Shown: positions 1 through 64,000 of the stretch, piece by piece | Layout: each line of letters begins with the position of its first letter | Position numbering within the stretch: the first letter of the stretch is position 1 | DNA from: Niallia sp. XMNu-256 | Lineage (GTDB): Bacteria > Bacillota > Bacilli > Bacillales > Cytobacillaceae | DNA length: 64,000 nt | Direction of reading: 5' to 3' | Assembly (NCBI RefSeq): GCF_036670015.1 | Contig: NZ_CP137636.1 | Span: 1,466,501-1,530,500 of the forward strand | Notes under the pieces: model-generated | Seen by the model: the letters and a program-made list of their open reading frames with translations, nothing else | What the model was told of the DNA's origin: nothing | Databases searched by the model: none | Program-made: the position numbers and the translations under genes

Positions 1-681
1 TACGAAAAGAAAGTGGAAGAATTTGGATGCACCACATCTCGTGTATCTAAGGGAACGAGATTAGCTGAAGGAGAAGCCGTACGTTTTATTTTACCAACTG
101 GACATGCTTGTGAACTGTATTATGAAATCGATGTATTAGGTACAGCAGTAGGCACTAGAAATCCTCATCCATGGCCGTTAAATACAAAAGGAATCGCACC
201 GCACCGCTTGGATCATTTATTATTGACAGGTGATGATTTGAATACGGTTACAAGATTCTTTGTTGAAGCACTAAACTTTAGACAGAGCGAGAGAGTGGTC
301 GTTGAAGAAAATGAAGAATTAATTGGTAGTTTCCTATTTTCGTCAAATAAGGCACATGATATTGCTTTCGTAAAAGGACCTGATGCAAAACTTCATCATG
401 CCGGATTCCATGTTGATTCTCTACAAGATGTATTTAGAGCAGCGGATTTATTATCCATGCATGAAGTGCCGATTGAGATTACTCCGACACGACACGGGAT
501 TACAAGAGGACAAACGGTTTATTTCTGGGATCCTTCTGGAAATCGTAATGAGGCGTTTGCAGGCGGATATATGGCTTTCCCAGATATGCCAACGATTACA
601 TGGGATGCGTCGAAAATTGGTCAAGGGATTTTCTACCATGCTAGAGAATTAACGGAATCGTTCAACGTTGCATTAACTTAA
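1..681 (+). CDS. Catechol 2,3-dioxygenase, C-terminal part (partial, starts before window)
   Basis: The reading frame is open from base 1, so the start lies upstream. The product is the C-terminal part of a type I extradiol (vicinal oxygen chelate) dioxygenase, which opens catechol meta to the hydroxyls using Fe(II). The three expected iron ligands can be assigned: His in RLDHLLL, His in LHHAGFH and Glu in GNRNEAFAG. The gene 60 bp downstream is a plant-type ferredoxin, the usual partner (XylT/DmpQ type) that reactivates oxidised dioxygenase. Family assignment is firm; the exact catecholic substrate is not readable from this part. Confidence 0.9.
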   Translation, partial: YEKKVEEFGCTTSRVSKGTRLAEGEAVRFILPTGHACELYYEIDVLGTAVGTRNPHPWPLNTKGIAPHRLDHLLLTGDDLNTVTRFFVEALNFRQSERVVVEENEELIGSFLFSSNKAHDIAFVKGPDAKLHHAGFHVDSLQDVFRAADLLSMHEVPIEITPTRHGITRGQTVYFWDPSGNRNEAFAGGYMAFPDMPTITWDASKIGQGIFYHARELTESFNVALT

Positions 682-741
682 GTTGAAAAATAGAATTGTC
701 TGAGTTAGATAAAATAAAATGTAGAAGAGAGGAGAGGTCGG

Positions 742-1068
742 ATGTATAAGATAAAACTTAAAGCAAGAGGACAGCAATTTGATTATACTTGTCCAACTAC
801 TGCAACACCTTTAAAAGCAGCACGCGACCTCTTTATTCCCATTCCTACTGGATGTGTTCGAGGCGGTTGTGGGGTGTGTAAAGTGAAGGTGCTAAGTGGT
901 GAGTATAATCAGGAATTAATTCGTTCACATGATGCTTTGTCTGATGAAGAGTTGGCAGAAGGTTATGCATTAGCTTGTTGTATGACCCCAGATTCTGATT
1001 TGGAACTGATGACAGTAGAGGATTATGAGAAACGTAAGGAGCTTGAATCTTCTTACTCAAGTAATTAA
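742..1068 (+). CDS. 2Fe-2S plant-type ferredoxin (dioxygenase-reactivating type)
   Basis: 108 aa. The motif CVRGGCGVCKVKVLSGEY gives three of the four cluster cysteines, with the fourth in ALACC. This is the CxxxxCxxC...C arrangement of plant-type 2Fe-2S ferredoxins. The ATG follows GAGAGGAG. It sits directly after the catechol dioxygenase gene and is followed by a terminator, so it is probably the last gene of that operon. By analogy with XylT/DmpQ it would reduce the ferric iron of inactivated extradiol dioxygenase; that role is inferred from position. Confidence 0.88.
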   Translation: MYKIKLKARGQQFDYTCPTTATPLKAARDLFIPIPTGCVRGGCGVCKVKVLSGEYNQELIRSHDALSDEELAEGYALACCMTPDSDLELMTVEDYEKRKELESSYSSN

Positions 1069-1080
1069 CGTATTGAAAAG

Positions 1081-1107
1081 ATGTCTGTTAACCAGACATT
1101 TTTTTTA
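1081..1107 (+). terminator. Rho-independent terminator after the ferredoxin gene
   Basis: Perfect 7-bp stem ATGTCTG/CAGACAT around TTAAC, followed by eight T. It closes the aromatic ring-cleavage operon. Confidence 0.85.
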
Positions 1108-1408
1108 TCTAACATGTCTCCACTAGAAATAAAAGTCATTTTGAATTTCGAGTGATGATATCATTTGATTTGAAGCGATTTGGGCGAATTTCCAAATCGC
1201 TTATTTCATGTCATTTATTAAATTTGAAACAACCTTGTTGAATGAGGTGGAAAGCGGGATTGTCCGTCTTTATATTCGGCAAGTCGCTGTAACTTGTCCC
1301 TCGGGGCGTAACAGAAACGAATAATGACTTGAAAATAAAGGCAATCTAATGTATTTTTGGTAAGGCTAGTATGCTTAAAGAGCAATTATAAAATAGGGTG
1401 TGAAGAGC
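1108..1408. other. Intergenic stretch without a recognised gene
   Basis: No supported ORF. It contains a CGGCAAGTCGCTGTAACTTG palindrome-like element around 1277-1297 that recurs at 39459-39479 and 40430-40450. Confidence 0.5.
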
Positions 1409-1783
1409 TTGATAAAAATTGAAATACCGAATCCTGATGTTGTCATTACGAAAAAAAGGGAATTAGGAGAAAAAGTAGAGGCTGTGATTAGCAGCGAATA
1501 TGGCTTTACAGATTACCATCGAATTCCTCGTGATAAAGGTGGGATCATTTTGTTTTACAACGTGGAGGGTGAAATGTTGTTTGTGGGCAAAGCCCGTAAA
1601 TTACGTCCTAGAATAAAGAAACACTTTGAAGATAATGTTTCCCCAATTAAGTTGCATCGAGATGAGGTTTACAAAATTGCGGTCTTAATTGTTGAAGATC
1701 CAATGGATAGAGAAATTTACGAAACGTACATTATTAATACACAACACGCAAAATATAATATAGATAAAGTATTTTATAAGTAA
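1409..1783 (+). CDS. GIY-YIG domain protein
   Basis: About 124 aa. The segment IILFYNVEGEMLFVGKARKL resembles the core of the GIY-YIG nuclease fold (the YIG element is degraded to FVGKA as in UvrC-like variants), followed by basic PRIKKHF. The TTG at 1409 has AGGGTG eight bases upstream and suits better than the GTG at 1400. Small stand-alone GIY-YIG proteins are common in Bacillaceae; their target is unknown. Catalytic competence is uncertain because the second Tyr is Phe. Confidence 0.6.
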   Translation: MIKIEIPNPDVVITKKRELGEKVEAVISSEYGFTDYHRIPRDKGGIILFYNVEGEMLFVGKARKLRPRIKKHFEDNVSPIKLHRDEVYKIAVLIVEDPMDREIYETYIINTQHAKYNIDKVFYK

Positions 1784-1850
1784 TATGTAAGGGTAGGGAC
1801 GTTGGGGATCAGACACCGCGTCCCAGTTCGACGTGGTTTAATGGTACGGG

Positions 1851-1993
1851 GAAACATCGGGACGGTTCTGGTGTTTCAAAAAGACCATAAAAACTGAAGT
1901 TTTTTATTAGTTTTTTTATGATTCGAGCTCTGATATCCATGGTAACCTACATTATATTTATGTAAAAAAGAAACGCGAGAACCGTCCACGCGT
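1851..1993. repeat. GAAAC repeat, type B copy 1
   Basis: Left module at 1851 (GAAAC...GGGACGGTTCT...GTTTC), a central part containing ACCATAAAAACTGAA and TTTATGATTCGAGCTCTGAT, and right module GAAACGCGAGAACCGTCC at 1970, whose last bases are lost. Same family as the copies at 6247, 45551 and 62636. Confidence 0.8.
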
Positions 1994-2169
1994 ATATTCG
2001 TGTTCATTAACAGTAACCTTTTGTCTGTTCTATTATTGTTTATGAAGAATTTTTCCCGTCTTACCCGGTAGTAAGATCCCTGCCTCAAGATAGATTGTTA
2101 GAGGATAATGGGATATTTGGAAATAAATTTGCAAACGATATAGAAGACCTTATATGAGGAGGGATTGTT

Positions 2170-2373
2170 ATGAATGATGAAAAAGATGACCTTGAAGACG
2201 TTCTAAAAGATTCCATTGAAACGGAGGAGGAATTAATGCGTACCTATCTTATAAGTGCTGAGAGAGTCCAAGATGATGATGAGTTAAAAGAACGCCTTGA
2301 GAATTTTGCACAGGGAAATGCGAAGCGGACAAAGCAGCTTATCGATGAGTTAGAAGAAATGAAAGATGAATAA
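2170..2373 (+). CDS. Small acidic helical protein, unknown function
   Basis: 67 aa, very rich in Asp and Glu and predicted mostly alpha-helical with a heptad-like leucine pattern (ELKERLENFAQ...LIDELEEM). GAGGAGGG lies nine bases before the ATG. No signal peptide or membrane segment. It is followed by its own terminator, so it is a monocistronic unit. I do not recognise the family. Confidence 0.7.
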   Translation: MNDEKDDLEDVLKDSIETEEELMRTYLISAERVQDDDELKERLENFAQGNAKRTKQLIDELEEMKDE

Positions 2374-2402
2374 GAAAACACGGTTACATAGGGGGATTCG
2401 AG

Positions 2403-2434
2403 ACCACTGAAATAGTCAACTTTTCAGTGGTTTT
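2403..2434 (+). terminator. Terminator after the small acidic gene
   Basis: Stem ACCACTGAAA/TTTCAGTGGT followed by TTTT. Confidence 0.8.
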
Positions 2435-2686
2435 AAATGTTCATGGACATATGGACGGGCTTACTGTCCCTAACAGCCTTTGCGTTTGGATTCAGATTTA
2501 ATGCGGTTCAGGAAAAAATTAAAAAACCGGATGCATTATTTCCCTTGGGACACAAGGAACCTGTCCCTGCATCCCAGCTTGTATGTGACATTTGTCACAC
2601 CGCGGATATGACGCTTGCTACTAACATGTTAGGTTTTTTTCCTTTATTATTGGAATTACGATAAAACAGGGAAGGGAATTCAAAAT

Positions 2687-3718
2687 ATGACCTTACAAAA
2701 TACAAAAAGTTTGAAAAAACAAGTGGCTCCGTTTGAAAAGTCAACGTCAAAAGAAAGCATATGGCAGATCATCAACACCGTTGTGCCTTTTATAACATTA
2801 TGGTTCTTGGCTTATATAAGCCTCTCCGTTTCCTATTGGTTAGCGTTAGTACCTATTGTAATGGCTGCTGGATTCTTGGTTAGAATTTTTATTATTTTTC
2901 ATGATTGCACGCACAATTCATTTTTCAAAAGCCGACGTGCCAACCGAGCTGTTGGAACCGCGATGGGCGTCTTAACTTCATTTCCTTTTGATCGCTGGGG
3001 AAATGAGCATGCGATTCATCACGCAACAAGCGGGAACTTAGATAAGCGTGGCACGGGTGATATTTGGACGCTTACTGTAGATGAATATAAAGCAGCACCT
3101 CTGAAACTTCGGTTAGCCTACCGTTTTTACCGTAATCCAGTAGTGATGTTTGGGTTAGGGCCGATTTATCAATTTGGACTTAACAATCGATTTAACCGTA
3201 AAGGGGCTAAAAAGAAGGAACGTATGAACACGTATTTGACAAATGTTCTAATTGTTGCTTTGAGCGCATTGCTTTGTTGGGCAATCGGCTGGCAGGCATT
3301 TCTTCTTATCCACGGGTCGATTTTCATGATAGCCGGTTCAGCAGGCATTTGGTTGTTTTATGTACAGCATACGTTTGAGGATTCTTATTTCGAAGAAGAT
3401 CAAGAGTGGGAGTATGTGAAAGCAGCTGTAGAAGGAAGTTCTTTCTATAAGCTTCCAAAGGTATTCCAATTCATAACAGGCAATATTGGCTTTCACCATG
3501 TTCATCATTTAAGTCCAAGAGTTCCCAATTATAAATTAGAAGAAGCACACAACACGACACCACCTTTACAAAACGTGCCAACGATTACACTTGCGACAAG
3601 CTTAAAGTCGCTTCGCTTCCGCCTATGGGACGAGAAAAGTAAGAATTTCGTGAGTTTTAGAGAGGTTAAAGCAATAGCGAAAAAAAGAGTGTCGGTAAAG
3701 GTAAAAACCGAATCGTAA
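2687..3718 (+). CDS. des: Acyl-lipid fatty acid desaturase (Des family)
   Basis: 343 aa membrane di-iron desaturase. The three histidine boxes are present: HDCTH near residue 72, HAIHH near 108 and HHVHH near 270, among several hydrophobic segments. In B. subtilis, Des introduces a cis double bond into membrane phospholipid acyl chains at low temperature and is induced by the DesK-DesR two-component pair. Here a DesR-like gene follows at once but it is damaged and no DesK gene is present, so control may differ. ATG has GAAGGGAA upstream. Confidence 0.9.
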   Translation: MTLQNTKSLKKQVAPFEKSTSKESIWQIINTVVPFITLWFLAYISLSVSYWLALVPIVMAAGFLVRIFIIFHDCTHNSFFKSRRANRAVGTAMGVLTSFPFDRWGNEHAIHHATSGNLDKRGTGDIWTLTVDEYKAAPLKLRLAYRFYRNPVVMFGLGPIYQFGLNNRFNRKGAKKKERMNTYLTNVLIVALSALLCWAIGWQAFLLIHGSIFMIAGSAGIWLFYVQHTFEDSYFEEDQEWEYVKAAVEGSSFYKLPKVFQFITGNIGFHHVHHLSPRVPNYKLEEAHNTTPPLQNVPTITLATSLKSLRFRLWDEKSKNFVSFREVKAIAKKRVSVKVKTES

Positions 3719-3734
3719 TATTCCCATTTATGTG

Positions 3735-3760
3735 ACTCCCCGTTATGTATGGGGAGTTTC
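3735..3760 (+). terminator. Hairpin between des and the DesR-like gene
   Basis: ACTCCCC/GGGGAGT stem followed by a short T-rich tract; probably a weak or partial terminator. Confidence 0.55.
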
Positions 3761-3796
3761 TATATGGAACAGCTTCCAAAAAAGGAGAGAATGTGT

Positions 3797-4303
3797 ATGA
3801 TTACCATTGTCATTGCTGAAGATCAAGAGATGCTCTTAGGGGTCATCGGTTCCCTTCTTAATTTGGAAGAGGATATGAAAGTGGTGGGGCAAGCAAGTAA
3901 TGGAAAAGAAGCCCTAGAACTCGTACATGAATTTCAGCCTGATGTTTGTTTAATGGATATCGAAATGCCTGAAATGAACGGACTTGATGCTGCACAGGCT
4001 TTAATGACGACAGAATGCAAGGTCATTATCTTAACCACTTTTCCAAGAAAGGGTTATTTTGAACGTGCGATTAAAGCAGGGGTAAGAGGTTTTTTATTAA
4101 AAGACAGCCCAAGTAAAGAGCTCGTTTACTGTATTCGAAAAATTATGAATGGAGAGAAAATCTATTCGCCCGAATTAATCGATGATGATTCGCTCGACCC
4201 TCTCATTCATCATAAAACCGCTAAGCATCATAAAAAAGGAATGAGAACGGTTAAAAACTATTTTTCAATCTTTATAGATAAACTGAAGTTACGAACCGGA
4301 TAG
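3797..4303 (+). CDS. DesR-like response regulator with truncated DNA-binding domain
   Basis: Intact receiver domain: MITIVIAEDQ at the start, phospho-acceptor Asp in LMDIEMPEMNG (residue 54), and KDSP switch region. The LuxR-type helix-turn-helix that should follow is mostly missing. The sequence goes from DPLIHHKTAKHHKK straight to TVKNYFSIFIDKLKLRTG, which resembles only the end of the DesR recognition region, and then stops. I chose the ATG at 3797, nine bases after AAAGGAGAG, because it matches the family N-terminus. DNA binding is probably lost; it may be a decaying gene or a receiver-only protein. Confidence 0.8.
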   Translation: MITIVIAEDQEMLLGVIGSLLNLEEDMKVVGQASNGKEALELVHEFQPDVCLMDIEMPEMNGLDAAQALMTTECKVIILTTFPRKGYFERAIKAGVRGFLLKDSPSKELVYCIRKIMNGEKIYSPELIDDDSLDPLIHHKTAKHHKKGMRTVKNYFSIFIDKLKLRTG

Positions 4304-4385
4304 GTTTACACTCTACTGAAAATAGATTCATTCAAATCATCCCCTAGGCTGATGTTCGAGAAACTTCCATCATAACATGCAACTA

Positions 4386-4416
4386 AAACTCTTTCTCGAT
4401 GGGGAAGGAGTTTTTT
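4386..4416 (+). terminator. Terminator after the DesR-like gene
   Basis: Stem AACTCTTTC / GGAAGGAGTT around a short loop, followed by TTTTTT. Confidence 0.75.
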
Positions 4417-4569
4417 AATACAGTAATAAAATGAAAGAATGGGGAAAGGTTCCTTGCCCAGTTAGAGATGTTGTGTACGGGTTAAAGATTGAAAATGAAT
4501 CGCCCTTTATTTGTTTTTCGACACGATTCCCGATGTTCTAACTTTTTCTAATTATTAAAGAAAAAGTAG

Positions 4570-4599
4570 TTGACATTAAAAGCTAGATTATGTTATTAT
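4570..4599 (+). promoter_or_regulatory. SigA-type promoter of the first CarD gene
   Basis: TTGACA at 4570, an 18-base spacer and an extended -10 TG-n-TATTAT at 4591-4599. The second CarD gene has the same layout at 36628. Confidence 0.75.
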
Positions 4600-4667
4600 T
4601 ATAAATTTGATTAAAAATAATATATATGTTAAGGTTAAGAAGGTTACCATATATGGAGGTGGATTAT

Positions 4668-5129
4668 TTGTTTCAAATTGGCGATAACATTGTTTATCCA
4701 GTGCACGGAGTAGGTATTATTAAATCCATAGAAGAAAAGGAAATCTCAGGGACGAAACAACAGTATTATGTCATAAAAATGTTAATCAGTAATATGCAAG
4801 TCATGATTCCTACGGGTAAGATATTGAGTTTAAATATACGCCCTGTTACGGACATAAAGGCAATAAAAAACATCATACACATTTTTCAGCATGGGGAATC
4901 AGATCGATTACTGCCGTGGAAACAAAGGTATAAAGTGAACATGGACAAAATAAAAACGGGTAAAATACTAGAAGGTGCTGAAGTTGTACGTGATTTAATG
5001 CGTATGAAGAAAGAGAAAGCACTTAATACAAGCGAAAAGAAAATGTTAGATAACGCACATGAATTTTTGATTAGTGAACTGAAATTAGTTGAAGGGATCA
5101 CTGAGAATCAAATAAATAGTTTCTGTTAA
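4668..5129 (+). CDS. CarD/CdnL-family transcriptional regulator, copy 1
   Basis: About 153 aa. The N-terminal FQIGDNIVYPVHGVGII is the CarD/TRCF RNA-polymerase-interacting fold that binds the RNAP beta lobe and stabilises open complexes. The rest is the helical DNA-contacting domain (WKQRYKVNMDKIKTGKILEG). Start TTG 4668 is seven bases after GGAGGT; the upstream in-frame ATG at 4626 lacks a ribosome site. It is about 60 percent similar by eye to the copy at 36722. Confidence 0.88.
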   Translation: MFQIGDNIVYPVHGVGIIKSIEEKEISGTKQQYYVIKMLISNMQVMIPTGKILSLNIRPVTDIKAIKNIIHIFQHGESDRLLPWKQRYKVNMDKIKTGKILEGAEVVRDLMRMKKEKALNTSEKKMLDNAHEFLISELKLVEGITENQINSFC

Positions 5130-5532
5130 GATTAATGATAGGTAATGTATGACGCTCTCTCAAAAATATCCTGAATTTTTTGGAAGAAATGATGATTATA
5201 AAAAATATATCATTTCAAAGGCAATCAACTTCTTCAACTCACTTGTGGAGCATAAACCTCTTTAGTTATTTCTACAATCTCCATCCATTTATATTTCTTA
5301 AATTCTTTTTACGTACGTTTGAGGCTTTAACAATTACTTATAAAATAGTCACTTGACTTTTGCTTTTGCAATCCTGATTCACACTGGCGCGGTCTAGGAG
5401 CCGTAAGGATGAAAGAGAGGTAGGGCTTTCATTGTTTTAGGTATACAAATATTTTGTCAAAATCATCATTTCTAGAAGGAATAAACAATCAAACTCCCCT
5501 CTATTTTAAGAATAGAATTATCTACTGAGAAG

Positions 5533-5697
5533 GTGAATAGTACTTGGATCCGTTCAGGTAGAGGATTTAAAATTGGAAGGTGGCCGATAAGACAATGGCC
5601 AGAGAGATGGCTATTCCTTCTCCTTGTGAAAGGACTCAAAAGGTACCATTTTGAGCATCAAGTAATTCGGGAGGACTACAGGGGTAAGGTGTGTTAG
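5533..5697 (+). CDS. Doubtful small basic ORF (54 aa)
   Basis: Open frame from GTG 5533 with GAGAAG directly before it. The product is rich in Arg and Trp (RWPIRQWPERW) with a short hydrophobic FLLLV segment. No family is recognised and the ribosome site is poor. It could be a chance ORF or a gene fragment. Confidence 0.2.
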   Translation: MNSTWIRSGRGFKIGRWPIRQWPERWLFLLLVKGLKRYHFEHQVIREDYRGKVC

Positions 5698-5928
5698 GTT
5701 ATAGGAGAAGACTATAAGCGCAAGTACAAAGGATGTTCGTGAAGGTACCCAACCTTACACCTGATTTTACCTGTACTTTAGGGGCATATATTTCTGTTCC
5801 ACTTGGTCTTTTTTATAGATAAGTTTTTTCTGTGCATTAAAAGTTTAAGACAATGCACGCGAAATCATTCCTGTATTAAAGGGAAGATAAAACATGTGTA
5901 AGCTATTTCTGAAAGGAAGTGGTTTGAT

Positions 5929-6211
5929 ATGAAAAATAAGTTACGTGTAAAACCAGACACCAAAATAACTGGAACAGATCAAACTATATTAGATTTTTGG
6001 CAGTGTGGTTCTCGAATATACTTACTAACTCATTATGAGGTGTATTTTCGGAATTTATGGTAAGTGCAGCTATTTGGCGCACTTAACAGAACCAGAATTG
6101 AATGGGATGCTTACGACCTTCAATACAAATAAAAAAAGAAGTTAAATCAGGAGCTTACATTCAGTCTTAGTATAGTGGAAAACCGTCAAAAATTATTTTT
6201 AATATAGGGAG
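5929..6211 (+). pseudogene. Decayed PD-(D/E)XK-like nuclease/hypothetical gene
   Basis: Starts well (GAAAGGAAGTGG then ATG 5929; TKITGTDQTILDFW) but breaks after 44 codons. Further pieces in other frames read GVFSEFMVSAA-like, EWDAYDL, then EVKSGAYIQS and SKIIFNIG-like, all in the order expected for one protein. The D...ExK pattern (EWDAYDL...EVKSGAY) suggests a PD-(D/E)XK nuclease-like fold. At least three frameshifts or stops. Family function unknown to me. Confidence 0.6.
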
Positions 6212-6246
6212 CAAAAAGAGAGTATAACTATAGATCAATGCTTTAT

Positions 6247-6359
6247 GAAACGCCGGGACGGTTCTAATGTTTCAAAAAACCATAAGTTATTTTTATGATT
6301 CGAGCTCTGATTTTCATAAATGATGTGAAAGTGAAACGCGAGAACCGTCCCGATGTTTC
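6247..6359. repeat. GAAAC repeat, type B copy 2
   Basis: 113 bp with both end modules complete: GAAACGCCGGGACGGTTCT at the left and GAAACGCGAGAACCGTCCC...GTTTC at the right, around a central ACCATAAG...TTTTTATGATTCGAGCTCTGAT part. It ends 69 bp before the cold-shock start codon, so it borders or lies in that gene's leader. Confidence 0.85.
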
Positions 6360-6428
6360 AGAACACGAAAAAAGGGTATAAAAATAAAGAATCAATTGCA
6401 ATGTGCAATGTGTAAGGAGGAAACAATT

Positions 6429-6629
6429 ATGGAACAAGGTAAAGTTAAGTGGTTTAATGCAGAAAAAGGTTTTGGATTCATCGAGCGTGAAGAGGGAGAT
6501 GACGTATTCGTACATTTCTCAGCAATTCAAAGTGAAGGTTTCAAATCTTTAGACGAAGGACAAGAGGTCACGTTTGAAATCGAAGAAGGCTCACGTGGTC
6601 CACAAGCGACTAATGTTCAAAAAGTTTAA
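6429..6629 (+). CDS. Cold shock protein (CspA/CspB family)
   Basis: 66 aa single cold-shock domain with both RNA-binding motifs, KGFGFIE (RNP1) and VFVHFSAI (RNP2), and the standard family length. These proteins bind single-stranded RNA and act as RNA chaperones. Start ATG 6429 follows AAGGAGG at nine bases. Its own terminator follows. The upstream GAAAC repeat shortens the space for the usual long cold-box leader. Confidence 0.95.
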
Positions 6630-6640
6630 TAATAGCAGAA

Positions 6641-6670
6641 AACAGACCCTAAATTAAAGGGTCTGTTTTT
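6641..6670 (+). terminator. Terminator after the cold-shock gene
   Basis: Perfect 9-bp stem AACAGACCC/GGGTCTGTT followed by TTT. Confidence 0.9.
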
Positions 6671-6741
6671 GATTTGCGGGAATGGCTTTGTTGGACTGGA
6701 TTGTTTATTAAGAAAATTAGATAGAGCTTTGTAATGGGTTT

Positions 6742-6827
6742 GGGACTTGGTGGGATTCCAACCCACAAGATACTCAACAGTTTACGTTTGAACTGCTGGT
6801 TGCTCTAAGCATTGAGCTACAAGTCCC
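6742..6827 (-). tRNA. Atypical tRNA-like RNA gene
   Basis: Read on the minus strand, 86 nt fold as a tRNA. The acceptor is 8 bp (GGGACTTG/CAAGTCCC), followed by TA, D stem GCTC/GAGC with loop AATGCTTA, and T arm GTGGG-TTGGAAT-CCCAC. The middle arm is an 8-bp stem (CAGCAGTT/AACTGTTG) with an 8-nt loop CAAACGTA instead of the usual 5 bp and 7 nt, so no anticodon can be assigned. CCA is not encoded. D-loop GC and T-loop G56 suggest an inverted 19-56 tertiary pair, which argues for a maintained RNA rather than a dead tRNA. B. cereus has a described tRNA-like small RNA (tRNA-Other); whether this is related I cannot tell. Confidence 0.6.
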
Positions 6828-6934
6828 TAATTGTAGTATAGGTAGTTTTTTCGTTGTTATACATTAAAATGTAATTATTTAAGTTAAAAAGGGAGCGATC
6901 GAATAAATGAAATACTTTTTTCAATATATACTGC

Positions 6935-6984
6935 AAAAAAAGAAGGCTGCTATCTACAAAAAAGTAGGTGAATCCTTCTTTTTT
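6935..6984. terminator. Bidirectional terminator-like hairpin
   Basis: AAAAAAAGAAGG at 6935 pairs with CCTTCTTTTTT at 6974, with a nested CTAC/GTAG. It lies between the tRNA-like gene and the fatty-acid transporter. Confidence 0.5.
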
Positions 6985-7128
6985 ATCATGAACGATTTCG
7001 ATATTCTCGTGCTTGTCCCACGTCCTTTCATAGATATCACCTTTAAAATATAAAAAAAGAAGTTATTTTCATAATATTTGTAAAATATGTAATAGTGTTA
7101 CAATAGCATATCAAAAGGAGAGGAACCT

Positions 7129-8448
7129 ATGAAGGTATTGGTATCATTTTTTAACCGCATCATGCAGAGGTATTTGCCTGACCCATTTATATTCGTCATC
7201 ATTTTAACGTTTGTTGTATTTGGATTAGGCCTAATTTTCACTGATAATGGTCCTTATCAAATGGTCCAGCATTGGGGCAATGGATTTTGGGGTCTTCTTT
7301 CCTTTACGATGCAGATGGTCCTTGTCTTATTAACAGGCCATGTCTTGGCAAGCAGCTATATTTTTAAAAAAGGGTTAGGAGCTCTTGCTTCATACGCCAA
7401 GACACCAGGACAGGCGATTGTCATCGTCACGATTGTATCGATGATTGCCAGCCTCATTAACTGGGGATTCGGGCTTGTCATTGGGGCTTTGTTTGCAAAG
7501 GAATTGGCGAAGAGAGTAAAAAATGTTGATTACAGGCTCCTTATTGCAAGCGCTTACTCAGGGTTTCTTGTGTGGCATGGTGGAATTTCAGGATCTGTCC
7601 CATTGACCATTGCCACCCCTGGACATTTTACAGAAAATCTCATTGGGGTTGTACCAACAAGTGAAACCATTTTTTCAACCTATAATATTGTGATTGTATT
7701 AGGGTTGATTATAATCATTCCGATTATCAACCGCTTAAGTATGCCATCAAAGGAACAAACAATAACGGTTGATCCTGCACTGTTACAGGATGATATCCAG
7801 GCAGCGACCATTGAAAAGGCAGCCCTGACACCTGCCGATAAACTAGAAAACAGCAAATTGATTTCTCTTTTAATCGGATTGCTTGGGCTCGTTTTCCTGT
7901 TCTATTATTTTGCCAATAATGGATTTAAGCTAAATTTGGATATTGTCAATTTCTTATTTTTATTCCTTGGCATTCTATTTCATGGCACGCCAAAGCAATT
8001 CTTGGACGCTGTGTTGAATGCAGTCAAAGGAACGAGCGGTATTATCGTTCAATTTCCATTCTACGCTGGATTAATGGGAATGATGACTACCTCAGGGTTA
8101 GCTATGGTGATATCTGACGCGTTTATTGCCATTTCAAATGACTTTACGTTCCCAATGCTTACCTTTATAAGTGCCGGGATTGTTAATTTCTTCGTTCCTT
8201 CTGGTGGAGGGCAATGGGCTGTTCAAGGTCCAATTATGCTGGAGGCAGCCACACAAATAGGTGCATCCCTTCCAAAAACCGCGATGGCCGTAGCATGGGG
8301 GGACGCCTGGACGAACATGATCCAGCCATTCTGGGCCCTTCCAGCACTGGCAATCGCTGGGCTAAAGGCGAAGGACATTATGGGGTACCTTGTGATGGTC
8401 CTCATTGTAAGCGGTATCGTCATCTCACTAGGCTTCTTATTCTTCTAA
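7129..8448 (+). CDS. atoE: Short-chain fatty acid transporter (AtoE family)
   Basis: 439 aa polytopic membrane protein with roughly 10-12 hydrophobic segments. It carries the AtoE-family signatures RYLPDPFIFVIILT near the N-terminus, WHGGISGSVPLTIATPGH mid-protein and FFVPSGGGQWAVQGP near the C-terminus. The family takes up acetoacetate, butyrate and similar acids. AGGAGAGG precedes the ATG, and a strong terminator follows, so it is a single-gene unit. It may be linked functionally to the glycerate genes downstream, but nothing in the sequence shows this. Confidence 0.88.
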   Translation: MKVLVSFFNRIMQRYLPDPFIFVIILTFVVFGLGLIFTDNGPYQMVQHWGNGFWGLLSFTMQMVLVLLTGHVLASSYIFKKGLGALASYAKTPGQAIVIVTIVSMIASLINWGFGLVIGALFAKELAKRVKNVDYRLLIASAYSGFLVWHGGISGSVPLTIATPGHFTENLIGVVPTSETIFSTYNIVIVLGLIIIIPIINRLSMPSKEQTITVDPALLQDDIQAATIEKAALTPADKLENSKLISLLIGLLGLVFLFYYFANNGFKLNLDIVNFLFLFLGILFHGTPKQFLDAVLNAVKGTSGIIVQFPFYAGLMGMMTTSGLAMVISDAFIAISNDFTFPMLTFISAGIVNFFVPSGGGQWAVQGPIMLEAATQIGASLPKTAMAVAWGDAWTNMIQPFWALPALAIAGLKAKDIMGYLVMVLIVSGIVISLGFLFF

Positions 8449-8450
8449 CA

Positions 8451-8494
8451 AAAGAAAGGATGATTCGGAAAGAAAGAATCATCCTTTCTTTTTA
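8451..8494 (+). terminator. Terminator after atoE
   Basis: 16-bp stem AAAGAAAGGATGATTC/GAATCATCCTTTCTTT ending in T run. Confidence 0.92.
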
Positions 8495-8616
8495 TGTTGA
8501 GTATAGATCTTCTAACAATGAAGTTTTTCATTGCTTTTTGGAATTATAAGTGGCTATCATGATGTTTAATTGCATATTTTTTTTAAAAAAATTTAATTCA
8601 GGGAGAGGGATGTCCC

Positions 8617-9738
8617 ATAAGATTTTTAGATCATGCTTTGGCACAGGAAATGGTTGATCGAACGATGAAAATTATCAATCGAAATATTAACGTGATGAAT
8701 GAAAAAGGGGTGATTATCGGTTCAGGGGATTCAACAAGGATTGATTCCATCCATGAAGGAGCAGTTAGGGTAATAACGACCGAGTCCGGTTTTGAAATTA
8801 GAGAATCCGACGCCAAACAACTTCATGGGGTGAAGACGGGAATTAATTTGCCCATTAACTATCAGGATCAAGTCGTGGGTGTCATTGGGATTACGGGACC
8901 ACCTGAAGAAATTCGAAACTATGGAGAATTGGTTAAAATGGCCGCAGAAATGATTCTTCAGCAAGCGATCCTCACTGAGGAAATGCAGTGGGATGAACGA
9001 TTAAAGGAAGAATTAACGATGCAGTTGCTGCAAGATCCACAGGATTTAAATTCAATGTATTTCGAAAGAGTCAAAAGACTGGGGATGGACTTACATATCC
9101 CAAGGGTGGCGATCTTATTAAAGCCTGAAAACCAATCAAGAGGCTATCAATGGTTTCGAGATAAACGGGAAAAAGACGACTTATTTGTGATGCATTCCGA
9201 TCATATCATTCTATTGAAAAAAGTGGATTTAAAAAACGGTGAATGGCAAGATCTCAAATCCTTAAACCAAATCGAAAATTGGGCCATTGAATTGGAAAAT
9301 GATCAACAGGTACATAGTAAAATGGCGGTTGGAAGTTACCACCCTGGATTACAAGGGGTTTCAACGTCTTATCGAGAAGTTGTTTATACGTTAAATGTAG
9401 GGGAAAAGCTGGATCCACATAAAATGATTTATTTTTATAGCGATTATAAACTGCCTGTTTTTCTTGCACAAGCTAATCGATATGGAATTGGTGAGGGAAT
9501 GGGTCCTTATTTCGAACAAATCAAGCAGCATGATAAGAAAGGGGAACTTTTGGAAACATTGTTGATTTATATCCAGGAAAATGGAGATATGAATAGAACA
9601 GCGGGAAAGCTGTTTATTCACCGAAACACCCTCAGATATCGTTTGGACCGGATTACGGATCTAACAAATAAGGATCCCCGTAAAGTGAAAGAATTACTTG
9701 AGCTGTATTTATCGATCTTGCAAAACCAAATTAAATAG
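8617..9738 (+). CDS. CdaR-family (sugar diacid/glycerate) transcriptional regulator
   Basis: About 373 aa. The N-terminal diacid-recognition domain has DRTMKIINRNINVMNEKGVI then IGSGD and HEGAVRV. The C-terminal PucR-type helix-turn-helix reads NRTAGKLFIHRNTLRYRLDRI. Family members activate glucarate, galactarate and glycerate genes, and the next two genes are a GntP permease and glycerate kinase. The family N-terminus (xRFLDxxLAQEMV) begins at an ATA codon at 8617, seven bases after GGGAGAGGG. The first ordinary start is TTG 8638, which lacks a ribosome site. I therefore favour ATA initiation or a start-codon mutation. Confidence 0.85.
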   Translation: MRFLDHALAQEMVDRTMKIINRNINVMNEKGVIIGSGDSTRIDSIHEGAVRVITTESGFEIRESDAKQLHGVKTGINLPINYQDQVVGVIGITGPPEEIRNYGELVKMAAEMILQQAILTEEMQWDERLKEELTMQLLQDPQDLNSMYFERVKRLGMDLHIPRVAILLKPENQSRGYQWFRDKREKDDLFVMHSDHIILLKKVDLKNGEWQDLKSLNQIENWAIELENDQQVHSKMAVGSYHPGLQGVSTSYREVVYTLNVGEKLDPHKMIYFYSDYKLPVFLAQANRYGIGEGMGPYFEQIKQHDKKGELLETLLIYIQENGDMNRTAGKLFIHRNTLRYRLDRITDLTNKDPRKVKELLELYLSILQNQIK

Positions 9739-9751
9739 TTGTGCAAATGCA

Positions 9752-9784
9752 CAAAAAGGCGAGGGGAACCTTAGCCTTTTTTTT
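9752..9784 (+). terminator. Terminator between regulator and permease
   Basis: AAAAAGGC...GCCTTTTT stem followed by more T; separates the regulator from the permease-kinase transcript. Confidence 0.75.
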
Positions 9785-9810
9785 AATGGAATGAACAATG
9801 TAAACCATTC

Positions 9811-9824
9811 AGGAAACGCTTACA
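9811..9824 (+). promoter_or_regulatory. cre-like CcpA operator of the glycerate operon
   Basis: AGGAAACGCTTACA matches the cre consensus TGWAARCGYTWNCW at 12 of 14 positions. It overlaps a candidate -10 (TACAAT, 9821-9826), so CcpA binding would block transcription of the permease and kinase genes when preferred sugars are present. Confidence 0.65.
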
Positions 9825-9856
9825 ATGGATGTACAAACAAAAGGAGGTACAGATCA

Positions 9857-11131
9857 ATGGATCCACAAATTCAGGTAAGCGCTTTAGGCGCCATTGTTGC
9901 ATTAGTTGTTGCCATTATTCTAATTTTAAAGAAAGTCTCTCCTGCCTATGGAATGATTGCCGGTGCTTTGGTCGGCGGTCTCGTTGGCGGGGTAGACATC
10001 GCCAATACAGTGAACTTAATGATGGAAGGGGCTAAAGGCATTATTCCAGCTATGCTGAGAATTTTGGCAGCCGGTGTTTTAGCGGGTGTGCTGATCGAGT
10101 CAGGTGCTGCCGCTGCCATTGCTGAAACCATTGTGAAAAAACTAGGTGAAACGAGAGCGTTGCTTGCTTTAGCCATCGCTACGATGATTTTAACAGCGGT
10201 TGGTGTTTTCGTCGATGTTGCAGTCATTACGGTTGCCCCGATCGCCCTTGCGATTGCGCAACGAGCTGGAATTTCAAGATTTGCTATTTTATTAGCGATG
10301 ATCGGTGGAGGGAAAGCTGGGAACCTTATGTCCCCAAACCCGAATGCCATTGCTGCTTCTGATGCGTTTAATGTTCCTTTAACATCCATTATGGCTGCGG
10401 GAATCATTCCAGCGATTTTCGGACTGGCCGTTACGTATATTCTTGCTAAAAAACTAGTAAAAAAAGGAACGGCTATTCAAGAACAAGAAATTCAAACCGA
10501 TCACGGCGGAACATTGCCTTCTTTTTTGCCTGCGATGGTTGCACCACTTGTAGCGATTTTCTTATTGGCCTTAAGGCCGTTGTTTGATATTAGTATTGAT
10601 CCAATGATTGCCTTGCCAATCGGTGGGATTGTGGGAGCTTTCGTCATGGGCAGAGGCAAGAAAGTAAATGAGTATGCGATTTCAGGTTTAGGAAAAATGA
10701 CTGGCGTAGCGGTTATGTTGCTTGGAACAGGTACACTAGCGGGAATTATTGCAAACTCTGGATTAAAAGATCTATTAATAAATGGATTAGATGCACTTGG
10801 ACTTCCTGCGTATGTACTGGCACCCATTTCAGGGATCTTTATGTCCGCGGCAACAGCTTCAACTACAGCAGGAACAGCTGTGGCTAGCCAAGTATTCAGT
10901 TCAACTATTTTAGAAATGGGTGTTTCTGCGATTGCTGGAGCCGCGATGATTCATGCAGGTGCAACGGTGCTCGATCACTTACCTCACGGAAGCTTTTTCC
11001 ATGCAACAGGCGGAAGTGTCAACATGGAAATGAAAGAACGTTTAAAACTAATGCCATATGAAACATTAGTCGGTTTAACATTAGCGGTTATTTCTACCTT
11101 AATATATGGCGTATTTAAAATATTTGGATAA
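9857..11131 (+). CDS. GntP-family permease, probably for glycerate
   Basis: 424 aa, about 12 or more hydrophobic segments of the GntP/GntT type (IGGGKAGNLMSPNPNAIAAS; HAGATVLDHLPHGSFFHATG). The family exchanges gluconate, glycerate or related hydroxy acids with protons. Start ATG 9857 follows AAGGAGG; the in-frame extension to 9698 overlaps the regulator and is not used. The glycerate kinase gene starts 31 bp later, which makes D-glycerate the likely substrate (inference). Confidence 0.87.
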   Translation: MDPQIQVSALGAIVALVVAIILILKKVSPAYGMIAGALVGGLVGGVDIANTVNLMMEGAKGIIPAMLRILAAGVLAGVLIESGAAAAIAETIVKKLGETRALLALAIATMILTAVGVFVDVAVITVAPIALAIAQRAGISRFAILLAMIGGGKAGNLMSPNPNAIAASDAFNVPLTSIMAAGIIPAIFGLAVTYILAKKLVKKGTAIQEQEIQTDHGGTLPSFLPAMVAPLVAIFLLALRPLFDISIDPMIALPIGGIVGAFVMGRGKKVNEYAISGLGKMTGVAVMLLGTGTLAGIIANSGLKDLLINGLDALGLPAYVLAPISGIFMSAATASTTAGTAVASQVFSSTILEMGVSAIAGAAMIHAGATVLDHLPHGSFFHATGGSVNMEMKERLKLMPYETLVGLTLAVISTLIYGVFKIFG

Positions 11132-11162
11132 GGGAAGATCCAATAGACAGGGAGGGAAAAAA

Positions 11163-12335
11163 GTGAAAATCGTAATTGCACCAGATTCATTCAAAGAAAG
11201 TTTATCCGCCTTAGAGGTGGCGGAATCGATCGAAAGAGGGTTTAAACAGGTAATATCAGATGCCCAATATGTAAAAGTTCCAATGGCTGATGGGGGAGAA
11301 GGGACGGTCCAGTCGTTAGTGGATGCGACGGGTGGGGAGATTATTTCGAAATCTGTCACCGGACCACTGGGAAAACCAGTAGATGCCTTCTTTGGAATCC
11401 TTGGAAATCAAACAACGGCCGTCATTGAAATGGCTGCGGCTTCCGGTTTGCATCATGTACCAGTTGGGGAAAGAAATCCCCTTGTAACAACTACTATAGG
11501 AACGGGTGAATTAATTGCAGCGGCTCTTGATTACGGGGTGAATCACTTAATTATTGGTATTGGCGGAAGTGCCACAAATGACGGGGGTGCAGGAATGGCC
11601 AAAGCCCTCGGAGCCCGTCTACTTGATAAGGATGGAATTGAAATTGGAGAAGGCGGAGATGCACTTGGCCGCCTTGCTTCGATCGATCTATCAAACTTGG
11701 ATCCGCGTCTAGCTCATGTAAAGATTGAGGTTGCGTGTGATGTAGATAATCCGCTTACAGGGGAAAAAGGAGCCTCCGCCATTTTTGGACCGCAAAAAGG
11801 GGCAACTCCGGAAATGGTTGCCCAACTGGATCAGAATCTGAGTCATTACGCTTCGATTATTGAACGGGACTTAGGTAAAAAAATAAATGATATTCCTGGT
11901 GCAGGTGCGGCCGGCGGGCTAGGAGGCGGAATTTTGGCTTTCTTTCCTTCTGAGTTGAAGCGGGGCGTTGAAATTGTGGTTGAAGCAACGGGTCTTTCTG
12001 AAATCACAGCAAATGCCGATTTGGTGATTACTGGCGAAGGGAAAATTGACAGCCAAACCATCTATGGGAAGACACCCATTGGGGTTGCGAAAACCGCTAA
12101 AAAATATGGAATTCCTGTCATAGGGATAGCTGGAAATGTGTCTAATGACAGCCACGTTGTATACGAACACGGGATTGATGCCATATTCAGTATCGTTCCT
12201 GGTGTGGTTTCACTAGAAGACGCTTTTAAACATGCTGCAGAAAACGTAGAAAGAACCGCTGTAAATATAGCTACGATTTGGAAAATGAAACGTGGGGACG
12301 GTTCTCGCGTTGCATTTGTTAATTTAAAGCAATGA
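11163..12335 (+). CDS. Glycerate kinase with a repeat-derived C-terminal tail
   Basis: About 390 aa of the glycerate kinase type I family (GarK/GlxK), which phosphorylates D-glycerate for entry into glycolysis. Typical segments are MKIVIAPDSFKESLSA, MADGGEGT, GIGGSATNDGGAGMAKALGA and GEGKIDSQTIYGKTP. Start GTG 11163 follows GGGAGGG. The last 14 or so residues (KRGDGSRVAFVNLKQ) are encoded by a GAAAC repeat that begins at 12287 inside the frame, so the native C-terminus was replaced or extended. Activity is probably kept, since the catalytic domains are complete. Confidence 0.93.
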   Translation: MKIVIAPDSFKESLSALEVAESIERGFKQVISDAQYVKVPMADGGEGTVQSLVDATGGEIISKSVTGPLGKPVDAFFGILGNQTTAVIEMAAASGLHHVPVGERNPLVTTTIGTGELIAAALDYGVNHLIIGIGGSATNDGGAGMAKALGARLLDKDGIEIGEGGDALGRLASIDLSNLDPRLAHVKIEVACDVDNPLTGEKGASAIFGPQKGATPEMVAQLDQNLSHYASIIERDLGKKINDIPGAGAAGGLGGGILAFFPSELKRGVEIVVEATGLSEITANADLVITGEGKIDSQTIYGKTPIGVAKTAKKYGIPVIGIAGNVSNDSHVVYEHGIDAIFSIVPGVVSLEDAFKHAAENVERTAVNIATIWKMKRGDGSRVAFVNLKQ

Positions 12336-12369
12336 AATTGATGAAACATCAGAACCGTCCCGGTGTTTC
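12287..12369. repeat. GAAAC repeat, type A copy 1 (inside the glycerate kinase 3' end)
   Basis: 83 bp: left module GAAACG...GGGACGGTTCT, 29-bp centre ending AAATTGAT, right module GAAACATCAGAACCGTCCC...GTTTC. It reads as RGDGSRVAFVNLKQ followed by stop in the kinase frame. Confidence 0.88.
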
Positions 12370-12406
12370 TATTCATGGTTCTGGGATAAGCATTTTCAAT
12401 AATTTG

Positions 12407-12439
12407 GTATGGACAAGGAACCTGAACCCTTGTCCATAC
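12407..12439. terminator. Bidirectional hairpin between glycerate kinase and DoxX genes
   Basis: Perfect 12-bp stem GTATGGACAAGG/CCTTGTCCATAC between two convergent genes. There is no strong T run, so termination strength is uncertain. Confidence 0.5.
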
Positions 12440-12454
12440 TTGTAGCTAAGTCTA

Positions 12455-12820
12455 TTAAAAAACACTTAGAAGTTCAGATAAATTAATTAATGTAATAATG
12501 ATTGCGATCATTGCTAAAATGAGAGCTGGCAATGCTTTGCTAATTGGATCTTTTGCTTTAATATGTGTTGCGAAACCACCAAGCATAGTCATTGCGGACC
12601 ATAATCCAGCTAATGCGGCTATACTTGGATACCAAATGCCAATCACTAAACCAACTGCACCTATTAATTGTACCAAACCCGTCACTATTCGGAACCATTG
12701 CGGTAAATTGAGATGTTCAAATTGTTCAATTTGCTGCTTGTTACCAGAAACGGACATAAATCCAGTCATCGAAAAAATGAGAGCTAATAAGACTTGAAGA
12801 ATAATAGATAAAATAGACAA
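12455..12820 (-). CDS. DoxX family membrane protein
   Basis: About 121 aa with four hydrophobic segments; the DoxX-like pattern is LIFSMTGFMSVSGNKQQ and LVQLIGAVGLVIGIWYP. TTG at 12820 (minus strand) lies eight bases after TAGGAG; the longer frame has no ribosome site. DoxX proteins are linked to redox and thiol stress. It is probably part of the adjacent HxlR regulon: an AAGTACGCACTT 12-mer upstream is repeated at the HxlR/pirin intergenic region. Confidence 0.8.
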   Translation of the reverse strand: MSILSIILQVLLALIFSMTGFMSVSGNKQQIEQFEHLNLPQWFRIVTGLVQLIGAVGLVIGIWYPSIAALAGLWSAMTMLGGFATHIKAKDPISKALPALILAMIAIIITLINLSELLSVF

Positions 12821-12988
12821 AACTTCCACTCCTAATTTATATATTCCTAACAACGAACTAACGTCATTAGTGATTCCTTCGGACATACACAGATGCGTAA
12901 TGATTAATTGAAAAAGTGATGGTGTTGTAAACGTCTTTTTCTGAAGGAATGTATGTAGTTAGTATAGTCCCATAATGTTAGTTTTGAT

Positions 12989-13000
12989 AAGTACGCACTT
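12989..13000. promoter_or_regulatory. Candidate HxlR operator upstream of DoxX
   Basis: AAGTACGCACTT, identical (as its reverse complement) to the 12-mer at 13589-13600. It abuts a candidate minus-strand -35 TTATCA with TATACT 18 bases on. Confidence 0.6.
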
Positions 13001-13142
13001 TAAGGTGGCATAGTTTCTAAAAAGATACTTATATTGCTACACGGCAGAGAGCATAATATTATAACAATGCTAAATGGTGATGTAGATTAAATGTAGAGGT
13101 TTCCGAAGAATATCTAAATCTATTTAGAACCTTATATATGAG

Positions 13143-13186
13143 AAAAAGCAATGACTGTAGAAAGCTCTATCAGTCATTGCTTTTTT
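13143..13186. terminator. Bidirectional terminator downstream of the HxlR gene
   Basis: AAAAAGCAATGACTG pairs with CAGTCATTGCTTTTT. T runs on either strand; serves the minus-strand regulator gene. Confidence 0.85.
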
Positions 13187-13195
13187 CATTAAAAG

Positions 13196-13543
13196 TTATA
13201 TTATGGTTGCTTTTTTTGACTTTTGTTTATGCAGAAGATGTGCCAGACCCCATTCATGCATGACTTCAAGAACAGGTTCAATGCTTTGACCATATTCCGT
13301 AATCGAATACTCTACTTTCGGTGGTACTTGTGGATAAACCTCACGATGAATGAGATCCTCTTCCTCTAACTCACGTAATTGCTGTGTGAGCATTTTTTGG
13401 GTAATCCCTGGCATCTTTCTTTTTAATTCATTAAAGCGTAACGTTCCATGTTCGAAGAGATGAAGAAGTATAATCGGTTTCCACTTACCCACAAGAATAT
13501 TGAGTGCATCTCCAACACGGCATTCCTCCGCTTTTTTCTCCAT
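13196..13543 (-). CDS. HxlR-family winged-helix transcriptional regulator
   Basis: 115 aa with the HxlR pattern CRVGDALNILVGKWKPIILLHL and RFNELKRKMPGITQKMLTQQ. Cys near residue 8 corresponds to the redox-sensing N-terminal Cys of YodB/HypR-type members, which sense quinones and electrophiles. ATG 13543 follows AGGAGGG at seven bases. It lies divergent to the pirin gene with an operator-like 12-mer between its own -35 and -10, suggesting autoregulation. Confidence 0.88.
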   Translation of the reverse strand: MEKKAEECRVGDALNILVGKWKPIILLHLFEHGTLRFNELKRKMPGITQKMLTQQLRELEEEDLIHREVYPQVPPKVEYSITEYGQSIEPVLEVMHEWGLAHLLHKQKSKKATII

Positions 13544-13559
13544 ATGAGATCCCTCCTGT

Positions 13560-13600
13560 AGTATCATTTTTGATACTATAACACTTTTAAGTGCGTACTT
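13560..13600. promoter_or_regulatory. HxlR-pirin divergent control region
   Basis: Holds AAGTGCGTACTT (13589-13600), shared with the DoxX upstream region, and an inverted repeat AGTATCA-4-TGATACT (13560-13577). On the minus strand TTGTAA and TATAGT 18 bases apart bracket the 12-mer. Confidence 0.6.
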
Positions 13601-13657
13601 ACAAATTAAATGTTATTCATTTATGATGGTCTTAACAATAAAGAAGGAGCTGTTAAC

Positions 13658-14515
13658 ATGAAAAAGGAAAATATGAAACACCGTGAAATCAAAAAAATTT
13701 GGACGGTCAACGAACAAAAAATCAGTCCGATTCATACTGCAGGTCCTGTACTTCCACCGGGGGCCTGGAAGAATTATGATCCGTTTTTATTATTAATGGA
13801 AGATAAATTTGAAAAAGGGGCATTTGACGTACATCCGCATCGTGGAATGGAGACTCTTACATTTGTTATTGATGGAACGATCAATCATTATGATAGTGCG
13901 ACTGGAGATGGGGGAACGCTCGTAAAAGGAGATTTACAATTTATGACTGCCGGCAAAGGGGTTGTTCACAATGAATCCCCGGCTGATGGTGAGAAAGTTC
14001 ATCTTCTTCAACTATGGGTAAATCTTCCTCGTAAATATAAAATGGTCAATCCGCGTTACCAAAACATGCATGCAAAAGATATGCCTGTTCGTGAAGAGGA
14101 TGGTGCTTTCATTCGTGTATATTCAGGTTCGTCGGGGGATGTCGTATCAAATACCTTGAATTATACACCTGTTACATTTGTTGAAATGGTGTTGGAAAGT
14201 GGATCTTCGATAGTTCAAGATCTTCCGGGCAGCTATAACGGCTTTATTTATGTGTTAGAAGGAAGTGGGACGTTCGGTGAAAATAAAGTCGAAGCGGAAA
14301 AAGGGCAAGCGATGTGGTTAGGTTCCACAGATGAAGAGAGTAGAAGTGAAATTCAAGTTTCTGCAAACGAAAAATTACGCCTTGTTCTTTTTGCTGGTGA
14401 GCCACTAAGAGAACCAGTAGTTGCACGTGGACCGTTTGTCATGAATACAGAAGAAGAAATAAGACAGGCTTATCGTGATTATCAGGAAGGGAAATTTTTA
14501 GATCCAACAAATTAA
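13658..14515 (+). CDS. Pirin family protein
   Basis: 285 aa bicupin. The first cupin has the metal-site motif FDVHPHRGMETLTFVIDG and KGVVHNESP. Pirins are Fe-binding proteins, some with quercetinase activity, often tied to redox or quinone stress. ATG 13658 follows AAGAAGGAG. Its place beside an HxlR regulator and DoxX suggests an electrophile-stress regulon (inference). Confidence 0.9.
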   Translation: MKKENMKHREIKKIWTVNEQKISPIHTAGPVLPPGAWKNYDPFLLLMEDKFEKGAFDVHPHRGMETLTFVIDGTINHYDSATGDGGTLVKGDLQFMTAGKGVVHNESPADGEKVHLLQLWVNLPRKYKMVNPRYQNMHAKDMPVREEDGAFIRVYSGSSGDVVSNTLNYTPVTFVEMVLESGSSIVQDLPGSYNGFIYVLEGSGTFGENKVEAEKGQAMWLGSTDEESRSEIQVSANEKLRLVLFAGEPLREPVVARGPFVMNTEEEIRQAYRDYQEGKFLDPTN

Positions 14516-14639
14516 AGAATAATGTTTATGGGGAAAACAGATTCATAATTAATGGACATTAGTTTGTTAAGATAAAATCAATAGAGAGAGGCACTCTATC
14601 CTCTTACATTCATGTTTTACATTGTCAAAATGTATAGAC

Positions 14640-14735
14640 ATTGAGCTTAGCTTTTAGAAAAATCAATCAGGATCCACGTGATTAACCATCAGTGGGGGAG
14701 ATGAAAGATACCCCCATTGATAAAGTTTCAATTTA
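14640..14735. repeat. Repeat C copy 1 with strong hairpin
   Basis: AAATCAATCAGGATCCACGT, then an ATCAGTGGGGG / CCCCCATTGATA hairpin with loop AGATGAAAGATA. Related copies are at 47551 (inverted) and 55533. It abuts the stop codon of the MBL gene and could act as its terminator. Confidence 0.65.
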
Positions 14736-15578
14736 TCATACATACCTTCCGTAAGCAGGTTTGGCAATTTCATCAAAATTTTCAACCAACTTTTCTAAAC
14801 TCTTTGTTAGTAATTCACCGTACATAGGTGATCCATGTCCAGTAACCGCGATCGTTGGGTTTAATGCCGCTAACTTGATGATAGATTCTTTAGCGGATTT
14901 CCAATCCGACGTTAAATATCTTGGAGGGCCACTAATTTCATGTTTTTGTGTTAACACTCGATATAGATATTCTTGTTTCACAGTAACAAAAGCATCGCCT
15001 GCGATTAAAACCCTGTCTTTTTCTCTGAACAAAGAAACATGCCCTGGAGTATGTCCAGGAGTGTGAATCCACTTAAACTCTGGCATATGAGGTACAGATC
15101 CATTAGAAGGTAATGGGTTTACATTTTTTCCTAAGTTAATAGGTTTATTAGGAAACATGGATGACATTTTAGCGACCATCCCGCCCTCTACAGTTGGATC
15201 TGGTTTTGGATAACTTATTTCTCCTGTTAGGAAAGGCATTTCTAATTCATGTGCGTAGACAGGAATGTCCCAGCGTTTTACTAACTCAATAACAGCTCCA
15301 ATATGATCAAAATGTCCGTGGGTTAAGATAATTGCCTTGGGATAACAGTTCTTGCCAAAAAAGCTTTCAATAACTGAGATAATCTCCTTTGCTGAATTAG
15401 GCATTCCTGCATCAACTAATACAAAATCTCTTGTTTTTGGATCACCAACCAAATAAATATTTACGATTTGGGTCGTATAGCTAAAAAGGTCTGGTAATAC
15501 TCCAATACCCGTACCACTACCAATAGAGGTCACTGGTATATATTTATAATCACTACCGTAATTCATTTGCTTGACCAC
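14736..15578 (-). CDS. MBL-fold metallo-hydrolase
   Basis: 280 aa. The metallo-beta-lactamase signature HGHFDHIG, then HTPGHTPGH, GDAF and a terminal GHGSPM provide the Zn ligands. Members hydrolyse diverse esters or thioesters; the substrate here is not evident. GTG at 15578 lies after AAGGGGGA. No signal peptide. Monocistronic. Confidence 0.88.
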   Translation of the reverse strand: MVKQMNYGSDYKYIPVTSIGSGTGIGVLPDLFSYTTQIVNIYLVGDPKTRDFVLVDAGMPNSAKEIISVIESFFGKNCYPKAIILTHGHFDHIGAVIELVKRWDIPVYAHELEMPFLTGEISYPKPDPTVEGGMVAKMSSMFPNKPINLGKNVNPLPSNGSVPHMPEFKWIHTPGHTPGHVSLFREKDRVLIAGDAFVTVKQEYLYRVLTQKHEISGPPRYLTSDWKSAKESIIKLAALNPTIAVTGHGSPMYGELLTKSLEKLVENFDEIAKPAYGRYV

Positions 15579-15872
15579 AAAAATCCCCCTTAAAATACAT
15601 TATATATAAATTTACCCTTAATTTTAATTTAGAAACTAATAGAAACGATGCCGTAAAAATCTAGTTATAACTTGACGCTAATTTCTTGAACGGTATTAGG
15701 TACTAATATTTATAAAGACCTTGTTACGCTATGCTTATGGACAATCGGCTATATTGTTAAGAAAAGTAACTCTTATTTATAATGCATCCAAGGTTGTTAA
15801 GGATTAAACTGAACCTAAAAGCAGGATAATTTTAGAGGAAAAAAGAGATATAAGTCAGGGGGAGGTAATAGC

Positions 15873-16151
15873 ATGGACAAAAGAGAAGTAGGAATTATAT
15901 TAGGTATTTCATCCATATTGCCAGCCATAATTAGTATCCTTATTTTCTTTATAACGAGAGGTCCAGATGCTGATATTTATTTTGATATAACCATTTATGG
16001 CACCTTATCAATTATTGGTATTTTACTAGCTATATTCTCTTGGACAATGTCCAAACGCATAATTCTTTTAATGATCGGCCTAATAGGAAACGGATTCGTT
16101 TTGTTTTGCACATTTTTATTGTTACTAGCAATGGGAATTAGTGAACCATAG
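15873..16151 (+). CDS. Small three-helix membrane protein ending GISEP
   Basis: 92 aa, three hydrophobic segments, no recognised domain. Its last residues LLLLAMGISEP nearly match those of the gene at 31919 (LLLLANGISEP), so the two belong to one family. GGGGGAGG precedes the ATG. Confidence 0.7.
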   Translation: MDKREVGIILGISSILPAIISILIFFITRGPDADIYFDITIYGTLSIIGILLAIFSWTMSKRIILLMIGLIGNGFVLFCTFLLLLAMGISEP

Positions 16152-16304
16152 AACTATTCTTTAACCATTAGACTCTTTTGTTTAATGTTCAAAATTAGAC
16201 GGATTTTTATTAATTTTTTGTATATTCTTAGCCTTTATGTTCAAAAAATATGCTACCATAAACAATATCTTCTGAATGCCGAATACCATTTCTTAGGAGG
16301 GATT

Positions 16305-16586
16305 ATGAATACATTTAGTTTATGGTCAATAGTCTTTATCGTTTTAGGATTATGTTCATTTGGATTAAGCGGGATAATGGAAGGTTATTTTGAACCTATT
16401 GTCCTTTTGGGATCTATTTTTTTATTCATAGGGGCCATATTAAGTTTTATAGCTATCTCTAAAAAGGAAAAAGGTAGAATAAAATTCATATCACTCGCAT
16501 CTTTTTTTATGATCCTATTTTTAGTTACTTGGTTTGAACCATTCCAAGTTATTCGAGTAATGATATGGCTTAAAAATATTGTTTGA
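16305..16586 (+). CDS. Small three-helix membrane protein
   Basis: 93 aa of mostly hydrophobic residues, with a basic ISKKEKGRIK turn between the second and third segments. ATG 16305 follows TAGGAGGG; the longer frame from 16185 lacks a ribosome site. Family unknown. Confidence 0.65.
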   Translation: MNTFSLWSIVFIVLGLCSFGLSGIMEGYFEPIVLLGSIFLFIGAILSFIAISKKEKGRIKFISLASFFMILFLVTWFEPFQVIRVMIWLKNIV

Positions 16587-16766
16587 CTCACAGGTGTTTG
16601 TGTTCAATAAGGACAACCCTGTTTTAACCATAAACTCCAAGTAAGCAGGTGCGATTATCGGTTGATAGAATACATTCAGAATACGTGTAAAAGAATAGTT
16701 GTTTTAAAATATAATAATCTACAGGAATATAAGAGTTGAATAATGGGGGTATAGTGGGGGGGAAAT

Positions 16767-17207
16767 ATGGTCTATCATTTGATTCCTCAAAGACTACCAG
16801 TTTTAAGCACTATCTTTATAGTGATACTAGGGAATATAATAAATGATTATTTTGGTTCGTCTTTTTCTATTTATTTAATTCTTTTACTATTGGTAGTAAT
16901 TGTATGTCCGATTCGGTTTAAGTTTAAAATTAACGAGGATCATCTAGTTTATCAAATCTTTTATTTCAAAAAATCTATTTTAAGAAAAAATATCTTTCCT
17001 AACCAAATTAAACAGATTAAATTTATACGAGTTGGTTGGGCAAAAAAAGGTGCAACTATTAAAGTACATAATGGATTTAATTTCAGACTTTCTATTCTAC
17101 AGCCCCAAACAGCCTATGACGATTTAATTAAATTCTCAAATAAACACGATATAACAGTATTAAAAACAAAGGACTATATCCTACTAGAGAAATACTACTC
17201 TAACTAA
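16767..17207 (+). CDS. Membrane-anchored PH-like domain protein
   Basis: 146 aa with two N-terminal hydrophobic segments, then a beta-rich soluble part (FKINEDHLVYQIFYFKKSIL...IKQIKFIRVG) of the sort seen in bacterial PH-like proteins. GGGGGG precedes the ATG. No further function visible. Confidence 0.6.
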   Translation: MVYHLIPQRLPVLSTIFIVILGNIINDYFGSSFSIYLILLLLVVIVCPIRFKFKINEDHLVYQIFYFKKSILRKNIFPNQIKQIKFIRVGWAKKGATIKVHNGFNFRLSILQPQTAYDDLIKFSNKHDITVLKTKDYILLEKYYSN

Positions 17208-17239
17208 CCGATCAATCCTAAATAATAAATGTTCTTTTT

Positions 17240-17266
17240 GAAACGCCGAAACGGTTCTAATGTTTC
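17240..17266. repeat. Solo GAAAC module (type B left end)
   Basis: GAAACGCCGAAACGGTTCT...GTTTC with no right-hand partner. It lies directly before a 5'-truncated gene copy. Confidence 0.75.
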
Positions 17267-17277
17267 AAAAGACACAA

Positions 17278-17557
17278 TAATTGTTGGTTAGTATTTATCC
17301 TTTTATTACTTTCACTTTCGATTGTTTGTAATTTTGTCAATATTTATATATTTAACTCGTCATATATTGCTTTCTATGGGCTTAACATAATGGGCTCGAT
17401 GATTGGTTTTATAGGCTGGAAACTTCTGAAATTAGAAATAGAAGTTTCAGTGACTAAAATCGTAGGGAAAATTGGTTTTCACGGTAATTTGGCAATGGTA
17501 ATTTTATTTTTCCCTCCCATTTATCATATTTGGGGAACATTGATTTTTGGTCCATAA
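17278..17557 (+). pseudogene. 5'-truncated copy of a small membrane protein gene
   Basis: An open frame from the codons for CWLVFILLLLSLS to IWGTLIFGP, clearly homologous to the intact gene at 35844 (100 aa) and the decayed copy at 29956. The start codon and first ten or so codons are missing and a solo GAAAC module sits in their place. The downstream neighbour (DUF3953) is the same as at the 35844 copy, so the two genes were duplicated together. Confidence 0.75.
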
Positions 17558-17649
17558 CAGTATTGTTGCGGATGTGATTGCGGAAAAAGAAGAAGCTGCA
17601 CTTATTGCTAGTGAGCAGGGGTGGGTTGGTTAGAAAGGAAGTGACATTC

Positions 17650-17883
17650 TTGTTGAAAAATCTTCGTTATGTGTTATCAGTAATAACCTTTTTATTTGCT
17701 TCTTATGGACTAATTACTGGGGATTTTAAATATGGGGGTATTATGATTTTTTTCTTAGGCCTAACTATGTTGGTAATGGGGCTAGAAGAAATACGAAATG
17801 AACGAAAAGTAGTTGGGTGGTTACTAATTATTGTTTTTCTATTTTCAATATATGTATCAATTGAAGGGTTCTTATTAAGCTAA
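17650..17883 (+). CDS. DUF3953-type small membrane protein, copy 1
   Basis: About 77 aa, three hydrophobic segments. The pattern ASYGLITGDFK...FFLGLTMLVMGLEEIR...YVSIEGFLLS is that of the DUF3953 (YczI-like) proteins. TTG 17650 follows GGAAGTGA; the longer frame has no matching ribosome site. Paralogue of the truncated gene at 36226. Confidence 0.72.
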   Translation: MLKNLRYVLSVITFLFASYGLITGDFKYGGIMIFFLGLTMLVMGLEEIRNERKVVGWLLIIVFLFSIYVSIEGFLLS

Positions 17884-17904
17884 AGGGTCCTTTCTGTTAT
17901 GGGG

Positions 17905-17985
17905 GAAACGTGGGGACGGTTCTTGCGTTTCACTCGTTCATTAAGAAATGACATTGATGAAACATCAGAACCGTCCCGCTGTTTC
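17905..17985. repeat. GAAAC repeat, type A copy 2
   Basis: Both modules present around a centre with AAGAAATGACATTGAT; 81 bp. It begins 22 bp after the DUF3953 stop. Confidence 0.88.
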
Positions 17986-18015
17986 TTTTGATATAAAAAT
18001 AAAATGTTGATATAC

Positions 18016-18027
18016 TTAGCTTGCTAA
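18016..18027. promoter_or_regulatory. MarR operator candidate 1
   Basis: TTAGCTTGCTAA palindrome between a TTGATA -35 and an AATAAT-like -10 of the MarR gene; suggests autoregulation. Confidence 0.7.
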
Positions 18028-18052
18028 TTAATAATGACAAGGAGAAATCCAT

Positions 18053-18469
18053 ATGATTGAAGATGAAATTCGAGAACTTCTTGATAGAATATCAGCTCAA
18101 ATGCGCCGAGACTATAATCATTTGTTACAAGATGTAAATCTTCATGTTGGACAGGATAATTTATTATGCAAGCTTTGGACAAAGGATGGGGTTACACAAG
18201 TTGAATTATGTGAACAGTTAAAGTGTGAACCACCTACTGTAACGAACATGGTAAAAGCACTTGAACAAAAAGGGTTGGTTTATCGTCAAAAAGATGAAAA
18301 AGATAAAAGAGTAACGAGAATTTATTTAACGACTGAAGGGTTGAATTTGAAAGATCCCGTTCATGAAAGATGGAGAAAACAACAAGATAAGTTGTTAGCA
18401 GGTATATTGCCAGGGGAGCGTTTGTTATTAAGAAGACTCATGAAACAGATGGAGGAGAATCTTTTTTAA
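18053..18469 (+). CDS. MarR family transcriptional regulator
   Basis: 138 aa winged helix: VTQVELCEQLKCEPPTVTNM (recognition helix) and KDEKDKRVTRIYLT (wing with the DKR signature). The ATG follows AAGGAG. A TTAGCnnGCTAA palindrome occurs once before this gene and twice before the next, so it most likely represses itself and the two flavin monooxygenase genes downstream. Ligand unknown. Confidence 0.9.
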   Translation: MIEDEIRELLDRISAQMRRDYNHLLQDVNLHVGQDNLLCKLWTKDGVTQVELCEQLKCEPPTVTNMVKALEQKGLVYRQKDEKDKRVTRIYLTTEGLNLKDPVHERWRKQQDKLLAGILPGERLLLRRLMKQMEENLF

Positions 18470-18490
18470 CCTCTTCTCTTCAATGTTTAA

Positions 18491-18550
18491 TTAGCAGGCT
18501 AACTAAATGGACCAAATAGTTTTTACACACTTAAATGTTTAGCAAGCTAA
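18491..18550. promoter_or_regulatory. MarR operator candidates 2 and 3
   Basis: TTAGCAGGCTAACTAA (18491) and TTAGCAAGCTAACTAA (18539), 48 bases centre to centre, upstream of the LLM monooxygenase operon. They share the palindrome at 18016. Confidence 0.72.
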
Positions 18551-18593
18551 CTAAATAAAAATTTTAATAGAAATTAAAGGAGGGCTATGAGAT

Positions 18594-19640
18594 ATGTCGG
18601 TTAACGATAAAGAGATTAAACTTTCCATTTTGGATATTGGTACAAAGTTACAAGGAAATGATGCCAGTCAGACATTGAAAGATTCTACGGAACGGATTCA
18701 ATTGGCAGACGAATTAGGCTATACACGTTATTGGTTTGCCGAACATCATAATACAGCAAACCAAGTGAGTACAGCTCCAGAATTAATGATTGCTCATGCG
18801 GCTGCTCATACAAAGCGGATTCGAGTTGGAGCTGGCGGGATTATGATGCCGAATCATAGTCCGTTAAAAGTCGTTGAAAACTTTTCATTATTAGAAGCGC
18901 TACATCCAAATAGAATTGATTTAGGAATCGGCAGAGCAACTGGAACAGACAATTTAACTGCTTATGCGTTAAGACGATCGAGAGAAGCGGTATTGTCGTA
19001 TAATTTCCCAGAACAATTTAATGAATTATTATCCTTTTTTCAACGGAATTTTCCTGCGGAACACCCTTATAGTAAGATCATTCCTATTCCGAATGAACAA
19101 GATCAGTCATTAATACCAAATATTTATATGTTAGGATCGAGTACCGGGGGAGTCGAATTTGCGATAAATGAAGGCCTTGGCTTCGCGTTTGCTTCTCATT
19201 TAGCACCGCAGCTAGCAATCCCAGTATTACGTGCTTATCGAAATAACTTTAAACCATCGACCTTATTGTCAGAGCCAAAAAGTATTTTAACGACCATATT
19301 AATAACGGCTGAGACAGATGAAGAGGCAGAGTATTTAGCGGGTCCGGTTGAATTATTTTGGGCGAGACTACATACCGGTGATATTTATTCCCCATTCCCG
19401 ACATTGGTAGAAGCAAGTAAGCATAGATACTCAGCGAATGAAAACGCGGCAAGGGTGCAAAATAAAGATCGTTTTATTATCGGTGGTATTCGGACGGTTG
19501 CAGAAAAATTAAGAAATTTAGTAAAAGAAACAATGGTAGATGAAGTCATGATTATGGAATATTACGCTGACAAAGAAGCGAGTCAAAATGCTTATCGAAT
19601 GCTCGCAAAAGAATTCAATTTAAGAGGAAGCAATAGATAG
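18594..19640 (+). CDS. LLM-class flavin-dependent oxidoreductase
   Basis: 348 aa luciferase-like monooxygenase: RYWFAEHHN, IRVGAGGIMMPNHSPLKV and RIDLGIGRATG are the family signatures. Such enzymes use reduced FMN and O2 on varied substrates. AAAGGAGGG precedes the ATG. The next gene starts 14 bp later and is a second flavin monooxygenase, so they form an operon under the MarR palindromes. Confidence 0.9.
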   Translation: MSVNDKEIKLSILDIGTKLQGNDASQTLKDSTERIQLADELGYTRYWFAEHHNTANQVSTAPELMIAHAAAHTKRIRVGAGGIMMPNHSPLKVVENFSLLEALHPNRIDLGIGRATGTDNLTAYALRRSREAVLSYNFPEQFNELLSFFQRNFPAEHPYSKIIPIPNEQDQSLIPNIYMLGSSTGGVEFAINEGLGFAFASHLAPQLAIPVLRAYRNNFKPSTLLSEPKSILTTILITAETDEEAEYLAGPVELFWARLHTGDIYSPFPTLVEASKHRYSANENAARVQNKDRFIIGGIRTVAEKLRNLVKETMVDEVMIMEYYADKEASQNAYRMLAKEFNLRGSNR

Positions 19641-19654
19641 AGGGGTTAATAGAA

Positions 19655-21004
19655 ATGGAAAACAAACCAAAAATGCAATTAGTGATGCAAATAGGTTCTG
19701 GTTATGGGTTAGATCAAGGTGCTTGGCGAATGCCTAATGCAGATCCAGCGGCTTATATGAATGTCGATGTGCAGGTTGAGCTAGCAAAAATAGCGGAGCG
19801 TGGAAAAATACAAATGATTTTCTTCGCTGATACACCGGGTTTAGCGACCGATATTAGCAACCAACCACCTCAGTCTCCGATGGATCCCATCGTTTTATTG
19901 ACAGCGTTGGCTAGAGAGACCGACCGAATTGGTTTGCTTACGACAATATCAACAACTTACAACCATCCATATAATGTTGCACGCCAGCTTAAAGCATTGG
20001 ATGTTGTCAGTAAGGGTCGGATCGGGGTGAACTTTGTGACGACTTCCAACCCTGTAGCAGCTATGAACTTTGGAGAGAACGTACCTAGTCGCCAAGAAAG
20101 ATACGAAAGGGCACATGAATTTATTCAAATTGTCCAGGCTTTGTGGGGGAGCTGGGGTGAAGATGCACTTCTACTTGATGTTGAAAATGGTAAATTTGCT
20201 GATGTAAGCAAAATTCAACCAGTTAACATGGCCGGAAGTTATGTCCAGTCCAGAGGGCCTTTACCAATTCCGCCTTCAAAGCAAGGTCAACCTGTTATTT
20301 TTACTGCAGGAGGTTCTGAAGAAACACTTAAAATCCTTGGACGATACGGAAATGGTCTGTATACAAACCCATATGATAGGAAGACAGCAAGTGTGTACAG
20401 AGAAATATTTCGGGAAGGGGCCAAAAGATTCGGAAGAGACCCAAATGAAATAAAGGTGTTTCCGGGTATTATTCCTTCCATTGCACCTACGAAAGAAGAA
20501 GCGTTAGAACGTCGAAGACAACTCGATCGAAAGATGGATTTAAGAGGAAGATTACAATACTTGGGGTCAATGATCGGCATTCCTTTATCGTACGATCAAA
20601 TCGATCAACCCGTTCCAGTGGAAATGCTTGAACATGCTTTTGCGAATCCACAAGATCCACGTTCTGATTATGCATTAAAACTTGTAAAAACAGGTATGCC
20701 GATTCGCGATGTGTTGGCCCATGGTGTCATTAACTATCACCCGGTTATAGTTGGGACAGCTGAAGATGTTGCTGATTTTATGGAAGAATGGTTTGTGAAC
20801 GGTGCGTGTGATGGGTTTGCCATTCAACCAGACGTAAGTTTTGATGGCATAAGAGATTTTGTTGACCAAGTAATTCCGATTTTACAAGAACGCGGACTGT
20901 TTCATGAGGAATACGAAGGCACGACGTTAAGAGAACATATGGGTATACCTTACCAATATGGAAGCATGGAGAAGCCTTTAACTGCACGTAATTTTCAAGA
21001 CTAA
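19655..21004 (+). CDS. NtaA/DmoA-family FMN-dependent monooxygenase
   Basis: 449 aa of the NtaA/SnaA/DszA group: GAWRMPNADP, FFADTPG, STTYNHPYNVAR and GRIGVNFVTT. Known members attack nitrilotriacetate, pristinamycin, dibenzothiophene sulfone or dimethyl sulfide and need a separate flavin reductase, not seen nearby. Second gene of the MarR-controlled operon; terminator follows. Confidence 0.9.
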   Translation: MENKPKMQLVMQIGSGYGLDQGAWRMPNADPAAYMNVDVQVELAKIAERGKIQMIFFADTPGLATDISNQPPQSPMDPIVLLTALARETDRIGLLTTISTTYNHPYNVARQLKALDVVSKGRIGVNFVTTSNPVAAMNFGENVPSRQERYERAHEFIQIVQALWGSWGEDALLLDVENGKFADVSKIQPVNMAGSYVQSRGPLPIPPSKQGQPVIFTAGGSEETLKILGRYGNGLYTNPYDRKTASVYREIFREGAKRFGRDPNEIKVFPGIIPSIAPTKEEALERRRQLDRKMDLRGRLQYLGSMIGIPLSYDQIDQPVPVEMLEHAFANPQDPRSDYALKLVKTGMPIRDVLAHGVINYHPVIVGTAEDVADFMEEWFVNGACDGFAIQPDVSFDGIRDFVDQVIPILQERGLFHEEYEGTTLREHMGIPYQYGSMEKPLTARNFQD

Positions 21005-21049
21005 TATATATTAAATTTATTCTAGATAGTAGCGGATAAAAAACTCTTA

Positions 21050-21093
21050 CCGTACTAGGCATATATAAAATGTCTTGTACGGGATTTTTTTAT
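21050..21093 (+). terminator. Terminator of the monooxygenase operon
   Basis: CCGTAC/GTACGG stem with internal pairing, followed by ATTTTTTT. Confidence 0.8.
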
Positions 21094-21381
21094 TTTTTTC
21101 GAAAGTGTCTTCTAATTTTATTTCCTAGTTTTTTCCATGCAAAAGTCGTGTTTAATATTGTAAAAAAGATATAGTTTAGAACTCTTGGCAATTAACATAA
21201 CGTTCTTCATTAATTGGGCACAATTATCGAAATGGATTGCGCCTATTTCATGTTGGGGCCTTTCAGTGAAATAAGACCACCAAATAAAAGTAAGAGTGTT
21301 TTTTTAATGGAGAAAAAAGAGGAGAAATGGCGCTTCTAATCGAATGATTTTCCTATAATTTTTTTAAAAGGCAGGTTAATC

Positions 21382-22332
21382 ATGAAAAATCTAATAGAAT
21401 TGCTTCCAACAAGAAAGCCGGGAGTCGATGAAATACATATAAAAGCAGCAGAAGAGAAATTAGGTGCACGGTTTCCAGAAGAATATATAGAACTTTTTAT
21501 GTTGGTAAATAATCCTGAGATTGGCGAGTGGATTCTCTATCCGATTATGGATAGCACAAATTTGAAAAAAACGTGGGACGATATCGTAAGACAAAACCTA
21601 GAACAAAGAGAAGATGCTTTTTCAAACGATTTAATCGTGATCGGTGATAATGGAACAGGAGATAAATTATGCTTTCGTGTTAGAGGAAAGTTCATGCAAA
21701 GTCAGGTATATATCTGGGATCATGAAACAACCAGGGCTAGGGTTGTATCCTTATCATTGAAAGAGTTTATTGAACGCGAGGCTGCTAAGTATAAAAATGA
21801 AACCATCTCTCTAGGGACATTCCAAGTGACGAGTGGCAAGTTGATTATAAGCGATCCTTGCTATGGTTACGATGAGGAAGACAGTGAAGAATTGCAGGTT
21901 CTTTTACAGCCAGCTAAACGAGGGGACTGGTCAGCTACCGTTTCTTTTGATGAGGAAGAAGTGGTTCATCAACTGGTAGTCTTTTGGGGAAGTACAGAGC
22001 CTAAAGGGGAATGGATTCCAATTGATCAGTTGATCGCGGTCGATTCTGCTCAAGCTGGGATTTTTGATTTCACCTTTTTTGACGACGATGAAAAAATAAT
22101 TGATGAGGTAGAAAATGTGTATGGTTTTGAGATGGATGACGATGTATCCAAATACTATATTGCATGCTGTGATGCAGTTGCTTCAGAACAGCAAGGTGGG
22201 ATTGTCCCCGGTGGTGCGGTAGCAATGTCAGGATATGGGGATGGCTTATATCAAGTTTATATTAAACAGGATGCCTCTGGTGAAGTTGTTTCTGCTATGA
22301 TTGACTTCTTGGAAAGCGATGAGGAGGAATAA
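21382..22332 (+). CDS. SMI1/KNR4 (SUKH) domain fused to DUF4241-like domain
   Basis: 316 aa. The N-terminal 130 residues follow the SUKH pattern (KAAEEKLGARFPEEYIELFMLVNN ... VIGDNGTGDKLCF). The second half starts KLIISDPCYGYD and ends AMSGYGDGLYQVYI, which is DUF4241-like. Both families occur as immunity proteins in polymorphic toxin loci; no toxin gene is visible here. Next gene is DUF4240, also an immunity-type family. Confidence 0.78.
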   Translation: MKNLIELLPTRKPGVDEIHIKAAEEKLGARFPEEYIELFMLVNNPEIGEWILYPIMDSTNLKKTWDDIVRQNLEQREDAFSNDLIVIGDNGTGDKLCFRVRGKFMQSQVYIWDHETTRARVVSLSLKEFIEREAAKYKNETISLGTFQVTSGKLIISDPCYGYDEEDSEELQVLLQPAKRGDWSATVSFDEEEVVHQLVVFWGSTEPKGEWIPIDQLIAVDSAQAGIFDFTFFDDDEKIIDEVENVYGFEMDDDVSKYYIACCDAVASEQQGGIVPGGAVAMSGYGDGLYQVYIKQDASGEVVSAMIDFLESDEEE

Positions 22333-22512
22333 ATATTTATAGTTAATAGAAGGTTAATCTTTCTTTTTATTGCTTCATTGATATTTGTCATTTGATTCAG
22401 AACCTTTTTTATAAAAGCGATTTTTTTTAAAAAAATATTTATTTTGAAAGGAATCCTGTTAGATAAAGTCGAATAACTGTCTTAATTTATTAGAAAAAAG
22501 AGGGTGAATATA

Positions 22513-23058
22513 TTGGGAGATAAGGAATTTTGGAGATTAATTGAAAAGTCCAGAGAATTTGATCAAGCGGAATGGTTAACAGAGGAATTAGCTCGAAAGG
22601 GAATAGAAGAAGTATTAGACTTTGAATTTATATTTCAAGAATTAATGAATGCTAGTTATCAATCTCGATTATGGGGAGCGGCATTTGTTCTGATGGGCGG
22701 CTGTTCTGACGATGCTTTTGACTATTTTAGAGGATGGCTGATTGGACAAGGAGAAGAAATCTATAACAGGGTATTGAGAGATCCCGAATTTTTAGCGGAA
22801 TATATAAATGAAGATAATCTTGATGAAGAAGGATTCCCGGTAAATGAAGAATTGCTTTCGGTTGGAATAGATGCCTATACGCTTCTAAAGACGGGTGATA
22901 TTGAGTGGGATGACGATGTGCATAATGAGTTTTTAGACGCTCTTGAAAAGAAGGGAATACAATATGTAACTGACATAGAATTTGATTGGGAAGAAGAGGA
23001 TTTGGAAAATCTATTTCCTGTTCTATGGGAGAGATTTGGAGAAGAACCACTAGGTTAA
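22513..23058 (+). CDS. DUF4240 domain protein
   Basis: About 181 aa, acidic. DKEFWRLIEKS at the N-terminus, AFVLMGGCSDDAFDYFRGWLIGQGEEIY and the later FPVLWERFGE fit DUF4240. TTG 22513 lies seven bases after AGGGTG; GTG 22504 is too close to its ribosome site. DUF4240 proteins are often found with toxin/immunity loci; function unproven. Confidence 0.78.
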   Translation: MGDKEFWRLIEKSREFDQAEWLTEELARKGIEEVLDFEFIFQELMNASYQSRLWGAAFVLMGGCSDDAFDYFRGWLIGQGEEIYNRVLRDPEFLAEYINEDNLDEEGFPVNEELLSVGIDAYTLLKTGDIEWDDDVHNEFLDALEKKGIQYVTDIEFDWEEEDLENLFPVLWERFGEEPLG

Positions 23059-23389
23059 AAGAAACCAACTGAATTAAATAGTTATCCTTATAAAAGAAAA
23101 GAAATTAGAATCTAATCTTCAAGTTATTGGGCTAAGGATGGTTCACCATAATTTAGTCATTAAAAGTTAAAATATCGATTATTCGACAAACGGGCCACCA
23201 TATTATGGAGCAAGACCTTTAAAGAAGTAATGGATCTATATGTTACTCTATTATTAAGATTGTGGAATCTTGTACTTAAAGTAACTGGCAGTTTACTACA
23301 ATAACACAATTTAGTATTAATTTAATAGAAATAAATGTAAAATTTAAAATAATATATTTATTATTCTGAATTATAGAGGAGTGATTTGT
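23059..23389. other. Intergenic with spacer-like tail
   Basis: No gene seen. From about 23259 it holds GATTGTGGAATCTTGTACTT followed by a TAACTGGCAGTTTA motif, the right-hand part of the recurring spacer of the accessory region. Confidence 0.5.
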
Positions 23390-24385
23390 TTGAAGGCACA
23401 AGTGATCCGTTCTTTTGGGGAAGCGTCTGTTTTTCAATTAGAAGAAATTCCAGTTCCAGAAGTGAAACCAATGCATGTTTTAATTCAGGTAAAGGCTACA
23501 AGTTTAAATCCTCTTGATACAAAAATACGCAGTGGAGTTTTTGCTAAATTTGCTCCTGAATTTCCAGCTGTTTTACATGGCGATGTAGCTGGTATTATCA
23601 CAGAAGTCGGAGAAGGAGTTACTGATTTTAAAGTTGGTGATGAGGTATACGGTTTTGCAGGTGGTGTTAAAGGTACGAGTGGTGCTTTAGCGGAATACAT
23701 GGCAGCAGATGCTAGATTACTTGCTCATAAGCCAAAAAACCTATCATTTGCTGAAGCAGCAGCCCTTCCAGTTGTCGCAATCACTGCTTGGGAAGCTCTA
23801 GTTAAACGTGCCAATATTGGAGCTGGAGACGAGATTCTAATTCATGGTGGTGCAGGCGGAGTAGGGCATGTTGCTATTCAGTTGGCAAAATGGGTAGGTG
23901 CAAAGGTATATACAACCGTCTCTTCACCAGAAAAAGCTCAAATTGCGGAAGAGTTTGGAGCCGATGTTGTCATCAATTATAAAGAAATGTCCGTACAAGA
24001 CTATGTGAATATGTATACGGATGGTAAAGGGTTTAAATATATTTTCGATACCATCGACCGTAAAAACCTTGAGAATTCAATTGAGGCTGCTTCTTTATAT
24101 GGAACAATTGTAGCGATTGCTGTAAGTCAAGACTATAACCTTAGTCCATTTCTTTTAAAATCATTGAATTTCCATGTTGTATTCACAGAGATTCCTATTC
24201 TTCATGAAGAATTTCGTCATATAAACGGAGATGTATTGAAGAACATTACACCTGTTATTGAGGAAGGAAAACTTCGACCATTACTTGCTCAAAGACAATT
24301 TACCTTTGACGAAATAGCCCAAGCACATGAATATTATGAGGCTAATAAAGCAGTTGGTAAAATTGTTTTAGTAAACAACTGGTGA
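23390..24385 (+). CDS. Zinc-independent MDR family NAD(P)H:quinone oxidoreductase
   Basis: About 331 aa medium-chain dehydrogenase/reductase. MKAQVIRSFG start, GDVAGIITEVGEGVTDFKVGD, and nucleotide-binding HGGAGGVGHVAIQLAKWVGA. Zn-ligand cysteines are absent, as in quinone-reductase members. TTG 23390 is seven bases after AGAGGAG and gives the family N-terminus; the longer frame start is rejected. Confidence 0.85.
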   Translation: MKAQVIRSFGEASVFQLEEIPVPEVKPMHVLIQVKATSLNPLDTKIRSGVFAKFAPEFPAVLHGDVAGIITEVGEGVTDFKVGDEVYGFAGGVKGTSGALAEYMAADARLLAHKPKNLSFAEAAALPVVAITAWEALVKRANIGAGDEILIHGGAGGVGHVAIQLAKWVGAKVYTTVSSPEKAQIAEEFGADVVINYKEMSVQDYVNMYTDGKGFKYIFDTIDRKNLENSIEAASLYGTIVAIAVSQDYNLSPFLLKSLNFHVVFTEIPILHEEFRHINGDVLKNITPVIEEGKLRPLLAQRQFTFDEIAQAHEYYEANKAVGKIVLVNNW

Positions 24386-24477
24386 AAATTAGAAGTTACA
24401 TTAAGAATATGTAACAAAGGCGATCTTTCCTTAGGATTTTAATTATTGTGTAGTTAGAAGAGATTGTGATGTTTCTA

Positions 24478-24555
24478 CTTAAACAAACGGGTGCGATAGC
24501 TGAACAAGGCTGTCGCTTCTTCAACTATTGGGCAGGATTGTTGAGTAAAAAGTAG
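24478..24555. repeat. Accessory-region spacer unit
   Basis: ACTTAAACAAACGGGTGCGA, stem GCGATAGC/GCTGTCGC, then GGGCAGGATTGTTGAGTAAA. Full two-part form of the spacer that recurs between the small genes. Confidence 0.7.
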
Positions 24556-24607
24556 GTATTTTTTTGAATCGTTTTAAAGCACTTAATTAAACAAAGGAGG
24601 TAATCCA

Positions 24608-24835
24608 ATAGATAAAAAAATAAGTCTGATTTTAGGGTCGTTATTCATTTTAACTAGTGGACTAATTTTTACGATCGAAAGGTTAAGTAGATACGTTTAT
24701 TGGTCAGCACAAATAAATACTGGAGAGTATGTAACTAATCCAGAAACAATGCCATTATTCGAAAACCTTTTTATAGCGTTATTTTTCCTTATTGGAATTG
24801 TCTTTATTATTGTGTCTTTCAAGAAGGAGAGGTAA
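24608..24835 (+). CDS. Small two-helix membrane protein with apparent ATA start
   Basis: 75 aa if initiated at ATA 24608, which lies seven bases after AAAGGAGG. The frame is open from there to TAA with two hydrophobic segments (ISLILGSLFILTSGLIFTI and NLFIALFFLIGIVFIIVSF) separated by a polar stretch, ending KKER. No ATG, GTG or TTG occurs in frame before residue 45 or so. Either ATA is used or the start codon has mutated. Confidence 0.55.
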   Translation: MDKKISLILGSLFILTSGLIFTIERLSRYVYWSAQINTGEYVTNPETMPLFENLFIALFFLIGIVFIIVSFKKER

Positions 24836-24839
24836 TTAA

Positions 24840-24897
24840 ACAAACGGGTGCCATACTTCAAGAAGGAAGTATGGCTATTCTTATTGAAGTAAAGGGG
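24840..24897. repeat. Accessory-region spacer unit
   Basis: ACAAACGGGTG, perfect 9-bp stem CCATACTTC/GAAGTATGG, then CTATTCTTATTGAAGTAAAG. Nearly identical to 58731-58795, 34 kb away. Confidence 0.75.
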
Positions 24898-24966
24898 TCA
24901 ATTGAAGAAAGTATGATTGTAACTGAGCAAGCTAAACAAACCCAAATATAATTTAGGGTGATGAAA

Positions 24967-25325
24967 TTGGATAAAAGTAAACTTCTTCTATTGGTTTTAT
25001 TTAGTATACTAATTTGTGGGTTATATTATGGAACAACAGTAAATGCAAAAACGAACGATACACCTTCTTCCTTTGAGGAAAAATTTACTGAAGGCAACCA
25101 ACTCACTCCTTTAGAAATCCAGTTAATGTCTTTTATGAATGGTTTGATGGTAGGCGAACCAAAACAAGCCGTTGAATTGTGGATATTAGGCGTAAATAAT
25201 CGAAGTGGAGCTGTTAAACAATAACAACGAAATATAATCAATGGGAAGCATTTACTCCAGCCGAGACAGTTATAAATTTGAGCATTGCAGTTAACAATCA
25301 AATAAAGAGCAAAGTTTGTGAATAA
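24967..25325 (+). pseudogene. Disrupted exported protein gene
   Basis: Opens with a signal-peptide-like LLLLVLFSILICGLYYGTTV ending in ANA-K-type cleavage region, then LTPLEIQLMSFMNGLM and AVELWILGVNNRSGAV, and stops at 25224. A second frame continues ITTKYNQWEAFTPAETVINL to TAA at 25325, in the style of the end of the same protein. An internal deletion with frameshift is the simplest explanation. Family function unknown. Confidence 0.6.
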
Positions 25326-25487
25326 AAGACATTAACTAGTGGGCGCGGAATTTGAACAAATGATGGATTGTTTGAGCAATTCATTTTTTTTGTCCTTAAT
25401 TCGTTAAAAAGGTAATTTAGTTACATAACTTAAATTGGGAAATTTATGGTAGTATTAAGAGAAAATGTTAAAGTAGGTCATTGTATT

Positions 25488-26303
25488 TTGGAACTCTTCT
25501 CAGAAAAATTAATACTGATATCACTGTTTATATTTATTATTCATTCCATCGAAACACTTGCATATGCGGTCAGATTATCTGGCGCAAGAGTAAGATTGCT
25601 AGCTTCGGCTTTGTCCTTATTTAACTTAATGGTGATAGTTTCTCGAATGGCTAATATGATGCAACAACCGTTTACAGGCAGCCTTATTGATAATGCTCCA
25701 AAAGTAAATACCCTAGAATTTGTAGAAAACCAATATAGAGTCTTAATTGGCTCATCAACACTAGGAACCATAATGGGAATTCTTTTACTACCCACTTTTA
25801 TTGCACTATTTTCAAGAGCTATTATTCATTTATCTGAGGAAAGAGGCTCAATTCCATCTTTGATAAAAAAGGGATTTACTGCTGAATACATAAGGCGTGG
25901 ATTTAAGCATATTCATTTGCCGAGACTATCTTATTTAAAGGATATTAGGCTTAAAGATATTCCAATAAGGTTGTTCGTAATTAATATGCTAATAACAGCA
26001 ATATATACCATTGGAGTATTATCTGCTTTATATGCAGCCTTAATAGCTCCAGAAAGAGCATCAACATCTATTATGGCATCGGGTCTTATAAATGGAGTAG
26101 CTACGATTTTACTTACTATTTTTATTGACCCCAAAATATCCATTCTTGCGGATGATGTAATTAATCAAAGGGGAAATTACCTTAGTCTCAAAGGCGTATC
26201 CCTTATGATGGTTACTTCCCGATTATTAGGAACCATACTTGCTCAAGTGTTGTTTATTCCGGGTGCTGAATATATTGCGTGGTTTACTAAATTTATTGTT
26301 TAA
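25488..26303 (+). CDS. amj: Amj-family lipid II flippase
   Basis: 271 aa from TTG 25488, the same length as B. subtilis Amj, with about six or more hydrophobic segments. Family-like segments are HSIETLAYAVRLSGARV, SRMANMMQQPFTGSLID and FIDPKISILADD. Amj is the alternate flippase that exports lipid II for peptidoglycan synthesis when MurJ is missing or blocked. An upstream in-frame ATG at 25446 gives 14 extra residues not expected in the family. It lies among small accessory genes, an unusual place for an envelope gene. Confidence 0.82.
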   Translation: MELFSEKLILISLFIFIIHSIETLAYAVRLSGARVRLLASALSLFNLMVIVSRMANMMQQPFTGSLIDNAPKVNTLEFVENQYRVLIGSSTLGTIMGILLLPTFIALFSRAIIHLSEERGSIPSLIKKGFTAEYIRRGFKHIHLPRLSYLKDIRLKDIPIRLFVINMLITAIYTIGVLSALYAALIAPERASTSIMASGLINGVATILLTIFIDPKISILADDVINQRGNYLSLKGVSLMMVTSRLLGTILAQVLFIPGAEYIAWFTKFIV

Positions 26304-26307
26304 TAGA

Positions 26308-26350
26308 TTAACGGGCGCTTATCTAGAGAAAGGATAGCGTCTTGTTGAAT
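26308..26350. repeat. Accessory-region spacer unit
   Basis: GATTAACGGGCGCTTATC pairs through CGCTTATC with GATAGCG, followed by TCTTGTTGAAT. Directly follows amj. Confidence 0.6.
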
Positions 26351-26423
26351 TTACCAGAGTATTCATTTAATTTTTTTATTTTATAAATGTTTTCTTACTA
26401 TGCGTTAATATAAGGAGAATATA

Positions 26424-26795
26424 ATGGAACTTTTGATATTTATTATAATTCTTTTCATTTTGTTTTTTTTATTGGAAAAAATAGTGAATAAACTACTTGG
26501 AGTAAAAAAGCAAAAGATTTCAGAAACTCCAGGGAAAAAAATTGACCGATGGGGAAGAGGAATTATCGCGGTCGTCCATATTTGTATAGCTATCCCATAT
26601 TTTGTTATAAATAATAATATTTCATTGAAGTGGTATTTTATAATTTTATTAATATTTACAATTGGTTTTCAGGCTATTTTGGAGTGGAAGTATATAAAAA
26701 ATTCAAGGCAATATGCCAGTACACTAATTATTTTGATTGTAGGTCTAATCTTTATGTTTAATATTGAGTTTTTTATTCGTGTTTTTAGTTTGTGA
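26424..26795 (+). CDS. DUF4181-like membrane protein
   Basis: 123 aa, an N-terminal segment and three more hydrophobic segments. IDRWGRGIIAVVHI and FQAILEWKYIKNSRQYA match what I know of DUF4181. AAGGAGAA precedes the ATG. Function unknown. Confidence 0.7.
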   Translation: MELLIFIIILFILFFLLEKIVNKLLGVKKQKISETPGKKIDRWGRGIIAVVHICIAIPYFVINNNISLKWYFIILLIFTIGFQAILEWKYIKNSRQYASTLIILIVGLIFMFNIEFFIRVFSL

Positions 26796-26873
26796 ATTTC
26801 TATTAGACATTTAATGTGAAAAATTGTACTTAAAGTATTGGTTGGATTAGTTTAGAAGCAGGAAGTGATAAAA

Positions 26874-27239
26874 TTGAGCCTATATTTTTATAAGTATTTA
26901 GATGTGTTTAAAAGGAACTTTATGTTGGTTGTTATGGCAATAGTATTATTAGCTGTAACCTTCTTTATATGGGCTAGAGTTCCATTTTTTATAATCGGAA
27001 ATCTAGCGGCAGACTTAACTTCTAATTTTGTAATTATTTATTTATGCATTTCACTATCAGGCGGATTTCTTATTTCCTTTTATTTTGTCCCATTCAATTT
27101 AAAACTTGCTAAAAATATAGCCAGCATAAAAGATACTAGTAAAGCGAAATCTTTTATATATTTACAAACAATATTGATAATAGGATGTTCTCTTATTTTT
27201 GCTATAGTGTTGATTTTGATGAATGTTCTTCAACTATAA
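26874..27239 (+). CDS. Small membrane protein
   Basis: About 121 aa with three hydrophobic segments (LVVMAIVLLAVTFFIWA, FVIIYLCISLSGGFLISFYF, TILIIGCSLIFAIVLILM). TTG 26874 follows AGGAAG at eight bases; GTG 26865 overlaps that site. No known family. Confidence 0.62.
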   Translation: MSLYFYKYLDVFKRNFMLVVMAIVLLAVTFFIWARVPFFIIGNLAADLTSNFVIIYLCISLSGGFLISFYFVPFNLKLAKNIASIKDTSKAKSFIYLQTILIIGCSLIFAIVLILMNVLQL

Positions 27240-27395
27240 GGTGCGTTACTTTAAGAAGCATTAAGTGGTTTTTAGGACGAATGCTATATGTTAGTTATGC
27301 CATTAAAGGGCTATATTATTGAGTCATATTGAGATTGTGAAACTTTACACTTAAACTAGGTGGCAGTTTAGTGGAACAAGTAATAGGTAAAAACT

Positions 27396-27718
27396 TTATT
27401 TACTGTAGTTTTTCGGATCAATATATAATTCATCACTGTCGTTCAAGACAAAGTCAAATTTTTGACCAAAAATTTTAATTAAGCCTTTTTCGATTTTTGT
27501 ATGAGTTTCGGGGTTTACATCTTGTACATAAAAGTGATGGTACCATCGTTATCAATAGTTATTGCTTCAATACCTAATTTAAGTAATCTATCAGCTTCGT
27601 ATGAAATACCGTATCTTAATATGTCGTCTTTTCTTAAATCTTTTATTGAATTAGGAACTTCTGAACAGGCACTCAGTAAAGTTGTTGTTATCAAAATGAT
27701 AAATATTCTTTTTTTCAT
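27396..27718 (-). pseudogene. Lipoprotein gene with single-base frameshift
   Basis: The only minus-strand gene of the small-gene region. MKKRIFIILITTTLLSACS carries a lipobox (LSAC) and AGAGGTG precedes the ATG. The frame closes after 67 codons at DGTITFMYKM. Adding one T to the TTTT at about 27532-27535 restores YVQDVNPETHTKIEKGLIK and onwards to a stop at 27396, giving a protein of about 107 aa. Could be a true frameshift or a slippage switch. Confidence 0.65.
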
Positions 27719-27927
27719 TCAAAACACCTCTAAATATTAAGGTGCCAGTAATATGTAATCCTATTCAATGGGTACGCTGCATTTATAAGGAATCGTTTTT
27801 CTTTGTTAGAATAACTCGCAGGTTTGTTCAATAAAAAGTCACAACAGAATTAGGAATTTACTGTAAAATTAAATTAGAGTTAAAGAAAGTAAGTTTAAAA
27901 GTAAAGTAAAATTCTGGAGTGAAATCA

Positions 27928-28203
27928 TTGAGTTTAACAAAAAAAATCAAGCCTTATGAAAGCTTTTTATATTTTATGTTTATCACACTTATTCTAAGAC
28001 TCGTACCCCTACTAACAGATGTAATAACGGAACTTTATATACAAATAGCATTTGTATTAATAATCGTATTTATTGTGAATTTTGTCATCAAAAAGGTAGC
28101 CAACGACTTTGCTAATTTTTGCCTACGTTTTAAAATAAAAGCTTTATATCTATATATCGTTTACATAATTTTATACTTTATTATTTTTCTGTTTTTGAAC
28201 TAA
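27928..28203 (+). CDS. Small membrane protein
   Basis: 91 aa with three hydrophobic segments (FLYFMFITLILRLVPLL, IQIAFVLIIVFIVNFVI, LYLYIVYIILYFIIFLFL). TTG 27928 lies six bases after GGAGTG. No recognised domain. Confidence 0.6.
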   Translation: MSLTKKIKPYESFLYFMFITLILRLVPLLTDVITELYIQIAFVLIIVFIVNFVIKKVANDFANFCLRFKIKALYLYIVYIILYFIIFLFLN

Positions 28204-28245
28204 TAAGTGCATTACGGGAACAGCAGTAATGCTGTTTCTTCTTTA
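28204..28245. repeat. Accessory-region spacer unit
   Basis: TAAGTGCATTACGGGAACAG: perfect stem GCATTAC/GTAATGC followed by TGTTTCTTCTTT, immediately after the preceding stop codon. Confidence 0.62.
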
Positions 28246-28365
28246 AGTAACAGTGCAGATTAATTGAGAAAGACGTTGTGTGAAAATAAATATTGATATT
28301 TTCAAAGTTATATTTAAGATAAGTTGCTTTAATAAGAATATTGTATTGATGAAAGGGATTTTTCA

Positions 28366-28767
28366 ATGACAGCTCATTATTTTATCGCAACATCAAAACC
28401 TATTCCAGAATATCACACACGTGGAAATAATTATGCATTTCTAAATGGTGAAGCGTATAAGGAAAATTTGCCATTTACCCTCCCTTATGTTTATGAACTT
28501 GGAGGTGAAGATGTTGAGTTTATTACATTCTTGGACTCATTTATGGAAATAGGGGACGTTGTAGAGCTATATATATATGAGGAAGGACGACTGGGATATC
28601 GCTTATCACATAATTATCCAAAAGAGTCCAGAACAATTAATCTTTTTAAAAAAACTTACAAAGATGAATACGGTGAATATCAATTAGACTCAAAGAAATG
28701 GAAAGAAGAGCTTACCAGACGAACTATTGCATCAAAACGAAGCGTTACTACATTCGTTAAATATTAG
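28366..28767 (+). CDS. Soluble protein of unknown function
   Basis: 133 aa, no signal or membrane segment, with many aromatic residues (HYFIATSKPIPEYHTRGNN; VELYIYEEGRLGYRLSHNYP). AAAGGGA precedes the ATG. I do not recognise the family. Confidence 0.68.
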   Translation: MTAHYFIATSKPIPEYHTRGNNYAFLNGEAYKENLPFTLPYVYELGGEDVEFITFLDSFMEIGDVVELYIYEEGRLGYRLSHNYPKESRTINLFKKTYKDEYGEYQLDSKKWKEELTRRTIASKRSVTTFVKY

Positions 28768-28867
28768 TGACCTGCTGTTCTCAAGGTGTTATTGAACTAA
28801 CTGGTGCGTTAGTGAAAATAGAAGAAATTATTGATTTTAAGATTGAGGTCATATTTTAGTTATTCCA

Positions 28868-28908
28868 TAAAGGGCGCAATTCTACTACAAGGAATTGTGT
28901 CTTTTAGC
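28868..28908. repeat. Accessory-region spacer unit
   Basis: AAAGGGCGCAATTC pairs with GAATTGTGTC, followed by TTTT. Confidence 0.6.
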
Positions 28909-28970
28909 TATCAACCTGAACAATGTGTTTGGGCTTATTTGACCAAAAAAGCGACATTAGGGGTGAAAAA

Positions 28971-29723
28971 ATGACTGACAACGAAAATATCTTATTAAAA
29001 AAGCTTGAAAATGAAAATATGGAAACTCTAATTAAAAGGGGTAGAGGTGCAGAGTTAGAGCAATATTGTTCTTGGATAGGTAAATCCATACATGGAACAG
29101 CAAGAGAAAAAGCGTGTAGCCTTTTGAGTTGGTATGACTCGAAGACATACAGGGAAAGACTTAAAAAATATGAAAATCTAAAACTAAAAATAGATATTAA
29201 AAAAGGACCTCATGGTAAAACTGTTAGGGGAAGCATTTCACAGTATTTAGGGTTAAAGAAAATCAGACCTGTGATCTTATCTAAGTTTAACTATAAATGT
29301 TCTATATGCGGTTTTGAACCAGAAGAAAGCGAAAGAAAAAAACTTCACGTTCATGAGATAGAAGAATATGACTTTGATACGAGTATATGTGAATTGAAAG
29401 GGTTAGTATTAATCTGCTCATCCTGCCATAGTTTCCATCATTTATATAGGACGTATAGTATTGCTACTGAAGCACAGATGGATGAATTAATTTCTCATTT
29501 TACAAGGGTGAACGGAATTGAAAGTGAAGATTATCACGAGTATTTTAGATTATTACGATACTCTTGGAGAAATGAGAGCATGAAAAGTTTAGATGAAATG
29601 ATAAATAGAAGTGTTATCTCTGATCGTGAAGAGAAAGTAACGTTTAGGATCAGTTTTGACATGCCGTATAAGGAAGAGGTCATAAAACTATTAAAGGAAA
29701 AAGATTTATATGTTAGAAACTAA
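28971..29723 (+). CDS. HNH endonuclease domain protein
   Basis: About 250 aa. The C-terminal half holds a Zn-ribbon/HNH core: YKCSICGFEP, KLHVHEIEEYD, LVLICSSCHSFHHL. The N-terminal part is helical and basic. ATG 28971 follows AGGGGTG; the longer frame is rejected. Stand-alone HNH proteins can be homing or defence nucleases; the target here is unknown. Confidence 0.82.
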   Translation: MTDNENILLKKLENENMETLIKRGRGAELEQYCSWIGKSIHGTAREKACSLLSWYDSKTYRERLKKYENLKLKIDIKKGPHGKTVRGSISQYLGLKKIRPVILSKFNYKCSICGFEPEESERKKLHVHEIEEYDFDTSICELKGLVLICSSCHSFHHLYRTYSIATEAQMDELISHFTRVNGIESEDYHEYFRLLRYSWRNESMKSLDEMINRSVISDREEKVTFRISFDMPYKEEVIKLLKEKDLYVRN

Positions 29724-29764
29724 ATAGATTCCCAATTCGCTTTAAATTACATGTTAGTTTATTC

Positions 29765-29810
29765 AGGGATAGGGCGCGATTTTATAATAAGATTTAGCGC
29801 TCGTTTTCAT
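29765..29810. repeat. Accessory-region spacer unit
   Basis: GGATAGGGCGCGATTTTATA and TTTAGCGCTCGTTTTC: GCGC-based stem plus T-rich tail. Confidence 0.5.
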
Positions 29811-29955
29811 TAAAGATTGTAAAACAATGTATTTAAAATAGCGATCGGAGTTTATTAATAATTTATGAGGTGTTTTGTGAGTAGGTTTTACGATATTTTT
29901 ATTTCTTTATCTATTAATCCTTTCGAAACTATAAAAATTGAAAATAGGTGATTGA

Positions 29956-30256
29956 TTGAAAAGGAAACTTCGAAATACATATTTTTGGTTAGTGTTCTCC
30001 TTCTATTACTTTCACTTTCAATAGCATGCAATTTTCTTGATATTTCTGTATTTGACTCACCGTACCTTGCTTTTTATGGGCTTAGCATTTTGGGTTCAAT
30101 TATTGGTTTTGTAGGTTGGAAACTTCAGAAAGCGGAAATAAAAGGTTTACTGACTAAAATTGTAGGGAAAATTGGATTTTACGTAATTTAGCATTGATTA
30201 TATTATTTTTTCCACCCATTTATCATATTTGGGGAACATTGATTTTTGATCTATAA
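29956..30256 (+). pseudogene. Frameshifted copy of the 35844 membrane protein gene
   Basis: Same start context (AGGTGATTGA then TTG) and same end (IWGTLIF.*) as the intact copy. One base is lost near 29998 (TTCTCC against TTCATCC) and one near 30182 (TACGTAA against CACGGTAA). Three paralogous copies exist in the window (17278, 29956, 35844); only 35844 is intact. Confidence 0.78.
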
Positions 30257-30267
30257 CAACTTTATTG

Positions 30268-30340
30268 CGGGTGCGATTGCGGGACAAGAAGCAGTCGCAC
30301 TTTTTATTAACGGTGCAGTTTTGTTCAATAGAAGTATTTG
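30268..30340. repeat. Accessory-region spacer unit, clearest example
   Basis: 10-bp stem GTGCGATTGC/GCAGTCGCAC (one G-T pair) followed by TTTTT, then ACGGTGCAGTTTTGTTCAAT. Confidence 0.75.
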
Positions 30341-30480
30341 AAAAATATAGTGTATAGAAGAGAAGAAGAAAGGAAAAAGCCAATTTGTGCATTCTATTTT
30401 CTATTTTTTTGAATGCAACCTGAAACTTTCTTTCACTTAAATCCGTATAATTTTATCATTATAACAAGGAGGGCTATATT

Positions 30481-30891
30481 ATGTATGATGTTTGGGGTAA
30501 TGGGGATTGGTTATTCGCATTCGGCCCAATATTTATAGGAATCATTTTTGTTATCATTTTTATAGGAATAATAGTCAGTTTATTCAGTGGACTTAGACAA
30601 TGGAAAAAGAATGAAGATTCTCCTCGTTTATCTGTTCCAGCCATCGTAAAAATTAAACGAACAAATGTTACGAGACATAGTCATCATCAAGATAACAATT
30701 CCCACTCGCACAGCTCCTCTACGACTTACTTTATTACATTTGAATTCGAAAGTGGCGACCGTTCAGAATTTCATGTTTCAGGCAAGGCATACGGTATGCT
30801 TGCAGAAGGAGATATCGGCACTTTAACTTTTCAAGGAACAAGATATATTGATTTTACTAGAACAAAACTCCCTCAAATTCATCATGAATGA
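30481..30891 (+). CDS. DUF2500 domain membrane protein
   Basis: 136 aa. One N-terminal transmembrane segment (FIGIIFVIIFIGIIVSLF), a His/Ser-rich linker (TRHSHHQDNNSHSHSSS), then a beta-rich domain TYFITFEFESGDRSEFHVSG and GTLTFQGTRYIDF typical of DUF2500. AAGGAGGG precedes the ATG. Function unknown. Confidence 0.8.
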   Translation: MYDVWGNGDWLFAFGPIFIGIIFVIIFIGIIVSLFSGLRQWKKNEDSPRLSVPAIVKIKRTNVTRHSHHQDNNSHSHSSSTTYFITFEFESGDRSEFHVSGKAYGMLAEGDIGTLTFQGTRYIDFTRTKLPQIHHE

Positions 30892-31020
30892 AATACCTAA
30901 TGAACGGTTAGATCGATATTGTTCCATTAATGTACAGTAAAACCGTTATTCAGCAAAGGGGCAGGATATTTCATTTAAGAACGTTAAAATCGTTAAAGGA
31001 TTAGGGGAGGTTCGAATCGG

Positions 31021-31179
31021 TTGAGATGGCTTTTTGCTATTCCATTTGTTATTCTGGGATCTTTTTTATTTACATTAACCATTGATGATATTGGAATAAT
31101 AGGTCAAATAATCAAGATACTTATAGGAATCGGTTGTTTTTTTATTGCGGTTGTTTTTGTGAGAGGAAAGAGAGCATAA
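31021..31179 (+). CDS. Tiny two-helix membrane protein
   Basis: 52 aa from TTG 31021, ten bases after GGGGAGG. Two hydrophobic segments (WLFAIPFVILGSFLFTLTI; IIKILIGIGCFFIAVVFV) and basic tail RGKRA. No family known. Confidence 0.5.
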   Translation: MRWLFAIPFVILGSFLFTLTIDDIGIIGQIIKILIGIGCFFIAVVFVRGKRA

Positions 31180-31357
31180 AACAATGCATCATCTTCAACT
31201 AACGGTAGAATATTTGAACTAGTATGTAACTTTAAAACATGTGAAACGATCCAGGTATTAAGTAAAAGTACCTAGATAAATAATGTTATAGACGGGGAAT
31301 GAATTGGAATAGCTATTATGAGATAAAAAATAAATTTATATTGTACTAATGGACAGA

Positions 31358-31385
31358 TTAGTGAAACAGGGAATTATGGTATAAT
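31358..31385 (+). promoter_or_regulatory. Promoter of the 31422 gene
   Basis: Extended -10 TG-G-TATAAT at 31377-31385 with TTAGTG 16 bases upstream. Shows that this unit carries its own promoter. Confidence 0.6.
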
Positions 31386-31421
31386 ATATTTACGAAACAT
31401 TCTAAAAAGGAGGAGTGGTTT

Positions 31422-31670
31422 TTGAAAAAGTATTTTGTATTTATAATAAGTCTTATATTGCTTTATACAGCATATCAAATATTATCGGGCATGATTTTAA
31501 CTGCCTTCTATACTCCAGATTTTTCTTTAATAGAGGGTAATCTTAATCAGAGTGTAGACTTTGGTGAGGTTACTTCAATACCATTATTTGTAACATTGTT
31601 TATTTCGATATTTGCTTATTTTCTATCTCAAAAAGTATTTAAAATTGAAAAAGTTGATTTAATTGCATAA
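31422..31670 (+). CDS. Small two-helix membrane protein
   Basis: 82 aa, TTG start after AGGAGGAG. Two hydrophobic segments enclose YTPDFSLIEGNLNQSVDFGEV. A decayed copy with the same downstream terminator is at 34673, so gene and terminator were duplicated as one unit. Confidence 0.65.
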   Translation: MKKYFVFIISLILLYTAYQILSGMILTAFYTPDFSLIEGNLNQSVDFGEVTSIPLFVTLFISIFAYFLSQKVFKIEKVDLIA

Positions 31671-31704
31671 AAAGGCTGTCTAATTACTCGTGGCAGCCTT
31701 TTTA
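31669..31704 (+). terminator. Terminator after the 31422 gene
   Basis: AAAAAGGCTG/CAGCCTTTTT stem; loop CTAATTACTCGTGG. Same element at 34884. Confidence 0.88.
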
Positions 31705-31714
31705 AATTTATACG

Positions 31715-31922
31715 AAGAAGAAGAAAAAGGCTAATTTAGGTATAGGGGGAACTAGTAATCTAGTTCTTGAACCAAATCAAGAAGGAGAATATACTTTTGA
31801 TTTAAAAAAATCCTGAAATTAGAATTGCACCTTCCTCCGACCAATTAGATAAGCTAAAAAATAGTATGTTTTATTTTCTGTTACCATTAGAGGGCGGAAC
31901 AGGAAAGGCGGTTATATCTTGA
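31715..31922 (+). pseudogene. C-terminal remnant of a protein gene
   Basis: Coding-like segment GGTSNLVLEPNQEGEYTFDL, a frameshift near 31811, then PEIRIAPSSDQLDKLKNSMF to a stop that overlaps the next start codon. No start codon or N-terminus. Family unknown. Confidence 0.45.
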
Positions 31923-32212
31923 AACAACATAAGGAGTTTTATCCAATCATTTTAACCTTAGCTTTGTTCTTAGTGGCACTTTTTGTATTCTTTTTCTTTA
32001 ATGGCCGGATATTTCCAAATATGAACTTATGGATACCCATTATTTTATATTTATTAATTGACATTGGTTTTATTGTTTCGTTAATTTTAGGAATCAGATC
32101 TAAAAATATAAGTGTAAAGATATTCAGTATTCTATCTAATTTTACATTTATGATACCGTTATCAATCTGGTTATTTCTATTGTTATTGGCAAATGGAATT
32201 TCAGAACCATAG
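31919..32212 (+). CDS. Small three-helix membrane protein ending GISEP
   Basis: 97 aa from TTG 31919 after AAAGGCGG. Three hydrophobic segments and C-terminus LLLLANGISEP shared with the gene at 15873. Family otherwise unknown. Confidence 0.66.
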   Translation: MKQHKEFYPIILTLALFLVALFVFFFFNGRIFPNMNLWIPIILYLLIDIGFIVSLILGIRSKNISVKIFSILSNFTFMIPLSIWLFLLLLANGISEP

Positions 32213-32237
32213 AAAATAGATCTTCTTTTTCTTATTT

Positions 32238-32312
32238 GACTAACGAGGTGCGATTGCTCAATAGGAGCAGTCGCTTTTTCACTAACAGGCAGGTTTATTC
32301 AATAAGAAGTCA
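32238..32312. repeat. Accessory-region spacer unit
   Basis: GACTAACGAGGTGCGATTGC; stem GCGATTGCTC/GAGCAGTCGC followed by TTTTT, then GGCAGGTTTATTCAATAAGA. Full two-part form. Confidence 0.75.
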
Positions 32313-32387
32313 TAACATGAATGTATAACTACTGTAAAATATACTTAGATGTAATAAAGAGTCTGGATGAACGAGGGAGAATGTTAA

Positions 32388-32681
32388 ATGGATAGTAGTT
32401 TTTTTATAATACTTATGGGCCTTTTTATTGTTGTTGCAAATGTTATTGCGTTTATATCTTATAGAAAAAAGAAGAATCTATACTTTGCTGCTTTTACAAT
32501 ATTATTATCAGCCGTTTTATTTGGGGCAATCGGTGGTGGATTAGCATTATTTATTATTCGTGATGCTTTTGCAATATTTTATGGAATGCAAGTAGCACAA
32601 TATTTATTATTCAATAGTATCATCGTTTTTATTATTGCAATTTTAGCAACTGTAATAAAAAGATATCGTTCGGAAAAATAG
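32388..32681 (+). CDS. Small membrane protein
   Basis: 97 aa, three hydrophobic segments with a basic SYRKKKN turn after the first. GAGGGAG-like site lies upstream of the ATG. Unknown family. Confidence 0.64.
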   Translation: MDSSFFIILMGLFIVVANVIAFISYRKKKNLYFAAFTILLSAVLFGAIGGGLALFIIRDAFAIFYGMQVAQYLLFNSIIVFIIAILATVIKRYRSEK

Positions 32682-32740
32682 AAATATAAAACAAACAGGG
32701 CCAAATTGCTAGTTAGAATGGGGATTGTGAGGTGTTGTGT

Positions 32741-33065
32741 TTGTTAAAAACAAATGCATGGTTGTTTTCAGTCATAAGTATCATATTTGTATTAATTTAT
32801 TTTATCTTATTTTTATCAACTGGCTTAGCTAAGATAGTGACGTATAATCCTTGGTTCGCATTTTTTTTATGTGTTCTCCTTTCTGTTGGGGGATTTATTT
32901 TATCGGTTTCATCAATTATTTTATCAATTATCGGAAAAAGAACACATATTGTTCCTTACTTTACAGTATTTTTCTCATTTATATTAATTCTTTTTTACTA
33001 TTTTTGTATTTCTACTACCCGAAGCAGGGATTCCACCTGTTATACCATTATTTTTTGATAGATAA
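32741..33065 (+). pseudogene. Small membrane protein gene with 3' frameshift
   Basis: TTG 32741 lies six bases after GAGGTG. Three or so hydrophobic segments follow. In the annotated frame the end is STTRSRDSTCYTIIF, but the adjacent frame reads LLPEAGIPPVIPLFFDR and stops at 33065, a more natural membrane-protein ending. A one-base change in the T-rich run near 32990-33006 would join them. Confidence 0.5.
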
Positions 33066-33590
33066 GTAAAAAATATTTGTTCAGCTATTGGCGCAAAAAA
33101 ATCTAACAACTTTGTGCTGCTATTTAGCAGTCCATAGTTGTTGCTCTCTAATCAATGAAAAGGCAGGATTTGTGTTAACGGGTGCTTTTCTTCCATAAAA
33201 GGACTGTCTAAAAACCTCTGGCAGTTTCTTTATATTTATACAACGATTAGTACTTCCATTCTTTCTTCCACTAAAGGGTAAGATGTGCGAATAGATGGTA
33301 TTATGTTTATATTAGGAAGATATTGTAAAGCGATTTACTTAGATTAGCGTGCAGTTTAATTATATAAAAATATAATAATCCCATTATCGAAATTTATGTA
33401 AAATGTTCCGTATTATATTTAAAGGATAATAAATTCGACAGTTGCAATAGATATCTATTTTCATGCGGGTCAATAATTTTTTTATAATCTTCAACAATCG
33501 TGCGCAATAATGGCATAAAAGTCTGCACCTTTTTTACATATAAGGGCCAGGCCAGTTAAGGTAATAACTTCTTGTAAAGGGAGGATCTGT
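33066..33590. other. Intergenic with spacer remnants
   Basis: No gene found. It holds GGCGCAAAAAAATC...TTTGTGCTG near 33084-33121 and a spacer unit at 33164-33240 (TTAACGGGTGC, ACTGTCTAAAAACCTCTGGC, T-rich tail). Confidence 0.5.
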
Positions 33591-33767
33591 ATGAAGTATG
33601 TAGTGGGTTTGTATATGGTTATGGCAGTAATGGTATTTGTTAATGGGGCAAGTGTATTTATTTTTAAAGACGAGTTTTCTGCCATTGCAAGCTGGCTTAC
33701 AGTTATGTTATTTCTTTTGGGGACTATATTTTTCGTTAATGCGAGATATTATCTATCCAAGAAATAG
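33591..33767 (+). CDS. Tiny two-helix membrane protein
   Basis: 58 aa, ATG 33591 after AAAGGGAGG. Two hydrophobic segments joined by FKDEFSAIASW. No known family; good ribosome site and clean frame support it. Confidence 0.6.
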   Translation: MKYVVGLYMVMAVMVFVNGASVFIFKDEFSAIASWLTVMLFLLGTIFFVNARYYLSKK

Positions 33768-33873
33768 CTTTTGGGGTTCTTGAGGAAAGAGGCCCTACTC
33801 CAGAATCGGGCAGTATTTTATATTCCGGTCGGAAGCTAAAAAAATTATATGAATGAAGAGGGGAATCGGGACT

Positions 33874-34410
33874 ATGTTTTTATCGTATCTATTTGTATTT
33901 ATTTTGGCAGCGATTCCGCTATTTGAACTAGTTGCGGTGATTCCATTAGCTGTCATCGGAGGACTGTCTCCGGTACTGACGGCGGTACTTGCCTTTTTAG
34001 GAAATGCACTAACTGTGGTTCTGCTAATTGTTTATGTGGATCACGTAAAGAAATGGATGAGAAAGCGAAAACAAAAGCGTATGCAAGGTGTTTTACAAGA
34101 TGAGGGTATGGCGGAAGAAGCTGATGTGGAAGGAACGGAGGATTCGAAAAAAAGCAAACGCGCAAGGGCGCTATTTAATAAGTATGGCCTGCCTGGCTTA
34201 GCGATTATCGGTCCTTTTTTCGTAGGATCCCATATCTCCGCGTTTATGGGGATGAGCTTCGGTTCGAAAAGGAGGATGGTAACTATCTGGATGATGACAA
34301 GTTTAGTTCTATGGACAGTAATTATATCTGTCGCTTCAAGCTATGGAGTCACCTTTTTTATTCCTCATGTAGAAGAAGATGGTTTCTTAATTCGCCTGTT
34401 CAGCAACTAA
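33874..34410 (+). CDS. Small multidrug export-like protein (PF06695-type)
   Basis: About 178 aa. Hydrophobic N-terminal half with IPLFELVAVIPLAVIGGLSP, a charged central loop (RKRKQKRMQG...), then FNKYGLPGLAIIGPFFVGSH and ISAFMGMSFGSKRR, the pattern of the putative small multi-drug export family. Actual transport activity of the family is poorly shown. ATG 33874 preferred; 33853 has no ribosome site. Confidence 0.78.
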   Translation: MFLSYLFVFILAAIPLFELVAVIPLAVIGGLSPVLTAVLAFLGNALTVVLLIVYVDHVKKWMRKRKQKRMQGVLQDEGMAEEADVEGTEDSKKSKRARALFNKYGLPGLAIIGPFFVGSHISAFMGMSFGSKRRMVTIWMMTSLVLWTVIISVASSYGVTFFIPHVEEDGFLIRLFSN

Positions 34411-34672
34411 TTTTCCATTAGAGACTTAACCTTTAAGATAATATCCTGATACTAATTATTCAGAAATCGTGCGCTTTAATTGAGCGATAAACAAGCCTTA
34501 TTTCTTCGCATTACATGGAGAAATGAGGCTTGTTATATTTATGCAGACATTACTACGTAAAATAGCATTTTTTTACGTATAGATTCCCTTTCTTGTTAAG
34601 CTAAATGGCAGATTAGCTCAACAAGCAATTAACGATATGTAGTAAGCTATGTTAAAGGGGAAATGGAGAAAT

Positions 34673-34859
34673 GTGAAAAAGAATTATACTGTTTTGTTGA
34701 ACTGCCCTCTATACTCCAGACTTTTCTGTAATAGAGGGTAATCTGAGTCAGAGTGTAGCTTTTGGTGAGGTTAATTCAATACCATTACTTGTAACATTGT
34801 TTATTGCGACATCTGCTTATTTTCTCTCTCAAAAAGTATTTGAAATTAAAAAAAGTTGA
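34673..34859 (+). pseudogene. Decayed duplicate of the 31422 membrane gene
   Basis: GTGAAAAAGAATTATACTG start, then an internal deletion that joins the first few codons to YTPDFSVIEGNLSQSVAFGE in another frame, followed by FLSQKVFEIKK. Downstream terminator is shared with the 31422 unit. Confidence 0.72.
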
Positions 34860-34883
34860 ATTGATTAATACTGATTGAATTGC

Positions 34884-34918
34884 ATAAAAAGGCTGTCTAA
34901 TTACTTGTGGCAGCCTTT
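34884..34918 (+). terminator. Terminator after the decayed 34673 gene
   Basis: AAAAAGGCTG/CAGCCTTTTT; differs from the copy at 31669 by one loop base. Confidence 0.88.
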
Positions 34919-35100
34919 TTAAATTTATACACCAAAAACTAGTTAAAAGCGTATTTTCACGTTATGTCTCCGTTTGATCCTTCAACTAAAGGGGCAGGTG
35001 GTGTAAACGTGTTGAAATGAGACCTTTACAAATTAGATTATAATGATTTTGATAGGGTGGATATGATGCTAAATGGAGATGGAAAACAAAGAGGTTTACT

Positions 35101-35625
35101 ATGATAATCGCATTTCTATTGCTTATATTATTTGTTGTCGTCATAGTAACTAAAAAATGGAAGGCTTTTATTATTTTTGTTGTTTGTCTTACGGTAGTTA
35201 TTTTATCCGTATTCAAGATTCCGGTGTTATTTCAAAAGAGCATTGAATTATTAGGTGAGGGTTTAGATCAAGTAAAAGTCGGCTACTTGATTGATAAGGA
35301 CGATACATCTCCGATAAAAGATAATGTAATTTACCTTGCTTTGAAGCATAATCCTGGAATTTTAGTGTATGTGGAAGAAGATATAATTAAGGAATTAACC
35401 TTAGTTACCGAACCTATAAATACATCGATATCTACAATGAAAGGAATTAATATGAAAAGTACATTCGCCAGGTCGTTCAGAATCTTATAGAAATCTAAGA
35501 TTTGTAGAGATATATGGCGTTGGAATAGAGTACAGGTATAAAAAACTAGAATCATCATTCAATTCTTTTTTGATGATGATGAACCGGATAGTCAGGTACG
35601 CAATATAGAGATTATAAAGAAATAA
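35101..35625 (+). pseudogene. Multiply frameshifted membrane-anchored protein gene
   Basis: The first 129 codons encode one or two hydrophobic segments (IIAFLLLILFVVVIV, VCLTVVILSVFKI) and a soluble part. The frame then breaks near 35452. Continuations EKYIRQVVQNLIEI, RFVEIYGVGIEYRYKKLESS and DDDEPDSQVRNIEIIKK lie in order in shifted frames to 35625. Family unknown. Confidence 0.62.
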
Positions 35626-35843
35626 ATTTTATTAGTGGCAATACTTTTTTGACGTTAACAAATGTAAATAAGAATTTAATAGCAATTTAGTCGCAGCGTA
35701 TCTCTCAAAGAGGGGACACGCTTTTTATTGCTTAAGGTTCACATTAAGCAATAAAAGGTCACAATATTAAATAATCAATAAGTAGATAAAGTGTGCTATA
35801 GTGATAGAAACAAATAAGTTAAAAATTGGAAATAGGTGATTGA

Positions 35844-36146
35844 TTGAAAAGGATACTTCGAAATACATATTGTTGGTTAATATTCATCCTTCTATTCCTT
35901 TCACTTTCGATTGCTTGCAATTTTCTTGATGTTTTTGTATTTAACTCAACTTACATTGCTTTTTATGGGCTTAGCATTTTAGGATCGATTATTGGTCTTG
36001 CAGGTAGGAAACTTCAGATATTGGAAAAAGAAGTTTCGGTGACTAATATAGTAGGGAACATTGGGTTTCACGGTAATTTAGCCATGGTCATTTTGTTTTT
36101 CCCTCCCATTTATCAAATTTGGGGAACATTGATTTTTGGTCCATAA
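35844..36146 (+). CDS. Small membrane protein, intact member of a three-copy family
   Basis: 100 aa from TTG 35844 after AGGTGAT. Three hydrophobic segments; MVILFFPPIYQIWGTLIFGP at the end. Two decayed paralogues are at 17278 and 29956. A DUF3953 gene follows here and at the 17278 copy, so the pair travels together. Confidence 0.7.
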   Translation: MKRILRNTYCWLIFILLFLSLSIACNFLDVFVFNSTYIAFYGLSILGSIIGLAGRKLQILEKEVSVTNIVGNIGFHGNLAMVILFFPPIYQIWGTLIFGP

Positions 36147-36225
36147 CAATATGGTTGCAGAATAAGAAGTGGTCGCACTTAGTAATAATGAGCAGGTTGG
36201 TTTGGGTAGAAAGAAGGTGACAATC

Positions 36226-36459
36226 TTGTTGAAGACTCTTCGTTATGTATTATCAATAATAACCTTTTTATTTGCTTCTAATGGATTAATTACTGGAGAT
36301 TTTAAATTCGGAAGTATGATGATTTTTTTCTTAGGTTTGACTATGTTGGTGATGGGGTTAGAAGAATTACGCAATAACCGAAAAGCAATAGGATGGTTTT
36401 TAATTATTGTTTTTTTATTTTCTGTATTTGTATAATTAGAAGGATTCATTTTAAGTTAA
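36226..36459 (+). pseudogene. DUF3953-type gene, copy 2, with premature stop
   Basis: Same protein as 17650 (LLKTLRYVLSIITFLFASNG; GLTMLVMGLEELR) after GAAGGTGA. A TAA at 36433 interrupts it; LEGFILS and the true stop follow in frame to 36459. Only seven or so C-terminal residues are lost, so it may still function. Confidence 0.65.
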
Positions 36460-36495
36460 TGGGTACCTACTATTTTTGGTGTAATATTCCAAAAG

Positions 36496-36578
36496 GAAAC
36501 GTGGGGCCGGTTCTCGCGTTTCATTTGTAAATCTAAAGAAATGACATTGATGAAACATCAGAACCGTCCCGGTGTTTC
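36496..36578. repeat. GAAAC repeat, type A copy 3
   Basis: 83 bp, both modules, centre AATCTAAAGAAATGACATTG. The left module carries GGGGCCGG instead of GGGGACGG. Confidence 0.9.
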
Positions 36579-36627
36579 TACCAACTTTTTTTCCCTCTTT
36601 TAATTTTAAAATACCAAAATAAATGTG

Positions 36628-36657
36628 TTGACAACATTAGTTATCTTGTGTTAAAAT
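36628..36657 (+). promoter_or_regulatory. SigA-type promoter of the second CarD gene
   Basis: TTGACA at 36628, 18-base spacer, extended -10 TG-T-TAAAAT. Same geometry as the promoter at 4570. Confidence 0.72.
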
Positions 36658-36721
36658 TGATTATTTGACTAAAGTGCGTAAAGGTGATATGATTAAGGTA
36701 AGAAAATATGGAGGCGATACA

Positions 36722-37216
36722 TTGTATCAAGTAGGCGATCACATTTTTTATCCAATGCATGGAGCTGGTAAAATAAAAGCGATAGAAGAAAAGGAAATTG
36801 CAGGGGAAACACAACCGTATTATATTATCAATATGTTGATTGGTAATTTGAAAGTGATGATTCCCAAGAAAAGAATTTCAAAGTCAAATATACGCCCTGT
36901 TAACGACTTAGATGCAGTGAAGGAAATTGCAACGATGCTTGAGACTCGAGAATCAGATAAAACTTTAACATGGAAAAAAAGGTACAATGCGAACATGGAC
37001 AAAATAAAATCGGGCAAACTACAAGCGTGTGTTGAAGTTGTATATGGTCTATTATGCATGCAGAGGGAAGCTAAACTAAATTCTAGTGAAAAAAGAATGT
37101 TAAAACGAGCGAAAAAGCTTTTAATGAGCGAACTGAAAGTAGTTGAAGGAATGAATAAAAACATCAAGGAAAAATTTCTGTCAATGTTGACGGAGAGTCA
37201 TACATCTATTTCCTAA
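36722..37216 (+). CDS. CarD/CdnL-family transcriptional regulator, copy 2
   Basis: About 164 aa, YQVGDHIFYPMHGAGKIKAI at the N-terminus and the helical part WKKRYNANMDKIKSGKLQ. TTG 36722 follows GGAGG with spacing seven; the in-frame starts upstream lack one. Paralogue of 4668, with a longer C-terminal tail. Two CarD proteins suggest distinct RNA polymerase regulation under different conditions, but nothing here says which. Confidence 0.87.
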   Translation: MYQVGDHIFYPMHGAGKIKAIEEKEIAGETQPYYIINMLIGNLKVMIPKKRISKSNIRPVNDLDAVKEIATMLETRESDKTLTWKKRYNANMDKIKSGKLQACVEVVYGLLCMQREAKLNSSEKRMLKRAKKLLMSELKVVEGMNKNIKEKFLSMLTESHTSIS

Positions 37217-37374
37217 AATATATTTCGAACCTTTTGCGAATAAATCTCAAGGAAGTAACCCTATTAAAGAAATCTATCTGCTTTCACTCTCTTTAAGAGT
37301 ATGAACCTCTTTTCACTTCCCGCATGATAAGTCCTCCCATAAGGAAAATCCACGATTCTCGCAGATTCAAAGAA

Positions 37375-37415
37375 AAATCCCCACAGCTCTTGTTAATTAG
37401 AGTTGTGGGGATTTT
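37375..37415 (+). terminator. Terminator after the second CarD gene
   Basis: AAATCCCCACAGCTCT pairs with AGAGTTGTGGGGATTTT. Confidence 0.85.
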
Positions 37416-37503
37416 GCGCGTATTCATTTCAGTTTTTCAGATATTGAAGGGTCGCTCTTAATCTTCTACAAAAGGGTGCGAGATTTGTGCATATGATCTG
37501 AGG

Positions 37504-37586
37504 GAAACGTGGGGACGGTTCTCGCGTTTCATTTGTTAATCTAAAGAAATGACATTGATGAACTATCAGAACCGTCCCGGTGTTTC
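37504..37586. repeat. GAAAC repeat, type A copy 4
   Basis: 83 bp; same centre as copy 3. The right module begins GAACTATCAGAACC, so one stem base is changed. Confidence 0.9.
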
Positions 37587-37963
37587 GCTCCTAAAGAAAA
37601 ATTGCGAAAGTGGTTATCAAATATAGGGAGTGAATAAATCTTGACTACATAAAAATACATCTTTCTAACCAACAATTGGATATTTTTCTCAAAGAAGTCT
37701 ACTAATTTTAGGACAAATTAGTTACAGGATATAACATCCAGTACAAGTATGAATAGAATGATCTCAATTTTAGGCAAATAGAAAACTGAAAATCATCAAT
37801 AATATTTATAAATTGGAAGCCCATCTTTAAACCACTTAAATGGATGGCTTAAGGTTGAGAATAAATGAAATCTATTCTAAAATAAGCGATACTGTTGTTT
37901 AACAGTAATCACAGGTTCGGTTCGTTTTAAACCTATCGAAATTCTAAATAAAGGAGAGGTTTT
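37587..37963. other. Intergenic stretch, no gene seen
   Basis: AT-rich sequence before the nitroreductase gene. No ORF with a ribosome site found. Confidence 0.5.
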
Positions 37964-38635
37964 TTGTTGGTTAATCATTCTTTTCAAGAAGTTCTACGCA
38001 GTCGACGGTCTTTCCGTCAATTTCTTCCTACACCAGTTGAAAAGAAAGTTCTTCATGAAGTTCTAGAAGATGCACAGTATACTCCGTCCAACTGTAATAC
38101 CCAGCCTTGGGATGTACATATCGTTTCAGGTGCCAAGAAAGAGGAGCTAAGCAAGGCCATCCTCCAGGCGATTGAAAAACCATCACCTGACTTTACTTTT
38201 GATTTCGATCATTATTATGGTCGTTATGCTGAACGACAAAAAGAACAAGGGAAAACCCATTATGAGGCAGTGGGCATTGCTCGCGAGGATCATGAAGGCC
38301 GTCAAAAGGAAATTTTACGAAATTTTACATTTTTCGATGCACCGCATGTTGCGTTCCTATTCATGCCTTCCTTTGGAGATAATGTACGTGTCGCGTCTGA
38401 TATTGGTATGTATGCCCAGTCGTTCCTTCTGTCACTAGCTGCACGAGGAATTGGCAGTATACCTCAAACATCAGTAGCCATGTATGCTGACACGATACGC
38501 CAAGTACTGGGTGTATCTGATGACATGAAGTTATTGTTTGTAGTTTCCTTTGGTTATCCAGATAAAGAAGCTAAAGTAAACAGTATTCGTATGGGCCGTG
38601 ACCCAATCGACTCCAGTGTGACGTTTCACGAATAA
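37964..38635 (+). CDS. Nitroreductase family protein
   Basis: 223 aa. RSRRSFRQFLPTPV at the FMN-binding N-terminus, APSN-like TPSNCNTQPW and SDIGMYAQSFLLSLAARGIG, then FGYPD. FMN-dependent reductases that use NAD(P)H on nitroaromatics, quinones or flavins. TTG 37964 after AAAGGAGAGG. Terminator follows. Confidence 0.9.
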   Translation: MLVNHSFQEVLRSRRSFRQFLPTPVEKKVLHEVLEDAQYTPSNCNTQPWDVHIVSGAKKEELSKAILQAIEKPSPDFTFDFDHYYGRYAERQKEQGKTHYEAVGIAREDHEGRQKEILRNFTFFDAPHVAFLFMPSFGDNVRVASDIGMYAQSFLLSLAARGIGSIPQTSVAMYADTIRQVLGVSDDMKLLFVVSFGYPDKEAKVNSIRMGRDPIDSSVTFHE

Positions 38636-38651
38636 TCTAACGCAAGGAAGG

Positions 38652-38688
38652 ACGGAATCCCAATAAATGGATTCCGTCTTTTTATTTT
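38652..38688 (+). terminator. Terminator after the nitroreductase gene
   Basis: ACGGAATCC/GGATTCCGT followed by CTTTTTATTTTT. Confidence 0.9.
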
Positions 38689-38944
38689 TGTTGATTTGTG
38701 AGCTACAGGGCCAGTCCATAGATCTGCTAAAGCATTAATGTAGTGGGGCCCCGGTTTTCGGGTTTATTTGCTTTATCCAATCGTCGCAAAGCTTGATGTG
38801 GTTGTGGAATCGATACAGATTGTTGAAGTCCCCTTAAGGAAATGAGTTGATCTTATCGTTAAAATCAAGTTTTTTTGGAGGATGATATGGAAGGATCTTA
38901 GATTCGGCAAATAAATAATCTGTTTGTGATAATAGGAGGATCAT

Positions 38945-39226
38945 ATGAGCTTGATAGCGCAACAACCTTATATAAAAACAGAAAGAAAAGTGACAAGTAT
39001 TGAACAGTTCGAAATCGACCATGATCGAATCATTTACTTGTATAATGATAAGGTCGTTACACAAAATAGAGAGTTTCCAATTAAGGATGTGATGGATTTT
39101 TCTTATCGGGAAATTGCAAATCAAGGTGGCATTCTCTATTTACATACGCTACAAGGTGTATATACGTATATCGTAAAATCTTCACCAGAAGCTTTTATCA
39201 AAGCATATAGAGCATATTTCAAGTAG
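38945..39226 (+). CDS. Small PH-like/unknown soluble protein
   Basis: 93 aa beta-rich protein (FEIDHDRIIYLYNDKVVTQN; GGILYLHTLQGVYTYIVKSS) with a final helix ending AYFK. TAGGAGG lies seven bases before the ATG. Its stop codon TAG overlaps the first base of a GAAAC repeat. Confidence 0.75.
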   Translation: MSLIAQQPYIKTERKVTSIEQFEIDHDRIIYLYNDKVVTQNREFPIKDVMDFSYREIANQGGILYLHTLQGVYTYIVKSSPEAFIKAYRAYFK

Positions 39227-39318
39227 AAACGTGGGGAAACGTGGGGACGGTTCTCGCGTTTCATTAGTTAATTTAAAGAAATGACATCGATGAAACATCA
39301 GAACCGTCCCGGTGTTTC
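39226..39318. repeat. GAAAC repeat, type A copy 5 with duplicated first ten bases
   Basis: GAAACGTGGG occurs twice (39226 and 39236) before GGACGGTTCTCGCGTTTC. Centre and right module as in copies 3 and 4. First G is the last base of the preceding TAG stop. Confidence 0.9.
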
Positions 39319-39458
39319 ATTCACCCTAATTCGCCTCGAATTGGGGTATTTTCTTGTGCGAATTGATAGATTTCACGGTCAATTGCATCTTTTTACGAAT
39401 TCGGCAAAAGGTCTCTTTGCTGAGAAGTTTGAAGTCACTACTGATCATATATTCATTC

Positions 39459-39479
39459 GACAAGTCACTGTGACTTGTC
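39459..39479. repeat. Short palindrome GACAAGTCA-CTG-TGACTTGTC
   Basis: Perfect 9-bp arms. Imperfect copies at about 1277-1297 and 40430-40450. No T run, so not an obvious terminator. Confidence 0.55.
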
Positions 39480-39727
39480 AGTAATCACTCCCCGAGAAGT
39501 AAAAAAGAAGTTACTGAAAAGGCTTCGTTAGTCATTTTTTCGGGGATTTAGGACATCCTCTTAGTATGCAAATTGTTAAGGAGGAAAGACAATGAAGAGT
39601 GACTAGAAGTTAAGATTTTTGAAGTGAACAATAATTGATTCAATCAGTCAATAAATACATAGTGAAATGGTTGCTTTTACAGTCTAGTTAAAAACACAGT
39701 AAAAAGCACTCGGAATGGAGGCAGAAA

Positions 39728-40246
39728 ATGAAGCAATTTCTATTTATGTTTTTATCTGTAATTTGTATTGCCATATTAGCAGCTTGTGGCGGGCAAACAA
39801 ATGAAACAGATAATGCAGCAGATCATGCAGTTCAACAAAATGGTAAAGGTGAAGCAACGAATATAAATGATCCCACTCCAATTCATAATACAACAGATCA
39901 ATATGAAATGAAGTCGCAAATGGCCAAATTGGATTTCAGTGAAATTGATTTAGAGGTAACTTACCCAGAGCAAAAAGAGTATGAGGCTGAGATTAATTAC
40001 GATAACTCAGGTGCTATAGGAGGAGAAGTTGATGATGATTTAAATAATCAACGCCTAAGGGGAAAAGATGCATTCGACAATATTTATCAAAAGGTTAAAA
40101 ACTTGGCTATTTCTAAAAACACGAACGAAAGGGATGCTATCGATCAAGTTTTATCGTCATTTGACCTTCCTGCAGACTATACTGAATTCGATTTGGACAT
40201 CGTCTTCAACGATGGTACTAAATTGGAATTTGTAGAGTTAAAATAG
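39728..40246 (+). CDS. YusW-like lipoprotein
   Basis: 172 aa. Signal peptide with lipobox LAACG (Cys about residue 20), a low-complexity linker, then AFDNIYQKVKNLAI...DAIDQVLSSFDLP and YTEFDLDIVFNDGTKLEF, which fits the YusW family. Exported and lipid-anchored; role unknown. GGAGGCAG precedes the ATG. Confidence 0.8.
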   Translation: MKQFLFMFLSVICIAILAACGGQTNETDNAADHAVQQNGKGEATNINDPTPIHNTTDQYEMKSQMAKLDFSEIDLEVTYPEQKEYEAEINYDNSGAIGGEVDDDLNNQRLRGKDAFDNIYQKVKNLAISKNTNERDAIDQVLSSFDLPADYTEFDLDIVFNDGTKLEFVELK

Positions 40247-40618
40247 GACAGTTGAAGAAAAAGGTTCTTGGTTTGTTTTATTTTTCTAGAGATTAGACCT
40301 ACTTGAATATCATTTAAGCATTGCTTTTCAACAATTCTGCGCATTTCTTAGAAGGAATGCGTTATTTTATTTGCCCTACACATAAAGGAATTAGATATTG
40401 ATAGGTTAATGGTATAAAGATAGATGTTCGACAATTCACGGTGACTTGTCAGTTTAGTTCACCAAATTGACTTAATTTTATAGGGCCAATTTTGCCTTTT
40501 AATTTGTATGTCAATGGTGAAGGTCCTTCTTCCTATTTTTGTAAAAAAGAAGTTAGAGAATGGTAGGACTAAATAGGTTAAAGGGATTTCAATAACTCAG
40601 CGAAAGGATCGTGAAGCT
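40247..40618. other. Intergenic stretch
   Basis: No gene seen. Contains a variant of the GACAAGTCA palindrome at 40430-40450. Confidence 0.5.
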
Positions 40619-40996
40619 TTGAATTATTCAACTTTTACATCAAACCAATTAAAACAGATCGCCCCATTTCAAACGGAAGAAGAATTTCAGAATCACATCG
40701 AGAAGTGGTTAATGGAGGTTAAACAGGAGTTTACGAATAGTGAGTTGGTTGGCCTCAATCAATTGGTTCGGACGAGCCTGTATCCTGGGGTCACTTACAC
40801 TACCATTTCGAATGTGCTACAAGGGATCCAAAGTTCCATTGAATGCAGGGGAATATCGAGTAGAACGTTTAAACGAATGCTCATCAAAGCAAAGGCGATA
40901 GGACTTCTCATCGTGTATCCAAAAGTGAGTGTAGATGGGTTAATTCCTCGTAATCTCTATATCTTTCAACCTTTTTCAATGAAACAATCTTTATGA
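40619..40996 (+). CDS. Plasmid/phage-type helix-turn-helix protein
   Basis: 125 aa from TTG 40619 after GAAAGGATCG. FQTEEEFQNHIEKWLMEVKQ and the C-terminal SSRTFKRMLIKAKAIGLLIV resemble proteins next to replication genes on Bacillaceae plasmids and phages, with a possible HTH. The next gene starts ten bases after its stop, so they are co-transcribed. Function not proven. Confidence 0.6.
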   Translation: MNYSTFTSNQLKQIAPFQTEEEFQNHIEKWLMEVKQEFTNSELVGLNQLVRTSLYPGVTYTTISNVLQGIQSSIECRGISSRTFKRMLIKAKAIGLLIVYPKVSVDGLIPRNLYIFQPFSMKQSL

Positions 40997-41006
40997 GGTA
41001 TGCATC

Positions 41007-41540
41007 ATGAGTAAACTATTAATTCAAGAAAATCCGATGATGATCCTGCCGTCATTAGCACAGAAAATCGGTTTAAATCAAGCCATTGTACTTCAGCAGT
41101 TTCATTATTGGCTCAAATCCAGCAAACATACCATCGACGGGAGAAAATGGATTTATAACTCATATAAAGAGTGGGAGCGGCAGTTTACGTTTTGGTCTGC
41201 GAAAACCATTGAACGGACGATCCGTTCTCTTGAAGAACAGGGGTACTTACAATCAGCCAATTATAATCGAACCAGGCATGATAAAACAAAGTGGTATAGT
41301 ATCAACTATGAAAAATTAGCAGAGTTAGAGGAAGGTTTAGCTGGCAATCTGTCACCTAGAAATACGCGAAGTGTTGATAGAAGAGAGACGAATTGTACGA
41401 TGGAGATCGTCGAGTTGGTAGACGGAACAGAACAAAATGGGGAAGCCCATGAGACAAATTGTCTAACTCCATCCGTCAGTTTGTACCAACCATTACCAGA
41501 GATTTTTTTTAGATTTGGTGGGTTAGACAGAGGTCGTTAG
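41007..41540 (+). CDS. Phage/plasmid replication-like protein, probably truncated at C-terminus
   Basis: 177 aa. ENPMMILPSLAQKIGLNQAI, FHYWLKSSKHTIDGRKWIYN and RTIRSLEEQGYL match the winged-helix N-terminal region of phage/plasmid replication proteins. Relatives I know continue after PLPEI with TTE-type repeats; here an eight-T run at about 41502-41509 is followed by FFRFGGLDRGR and stop, suggesting a frameshifted or shortened end. Confidence 0.68.
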   Translation: MSKLLIQENPMMILPSLAQKIGLNQAIVLQQFHYWLKSSKHTIDGRKWIYNSYKEWERQFTFWSAKTIERTIRSLEEQGYLQSANYNRTRHDKTKWYSINYEKLAELEEGLAGNLSPRNTRSVDRRETNCTMEIVELVDGTEQNGEAHETNCLTPSVSLYQPLPEIFFRFGGLDRGR

Positions 41541-41572
41541 AAACGAGACTACTGTGTGAAAGGGATATGCCA

Positions 41573-42058
41573 ATGAACGAGTATAGTTATAAACCAGATC
41601 AAGTGAAGAGTATTTTGGTTAAAGAGAAATCAAATGACAATGATTTAGAGTTGGTAAAAGTCATTAAGGTTATTGATGGGGATACCATTGTCGTTTCTGA
41701 TGGAAGGAGCGTAAGGTTGATCGGAGTCAATACCCCGGAGTGCTCCTTTTATAAGATTGAACCGTATGGAATCCAAGCGAAAAAATATACAACCTACAAA
41801 CTGCTGGGGAAATCGGTGTGGCTGCAAAGGGATGTATCAGAGGTGGATCGTTATCATCGTTCTTTGCGAATTGTGTGGTTGGAGAAACCGGTAAAACGAA
41901 TGGATATAGATGAAATTCGGGAGAAGATGTTTAATGCTCAGCTTGTGTTGGATGGTGTGGCAGAGGCTGTGAGTTATTATCCTGATGTTACATATGGGCA
42001 CTGTTTGGGTTGGTTGATGGGGGAGGCTAAAGGACGGGGGATGGGGATGTGGGGGTAG
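41573..42058 (+). CDS. Staphylococcal nuclease (SNase) domain protein
   Basis: 161 aa. VIDGDTIVV, VRLIGVNTPE (catalytic Arg and Glu) and DRYHRSLRIVWL (second Arg) are the thermonuclease core; ends GRGMGMWG. No signal peptide, unlike secreted relatives. ATG 41573 follows GAAAGGGA. It follows the replication-like pair and may belong to the same acquired module. Confidence 0.85.
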   Translation: MNEYSYKPDQVKSILVKEKSNDNDLELVKVIKVIDGDTIVVSDGRSVRLIGVNTPECSFYKIEPYGIQAKKYTTYKLLGKSVWLQRDVSEVDRYHRSLRIVWLEKPVKRMDIDEIREKMFNAQLVLDGVAEAVSYYPDVTYGHCLGWLMGEAKGRGMGMWG

Positions 42059-42328
42059 ATAATGCCAAAAATATAAATTTGTTAAATTAGTAGAAAGATT
42101 ATCATAAGTCATACAGAGGAAATAAAGGAAAACAGTGCCGAATATCTTGTGTGTAAAAAATGAATCTTCATATAACCGTTCGACTAGAGGAGTGTAATAA
42201 AAGGGGGATAACTAGGGGAAACAATTTTCTGACGAGATTAAGAGAAATTTTGGTTTGAATTTTTTTAAAAAAGGATTCAAGTTTGATCGTTATCATTGAC
42301 CAATTTACCGATTGCTATTGTTGGAACT
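42059..42328. other. Intergenic stretch
   Basis: No ORF with a ribosome site; A-rich sequence. Confidence 0.5.
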
Positions 42329-42417
42329 AAAAAAAGCCTTTTTCGGTGGTTACCCCCAAAAGTTAGATTTATTACTCTAATTTTTGGGGGTCGGTACCTT
42401 CTCAAAGGGCTTTTTTT
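42329..42417 (+). terminator. Long double hairpin terminator
   Basis: Outer AAAAAAGCCTTT with AAAGGGCTTTTTT; inner CCCCCAAAAGTTAGA with TCTAATTTTTGGGGG. The piece GTGGTTACC..AAAAGTTAGA recurs at 43088-43110. Confidence 0.85.
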
Positions 42418-42504
42418 AATGGCGGTGGATCTGCTTTGCTTGTTGTATGGTTTATTTTATTAATTATGGTTGAAACGGCTACTGTATTGTATGAAGAATT
42501 CTAA
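42418..42504 (+). pseudogene. Remnant of a YjcZ-like peptide gene
   Basis: Open frame GGGSALLVVWFILLIMVETA then TVLYEEF and stop, similar to the hydrophobic part of the two YjcZ genes that follow, but with no start codon or ribosome site. Confidence 0.45.
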
Positions 42505-42704
42505 TAATTGTTATCGAATATTTAAATTTTTAAAAATAATTTTGAAATGGATTATAAAAATTTTAGAAATTTTACATTTGTAGCCAAAAGAAGCGGGCTT
42601 TAGCGATTCATGTTGGTTGTATTGCCAAATAGGAAAAAGTCAAGCCTATTCACATTTATTTTTTTTGCATACTTTATATCAGAGAAACGAAAGGAGGAGA
42701 AAAG

Positions 42705-42806
42705 ATGAGTGCAGTTGCAGGAGGTTTCGGCGGTGGATTTGCTTTACTGATCGTATTGTTTATCCTACTGATTATTATAGGTTGTAGTTGCTGGGGTGGA
42801 TATTAA
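42705..42806 (+). CDS. YjcZ family sporulation peptide
   Basis: 33 aa, ATG after AAGGAGGAG. Gly-rich start (SAVAGGFGGGFA) and one hydrophobic helix LLIVLFILLIIIG ending CSCWGGY. YjcZ-type peptides are made late in sporulation in Bacillus. First of an intact pair with the gene at 42938. Confidence 0.85.
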   Translation: MSAVAGGFGGGFALLIVLFILLIIIGCSCWGGY

Positions 42807-42861
42807 AATAAACTAATTCCTGGATTTCATGATCCAGTTGAATACGAAAAGTTTTAACCAA

Positions 42862-42905
42862 AAGAAAAAGGGTCTCCTTGCCAATTAGAGATCCCTTTTT
42901 CTTTT
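42862..42905 (+). terminator. Terminator between the YjcZ genes
   Basis: AAGAAAAAGGGTCTC/GAGATCCCTTTTTCTT. Confidence 0.88.
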
Positions 42906-42937
42906 AACTTTCATTATCAAAAAAGGAGGATTTATTT

Positions 42938-43072
42938 ATGGGTTTCGGATATGGATATGGTGGTTGTGGTTATGGCGGCTACGGTTATGGGGGCTCTGGT
43001 TGTAACTGGTTCGCTTTAATCTTAATCTTGTTTATTCTGTTGGTTATTATCGGTTGTTATTGTTGGAATTAG
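42938..43072 (+). CDS. YjcZ family sporulation peptide, second copy
   Basis: 44 aa. [20 protein letters not shown], then hydrophobic [17 protein letters not shown] and CYCWN. AAAGGAGG precedes the ATG. Longer Gly/Tyr-rich head than its neighbour; probably a forespore or coat peptide. Confidence 0.85.
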
Positions 43073-43256
43073 AAAAGTACTTTTTAGTGGTTACCTCTAA
43101 AAGTTAGAGTTTGTATTATGCAACTATTGGCTGGATTTGAGTTCTATATTCGACCGGACTTAGTCCAGTCAATTTTACTTTGGATCGTTCATTGTTTTAC
43201 CAGTAGATACATAATCTTCCTCTAGTTTTTCCACATAATACAATTCTTAATTTAAA

Positions 43257-43403
43257 ATGCCAAAGAAATTCTACATCGAAGCATTGTCTTCGCAGGTTGC
43301 TTTACGTGATATGCTTTGCATTGTTTCGTAGGACTTCGAATTGAAACCATCTTATTATGAAGGCAATATAGCTGATGGGATAACCATAAAGGTTTCAAAA
43401 TAA
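43257..43403 (+). pseudogene. Possible small gene with an internal stop
   Basis: ATG 43257 with frame PKKFYIEALSSQVALRDMLC, a TAG, then DFELKPSYYEGNIADGITIK to TAA. A terminator follows nine bases later. No ribosome site is seen; weakly supported. Confidence 0.3.
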
Positions 43404-43411
43404 AATCATAT

Positions 43412-43456
43412 AAGCACGATAATGGGAGTTGTAAATCCACCATTATCGTGCTTTTT
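43412..43456 (+). terminator. Strong terminator
   Basis: AAGCACGATAATGG with CCATTATCGTGCTTTTT. Confidence 0.9.
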
Positions 43457-43646
43457 AATTGTTAGTCATAATCTCCCGGTTTAGAAGTTCTGATTGAATC
43501 CAAGTGTGAACTGTAATTGCAAATTTATCTGAATGAAAAATTGTATAAATGTCGAAGTTTAATGAATATGGGATAAATTCAATCTATCTGCTACAATTAT
43601 ACTAAGTATATAGTATTGGTTTATAAATTTAAGGAGGAATATAAAG

Positions 43647-44105
43647 ATGAAAATTCAAACGCAAGACTTATTTCATGGTGCTGTACTCACACAAATTACA
43701 GAGCATCCTTCATTTAAGGCTTTAAATAAAGCGGATACATTATATGGGCATTACCTAGTAAACCATGATACTCGATTATTTGTGAAATATTTGTCTAAGG
43801 AAACATCACCATGGAATTTTAAATTCAGTGTTACCGAGATGCAATCTATTCAAAGTGATATGAAATTAACTAAGAATGTTTTCTTATGCTTAGTTTGTGG
43901 ACAGGAAACCATTTGTGCTCTAAACATTCAGGAGTTTACTAATTTAATTGATCTAACATCATCTGAAAGTCAATCTATTATTGTAGAGATTCCACCTGGA
44001 GGCTCAATGCATGTTAAAGGAACAGCAGGGGATTTAGATAGAACTTTAAGACATAATTCTTTTCCTGAAAAATTGTTTGTAGAAGAGGTTGAAACGGTAA
44101 GATGA
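43647..44105 (+). CDS. Soluble protein of unknown function
   Basis: 152 aa, ATG after AAGGAGG. Two Cys in FLCLVCGQETICAL; C-terminal IIVEIPPGGSMHVKGTAGDL. No signal or membrane segment. The look is that of a conserved domain protein but I do not recognise it. Confidence 0.7.
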   Translation: MKIQTQDLFHGAVLTQITEHPSFKALNKADTLYGHYLVNHDTRLFVKYLSKETSPWNFKFSVTEMQSIQSDMKLTKNVFLCLVCGQETICALNIQEFTNLIDLTSSESQSIIVEIPPGGSMHVKGTAGDLDRTLRHNSFPEKLFVEEVETVR

Positions 44106-44211
44106 TATTTAATCAAAGTGTCAAATGGTACTTATAGGGAATGAAAAAGTGGAAAAACAGAACAAAAGATTATTATTTTTATATAAATACAACTACTAGG
44201 AGTGTTTAGCA

Positions 44212-45329
44212 ATGAAGAAATTACTTTTAACATTTTTTTAGTCTCAGCAATGTTAACTTTAGTAGGTTGTGGACAAAAGCCGACTAGTATAGTAGAAGAC
44301 TTTTTTAAATCATTTCAAAGTAGTAATTTAGAAAAGGCAAGTAGTTACGTACAAGGTGGATTAGATGATATTAAAACAGAAGAATTAGGAATCAATGAAG
44401 CTACAGCAGATGAAATAATTAAAGGGATCGTAAAAGATTTCAAATATGAAGATGTAAAAGAAGTATCCGTAAGCGATGAAAAAGCAGAAGTTGAAGCAAA
44501 GGTAACATCAGTAGACGTAAATGCTTTATTTACAGAAACGATTGGTGAAGTGATGCCACAATTGTTTGGAATTGCATTCACAAATCCAGAAGGTGGCGAG
44601 GATGTTGCTACAGATATGATATTTGACGCATTAAAGAATAATCTAAATGAAGAGGATGTAAAATTAGTTACTCGTACTGTTACTTTGAATCTTGAAAAGG
44701 ATACAGAAGGCGACTATAAAATTATTAATGATGAAAAATTACAGGAAGCTATCTTTGCTAACTCTTCTAAAATGGAGGATAAATCATTTGGAGATATGAT
44801 CGATGAAGAATCGGGAGAAGAGGAAGTGAGTGAAGAACCGCATACGAGTAAAGTGATCAAAACAATAGATGAAAATAAACAATATGATGCTAAACCGATG
44901 GTATTAAACATTCAAGAGATTTCATTTAAAAAAGCTTCAAATGTATCCACTGATGAACAAGACCGTATAAATTGGATTACAGAAAAAGAAATTGGAACTG
45001 AATTTGAATACCTATATATTAAATTTAATGCAGAAAATACATCAGATGAAGATGTTGATTTCCAAGCGATTCAAGAGGTAACCGTTTTTGCTAATGGAAA
45101 ACAAGAAACGGTAGACTCGCTTAATTATGATTTCATTGATTATGATGAATATGCAGATGGGGCAGCTTTTTATGGAAAGGTTAATAAAGATGGAGAAATA
45201 GGTTTGACTTTTGATACAAAACTTCAAGATGTGGAAAAAATTAGATTACAAATATCTCCAGTTTTAAATTCAGAAACATATGAAAGCTATGCAGATAGCC
45301 AAGTTGTAGAGATGGAAATAAGTAAATAA
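44212..45329 (+). pseudogene. Lipoprotein gene with frameshift in the signal peptide
   Basis: ATG 44212 follows AGGAG. MKKLLLTFF then TAG in the annotated base sequence, because a run of seven T (44233-44239) is one short. With eight T the signal peptide reads MKKLLLTFFLVSAMLTLVGC with lipobox LVGC, and continues through 355 intact codons: an N-terminal NTF2-like DUF4878-type domain (IVEDFFKSFQSSNLEKASSY) and a C-terminal domain of DUF4352/DUF5105 style. The only alternative start, GTG 44202, overlaps the ribosome site. A slippage-controlled or freshly broken gene. Confidence 0.75.
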
Positions 45330-45492
45330 TATAAAAACAATGATAATCCGAGGATATAAAGGACATAGGGACGGGCACTTCGTTCTGTTAATCGTAATAT
45401 CGCTCGTTCCTGTTTTACATTGTTAACTTATATAAGGTTATTAGATTCTGAATGAGCATTGCCGATGGTTTGGTTATGGGAAAGAAATGAAT

Positions 45493-45541
45493 TGCATCCC
45501 CAATTGTCAGACACAATAACAATTGGAGATGCAGTTTTTTT
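45493..45541. terminator. Hairpin terminator fused to type B repeat
   Basis: TGCATCcCCAATTGT with ACAATTGGaGATGCA followed by TTTTTTT. The type B repeat starts ten bases on. A similar hairpin and repeat pair occurs at 62581-62755. Confidence 0.75.
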
Positions 45542-45550
45542 ATGGCTTAA

Positions 45551-45667
45551 AAGTACCGGGAAGGTTCTAATGAATAGACCATAAAACCGGTCTTTCACTA
45601 GTTATTTTTATGATTCAACCCCTGAATTTTTTGTGAAAATGAAACGCGAGAACCGTCCCCATGTTTC
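45551..45667. repeat. GAAAC repeat, type B copy 3
   Basis: Degenerate left module (CCGGGAAGGTTCTAATG), centre GACCATAAAACC...TTTTTATGATTC, complete right module GAAACGCGAGAACCGTCCCC...GTTTC. Its terminal bases are part of the SDR gene's stop codon. Confidence 0.8.
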
Positions 45668-46415
45668 ATTCATAAATCATTTTTCTTGTCATGCCGCCAT
45701 CGATAATTAAGTTAATGCCTGTGACAAAGTCGTTTTCTTTTGAAGTTAAGTAGAGACAAGCTTGGGCGATGTCTTCGGGTTTGCCTACACGATTGGAAAA
45801 ATGTTGTTGATGATCCCGTGTGCTTAATTGTGAATAGTCTCCCGTTTCAATCCAACCGGGTGAAATACAATTAACCGTAATGTTGTCTGGACTAAACGAA
45901 GCTGCAAGAGCATGTGTAATGGACACAATTCCTCCTTTTGTAGCTGCATATGTTTCTGAATGGGGCTCAGACATCGTGGATCTTGTTGAGGCCATATTGA
46001 CAATTGAGCCGCCTTCATTATTTTTACGCATGTATTTCGCTGCTTCTCGTGACGCTAGAAAAACACTTCTTAAATTGGTGTGAATGATATCATCCCATTC
46101 TTCAACTGAAACTTCATAAGGGGATTTAAATAAAGCTTTGCCTGCATTATTAATTAAAATATCGATTCTTCCGTATTTTTCATAGGCTCTTTCCATTAAT
46201 GTGATGATGTCGTTTTCCTTTCTCACATCGACTTTAACAAAAAAAGCTTCTCCGCCCTGTAATTGAATTTCCTCCACCGTTTTCTTCCCAAGATGTTCAT
46301 CTAACTCCGCTACAACGACGTTCGCTCGGTTTTGTGAAAAAAGAGCTGCAACTCCTTTTCCAATTCCTTTTCCTGCTCCTGTGACAATCACGGTTTGAGA
46401 TGAAAAATCCACCAT
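45666..46415 (-). CDS. SDR family oxidoreductase
   Basis: 249 aa short-chain dehydrogenase: cofactor motif TGAGKGIGKG, NNAG, catalytic Ser in VNMASTRS and YAATK, and GWIETGD. NAD(P)-dependent; glucose-1-dehydrogenase-like, substrate unknown. ATG 46415 after GGAAGGATGA; the ten extra upstream codons are rejected. The TGA stop overlaps a GAAAC repeat end. Confidence 0.9.
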   Translation of the reverse strand: MVDFSSQTVIVTGAGKGIGKGVAALFSQNRANVVVAELDEHLGKKTVEEIQLQGGEAFFVKVDVRKENDIITLMERAYEKYGRIDILINNAGKALFKSPYEVSVEEWDDIIHTNLRSVFLASREAAKYMRKNNEGGSIVNMASTRSTMSEPHSETYAATKGGIVSITHALAASFSPDNITVNCISPGWIETGDYSQLSTRDHQQHFSNRVGKPEDIAQACLYLTSKENDFVTGINLIIDGGMTRKMIYE

Positions 46416-46752
46416 TTCATCCTTCCTTCCATTCGTAAAATGCACTCATCTTTTTATTTTGCAAAAATCTACCAAGTTATAATATAAATTTAACATTGGC
46501 AAATATTGAATAGCAATTATCTACATCCACTTTATAAAACCTGTACAAAAGGGCAGTCTCTTGTTGCTGTAAACACTAGGACGGTTTACAATGCTATCCT
46601 TCCTTTTTACAATAAAAAAGGAGTTATCATGATACGATTAAATCATTTATTTTGAATTACCTTATAAAAAGGTGATAAGCTAAAACTTGGGCACATTGTT
46701 TACGGGAGTAGTATGATGAAACTAATACATAGATAGTAGGAGAGTGTTGAAG

Positions 46753-47541
46753 ATGACAAAATATGAATTACCAAATGTTTGGCAGTGGGAAGAAGAGAAT
46801 TCGAATAGGGGTGCCAATCGTCCGACAGCCGGTGAACGTTTCGAACAAAAACTACCAGTCGGAGAAGCGCCTTTCCAACTCTATTCATTGGGAACGCCGA
46901 ATGGGATTAAAGTGACAATTATGCTAGAAGAATTAAAAGAGTTGGGTGTCGATGGTGCAGACTATGATTTGTATAAGATCCATATTGGAGAAGGCGACCA
47001 ATTTGGTTCGGACTTTGTCAAGATCAATCCTAATTCCAAGATCCCAGCCCTGGTCGATCAAAGTCAAAATCCACGAGTAGACATTTTTGAATCAGGGTCG
47101 ATTCTGCTTTACTTGGCTGAGAAATTTAATAAGCTGATCCCGACAGATATTCATGGACGGACTGAAACCCTTAATTGGCTATTCTGGCAAATTGGGTCAG
47201 GCCCTTATGTTGGTGGAGGGTTTGGTCACTTCTTCGCTTATGCGCCAGAGCCTATGAAATATCCTATTGATCGTTTTACTATGGAAACGAAACGTCAATT
47301 AGACTTACTTGATAAAACATTAGCTCAGCGTTCATATATCGCCGGTGATACCTATACGATCGCAGATATTGCTATATGGTCTTGGTACGGGCGTTTAGCT
47401 TTAGGAAAATTGTATAAAGGTTCTTCTGAATTTTTAAACGTGGGTGAATATACTCATCTCTTGGAATGGGCTCAACGTATTGCGGAACGCCCAGGTGTTC
47501 AAAAAGGTTTGGCAGCTAAGTATCAATCGCTTGCAGAGTAG
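46753..47541 (+). CDS. yghU: Glutathione S-transferase family protein (YghU-like)
   Basis: 262 aa. The N-terminal PNVWQWEEEN...NRPTAGERFEQKLPVG extension and thioredoxin-fold LYSLGTPNGIKVTIML, NPNSKIPALVD and ESGSILLYLAEKF are those of YghU/YfcG-type GSTs, which act as disulfide-bond reductases. ATG 46753 has TAGGAGAG eight bases upstream. Since Bacillus makes bacillithiol rather than glutathione, the thiol partner is an open question. Confidence 0.88.
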   Translation: MTKYELPNVWQWEEENSNRGANRPTAGERFEQKLPVGEAPFQLYSLGTPNGIKVTIMLEELKELGVDGADYDLYKIHIGEGDQFGSDFVKINPNSKIPALVDQSQNPRVDIFESGSILLYLAEKFNKLIPTDIHGRTETLNWLFWQIGSGPYVGGGFGHFFAYAPEPMKYPIDRFTMETKRQLDLLDKTLAQRSYIAGDTYTIADIAIWSWYGRLALGKLYKGSSEFLNVGEYTHLLEWAQRIAERPGVQKGLAAKYQSLAE

Positions 47542-47550
47542 TTCAAAAAA

Positions 47551-47620
47551 ATGAAACTTCCATCAGTGGGGGGTCTTTCATCTCTCACTGTTGGAAAGCC
47601 CGAGGCTAACAGGCTTGCTG
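47551..47620. repeat. Repeat C copy 2, inverted
   Basis: CATCAGTGGGGGGTCTTTCA with ACTGTTGGAAAGCCC; reverse complement aligns with the hairpin part of 14640-14735. Sits nine bases after the GST stop. Confidence 0.55.
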
Positions 47621-47891
47621 GTCACGCAAGTGTATTTAGTCAAATAGATAGGGTTCTTCCTGAGAAAGGAAGTACTCTCATTCTTGAATAGCATAGGCTA
47701 GTTATTTTATTTAACGTGAACCATATCACAAGCAAATGAGGTTTTTGAATTTCTTATAAATTGTAAAAATGAATACGATTACAAGGGCATCTTTCTTGAG
47801 CTATAATAAAATAAATGGGTAAAATTTGAAATCCTTTGAAATACATAGTGAACCAATCTGACCTCAATACAAATGGACAGGAAGAACGGCT

Positions 47892-48896
47892 ATGAGTGAT
47901 ATAGAAATCGTGCATCGTCAAAATTCAATTTTATTTATATTAATAAGTATTTATTATTTTATACATATAACCATTAATAGTTTAATGGAAGGAATAGCAA
48001 GTATTTTTCCCCCAGCTTTTCTATTTATATTATTCGCTATCATTCTGATATTACTTATTTACAGTAGAGTAAATCCAAAGATAACCATGTATGTCATAAT
48101 CAGCTGTATCTATATCTATTTTTATTTCTTACTTAAAGATTCTCCGTATTTAGTAAACTATTTTTTCATGTGGCTGGCTCTCCCTTTAAGTGCCATCTAT
48201 CAAAATAAACAAGTGGTAGCCGTAGCAGGCACTGCTTCAATTATTCTTACATTTTACTCTTTTTTCTACCTTCACTCTGAAATTTTCCCGAATGTTGTCA
48301 GGGAAGACTTTACCTATTTGGTTTTGTTTGGTGTATTCAACACCATTTTCATATTTACATTTATTCACAAGTTAAGAGCGACAAACGCGAAGCTGAAGGA
48401 ATTAGCGTTTCATGATCCTTTAACTGGAGCGGCGAATCGGTTGTTACTCAAGGAAAAGTTTCATTTGCTGAAACGTACAAAGGTCCATTCGATCGCACTA
48501 TTTTTTATTGACATGAATGGTTTCAAAAAAATAAATGATACGTATGGCCATGATGCAGGAGATCAACTATTGACGGAAATGGTATCAAGGGTAAATGATG
48601 TACTAAGAAATACAGATTTGCTTTGTCGGTTAGGTGGAGATGAATTTGTCATCTTATTTTCCAATATCGATCGTCAGATACTAGAAACGATTCCGAAGAG
48701 AATTCAACTTGCATTGGAAAAGCCAGTGGTTTTGAACCATCAATCCATCCATCTTTCTGCAAGTATTGGGTGGTCCTACACAGAGGAAGTTTCACATGCA
48801 GATTTGGAAAAGATGATAAAAGAAGCGGACAGAGCGATGTACAGAGAAAAGAAGGGGTGTATGGATAGCCGATGCCCCGGACAAATTTTAAGCTAG
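47892..48896 (+). CDS. Membrane-bound diguanylate cyclase (GGDEF)
   Basis: 334 aa. About six hydrophobic segments in the first 160 residues, then GGDEF domain FHDPLTGAANRLLLKEKF, FFIDMNGFKKINDTYGHDAG and RLGGDEFVIL. The catalytic GGDEF is intact and an RxxD product-inhibition site (RNTD) lies five residues before it, so it should make c-di-GMP with feedback control. No EAL domain. Input signal via the membrane domain is unknown. Confidence 0.92.
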   Translation: MSDIEIVHRQNSILFILISIYYFIHITINSLMEGIASIFPPAFLFILFAIILILLIYSRVNPKITMYVIISCIYIYFYFLLKDSPYLVNYFFMWLALPLSAIYQNKQVVAVAGTASIILTFYSFFYLHSEIFPNVVREDFTYLVLFGVFNTIFIFTFIHKLRATNAKLKELAFHDPLTGAANRLLLKEKFHLLKRTKVHSIALFFIDMNGFKKINDTYGHDAGDQLLTEMVSRVNDVLRNTDLLCRLGGDEFVILFSNIDRQILETIPKRIQLALEKPVVLNHQSIHLSASIGWSYTEEVSHADLEKMIKEADRAMYREKKGCMDSRCPGQILS

Positions 48897-49008
48897 CAAC
48901 TTGAAAACATTCTTGGTTTGATAACGAGATTAATCAACTGATCCTTGTCCCTGTTAGATTTGGTGGGGAAGACGTTTTAATTGGAATAGGTTATTTAATC
49001 CAGCAAGT

Positions 49009-49083
49009 GGGTTGAACGGCTCCTCAACTAGTGACTTTTTTAAAGTGTTCACTAGTTGGGAGTTAGTTCAACCCTCTTTTTTT
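49009..49083 (+). terminator. Large terminator after the GGDEF gene
   Basis: GGGTTGAAC...CAACTAGTGA pairs with TCACTAGTTGGG...GTTCAACCC, followed by TTTTTTT. Confidence 0.85.
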
Positions 49084-49111
49084 ATTCCCATAATTTTTTG
49101 AAAAATGGGTA

Positions 49112-49158
49112 TTGACAAAAGTTGTTGTCCGCCATTAAAGTTGCCTTAAGGAAACTTT
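49112..49158 (+). promoter_or_regulatory. Promoter with MntR box
   Basis: TTGACA at 49112, TTAAAG-like -10, and AAAGTTGCCTTAAGGAAACT at 49137, a near-perfect palindrome matching the known MntR operator core TTGCCTTAAGGAAAC. Mn-repressed control of the remnant transporter downstream. Confidence 0.78.
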
Positions 49159-49203
49159 TTAAGTTAAGATAAAGAAATATTTACTTTTCCAAAATTAAAG
49201 AGG

Positions 49204-49824
49204 GTTAGATTTATATCTGCTGCCCATCTTGATGTACAGCATGCTTTAATGGGAGAGATCGCGTTTGACCCTTGGAATACAATGGGCTTGCCAATTGTTG
49301 GTGAGGTTCCCATCGCTACCTTTATGTTGATTCTCGTGTTGATCGTTATCGTTGTAATCATTGGCGCCTTTTATAAAGAGTGGAAATTAACAACCTTTGA
49401 TTCAGCACTTGCAGTGAGCTTAGGGATTCCTGTCATGGTCTTGCACTATTTATTTATGACGCTTGTTTCAATCACAACGGTGGCAGGATTTGATGCAGTG
49501 GGAGCAATAATGGTCGTTGCTATGATGATTGCCCCGGCAGCTTCAGCTTATCTTTGGATCGATCGATTATCGATGATGATGATTTTAATTGCCGAATTTA
49601 GTGTCTTATCCGCTGTGATTGGTTAATATTTTGCCCTATGGGTCGATACAAGCATTTCTGGTTCCATGGCTCTGGCGATGGGTGTGACTTTCTTCATTTG
49701 CTTTATTTTTTCTCCTCGCCATAGACTGCTCTCCAATTGGTTACGGCCAGTACGATCCATTGAGGGAGAAAAGATGAAAAGTGATAGAGAAAGGAGAGGA
49801 AATCCTCATGAATCAGAGTCATAG
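49204..49824 (+). pseudogene. Truncated manganese/zinc ABC transporter permease
   Basis: Only the C-terminal half of an MntC/MntD-type permease remains. The segment YGE-like LMGEIAFDPWN, KLTTFDSALAVSLGIPV and TTVAGFDAVGAIMVVAMMIA fit the metal permease family. The frame starts within AAHLDVQHALMGE without a start codon, has an in-frame TAA at 49624 and continues YFALWVDTSISGSMALAMG to 49824. The genes that normally precede it (binding protein, ATPase, first permease) are missing between here and the MntR box. Confidence 0.8.
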
Positions 49825-49942
49825 AACCCGCGTGCGGATGATTAAGTACGCAGTCATTTTTAAAGCCATTGGGATTCTAAATGAAGACGATTATCAGAAA
49901 ATCGTTAGACCGATCATCCACAATGAACGGGTATATAAATAA
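49808..49942 (+). CDS. Small basic protein after the permease remnant
   Basis: 44 aa from ATG 49808 with AAAGGAGAGG upstream; overlaps the end of the permease remnant by 17 bases. Soluble and basic (SHRTRVRMIKYAVIFKAIGI). Probably the last gene of the former Mn operon. No family known. Confidence 0.5.
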   Translation: MNQSHRTRVRMIKYAVIFKAIGILNEDDYQKIVRPIIHNERVYK

Positions 49943-49959
49943 TTTTTAAATTGAAAAAC

Positions 49960-50003
49960 AAAGGGTTCCCACTTTATTTGAAAAAGGGGGACTCTTTATT
50001 TTT
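49960..50003 (+). terminator. Terminator after the manganese operon remnant
   Basis: AAAGGGTTCCC pairs with GGGGGACTCTTT, then ATTTTTC. Confidence 0.7.
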
Positions 50004-50570
50004 CTTTCTAAACTTCCCTTAAATGAAACTATTTGATGAATTGATTATTTGATGAATTTTTCTTTGCCGACATGAAAAAGTCTTAAATTTAAACGACGAT
50101 TGGATAGGAAAGTAGAAGCTGTATACCTGGAAATTTTGCTAGGCCTTTTTGTTTATAAAATTATGAAAATAACCTACAATTAGATTCATGTATCTGTAGG
50201 TTTGTTTCAGAATGATGCGAATGTAATGAATAGGGATATGGTTTAATCTACATAACTACAAATCTAAACAAAGGATAGAAATACATAGGAAAGCGTACAA
50301 TTTTTGGTCATACGGTTATCAAACTCTAGGTAAGGAATGCCTAATGCAAAGAAATTTTCTAAAGCTTTAACAGGAAGACAGTTTTCTGATGAGCCCAACC
50401 TGTATTTAGCAATTAATTGATGGATGTTTTGACAATATGTTTTATTAATCGTTTTAAAATCATTTACTCAGTGATGGATTATATAAAGGTGGCTACTATA
50501 CATATTTGTAAAGCTGTACTTATTTCAAACGGGGCAGAAGAGTTGAAGAAAATACTTAGGGGGAAGAAAG
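50004..50570. other. 570-bp stretch without a recognised gene
   Basis: AT-rich, no ORF with a ribosome site, no clear repeat. Confidence 0.5.
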
Positions 50571-50981
50571 ATGATAAAGAAAATATTTGGCTTTAATGAT
50601 AGAAACCCTTTAGAAAATATTACTTTGAATAACATTCAAGACAAGTTGTATGAAATAGGTTTTAATAAGGAATTTGCTGAAGAAATAATGATTATTTTAG
50701 AAAAGAGAATTAACAAGTATGGTAAAAAAGAATTCCAAGAATGGTTTAACGGATTAAATTATAGTGTACCAGAAGAATTTAAAGATGAATTACTAGCTAT
50801 TAGAATATATGAAGAACATTCGTTCTTAATTGAGGAACAAGTGAAAGAGTTAGAAAAAGAAACAAAATTGTCCTGGGAAATACAAGCTGAAGATTTAAAG
50901 AATATAAATGAAAGAGCAAGAAAAGTTCAGTTAGTAATAAGAGATAGGCTCTCAGGTATTGCTTTAGACTTGTTAATTTAA
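50571..50981 (+). CDS. Soluble helical protein of unknown function
   Basis: 136 aa, mostly helical, charged (KLYEIGFNKEFAEEIMIILE; LSWEIQAEDLKNINERARKV). GGGGGAAG lies before the ATG. Followed by a spacer unit of the accessory-region kind (GGTAGCGTTAGCGTAG, GGCTGTCATTTCGGCAGCTC, T run). Confidence 0.66.
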   Translation: MIKKIFGFNDRNPLENITLNNIQDKLYEIGFNKEFAEEIMIILEKRINKYGKKEFQEWFNGLNYSVPEEFKDELLAIRIYEEHSFLIEEQVKELEKETKLSWEIQAEDLKNINERARKVQLVIRDRLSGIALDLLI

Positions 50982-50984
50982 AGG

Positions 50985-51040
50985 GTAGCGTTAGCGTAGT
51001 TCAAGGCTGTCATTTCGGCAGCTCTTTTTATTGAATTAAA
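50985..51040. repeat. Accessory-region spacer unit
   Basis: GGCTGTCATTTCGGCAGCTC followed by TTTTTATTGAATTAAAGTGG; shows that the spacer also occurs at this locus. Confidence 0.6.
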
Positions 51041-51088
51041 GTGGAACAAGAAAGAATGGTAAGATTCAAAAAAAATCGAGGTGATATC

Positions 51089-51349
51089 GTGAAATATACT
51101 TGTCCTTGTTGTGGTTATAAAACATTAGACGAAGAACCACCAAACACCTATGACATTTGTGAAATTTGTTTTTGGGAAGATGACGGCTTTCAATATAGAT
51201 ATCCAGATGAAACTGGTGCTAATTATGTTTCCTATAGAGAAGCACAGCAAAACTTTATGAAATTTGGTGCTAAAGGTAAAAGAAGTTTGAAATTTGTAAG
51301 ACCTCCAAATAAGTCCGATATAAAAGACCCTAATTGGAAACCGTTATAA
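51089..51349 (+). CDS. CPCC family cysteine-rich protein
   Basis: 86 aa. YTCPCCGYKTL, CEICFWEDDGFQY and NYVSYREAQQNFMKFGA are the CPCC-domain signature (four Cys, probably one Zn). GTG 51089 follows GAGGTG; the longer frame is rejected. CPCC proteins are common in immunity-gene neighbourhoods. Confidence 0.85.
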   Translation: MKYTCPCCGYKTLDEEPPNTYDICEICFWEDDGFQYRYPDETGANYVSYREAQQNFMKFGAKGKRSLKFVRPPNKSDIKDPNWKPL

Positions 51350-51689
51350 GTAATTCGTCTAAACTAACGGTAGCTTTAAAAATAAGGAAAATTAAAGAGC
51401 CTAAAATATGTAAGGTTTTATGTACTGCTTGTATATTTAGACTTCATTCTATTCAAACATACTGCCATAAACAGCATTTCTAGTTGCCAAATATACCAAG
51501 ACAGCATTTTAATGAAGCAACAAAGAATAAATGGTAGAACAAATAAAATAAATTGTAAAGAAGTAGCTGTTCTTGATAAAGATAAAAAATTTGATTAATA
51601 AATTTGAAGTTAAATTTAGAGTAGGAATTTACCTAAATGAATTTGGTAATGGCAAACATTCAAGAGCCATTCAACGGAAGATCAATAAA
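51350..51689. other. Intergenic stretch
   Basis: No gene; AT-rich sequence leading into the IS3 remnant. Confidence 0.45.
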
Positions 51690-51765
51690 TACTTCCGCAA
51701 AAGATAGCTAAAAGGCATGAGTCCAATACAATACCGGATTCACGCCCTACAAGCACCTTAAAATT
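51690..51765 (+). mobile_element. 3' remnant of an IS3-family transposase (OrfB)
   Basis: KYFRKR-stop-LKGMSPIQYRIHALQAP: the last codons typical of IS150/IS3 OrfB (KLKGMSPVxYRxHAL). Everything 5' is gone. The truncated GAAAC repeat starts 28 bp later. Confidence 0.65.
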
Positions 51766-51792
51766 CGTGTCTACCTTTCTGAAGCAAGCTCA

Positions 51793-51860
51793 TTCTCGCG
51801 TTTTAGTTGTTAGGTAAAAGGAATAACATGGATGAAACATCAGAACCGTCCCCGCGTTTC
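51793..51860. repeat. GAAAC repeat, type A copy 6 (left end truncated)
   Basis: Begins in TTCTCGCGTTTTAG, then GAATAACATGGATGAAACAT and CAGAACCGTCCCCGCGTTTC. The right end forms part of the thermonuclease gene's stop codon. Confidence 0.82.
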
Positions 51861-52737
51861 ATCGTTGGCTTGCTCGAAATCCTGCTTGTTCAGCTTCTTT
51901 TTGACTGCAGAAGTATTGTTCTCCTTTGGAGAGATCGATTTGTGTCACTTCATAATATTGCTGACCTGGCATGTGATAGATCTTCTCGCCACTTGATGAA
52001 ATATTTCCTTTTATATCACAAGTTTTTGATGGAGAAGGAGAGGTTTGACGGTTCTTTTCGGAACTAGAATTTGTAGATTTTTGAGTTCCTTCTGCCACTT
52101 CTTTATAAAAACCGTCTTCTCTGGCATAGTTTTCAATACTCCAAATGCCTACACCTTTCTTTTGAGCTTCTTTCTGAATGGCGTAGTATTGGTCCACATA
52201 CTTAGTATTCGGAGCATATACATAGGCAACTCTAGCCAATCCATTTCGCAATAATTCTTCCTGAACGCTCTTTCCATCTATATAGAGGTAATACAGAAGG
52301 CGGCCATACTTATCGCGATCACCGACATCCTTTTCAAGCTGAACCGTTCTTCCTTCTAACAGTTGCTTAACAAAGTCTTTTGCTTCTTGGCCAAAAGGTT
52401 GTTCTCCAAAACGAGGATGATTGGTCTCCGGTGTATCTACTAATAAAAATCTGACTGATTCAACGCTCCCATTGATTCTAACTTTAATCGTATCGCCGTC
52501 AGTAACAGATACTACTTCCGCATCAAATGTATGTTTGTCTGATGACTGTTCTGGTTTCGTTGATTCATTTTCTTGTTTTTCTGGTTCCGTTTCAATTGGA
52601 TCCGTTAAAGCTTCCTCTTGTTGCACCGTATCGTTCTTTGTTTCTTCTTGTTGTCCGGTGGTTAAATCCTCACTTTCGCATCCAAACAATATGGTAATCG
52701 TTAGAAGTAAAAATAATGGTAATTTGACACTTTTCAA
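51859..52737 (-). CDS. Thermonuclease-family lipoprotein
   Basis: 292 aa. Lipobox LFGC near residue 20, acidic linker, then SNase domain VTDGDTIKVRI, VRFLLVDTPETNHP and DKYGRLLYYLYIDG with the catalytic Arg and Glu, and a C-terminal Cys-containing excalibur-like part (CDIKGNISSSGEKIYHMPGQ...YFCSQKEAEQAGF). Secreted nuclease anchored to the membrane, as YncB. TTG start after AAGGGGGAG. Stop TGA overlaps a GAAAC repeat. Confidence 0.9.
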   Translation of the reverse strand: MKSVKLPLFLLLTITILFGCESEDLTTGQQEETKNDTVQQEEALTDPIETEPEKQENESTKPEQSSDKHTFDAEVVSVTDGDTIKVRINGSVESVRFLLVDTPETNHPRFGEQPFGQEAKDFVKQLLEGRTVQLEKDVGDRDKYGRLLYYLYIDGKSVQEELLRNGLARVAYVYAPNTKYVDQYYAIQKEAQKKGVGIWSIENYAREDGFYKEVAEGTQKSTNSSSEKNRQTSPSPSKTCDIKGNISSSGEKIYHMPGQQYYEVTQIDLSKGEQYFCSQKEAEQAGFRASQR

Positions 52738-52874
52738 ACGAGCGCTCCCCCTTGTTTTACAAATAGTAGTAAGGGTTTACTGATTGCTATGATCATAACC
52801 CCTAAAACCTATTTCTATGAAATTTAATTTTCACCCGTATCTATTCTACTATTTTTTCAGATTGCAGTAAAATC

Positions 52875-52896
52875 ATGAAACGGCCCCAGTGTTTCA
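52875..52896. repeat. Short GAAAC module with shortened middle
   Basis: TGAAACGGCCCCAGTGTTTC between thermonuclease and DUF421 genes; similar TGAAACGGCCCCAGTGTTT at 53673 and GAAACGGCACC at 61239. On the minus strand, its end forms the DUF421 stop. Confidence 0.7.
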
Positions 52897-53577
52897 TGGT
52901 TTATATTTGAGCGCATACACAGAGTGATTTGGTTTCCATTCAGCATAGATAACTGCTTTATAATCTGTAATATTTTGCTTAGCTAATTGCTGCTTTAACC
53001 ATTGTTCATTCAGGCCATATTCTTTCAAATTTTCATAAACAACCTCACCGTCAAGGATTAACGTGATTGGTAAGTCGACAGGCTTTTCAGGCAAATTAAG
53101 ATCGCTTACCTTTGGTGTGTCATATTTCGATTTCGGGAGCACACTGATCATTCCGTTTGTTTCTAATATGGCGTATTCCACCTCCTGAATCGAAAAGTAG
53201 CCTTGTTGTCTTATTTGGCTTTTCAATTGATTGAGATCCATCTTATTTTTCTTTAATGATTCATAGTTTATATTTCCTTTATGGATGATAATACTAGGCT
53301 CACCTTCCAGAAGTTTTCTCGTACGTTTAAATTTTTGAGTAATCAGTTCAATTACATAAATAATGAACCCCCACACTAATACAGCAAATAAAATTTCACG
53401 AAGTTTTGTCTCATGATCATACACCGCATTTCCGACTAATTCACCTAATATGAGTGCGGAAATAAAGTCAAAGGGAGTCAATTGAGAAAATTGGGTTTTC
53501 CCTAATACTTTCATAATGAAAAATAATACAACTAACCCTGCAAATAACTCTATTACAACAGATAAATAATGATTTAT
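52894..53577 (-). CDS. DUF421 (YetF-like) membrane protein with apparent ATA start
   Basis: About 227 aa. From the ATA at 53577 the product reads xNHYLSVVIELFAGLVVLFF, then LGKTQFSQLTPFDFISALIL and GELVGNAVYD, the DUF421 membrane part; the soluble part follows. GAGAGGGG lies nine bases before the ATA. The first usual start (ATG 53514) would delete the first helix, which the family has. TGA overlaps a GAAAC module. Confidence 0.82.
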   Translation of the reverse strand: MNHYLSVVIELFAGLVVLFFIMKVLGKTQFSQLTPFDFISALILGELVGNAVYDHETKLREILFAVLVWGFIIYVIELITQKFKRTRKLLEGEPSIIIHKGNINYESLKKNKMDLNQLKSQIRQQGYFSIQEVEYAILETNGMISVLPKSKYDTPKVSDLNLPEKPVDLPITLILDGEVVYENLKEYGLNEQWLKQQLAKQNITDYKAVIYAEWKPNHSVYALKYKP

Positions 53578-53769
53578 ATGGTACAGCCCCTCTCTTTTTC
53601 ATCATTTCCATTATGGAATAAAGGATTTGTATGTATACATAGATGGACAGTTAAAAAAAGCCATAAATTTATGTGAAACGGCCCCAGTGTTTTTGAAAAT
53701 AATCATAAACGATGCAAAAGAGTCTTGCATATATTGAATGAAGAATAAACAGTGTAAGGGGTGAAACAA

Positions 53770-55272
53770 ATGATCACAGGAAAAATTGGCGGTAAAACCT
53801 TTCGATTCCCAGAAACCCTTGAAGAATATTTTCAACCTTTTCGTTCTCGTGTGATTGGCTTGAACCAGGAATTTGATACCCCTTATGGAAAACAGGAAAT
53901 CATATACGCCGATTGGACAGCAAGCGGGCGGTTATATGAGCCGATCGAAAAGAAAATAACTGAGGACTTCGGACCTTTTATGGCGAATACCCATACAGAG
54001 TCGAATATAACGAGTTTAATGATGACGGGGCTATATAAGCAGTCAAAAAACATGATTAAAGAACATGTTCATGCAGATCAACATGATGTAGTTATCTTAG
54101 ATGGTTTTGGGATGACTTCGGTCGTCAATAAACTACAACGAATTTTGGGACTAAGAGTACCAGAGGTTTGGCGAAATCGTCTGCAATTATCAGAAAAAGA
54201 AAGACCAGTTATTTTCACGACCCATATGGAGCATCATTCCAATCAAACCTCTTGGCTCGAAACAATTGGGGAAGTCATCTTGATCAAACCAAATCGGGAA
54301 GGAAACGTGGACCTCAATCATTTAGAACATCTGCTGAATGTTTATAAGGATCGCCCATTAAAAATAGGTTCCTTTACAGCGTGCTCCAATGTAACAGGAA
54401 TTCAAACTCCTTATCACAAGCTTGCGAAGCTTATGCATCAACATGGAGGACTTTGTTTTGTCGACTTTGCTGCATCGGCCCCATATGTCGAGATCAACAT
54501 GCATCCCGAAGACCCGCTTGAGAAACTGGATGCGATCTTTTTCTCGCCACATAAGTTTTTAGGCGGTCCGGGAACAAGTGGAGTATTGGTGTTTGATTCG
54601 AGAATTTACAAGAATACTGTCCCTGATCATCCGGGTGGCGGAACGGTGTTATGGACCGATCCGTGGGGAGAACACAAATATTTAGAAGATATCGAGATGC
54701 GTGAAGATGGGGGGACTCCGGGGATTCTCCAATCCATTCGGACCGCGCTTTGTTTGAATTTGAAAAGTCAAATGGGAATCGATCATATGTTAAAAAGAGA
54801 AAAAGAACAGCTCAACCTTTTATTTTCCCAGTTGGAGAAGATCCCAGAGGTCCACATATTAGCTGGAAACATGAAGGATCGAATTGGGATCGTCTCGTTT
54901 TATATTGAAAACATTCATTATAATTTAATCGTTCGGCTACTAAACGACAGATATGGGATTCAGGTAAGAGGGGGATGTTCATGTGCAGGAACATACGGTC
55001 ATTATCTCTTAAATATCGATAAAAGTACTTCGAAACAACTTGTTGAAAAGATTTCGCATGGAGATCTATCTGTCAAACCTGGGTGGGTACGATTTTCGCT
55101 GCATCCCATCATGACAGATGAAGAAATCCTCACTTTTATTGGAGCGATCAGAGAAATAATAGAGAACATGGATGAGTGGAAAAAGGACTACGTTTATGAT
55201 CCAGCAAGCAATGACTATTTTTATGTCCACCACCTTCGTGAAGATCTGTCAGCTTTTTTTCGCTTTAAATGA
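53770..55272 (+). CDS. Aminotransferase class V-fold PLP enzyme (cysteine desulfurase-like)
   Basis: 500 aa. YADWTASGRLYEP, HTESNITSL, DFAASAPY and PLP-lysine in FFSPHKFLGGPGTSGVL; CSCAG near the C-terminus lies where desulfurases have a loop Cys. Longer than IscS/SufS (about 400 aa) and close to uncharacterised family members. No partner genes (scaffold or tRNA enzymes) are adjacent. ATG 53770 after AAGGGGTG. Confidence 0.87.
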   Translation: MITGKIGGKTFRFPETLEEYFQPFRSRVIGLNQEFDTPYGKQEIIYADWTASGRLYEPIEKKITEDFGPFMANTHTESNITSLMMTGLYKQSKNMIKEHVHADQHDVVILDGFGMTSVVNKLQRILGLRVPEVWRNRLQLSEKERPVIFTTHMEHHSNQTSWLETIGEVILIKPNREGNVDLNHLEHLLNVYKDRPLKIGSFTACSNVTGIQTPYHKLAKLMHQHGGLCFVDFAASAPYVEINMHPEDPLEKLDAIFFSPHKFLGGPGTSGVLVFDSRIYKNTVPDHPGGGTVLWTDPWGEHKYLEDIEMREDGGTPGILQSIRTALCLNLKSQMGIDHMLKREKEQLNLLFSQLEKIPEVHILAGNMKDRIGIVSFYIENIHYNLIVRLLNDRYGIQVRGGCSCAGTYGHYLLNIDKSTSKQLVEKISHGDLSVKPGWVRFSLHPIMTDEEILTFIGAIREIIENMDEWKKDYVYDPASNDYFYVHHLREDLSAFFRFK

Positions 55273-55462
55273 TTAATCCAACAAACAGATGTTTTACTTT
55301 TAATAAGATTTTTGTAGATTTATTGTCGAATGAGAACAAGGTATTTCAAATCAATCGGCTAAGAGCATCATACATTGTGGACAATGCAAGGTGGAACGAT
55401 TGGTGGAGCGTATGGAACACGAACAGACGGAGAAGAAAGTATATTTATAGAAAGGAACTTCA

Positions 55463-55501
55463 AATAAGCCTAGTTTATAGCCTAGCGCTTATTTTTTTTG
55501 C
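55463..55501 (+). terminator. Terminator downstream of the PLP enzyme gene
   Basis: AAATAAGCctag...GCGCTTATTTTTTTT stem with a T run. Confidence 0.7.
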
Positions 55502-55532
55502 CTTTTTGATAATAAAAACTAAATTTTATTAG

Positions 55533-55625
55533 GCTTCATGGGCTTAGATAAATCAATCAGGCTCTGGGCGTGACTAACCTTCAGGGGGGGATAAAAGAAA
55601 GCCCCTACTGATTCGCCCCTGGCCG
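55533..55625. repeat. Repeat C copy 3
   Basis: AAATCAATCAGGCTCTGGGC, TTCAGGGGGGATAAAAGAAA and GCCCCTACTGATTC; aligns with 14640-14735. Confidence 0.6.
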
Positions 55626-55842
55626 TCGATGTCAGCATTATGCACACAAATAGTTTTACATGATAAGAGAAAGTTGTAACTTCAAGTATTTAGATGTTTG
55701 AAAACTTTGTTAATTTTGAAAGTTTAGGCAGGATTTAAGTACTATGGTATAGAAAGGTAATAGTAAATAGGTTATAAGTATTCAGAAAATTACGCAATCT
55801 ATTAAGTGTCATAGATTGTATAAATAAAAGGAGGGAAAGACA

Positions 55843-57090
55843 ATGAGAAAATGGGTTCTTCTTTTTGCCATGGCACTATTGACGTTTTTTTGTGTAGAGA
55901 TATCTTCCGTTTCTGCAGCAGGAAGCCAATTTATTATCATTAATAAATCAAACAATCAGCTTGCTTATTATGAAAACAGTCAACTGAAAAAAGTATTTTC
56001 GGTAGGGACAGGGAAAAGTCAATCACTAACACCAGAAGGAACCTTTAAAATTGTGAACAAGATCAAGAATCGGCCTTATTATACAGATAATATTCCAGGT
56101 GGCGATCCACGCAACCCACTAGGTAATCGATGGCTTGGAATAAATGCCAAGGGAACATGGGGGACAACCTATGCGATTCACGGGAACAACAACCCTGATT
56201 CAATAGGTGGTTATGTAAGCGCCGGTTGTGTGAGAATGCATAACAGCGAGGTTGAATGGCTGTATAATCAAGTTCCTGTCAATACACCAGTTATTATCAC
56301 GACTTCAGGGAATTCATTTGATTCAATCGCAGCTTCACACGGGTATAAAGTAGCATCTAGCCCCGTTTCTACTGTGGAAAATGGATCCATTCTTAAAAAA
56401 GGAAGTAGGGGTTCTGCTGTTAAGGAGCTTCAGCAAAAGCTTACTACTTTAGGTTTTAGCACAAAGGGAATTGACGGGTCATTTGGGCCAAATACAGAAC
56501 AGGCAGTCCGCCAATTCCAAAAGGCCCGTGGTCTAACTGTAAGTGGTATTGTTGATAACGCAACGAGAAATGCACTTGGAAATACAACAACAACTAACCC
56601 ACCTTCTCCTTCTACATCAGGATCTCTAAATAACAGTGGTGCTCTTAAAAAAGGAAGTACAGGTGCAGCCGTAGCAGAGCTTCAACGTCTCCTAACTGCG
56701 AAAGGATATAATACAAACGGAGTGGACGGATCATTTGGCCCAGCTACGGATCGGGCAGTCCGCCAATTCCAAAAGGCAAATGGTCTAGTTGTAGATGGTA
56801 GTGTTGGGAACGCAACGAAAAAAGCACTTGGAAACACAACAACAACTAAGCCACCATCTCCTTCTACATCAGGATCTCTAAATAACAGCGGTCCCCTTAA
56901 AAAAGGAAGTAAAGGTGCTGCTGTAACAGAGCTTCAACGTCTTCTAACTGCGAAAGGATATAATACAAACGGAGTGGACGGATCATTTGGCCCAGCTACG
57001 GATCGGGCAGTCCGCCAATTCCAAAAGGCAAATGGTCTAGTTGTAGATGGTAGTGTTGGCAACGCTACGAAAAAAGCACTTGGAGTTTAA
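55843..57090 (+). CDS. L,D-transpeptidase with three peptidoglycan-binding repeats
   Basis: 415 aa. Signal peptide ending SVSAAG, YkuD-type L,D-transpeptidase domain (residues about 27-155) with HGN and SAGCVRM (catalytic His and Cys), then three PG_binding_1 domains, each starting LKKGS.G.AV.ELQ. Repeats two and three are near identical in DNA (252-bp period; 56581 and 56833), joined by TTTT.PPSPSTSGSLNN linkers, so the last was made by recent duplication. Cross-links or anchors peptidoglycan. AAAGGAGGG precedes the ATG. Confidence 0.95.
   Translation: MRKWVLLFAMALLTFFCVEISSVSAAGSQFIIINKSNNQLAYYENSQLKKVFSVGTGKSQSLTPEGTFKIVNKIKNRPYYTDNIPGGDPRNPLGNRWLGINAKGTWGTTYAIHGNNNPDSIGGYVSAGCVRMHNSEVEWLYNQVPVNTPVIITTSGNSFDSIAASHGYKVASSPVSTVENGSILKKGSRGSAVKELQQKLTTLGFSTKGIDGSFGPNTEQAVRQFQKARGLTVSGIVDNATRNALGNTTTTNPPSPSTSGSLNNSGALKKGSTGAAVAELQRLLTAKGYNTNGVDGSFGPATDRAVRQFQKANGLVVDGSVGNATKKALGNTTTTKPPSPSTSGSLNNSGPLKKGSKGAAVTELQRLLTAKGYNTNGVDGSFGPATDRAVRQFQKANGLVVDGSVGNATKKALGV
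56581..57086 (+). repeat. 252-bp tandem repeat inside the L,D-transpeptidase gene
   Basis: Two adjacent units covering linker plus peptidoglycan-binding domain. Differences are few and mostly in the linker and first strand. Confidence 0.9.
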
Positions 57091-57132
57091 ATGAGACAAT
57101 ATTTCTTCATTTCCAATAGAGTTGATGCAGTT

Positions 57133-57171
57133 CATCTAAAGCTTGCTTATAAGCTTTAGATGGACGTTTTT
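57133..57171 (+). terminator. Terminator after the L,D-transpeptidase gene
   Basis: Perfect 12-bp stem CATCTAAAGCTT/AAGCTTTAGATG, then GACGTTTTT. Confidence 0.9.
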
Positions 57172-57475
57172 ATGATGAGGGTGTTAAGTTTATGATTAAA
57201 AATATGTGAAGTTGTACTTAAATCATGGGTGCAATCGCTAAAAAGAGCAACGCTGATACAATCTGCGATGCTTATTACATTTTTAATAATACTTTCTATC
57301 AAAACTCTTGTCGTAGTCTACCTCGTGAATGGAGGTTAAAGGTAAAATTAAAATATGTTAATAATCTAACGTGGCAGTTTAAAAAGAGTATAGTTAGTCC
57401 TAGTGGGATAAGGTATACACCTCCTATTTGTTCGAATTAATGTAAGTAAAAAATTGATTATAAGGAAGGGGAAAA
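57172..57475. other. Intergenic with spacer-like sequence
   Basis: GTTGTACTTAAATCATGGGTGCAATCGC at 57212 resembles the start of the accessory-region spacer; AACGTGGCAGTTTAAA at 57366 its end. The frame across it is not a convincing gene. Confidence 0.5.
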
Positions 57476-57934
57476 ATGAGAAGTATTGATGCTCTAAAAA
57501 AACGTTTGGTTCAGAATAAATTACTAGTTCAACTAGAGGATGGTCATTTAGAAGAAGTAACTTTTCATTTTAATCCTCCTGCTTCGGAAAATGAATTGAA
57601 CAAGCTTCCATGGTATACCCCTAAAGATTTAGAAGAATTTATTAAACAACATAATGGTGCAACAATATTCAACAATACATTGTTCTCAGTAGACGAAATA
57701 TTGAAATATATGATTATTTGGGATTGCCCAAAATTTTGTATACCAATAGGACTAGCTTGGGACGGACAATGGATTGCTTGTCAATACGAAGTAAAAACAG
57801 GAGAAAATAAAATGTGGTTAGGAGAATTTTTTAACTTTGAGGAAGAATTTGAGAAGTATCCTATCGATTTTTCCACTTGGTTAGATTACTTGATTGTAGC
57901 TCAAGGCAGTTCTTATTGGTTATGGTTGAGATAA
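57476..57934 (+). CDS. SMI1/KNR4 (SUKH) family protein
   Basis: 152 aa. LPWYTPKDLEEFIKQHNGAT, CIPIGLAWDGQWIACQYEV and DFSTWLDYLIVAQGSSYWLW follow the SUKH immunity fold. AAGGAAGGGG precedes the ATG. No toxin gene nearby; orphan immunity gene likely. Confidence 0.78.
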   Translation: MRSIDALKKRLVQNKLLVQLEDGHLEEVTFHFNPPASENELNKLPWYTPKDLEEFIKQHNGATIFNNTLFSVDEILKYMIIWDCPKFCIPIGLAWDGQWIACQYEVKTGENKMWLGEFFNFEEEFEKYPIDFSTWLDYLIVAQGSSYWLWLR

Positions 57935-58078
57935 AAGGCAAAAGCCAATTAAGAATCGATTAGTCTTTCAGACCAAAAACTTTATTTGATATTCAATTAA
58001 CTGGCAGTTTGATTTAAGGGTGTTTCGTTTAAAGTATTAGAAATTAATAAAGAATTGCATAAATGGTGAGGAGATAAA

Positions 58079-58501
58079 ATGAAAAATAAAGAGGTAGGTC
58101 ATTTTTTTCTCGCGGCATTAAACTACTTCCAAATAGTTGAAGGTTTAAACTCCAACAAAGGGAAAAACGATTTAAATAATCTCCTAGTTTCGCTTTTAGA
58201 TTTGTATTCAAAAGCCTTGTATCTACCTGATGTTGAACCAGAGAAGGATGTAGTTTCCGACATTAAACTATCTGTTCCTCAAATTCTTTTCGATGAATAC
58301 GACCATTATTGGCAGGTCTTTAACCCATACCACTTAGATGACCCCGTGGGTGCAAGTTTATCTGATGATATTTTGGATATTTATAAAGATGTTAAAAAAG
58401 GCATACTTTTTTATACAAGAGAAATAAATCTTCGGAATTTTGAAATTGATTGGGGTAATCATGCTGTTAATGCAATTCGTGCTCTACACTCAGCAAAATG
58501 A
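58079..58501 (+). CDS. DUF5063-like protein
   Basis: 140 aa. DEYDHYWQVFNPYHLDDPVG, ASLSDDILDIYKDVKKGILF and IDWGNHAVNAIRALHSA match DUF5063, an immunity-associated family. GGTGAGGAGA precedes the ATG. Follows the SUKH gene at 145 bp. Confidence 0.75.
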   Translation: MKNKEVGHFFLAALNYFQIVEGLNSNKGKNDLNNLLVSLLDLYSKALYLPDVEPEKDVVSDIKLSVPQILFDEYDHYWQVFNPYHLDDPVGASLSDDILDIYKDVKKGILFYTREINLRNFEIDWGNHAVNAIRALHSAK

Positions 58502-58645
58502 ATATAATTCCTTATAACCTAACGTGGCAGGGTGGTTCAATACAATAAAGGAAAGCCTGGTATGAACTCAAAATTAAGCTACTGTATGGAATCGGTGGAG
58601 GATACGAGGTAACGCTAAGAGTATTATCCTTATTATCGTGCTCAT

Positions 58646-58723
58646 ATGAGTTATGGAGACGAAATTGTTGTAGATACAAATGGTAAATTAATAAGCTATA
58701 AGCACATAAAAGCTTATCGTTGA
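58646..58723 (+). pseudogene. C-terminal fragment of a gene
   Basis: Frame SYGDEIVVDTNGKLISYKH then IKAYR and stop, without ribosome site; looks like the end of a lost protein. Flanked by spacer sequences. Confidence 0.35.
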
Positions 58724-58730
58724 AATTCAA

Positions 58731-58795
58731 TTTATGGGTGCCATACTTCGAGAGGGAAGTATGGCTATTCTTATTGAAGTAGAGGGGCAGACTAG
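58731..58795. repeat. Accessory-region spacer unit
   Basis: GGGTG, stem CCATACTTC/GAAGTATGG, CTATTCTTATTGAAGTAGAG; nearly the same as 24840-24897. Confidence 0.75.
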
Positions 58796-58900
58796 CGGAA
58801 GAAGGAAATAGAAAATAAAGGTAGAATTGATTTATTGGATTGAAAAGGTTATTACGAGTCAGAGTAGTTAAACAACGATTAATTAATTGGGAGTTAGAAG

Positions 58901-59032
58901 ATGAAAAATAAAAAAAGAAAAAGAGACGGCTTTTTTAAAGATATCCTAGAAGAGTTCATATTTGAATTGGTTTGGAACATCTTAATGTTTATACCAAGAG
59001 TTATCATTCGCTTAATAAAGAACATTTGGTGA
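58901..59032 (+). CDS. Tiny amphipathic basic protein
   Basis: 43 aa, very basic N-terminus (KNKKRKRDG), then FFKDILEEFIFELVWNILMF with further basic residues; probably membrane-associated. GGGAG lies before the ATG. Family unknown. Confidence 0.5.
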   Translation: MKNKKRKRDGFFKDILEEFIFELVWNILMFIPRVIIRLIKNIW

Positions 59033-59385
59033 AGTAGTTAGTAAAAATAGGGCTAACGAGAGCAATTGCAAATAAGAGCTGTCATTTTATTACGAAAAGA
59101 CAGCAATCCTTTAACAAATGAACTGCAAAATGGATAATTTTGTGAACAAGCCCACTTAATATAAAATTGACTTTCATTCACATTTCCTTCAGCCGGGATG
59201 GGATTCTCTTTTAACAACCGGGCAAAAATCGTTCTCTCTCCCGTTTGCCTCAATTATATCCCTTAAAGTAGATTCCTAAGTGCTATAATGATTTTAAGAA
59301 TATGGAATCGAGACATTTTTGGTACTACTCCTTTCGGATGTAATAGGGGAGAAAATATTATTGAATGATGAGAGGATGAAAGCAA

Positions 59386-59943
59386 ATGACAGAGGTAAAG
59401 GCAAAAGACAAAAATGAGATTTGGGAATGGATTAAGGCACTCTTGATTGCAATTTTCTTAGCTTTTATTATCCGTACCTTTTTAATTACTCCAATTGTAG
59501 TTGAAGGCTCTTCGATGGACCCTACTTTGCAAGACCAAGACCGAATGATTGTAACCAAAATAGGTGAACCGAAAAGATTTGATATAGTTGTATTTCACGC
59601 ATCAGAGAGTAAAGATTACATAAAGCGTGTGATTGGATTACCGGGAGATCGCATTGAGTATAGAGATGATACATTGTATATAAATGGGACACCATATGAT
59701 GAACCGTATTTGGACGAATTTAAACAAGAAATGTTGGATAGACCTCTAACAGGCTCGTTTACATTAAAAGAAACTCCTGTAAGCAGTGAAGTAGTTCCAG
59801 AAGGGCATTTGTTCGTTATGGGTGATAATAGGCGAAATAGTACGGACAGTCGTCATATCGGGGCGATTCCCATGGAAGAGGTAATCGGAACAACAAACAT
59901 TGTTTATTTTCCTATTAACGAAATAAAGATAATCAGTAAGTAG
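59386..59943 (+). CDS. lepB: Type I signal peptidase
   Basis: 185 aa, Sip type: one N-terminal membrane helix (ALLIAIFLAFIIRTFLI), catalytic Ser43 in EGSSMDPTL, catalytic Lys80 in YIKRVIGLPGD, then GDNRRNSTDSR. Cleaves signal peptides on the outer membrane face. GAGAGGATG-like site before the ATG. A spacer unit follows. Confidence 0.95.
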   Translation: MTEVKAKDKNEIWEWIKALLIAIFLAFIIRTFLITPIVVEGSSMDPTLQDQDRMIVTKIGEPKRFDIVVFHASESKDYIKRVIGLPGDRIEYRDDTLYINGTPYDEPYLDEFKQEMLDRPLTGSFTLKETPVSSEVVPEGHLFVMGDNRRNSTDSRHIGAIPMEEVIGTTNIVYFPINEIKIISK

Positions 59944-59975
59944 AGTCATATTTAACATCAGTGGGAAAATTCTAC

Positions 59976-60018
59976 TAACAGGTGCGTTAATCACAGGTGG
60001 ATTAGCGCATTTTTTTAT
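59976..60018. repeat. Accessory-region spacer unit
   Basis: CTAACAGGTGCGTTAATC pairs with GATTAGCGCAT, followed by TTTTTTT. Confidence 0.7.
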
Positions 60019-60085
60019 TGAAGTTGAATGTAATAACTTGCAGGTTCATGGTGAAAGAAATAATTTATATAAAGGAGGATTATAT

Positions 60086-60526
60086 ATGGATAAGGTACAA
60101 CAATTTTGGAAAGATTTTTGTGTAGCCAATAATAAGAAAGGGATTAAGTATAGAGATGCTTTTCAATTTGGAGCTTCTGCTGAGTGGTTAGCTGAATTAG
60201 TTGTTGAAGGAAAGAAGACAGCGACAACTACAGGTTTTGTATTTTATGAGTTAGAAAAAGAAGCCATACCTCAAGTTGGTGAATACTATATAGTTTTAGA
60301 CGGTCATGAAGAGCCAGTCTCAGTTATTCAAATTCAATCTGTTGAAGTTCTTCCGATGAATGAGGTAACAGAGGAATTCGCTTTAGCAGAAGGTGAAGGA
60401 GATTATCGGTTTTGGTGGAATGCACACGAAGAGTTCTTTACCGAATTATTAAAAGAATATGATAGAGAATTTTCACCAAATATGTTAGTTGTATGTGAAC
60501 GGTTTAGAAAAGTATATCCAAAATAA
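60086..60526 (+). CDS. ASCH domain protein
   Basis: 146 aa. FGASAEWLAELVVEGKKTAT and the following beta strands (YYIVLDGHEEPVSVIQIQSV, EGDYRFWWNAHEEFF) define the ASCH fold, linked to RNA binding or amidohydrolase activity on acetylcytidine. ATG 60086 follows AAAGGAGG. Confidence 0.88.
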   Translation: MDKVQQFWKDFCVANNKKGIKYRDAFQFGASAEWLAELVVEGKKTATTTGFVFYELEKEAIPQVGEYYIVLDGHEEPVSVIQIQSVEVLPMNEVTEEFALAEGEGDYRFWWNAHEEFFTELLKEYDREFSPNMLVVCERFRKVYPK

Positions 60527-60597
60527 AATAGTTAACTAACTTTAAAGTCTTTGGGTGGAGTAGTGTGTGCTAGATAGATATGACAGGGGAAAAATAG

Positions 60598-61146
60598 ATG
60601 AAAACGTTAATAACTGAAAGGTTATTATTAAGAGAATGGAAAGAAACAGACAGCAAGGATTTATATGAATATGCTAAAAGTGAGTTAGTAGGTCCCAATG
60701 CTGGTTGGCCACCACATATAAATGAAGCAGAAAGTAAAGATATTATAAAAATGTTTATAAGAAATAATGATACATATGCTGTTGTTTTAAAGGCAGAAAA
60801 TAAAGTTATTGGTAGTATAGGGCTTCACGATAGAAAGCCAGATGATAGTCTTGTCGAATTAAAGCAGAAGGAAGTAGGGTATGTTTTAAATCCTAAATAC
60901 TGGGGAAGAGGAATTATTCCCGAAGCAGTAAATTGTTTAATTAATTATGGTTTTAATGAACTAAATTTAGATTTAATTTGGTGTGGTCATTTTAATTTTA
61001 ATAATAACTCAAAAAGAGTAAACGAGAAATGTGGATTTAAATATCGATTTCAAAAAAATGAAAAATTAAAGCTGTTAAATAATAAGGAAGTTACTACTTT
61101 ATATTATTGTATGTTTAAAAGTGATTATATTGAGCGTAACTATTAA
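60598..61146 (+). CDS. GNAT family N-acetyltransferase
   Basis: 182 aa, RimJ-like: ITERLLLREWKETDSKDLYE, IGSIGLHDRKP, EVGYVLNPKYWGRGIIPEAV (acetyl-CoA loop) and NNNSKRVNEKCGF. Target unknown. Last gene of the small accessory cluster. Confidence 0.9.
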   Translation: MKTLITERLLLREWKETDSKDLYEYAKSELVGPNAGWPPHINEAESKDIIKMFIRNNDTYAVVLKAENKVIGSIGLHDRKPDDSLVELKQKEVGYVLNPKYWGRGIIPEAVNCLINYGFNELNLDLIWCGHFNFNNNSKRVNEKCGFKYRFQKNEKLKLLNNKEVTTLYYCMFKSDYIERNY

Positions 61147-61491
61147 GTTAATCATTAGGACACAATATTCTAATTATCTTTATTGCCGAAAACATTTAAA
61201 TCCTGAATGAGTTAAAATAGGATTTTTTGCCCTCGTGTGAAACGGCACCATTCATCCTTCATCTGAAAAAATGAATGCCTTGTGGTTTTCCATGATTGAT
61301 AGGTAAAAAGGAGTGGGATCATTATCCTTTTCTTTAAAATCAGTAGTAGATTGTAAAGAAACTTGAGGAGAAAGGTCGAATTTTGTTAACAGAAATCCTA
61401 ATAAACCTTAAACAAAATCACATACTTGATCAACATCCCTATCCGAGAATAATAGTTGGATATACATATTATAGATAGGGAGATGAAGAGG
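61147..61491. other. Intergenic before GDPD
   Basis: No gene. Contains a GAAAC half module (GAAACGGCACCATTCATCC) at 61239. Confidence 0.5.
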
Positions 61492-62322
61492 ATGAACAAA
61501 AAGTTAATAGTAGGGGCAGGATTAGCATTCTCGCTGTTATTCAACCCGTTCAGTCAGGCGTTTGCAGCAGAACCAACAGGGGGGGAAAGAAAACAGGTGG
61601 ATAATGTAGCACACCGTGGTGCCACAGCTTATGCACCTGAAAATACGATTGCTGGGTTTGATCTAGCCGTGGATATGAAAGCCGATTATATTGAAATTGA
61701 TGTGCAAAGAAGCAAAGATGGACAATTAGTATTGATCCATGATACAACGGTAGATCGAACAACAGATGGAACAGGAAAAGTAGGGGATTTGACGTTTGAA
61801 CAGCTTAGAAGCCTTGATGCGGGTAGCTGGAAGGGAGAACAATTTGCAGGTGAACAAATTCCAACGTTCGAAGAGATTCTAGATCGTTACCATGGAAAAA
61901 TCGGGATTTTAATAGAATTAAAGGCTCCAGAACTTTATCCTGGGATGGAAGAGCAAGTGGCAGAAGCATTAAAAGAACGAAATTTACATAAACCACAAAA
62001 TGAAAAGATCATTATTCAGTCTTTTAACTTTGAATCGATGAAAAAAATGAATGAGCTTCTTCCTAAAACGCCAATTGGTGTGTTAACTTCAAATCGTGCA
62101 CATACAACTCCAGAAGCTTTACAAGAATTCGCTACATATGCTGACTGGTTTAACCCAAGTTATAAAATTGTCACAAAAGAATTAGTGGATGATGTTCATT
62201 CTTTCGGTATGAAAATTGGCTCATGGACCGTACGTAGTCAAGCAGCAGCCGACTTCTTATTCGATATGGGAGTCGACGCCATTATTTCAGATTATCCGGA
62301 TTATGTAGATCCGAGAAACTAA
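61492..62322 (+). CDS. glpQ: Secreted glycerophosphodiester phosphodiesterase
   Basis: 276 aa. Signal peptide to AFA-AEP, then VAHRGATAYAPENTIAGFDL (catalytic His-Arg and Glu), DYIEIDVQRSKDGQLVLIHD (metal ligands) and HDTTVDRTTDGTG. Hydrolyses glycerophosphodiesters to glycerol-3-phosphate, as GlpQ. ATG 61492 has AGGGAG nine bases upstream. Confidence 0.92.
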   Translation: MNKKLIVGAGLAFSLLFNPFSQAFAAEPTGGERKQVDNVAHRGATAYAPENTIAGFDLAVDMKADYIEIDVQRSKDGQLVLIHDTTVDRTTDGTGKVGDLTFEQLRSLDAGSWKGEQFAGEQIPTFEEILDRYHGKIGILIELKAPELYPGMEEQVAEALKERNLHKPQNEKIIIQSFNFESMKKMNELLPKTPIGVLTSNRAHTTPEALQEFATYADWFNPSYKIVTKELVDDVHSFGMKIGSWTVRSQAAADFLFDMGVDAIISDYPDYVDPRN

Positions 62323-62329
62323 TTACATT

Positions 62330-62356
62330 GCAACGCGGGGACGGTTCTCGCGTTGC
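62330..62356. repeat. Solo GAAAC-type module with compensated stem
   Basis: GCAACGCGGGGACGGTTCTC...CGTTGC: both stem arms changed (A to C and T to G), so pairing is kept. Eight bases after the GDPD stop. Confidence 0.8.
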
Positions 62357-62580
62357 ATTTTTGTATTAAAAGTAGGGATCATGACAGACGGTCTCTGGAT
62401 TTCGAGTTAGGTTGGGATTTGTAGAATCTTGAAAGTGATTTGTCAGCACAGCTTCTTTTTTTGTCTGTCACTACCAGAATGGACCCAAAGTTTATTGAAG
62501 TTTGTAGACCCCTTGAATGTGTAAGAAAGTTGCCATAGCAATGATTTGATTTGCCTTCACGAATAGACGTAGGACAGTGA

Positions 62581-62630
62581 ACTGTACCCCTAATTGTTAG
62601 ACATAACTAACAATTAGGGGTACAGTTTTT
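62581..62630. terminator. 20-bp perfect hairpin
   Basis: ACTGTACCCCTAATTGTTAG pairs fully with the arm at 62607-62626, then TTTT. Similar to the hairpin at 45493. Confidence 0.85.
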
Positions 62631-62635
62631 ATCAC

Positions 62636-62755
62636 TTGAAGTGCCAGGAAGGTTTAAATGATAAAGACCATAAAAACTGAACTCTTCACTGGGAGTTCTT
62701 ATTCCCATAAATGGTGTGAAAATGAAACGCGAGAACCGTCCCCAATGTTCTCAGG
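62636..62755. repeat. GAAAC repeat, type B copy 4
   Basis: Degenerate left module (GCCAGGAAGGTTTAAATG), GACCATAAAAACTGAA centre, and right GAAACGCGAGAACCGTCCCC module. Confidence 0.78.
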
Positions 62756-62767
62756 AGGTGTATAAGC

Positions 62768-62863
62768 ATGAGGGAGACATTAATTACAATAGTAACTATG
62801 GTAAATATTCGGAATATTAATACAAATATGTATTACATAAAATACTATATTTATTTATCATAG
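62768..62863 (+). CDS. Doubtful 31-aa ORF with good ribosome site
   Basis: AGGAGGTG nine bases before ATG 62768; product RETLITIVTMVNIRNINTNM plus a Tyr-rich tail. It lies directly after a repeat and may be the stub of a broken gene. Confidence 0.3.
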   Translation: MRETLITIVTMVNIRNINTNMYYIKYYIYLS

Positions 62864-63218
62864 TTTGTAACCACCATATAAGAAGGAATATTAACTGGCA
62901 AAGGATACCACTAAAAAGGTGAAAAACGGTAAATTCATAGATTTGCTGTAAAGGTGGGGATAACCAAAAAAGGTAGCCATAACATTTAAGGGGCAAGGTT
63001 TTCTTAAACAAAGTCTGATTTTTTCGTAAAGTTTGTTGTTAAAATTTAAAGGCCAATTTTAACGTGGACATGCTTTTTGCCTGGCTTTGAATTTATTTTG
63101 CAGCTCTTGTCTCTGATAAACCTTGATATACAGTAAAAAACTAGGTTTTCATACTATAAGCAACAATGTCTGAGAAAAGAGCCTAGACAAAAAAATAATA
63201 ATGGAGAGGGCGAACATA
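62864..63218. other. Intergenic before the last gene
   Basis: No gene recognised. The promoter of the downstream gene is expected here but I cannot place it. Confidence 0.45.
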
Positions 63219-64000
63219 ATGAAAGTAAAGTTACGAGATGAGCAAATCTATATGAAGCTGATGGAAAGTGCCAAAAGAATTGGTCAGTTGGCTGAAGAAG
63301 AAGCATTACAGGCGGACCAGGATAGGACCATTTCTCAAAATGTTGTAGATGTCATTATAGAAGAAGGAATCAATAAGTTAATCCTACCTAAAGAGTATGG
63401 CTATCCGCAAATTGATTTTAAAACCTTTGCAGATATGGTTAAAACTGTTGGTTACTATAACTTATCAGCTGCATGGCTAACTTATTTCTATTCGCTCCAT
63501 AATTCATGGATATCATTTTTACCTAAACATCGAATGGACGAGATTGTTGCTGATGGTGGTTTAATAGCTGATATCTTTGCACCGGTTGGTAAAGTGGAAC
63601 GATGTGAAGGTGGTTATTATTTATCAGGGAAATGGAATTATGTAAGCGGTGTCAATTATTCTGAATGGATTGGGTTGGCTGCTGTGTACCAATTTGAAGG
63701 GGAAGATCAGCCAGACCGTTTGGGATTATGCTGTAGGGTTTCAGATTTAACCGTTTTAAATGATTGGGACACATTAGGTCTTAGAGGCTCAGGCAGTAAC
63801 TCCGTTATAGCAGACAACCTTTTTGTTCCTGAAGATATGACTTTTCGTTTTTCAGACATGATTGTAAATCGAAAACCGCGCAAATTAGAGATTGATGAAG
63901 ATTACTTGTATTATAATGTTCCATTTTTTGCTGCCTTTTATATTGGCTTTCCAGCTATGGCTATGGGAGCTGCGGAAAGAGTACTAGATGAATATAAAGA
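63219..64000 (+). CDS. Acyl-CoA-dehydrogenase-like flavoprotein (partial, runs off window)
   Basis: First 260 codons. ACAD fold: LPKEYGYPQIDFKTFADMVK, GKWNYVSGVNYSEWIG and DWDTLGLRGSGSNSV. The latter resembles the hydroxylase branch (HpaB/HsaA and DszC-like flavin monooxygenases) as well as acyl-CoA dehydrogenases. GGAGAGGG before ATG 63219. Could open another aromatic-degradation cluster, but the C-terminal part needed for a clear choice is outside the window. Confidence 0.75.
   Translation, partial: MKVKLRDEQIYMKLMESAKRIGQLAEEEALQADQDRTISQNVVDVIIEEGINKLILPKEYGYPQIDFKTFADMVKTVGYYNLSAAWLTYFYSLHNSWISFLPKHRMDEIVADGGLIADIFAPVGKVERCEGGYYLSGKWNYVSGVNYSEWIGLAAVYQFEGEDQPDRLGLCCRVSDLTVLNDWDTLGLRGSGSNSVIADNLFVPEDMTFRFSDMIVNRKPRKLEIDEDYLYYNVPFFAAFYIGFPAMAMGAAERVLDEYK

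Follow-up and report, generated by a model that had tools for sequence, protein, structure and literature searches.

The locus examined here lies in a stretch of 64,000 nucleotides from Niallia sp. XMNu-256 (assembly GCF_036670015.1, contig NZ_CP137636.1, positions 1,466,501 to 1,530,500 of the forward strand), hereafter called the window, and the question it raises is how its short, apparently unrelated genes came to stand in a row between similar spacers. The original prediction compared the row with an integron cassette array, saw neither an integrase nor a consistent core and proposed a gene-collecting region of a different kind. The array was confirmed to be real, and a region different from an integron was supported. 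From sequence comparison it is probably a gene-cassette array run by site-specific recombination, via a dedicated Xer-like tyrosine recombinase.

The spacer motif ACTTAAACTAACGGGTGCG was matched twice with at most three mismatches (0.00 expected), and TTGAACTAACTGGCAGTTT three times (0.03 expected). A looser consensus of box A gave 27 matches on the plus strand and 5 on the minus strand, compared with 5 and 2 in the reversed control and 0 to 10 and 3 to 4 in three block shuffles per strand; the pattern GGCAGKTTTGTTBAAYARRARG was too strict and gave 0 matches. A first multiple alignment of whole spacers was rejected because the hairpin arms were not lined up, and the covariance model (R1) was therefore seeded from five copies of equal length, those at 32236 and 59970 among them, and later rebuilt from 25 copies. 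Seven of the nine spacer copies named in the original prediction were recovered by the model in the window, all on the plus strand with E values of at most 0.013 (starts 24479, 24836, 28195, 30261, 32236, 58726 and 59970), whereas the model missed those at 26308 and 28868 even at E≤5, although inspection by eye shows box A and a hairpin in each. The stems indeed vary while they keep pairing. In 25 copies from this genome 94.4% of cells pair, two-sided changes occur in 9 of 9 pairs, and the covariation score was 0.70, above the 0.27 of shuffles and the 0.17 or less obtained after sliding, in an alignment fitted to the model, which favours the score. That a spacer stands behind each gene was overstated, as sites of the same plan recur on the plus strand but a clear spacer is absent after some genes. 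At the Rfam gathering score only BsrC (5359-5445) was found in the window, and the spacers had no Rfam family match.

In the full spacer, the palindromic site A (AACTAAC-GGGTGC-GTTAGTT) is followed by a terminator hairpin and then by a second palindromic site, B (AACTAAC-GGGGCAG-GTTAGTT). Each site has two inverted arms around a core of 6 nt in A and of 6 or 7 nt in B, and the arrays read B-gene-A-terminator-B-gene-A. A consistent core thus emerges once the two site types are separated, and the flanks are conserved, unlike those expected of ordinary terminators. Strict sites numbered 452 across the 81 sampled stretches, compared with 0 in the reversed control (two sites were counted twice, the plasmid stretch L316 being a duplicate of L304), and nearly all had the same direction within any one stretch. 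Core lists with score thresholds gave 464 sites (control 0) at the strict and 680 (control 12) at the lower threshold; these counts were not blind, because the core lists and the arm consensus were drawn up after inspecting the arrays. A loose site definition was dropped for the counts because its 1855 sites compared with 990 in the control. Of 175 distances from A to the next B (median 57), 94 were 120 bp or less, compared with 8 of 169 for A-A, 2 of 180 for B-A and 1 of 85 for B-B. Of 126 B-to-A intervals of 200-1500 bp, 119 carried the longest ORF in the direction of the array, the median ORF being 147 aa. Group II introns were inserted at one position inside six sites (four A, two B), and a promoter-like motif 5' of B sites was weak: with a match of 14 of 18 letters required, it occurred in 15 of 290 cases and once in the control.

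The window contains 12 strict palindromic sites, or 18 at the looser cut-off, all on the plus strand, as are all window features listed below. A decayed site A lies at 16582..16607 (score 11) and a site B at 23276..23301 (score 12), upstream of the region originally named. Site A with its terminator hairpin at 24479..24526 (core GGGTGC at 24489; R1 42.9 bits, E 2e-8; palindrome score 13) is followed by site B at 24520..24545 (core GGGCAG at 24530; score 11.5). Another site A with hairpin (24836..24885; R1 41.0 bits) has close copies elsewhere in this genome, and a decayed site A lies at 25331..25356 (score 10.5). The unit genes after it encode Amj, the alternate to MurJ (25446..26303; Pfam PF10997), with a single-gene homologue elsewhere in genome G005, and a DUF4181 protein (26424..26795; Pfam). 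A single unit at 26827..27244 is common to genome G296 of another family (87%). Here its 3' border lies at site A 27229-27254 (core AGGTGC, score 13); in G296 a weaker A-like site takes that place, and only in that copy does the 5' border coincide with a site A. Sites B follow at 27351..27376 (core TGGCAG, score 12) and, by the looser core rule, at 27806..27831 (core TCGCAG, score 13). Site A with hairpin at 28195..28242 (AAGTGC; R1 23.4 bits) adjoins site B at 28242..28268 (AGTGCAG, score 12.5, looser core rule). After a unit gene without Pfam match (28366..28767) comes the site A with the top score in the window (28792..28817; TGGTGC, score 15).

The next unit gene (28923..29723), earlier called HNH, has no Pfam match and has a two-piece relative in G030. 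That at 29952..30191 has relatives at 17.3 and 35.8 kb, and a site B recognised by the looser rule lies 10 bp from the end of its 3' homology to the 17.3 kb relative. A site A remnant with hairpin (30261..30308; R1 20.0 bits) and a site B (30302..30328; GGTGCAG, score 12, looser core rule) precede the DUF2500 unit gene (30481..30891; Pfam), and another site B by the same rule lies at 31341..31366 (GGACAG, score 12). Site A with hairpin at 32236..32284, a model seed (R1 52.1 bits), and site B at 32277..32302 (AGGCAG, score 13) stand before a unit gene (32388..32681) whose 88% relative occurs alone at another place in G005. Further sites B were located at 34596..34621 (TGGCAG, score 12), 34981..35007 (GGGGCAG, score 11), 57992..58017 (TGGCAG, score 12) and 58514..58540 (GTGGCAG, score 12.5). 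A site A remnant with hairpin lies at 58726..58775 (R1 30.0 bits), and the other named model seed, site A with hairpin (AGGTGC, score 12.5), at 59970..60018 (R1 53.1 bits). It is followed by unit genes with an ASCH domain (60038..60526) and for a GNAT protein (60598..61146), both confirmed by Pfam as predicted, whereas the genes called SUKH and HNH had no Pfam match above the gathering score.

The absence of an integrase holds for the window but not for its surroundings or relatives. A Xer-like tyrosine recombinase of about 280 aa (279-284 aa) was found in 82 of 397 Bacillales genomes; one copy lies 88.6 kb past the window end (G000:C1:1619113-1619949), and in other Bacillales the gene lies inside arrays on the opposite strand. 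Around 23 recombinase loci 94 box-A matches were on the opposite strand and 5 on the same strand (reversed control 1 and 1); four of these loci had no match to the box-A pattern in the stretch, which counts against the main reading. Of 29 loci, 19 had a site B at most 260 bp 5' of the recombinase (opposite-strand control 0) and 12 had a site A at most 160 bp 3' of it (control 1). The gene was carried by 33 of the 69 genomes with at least five box-A matches and by 49 of the 328 others (Fisher p 1.4e-8; tallied by eye). The site-rich genomes G481, G505 and G478 gave no recombinase match at E≤1e-60, which also counts against the main reading. The array recombinases form a clade apart from the other recombinases in the tree (support 100/100) that does not follow host families. 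Three far relatives outside the Bacilli (41-43%) had no sites in the surrounding 2-4 kb.

Neither outcome that would have refuted the original prediction was seen: the spacer flanks are conserved, and the window array was not syntenic in the four other genomes of the genus compared; only single-gene pieces matched, scattered, except for a widespread dehydrogenase gene adjoining the array. When arrays were compared with one another, many unit borders fell at sites and more than half elsewhere. Homology breakpoints coincided with sites in 90 of 266 cases, compared with a mean of 12.8 and a maximum of 23 in 500 trials with random positions, a null that takes no account of breakpoints, like sites, being usually intergenic. 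In a second set, which shares six G481 stretches with the first (4 of 46 pairs fall within them), the value was 25 of 69 (null mean 4.8, maximum 12). The 176 of 266 and 44 of 69 breakpoints away from sites, in sets that include intron, REP and other repeats, count against the main reading. Breakpoints near N were dropped and the duplicate plasmid stretch L316 was removed before counting; many repeats of at least 94% in G486 and G505 adjoin stretches of N and resemble duplications made by the assembly. A search for clean single-unit insertions in collinear arrays gave seven candidates, the six listed being one intron-length difference, and when one plasmid array was compared by megablast, its group II intron made up most of what matched in other plasmids.

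One gene with B-like and A-like borders recurs in five arrays (three genomes and a named plasmid), and this gene bears on the strongest alternative. On that view the spacers would be a dispersed intergenic repeat made up of terminators and their conserved flanks, ordinary homologous recombination between the repeats would shuffle the units, and the linked recombinase would be a passenger. The hairpins do covary and have T-rich tracts next to them, the spacers are closely similar within a genome (among 50 matches listed) and could thus serve as homology for recombination, and the breakpoint null was not matched for intergenic location. However, the gene in five arrays is bordered at sites of about 30 bp although the spacers differ, the palindromic two-arm sites have no evident termination role, and the recombinase is antisense to the array, often between an A and a B site. 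We regard this alternative as unlikely.

Under site-specific recombination by the dedicated enzyme, the recombinase, encoded antisense inside the arrays, would bind the two inverted arms TTNAACTAAC and GTTAGTTNAA, and strand exchange would take place close to where the 6-7 nt core begins. A module would then extend from one core to the next: a gene module would open with the B core (GGGGCAG) and close with the left arm, and a terminator module would comprise the A core (GGGTGC), the terminator hairpin and the left arm. The recombinase itself would be carried as an A-[integrase]-B module, with the B site 5' of it probably serving for primary insertion. In G497, one unit ends ...AACTAACGGG, after which one copy continues as the B core and the other as the A core. 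The comparisons show the order and orientation of the sites, their linkage to the recombinase and the presence of the same units in different species, with unit borders enriched at sites. We infer that the array recombinase makes the exchanges, that this is the exact crossover point and that circular intermediates occur; the genomes compared yielded neither a recombination product nor a circle nor an empty-site pair. The different lengths of the A and B cores, which plain strand exchange would not favour, count against this reading.

Integrons are the classic bacterial route for gathering single genes, and the Bacillales arrays resemble them, especially the sedentary chromosomal ones, in the antisense tyrosine recombinase (94 versus 5 box-A matches), a site beside its start (here site B, with a putative insertion role), long one-direction rows of mostly one-gene units, hairpins similar within a genome and arrays also in genomes without a recombinase match. 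Group II introns likewise occur in integron sites. A far-diverged true integron, in which A and B jointly make up an attC that folds single-stranded and the recombinase would be an IntI lacking the usual signature, would account for the antisense integrase with a nearby site, the one-gene cassettes and the introns in the sites, and in the consensus the left arm of A is complementary to the right arm of B, as is the right arm of A to the left arm of B. We nevertheless consider it improbable, more so than shuffling by homologous recombination. Three array recombinases scored 98-100 bits (about 99) with TIGR02249, far under its cut-off of 265, and by family score the array recombinase is not an integron integrase. 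Their length (279-284 aa) and the alignment of the model in two stretches suggest that the IntI-specific extra domain near the C-terminus may be absent. As an integron-integrase search at E≤0.001 matched 151 of 151 genomes and also 14 of 14 controls, only the TIGR02249 cut-off was informative; it was passed by 0 of 151 family genomes, a weak result since matches were scored in separate stretches, and the best match in these genomes, L127, was also below it (215.7 bits), leaving TIGR02249 without a positive control. An integron cuts attC at one end only, whereas breakpoints and unit borders here lie at both A and B, and both B-to-A and A-to-A units occur. Moreover, the sites are short double-arm palindromes of two kinds, terminators appear to be modules in their own right, and the array extends on both sides of the recombinase gene. 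For Firmicutes, the IntegronFinder 2.0 survey reports a single complete integron, that of Limnochorda pilosa, in addition to a few integrase-less arrays (PMC9024848), and another paper names Firmicutes among the phyla with integrons (PMC8618304).

In the pdif modules of Acinetobacter, genes are likewise enclosed by two-arm sites whose centre is 6 nt long, and the modules share sites and stand in rows; PMC12907356 describes dif as 11-6-11 and these modules as moved by XerCD and flanked by C/D and D/C sites. That the Bacillales sites are likewise dif-like targets of the host XerC/XerD is very improbable. The inverted arms on either side of a 6 nt centre and the other tyrosine recombinases of Xer length in these genomes would allow it, but the sites lie nearly all in one direction per stretch rather than alternately inverted, are of two core types and are linked to a dedicated recombinase clade inside the arrays. 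The bcr1-bcr18 repeats, also dispersed in Bacillales, are reported as specific to the Bacillus cereus group (PMC6542083) and are set apart from the present sites by that reported distribution.

Bacillus-related soil bacteria thus appear, from these comparisons, to gather and shuffle genes singly, as integrons do, with a different enzyme and different sites. It seems fairly probable that this is a Bacillales gene-capture system with an origin separate from integrons, in which a Xer-like recombinase shuffles genes and terminators as independent core-tagged modules, spread across dozens of genera and on plasmids. No description of it was found in searches of an open-access library, subscription papers and preprints being outside the search. 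Such a system, its recombinase being present in 82 of the 397 genomes sampled, would give access to a large, so far unread stock of small genes, serve as a second case from which the requirements of gene-cassette systems could be learned, and add a new recombinase whose sites are short. The predicted separate movement of genes and terminators is directly testable.

Both recombinase copies found in the window's own genome looked damaged. The full-length copy has Gly in place of the Arg of the HxxR box, and the other copy is broken; the system is therefore probably idle in this genome. Elsewhere, two plasmids of Peribacillus frigoritolerans looked alike, judged by their gene tables, around broken recombinase remnants.

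The recurring spacer that the original prediction described between the array genes was borne out within the window, where both of its flank strings occurred far above chance. The looser consensus of box A, the sequence pattern of a palindromic site termed site A, matched 27 times on the plus strand and 5 times on the minus strand, against 5 and 2 matches in the reversed control and 0 to 10 on the plus strand in block shuffles. A covariance model seeded with five equal-length spacer copies recovered seven of the nine copies originally listed (E≤0.013, all on the plus strand, two of the seven being seeds) and missed the other two. The stems had been said to differ in sequence yet keep pairing, and the hairpin is indeed maintained by covariation. 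In the window and 15 further stretches of its own genome (G000), the first 28 matches listed were all on the plus strand. A model rebuilt from 25 copies gave 25 matches in G000 at E≤0.01 (150 of 2650 candidates scored). Of these matches, 23 fell in the segment 1.46-1.82 Mb of a 4.2 Mb contig, every one on the plus strand.

Comparison with the arrays of other genomes showed that the spacer holds two sites, A and B, each conserved flank being a palindrome. A site consists of a left arm TTNAACTAAC, a short core and a right arm GTTAGTTNAA; the core of site A has 6 nt (GGGTGC and variants), and that of site B is GGGGCAG or GGGCAG. In G000 the terminator stem has the right arm of site A as its 5' side, whereas in other genomes the terminator is a hairpin separate from site A. 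With a strict threshold and a fixed core list, drawn up after looking at the arrays, 452 sites were counted in 81 stretches (2 counted twice) and none in the reversed sequences; the stretches were mostly picked for model or recombinase matches, and the site densities are not genome averages. Site direction was nearly uniform within each stretch, both strands being used only in L239, L288, L290 and L303. Of 175 A-to-B spacings, 94 were no longer than 120 bp, compared with 8 of 169, 2 of 180 and 1 of 85 for the other combinations, and this spacing shows the order B-gene-A-terminator-B. Among 126 B-to-A intervals, 119 had their longest ORF on the strand of the array.

Of 397 Bacillales genomes, 287 contained box A with at most one mismatch, doubtless by chance in some cases. 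Some genomes had more than 60 copies, with 84 in G351, 78 in G497, 75 in G436 and 62 in G330, against 0 to 1 in the reversed controls. Long box-A arrays were found in G481, G296, G486 and G505; in 400 kb from these four genomes, 163 of 165 model matches (E≤0.1) followed the direction of their own array. Among the 50 best of the 165 matches, the hairpins were almost identical within G481 and within G296. In G486 (L236, L237, L240 and other stretches) the motif GGAAATTAATGTTAAAAT recurs directly before B sites, with weak overall enrichment, and may be a promoter of the gene that follows.

A PF00589 search of six genomes yielded, among its hits, three full-length ORFs of about 280 aa inside arrays and antisense to them, in G000, G296 and G486. 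The G000 and G296 proteins were each 78% identical to the G486 copy, the hosts belonging to three families. At E≤1e-60, 82 of 397 Bacillales genomes, from 43 of 136 genera, encoded the recombinase, several copies being broken. Across the phylum it occurred in 7 of 398 genomes; the three of these from outside the Bacilli were 41-43% identical, and no sites were present in the 2-4 kb around them. Eight of 72,556 plasmid records, including ones from Sporosarcina, Cytobacillus, Niallia and Peribacillus, carried the recombinase, some in pieces. Plasmid CP053689.1 (L305), filed as Arthrobacter citreus (Actinomycetota), bears a Bacillales-type array; its organism name looks wrong, as the recombinase coordinates are those on contig 2 of the Bacillales genome G494.

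The recombinase was linked to the sites. For 23 recombinase loci, each covered by up to 20 kb of sequence, 94 box A copies lay on the strand opposite to the recombinase and 5 on the same strand (reversed control 1 and 1); four of these loci had no box A. Of 29 loci, 19 had a site B no more than 260 bp from the recombinase start (control 0), and 12 had a site A no more than 160 bp from the recombinase end (control 1). The 29 array recombinases grouped as one clade (100/100 support) in a 45-protein tree, apart from the other recombinases of the same genomes. Hosts of different families adjoin within the clade, e.g. G000 with G461, which points to horizontal transfer. By family score the protein is Xer-like, reaching 204-217 bits for XerA (cut-off 220) and about 99 for the integron integrase (cut-off 265).

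Unit borders were enriched at the sites. Among the unique breakpoints in pairwise homology between 80 stretches (identity of at least 80%, length 200-6000 bp, ends close to N or to the end of a stretch dropped), 90 of 266 were no more than 25 bp from a site. Random positions gave a mean of 12.8 and a maximum of 23 (500 trials); this null takes no account of the intergenic position of the sites. Among 194 pairs with two usable ends, 28 had both at sites, and several of the 28 were the recombinase module. A second set, drawn from a single genus and overlapping the first in its six G481 stretches, had 25 of 69 breakpoints at sites (null mean of 4.8, with a maximum of 12). In 7 of its 46 pairs both ends were at sites; among the seven was a 728 bp unit present twice in G462 with 100% identity. 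Over half of the breakpoints in both sets were away from sites. The G481 array unit L226:3092-4270 (flipped) is 80-92% identical to genes in L374, L376 and L377, site-free stretches of G518, G462 and G500 from the same genus; these homologues are a possible chromosomal source of the cassette.

The clearest shared gene occurred in two G296 arrays, G299, G003 and a Cytobacillus solani plasmid. The B core marked the 5' border of this gene and the A left arm its 3' border, with differing neighbouring sequences; some copies had borders that the site list recognised, and in others they were recognised by eye alone. A G497 unit ends at AACTAACGGG; one copy then runs on into the B core and the other into the A core. 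This locates the exchange at the start of the core or directly inside it. Units of the types A-A, B-A, A-B and B-B were all present. A relative 87% identical to the window gene at 26865-27239 is found in G296, which belongs to another family. The 3' border lies at site A in the window copy and at a weaker A-like one in the G296 copy, and at the 5' border site A is present only in the G296 copy. Among named relatives of one window gene, the best (86%) is carried by Psychrobacillus sp. OK032.

Conserved gene order, which would have spoken against the gene-collecting region originally proposed, was not found: the 15 kb around the window array matched four other genomes of the genus only in scattered single-gene pieces, a widespread dehydrogenase and a dispersed repeat excepted. 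Most pieces ended at gene ends or inside genes, away from recognisable sites, and so show synteny loss rather than clean exchange. A search for clean single-unit insertions in collinear arrays gave no recombination product or empty site. In the reading we favour, the array recombinase would catalyse site-specific recombination of modules defined core to core, presumably through circular intermediates, the site B beside its gene may act as the primary site, and the window array would be idle. The data show the sites, their order, their linkage to the recombinase and the enrichment of borders at them. This reading is weakened chiefly by the lack of any product or empty site in the search, by the majority of breakpoints lying away from sites and by the breakpoint null, which ignores that sites are intergenic.

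The full-length G000 copy (G000:C1:1619113-1619949) lies 88.6 kb past the window end, flanked by an A and a B site. Glycine replaces the arginine of its HxxR box, which is kept in 27 of 29 array recombinases and which we take to be catalytic in this family, so this enzyme is probably inactive. The other copy in this genome, located near 1.769 Mb, is broken. With both copies damaged, the window array is probably a store that its own recombinase no longer serves.

Dif modules are similar to these arrays, but the arrays have a linked recombinase of their own and sites in one direction. Integrons are resembled in several respects; however, the recombinase fails the integrase family score, and the arrays lack the single cut site of integrons. 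They are filed here as a gene-cassette array belonging to neither family. Some group II introns target integron attC sites, and in like manner a group II intron with an identical start begins two bases past the site core in six stretches, at four A and two B sites (L305:21299-23275 region, L315:17982, L317:1295 (flipped), L323:14203 (flipped), L304:14173 and L287:4697 (flipped)). The two introns tested belonged to Rfam RF02005, and the start sequence was absent elsewhere and on the other strand of 80 stretches. One intron position in both sites independently suggests a recognisable structure common to A and B.

The window also contains a second family of dispersed palindromes, of the type GAAACG..GGGACGGTTCTCGCGTTTC / AGAACCGTCCC, at 12277-12388, 17895-17992, 36486-36597, 37494-37605, 39226-39337 and 51777-51879, which look like REP elements, of the type that RAYT transposases move. 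A BsrC small RNA was matched at 5359-5445 on the minus strand (Rfam, 98.9 bits). Three tandem 252 bp copies at 56391-57146 lie largely inside the ORF at 55843-57090, and their length is a multiple of three.
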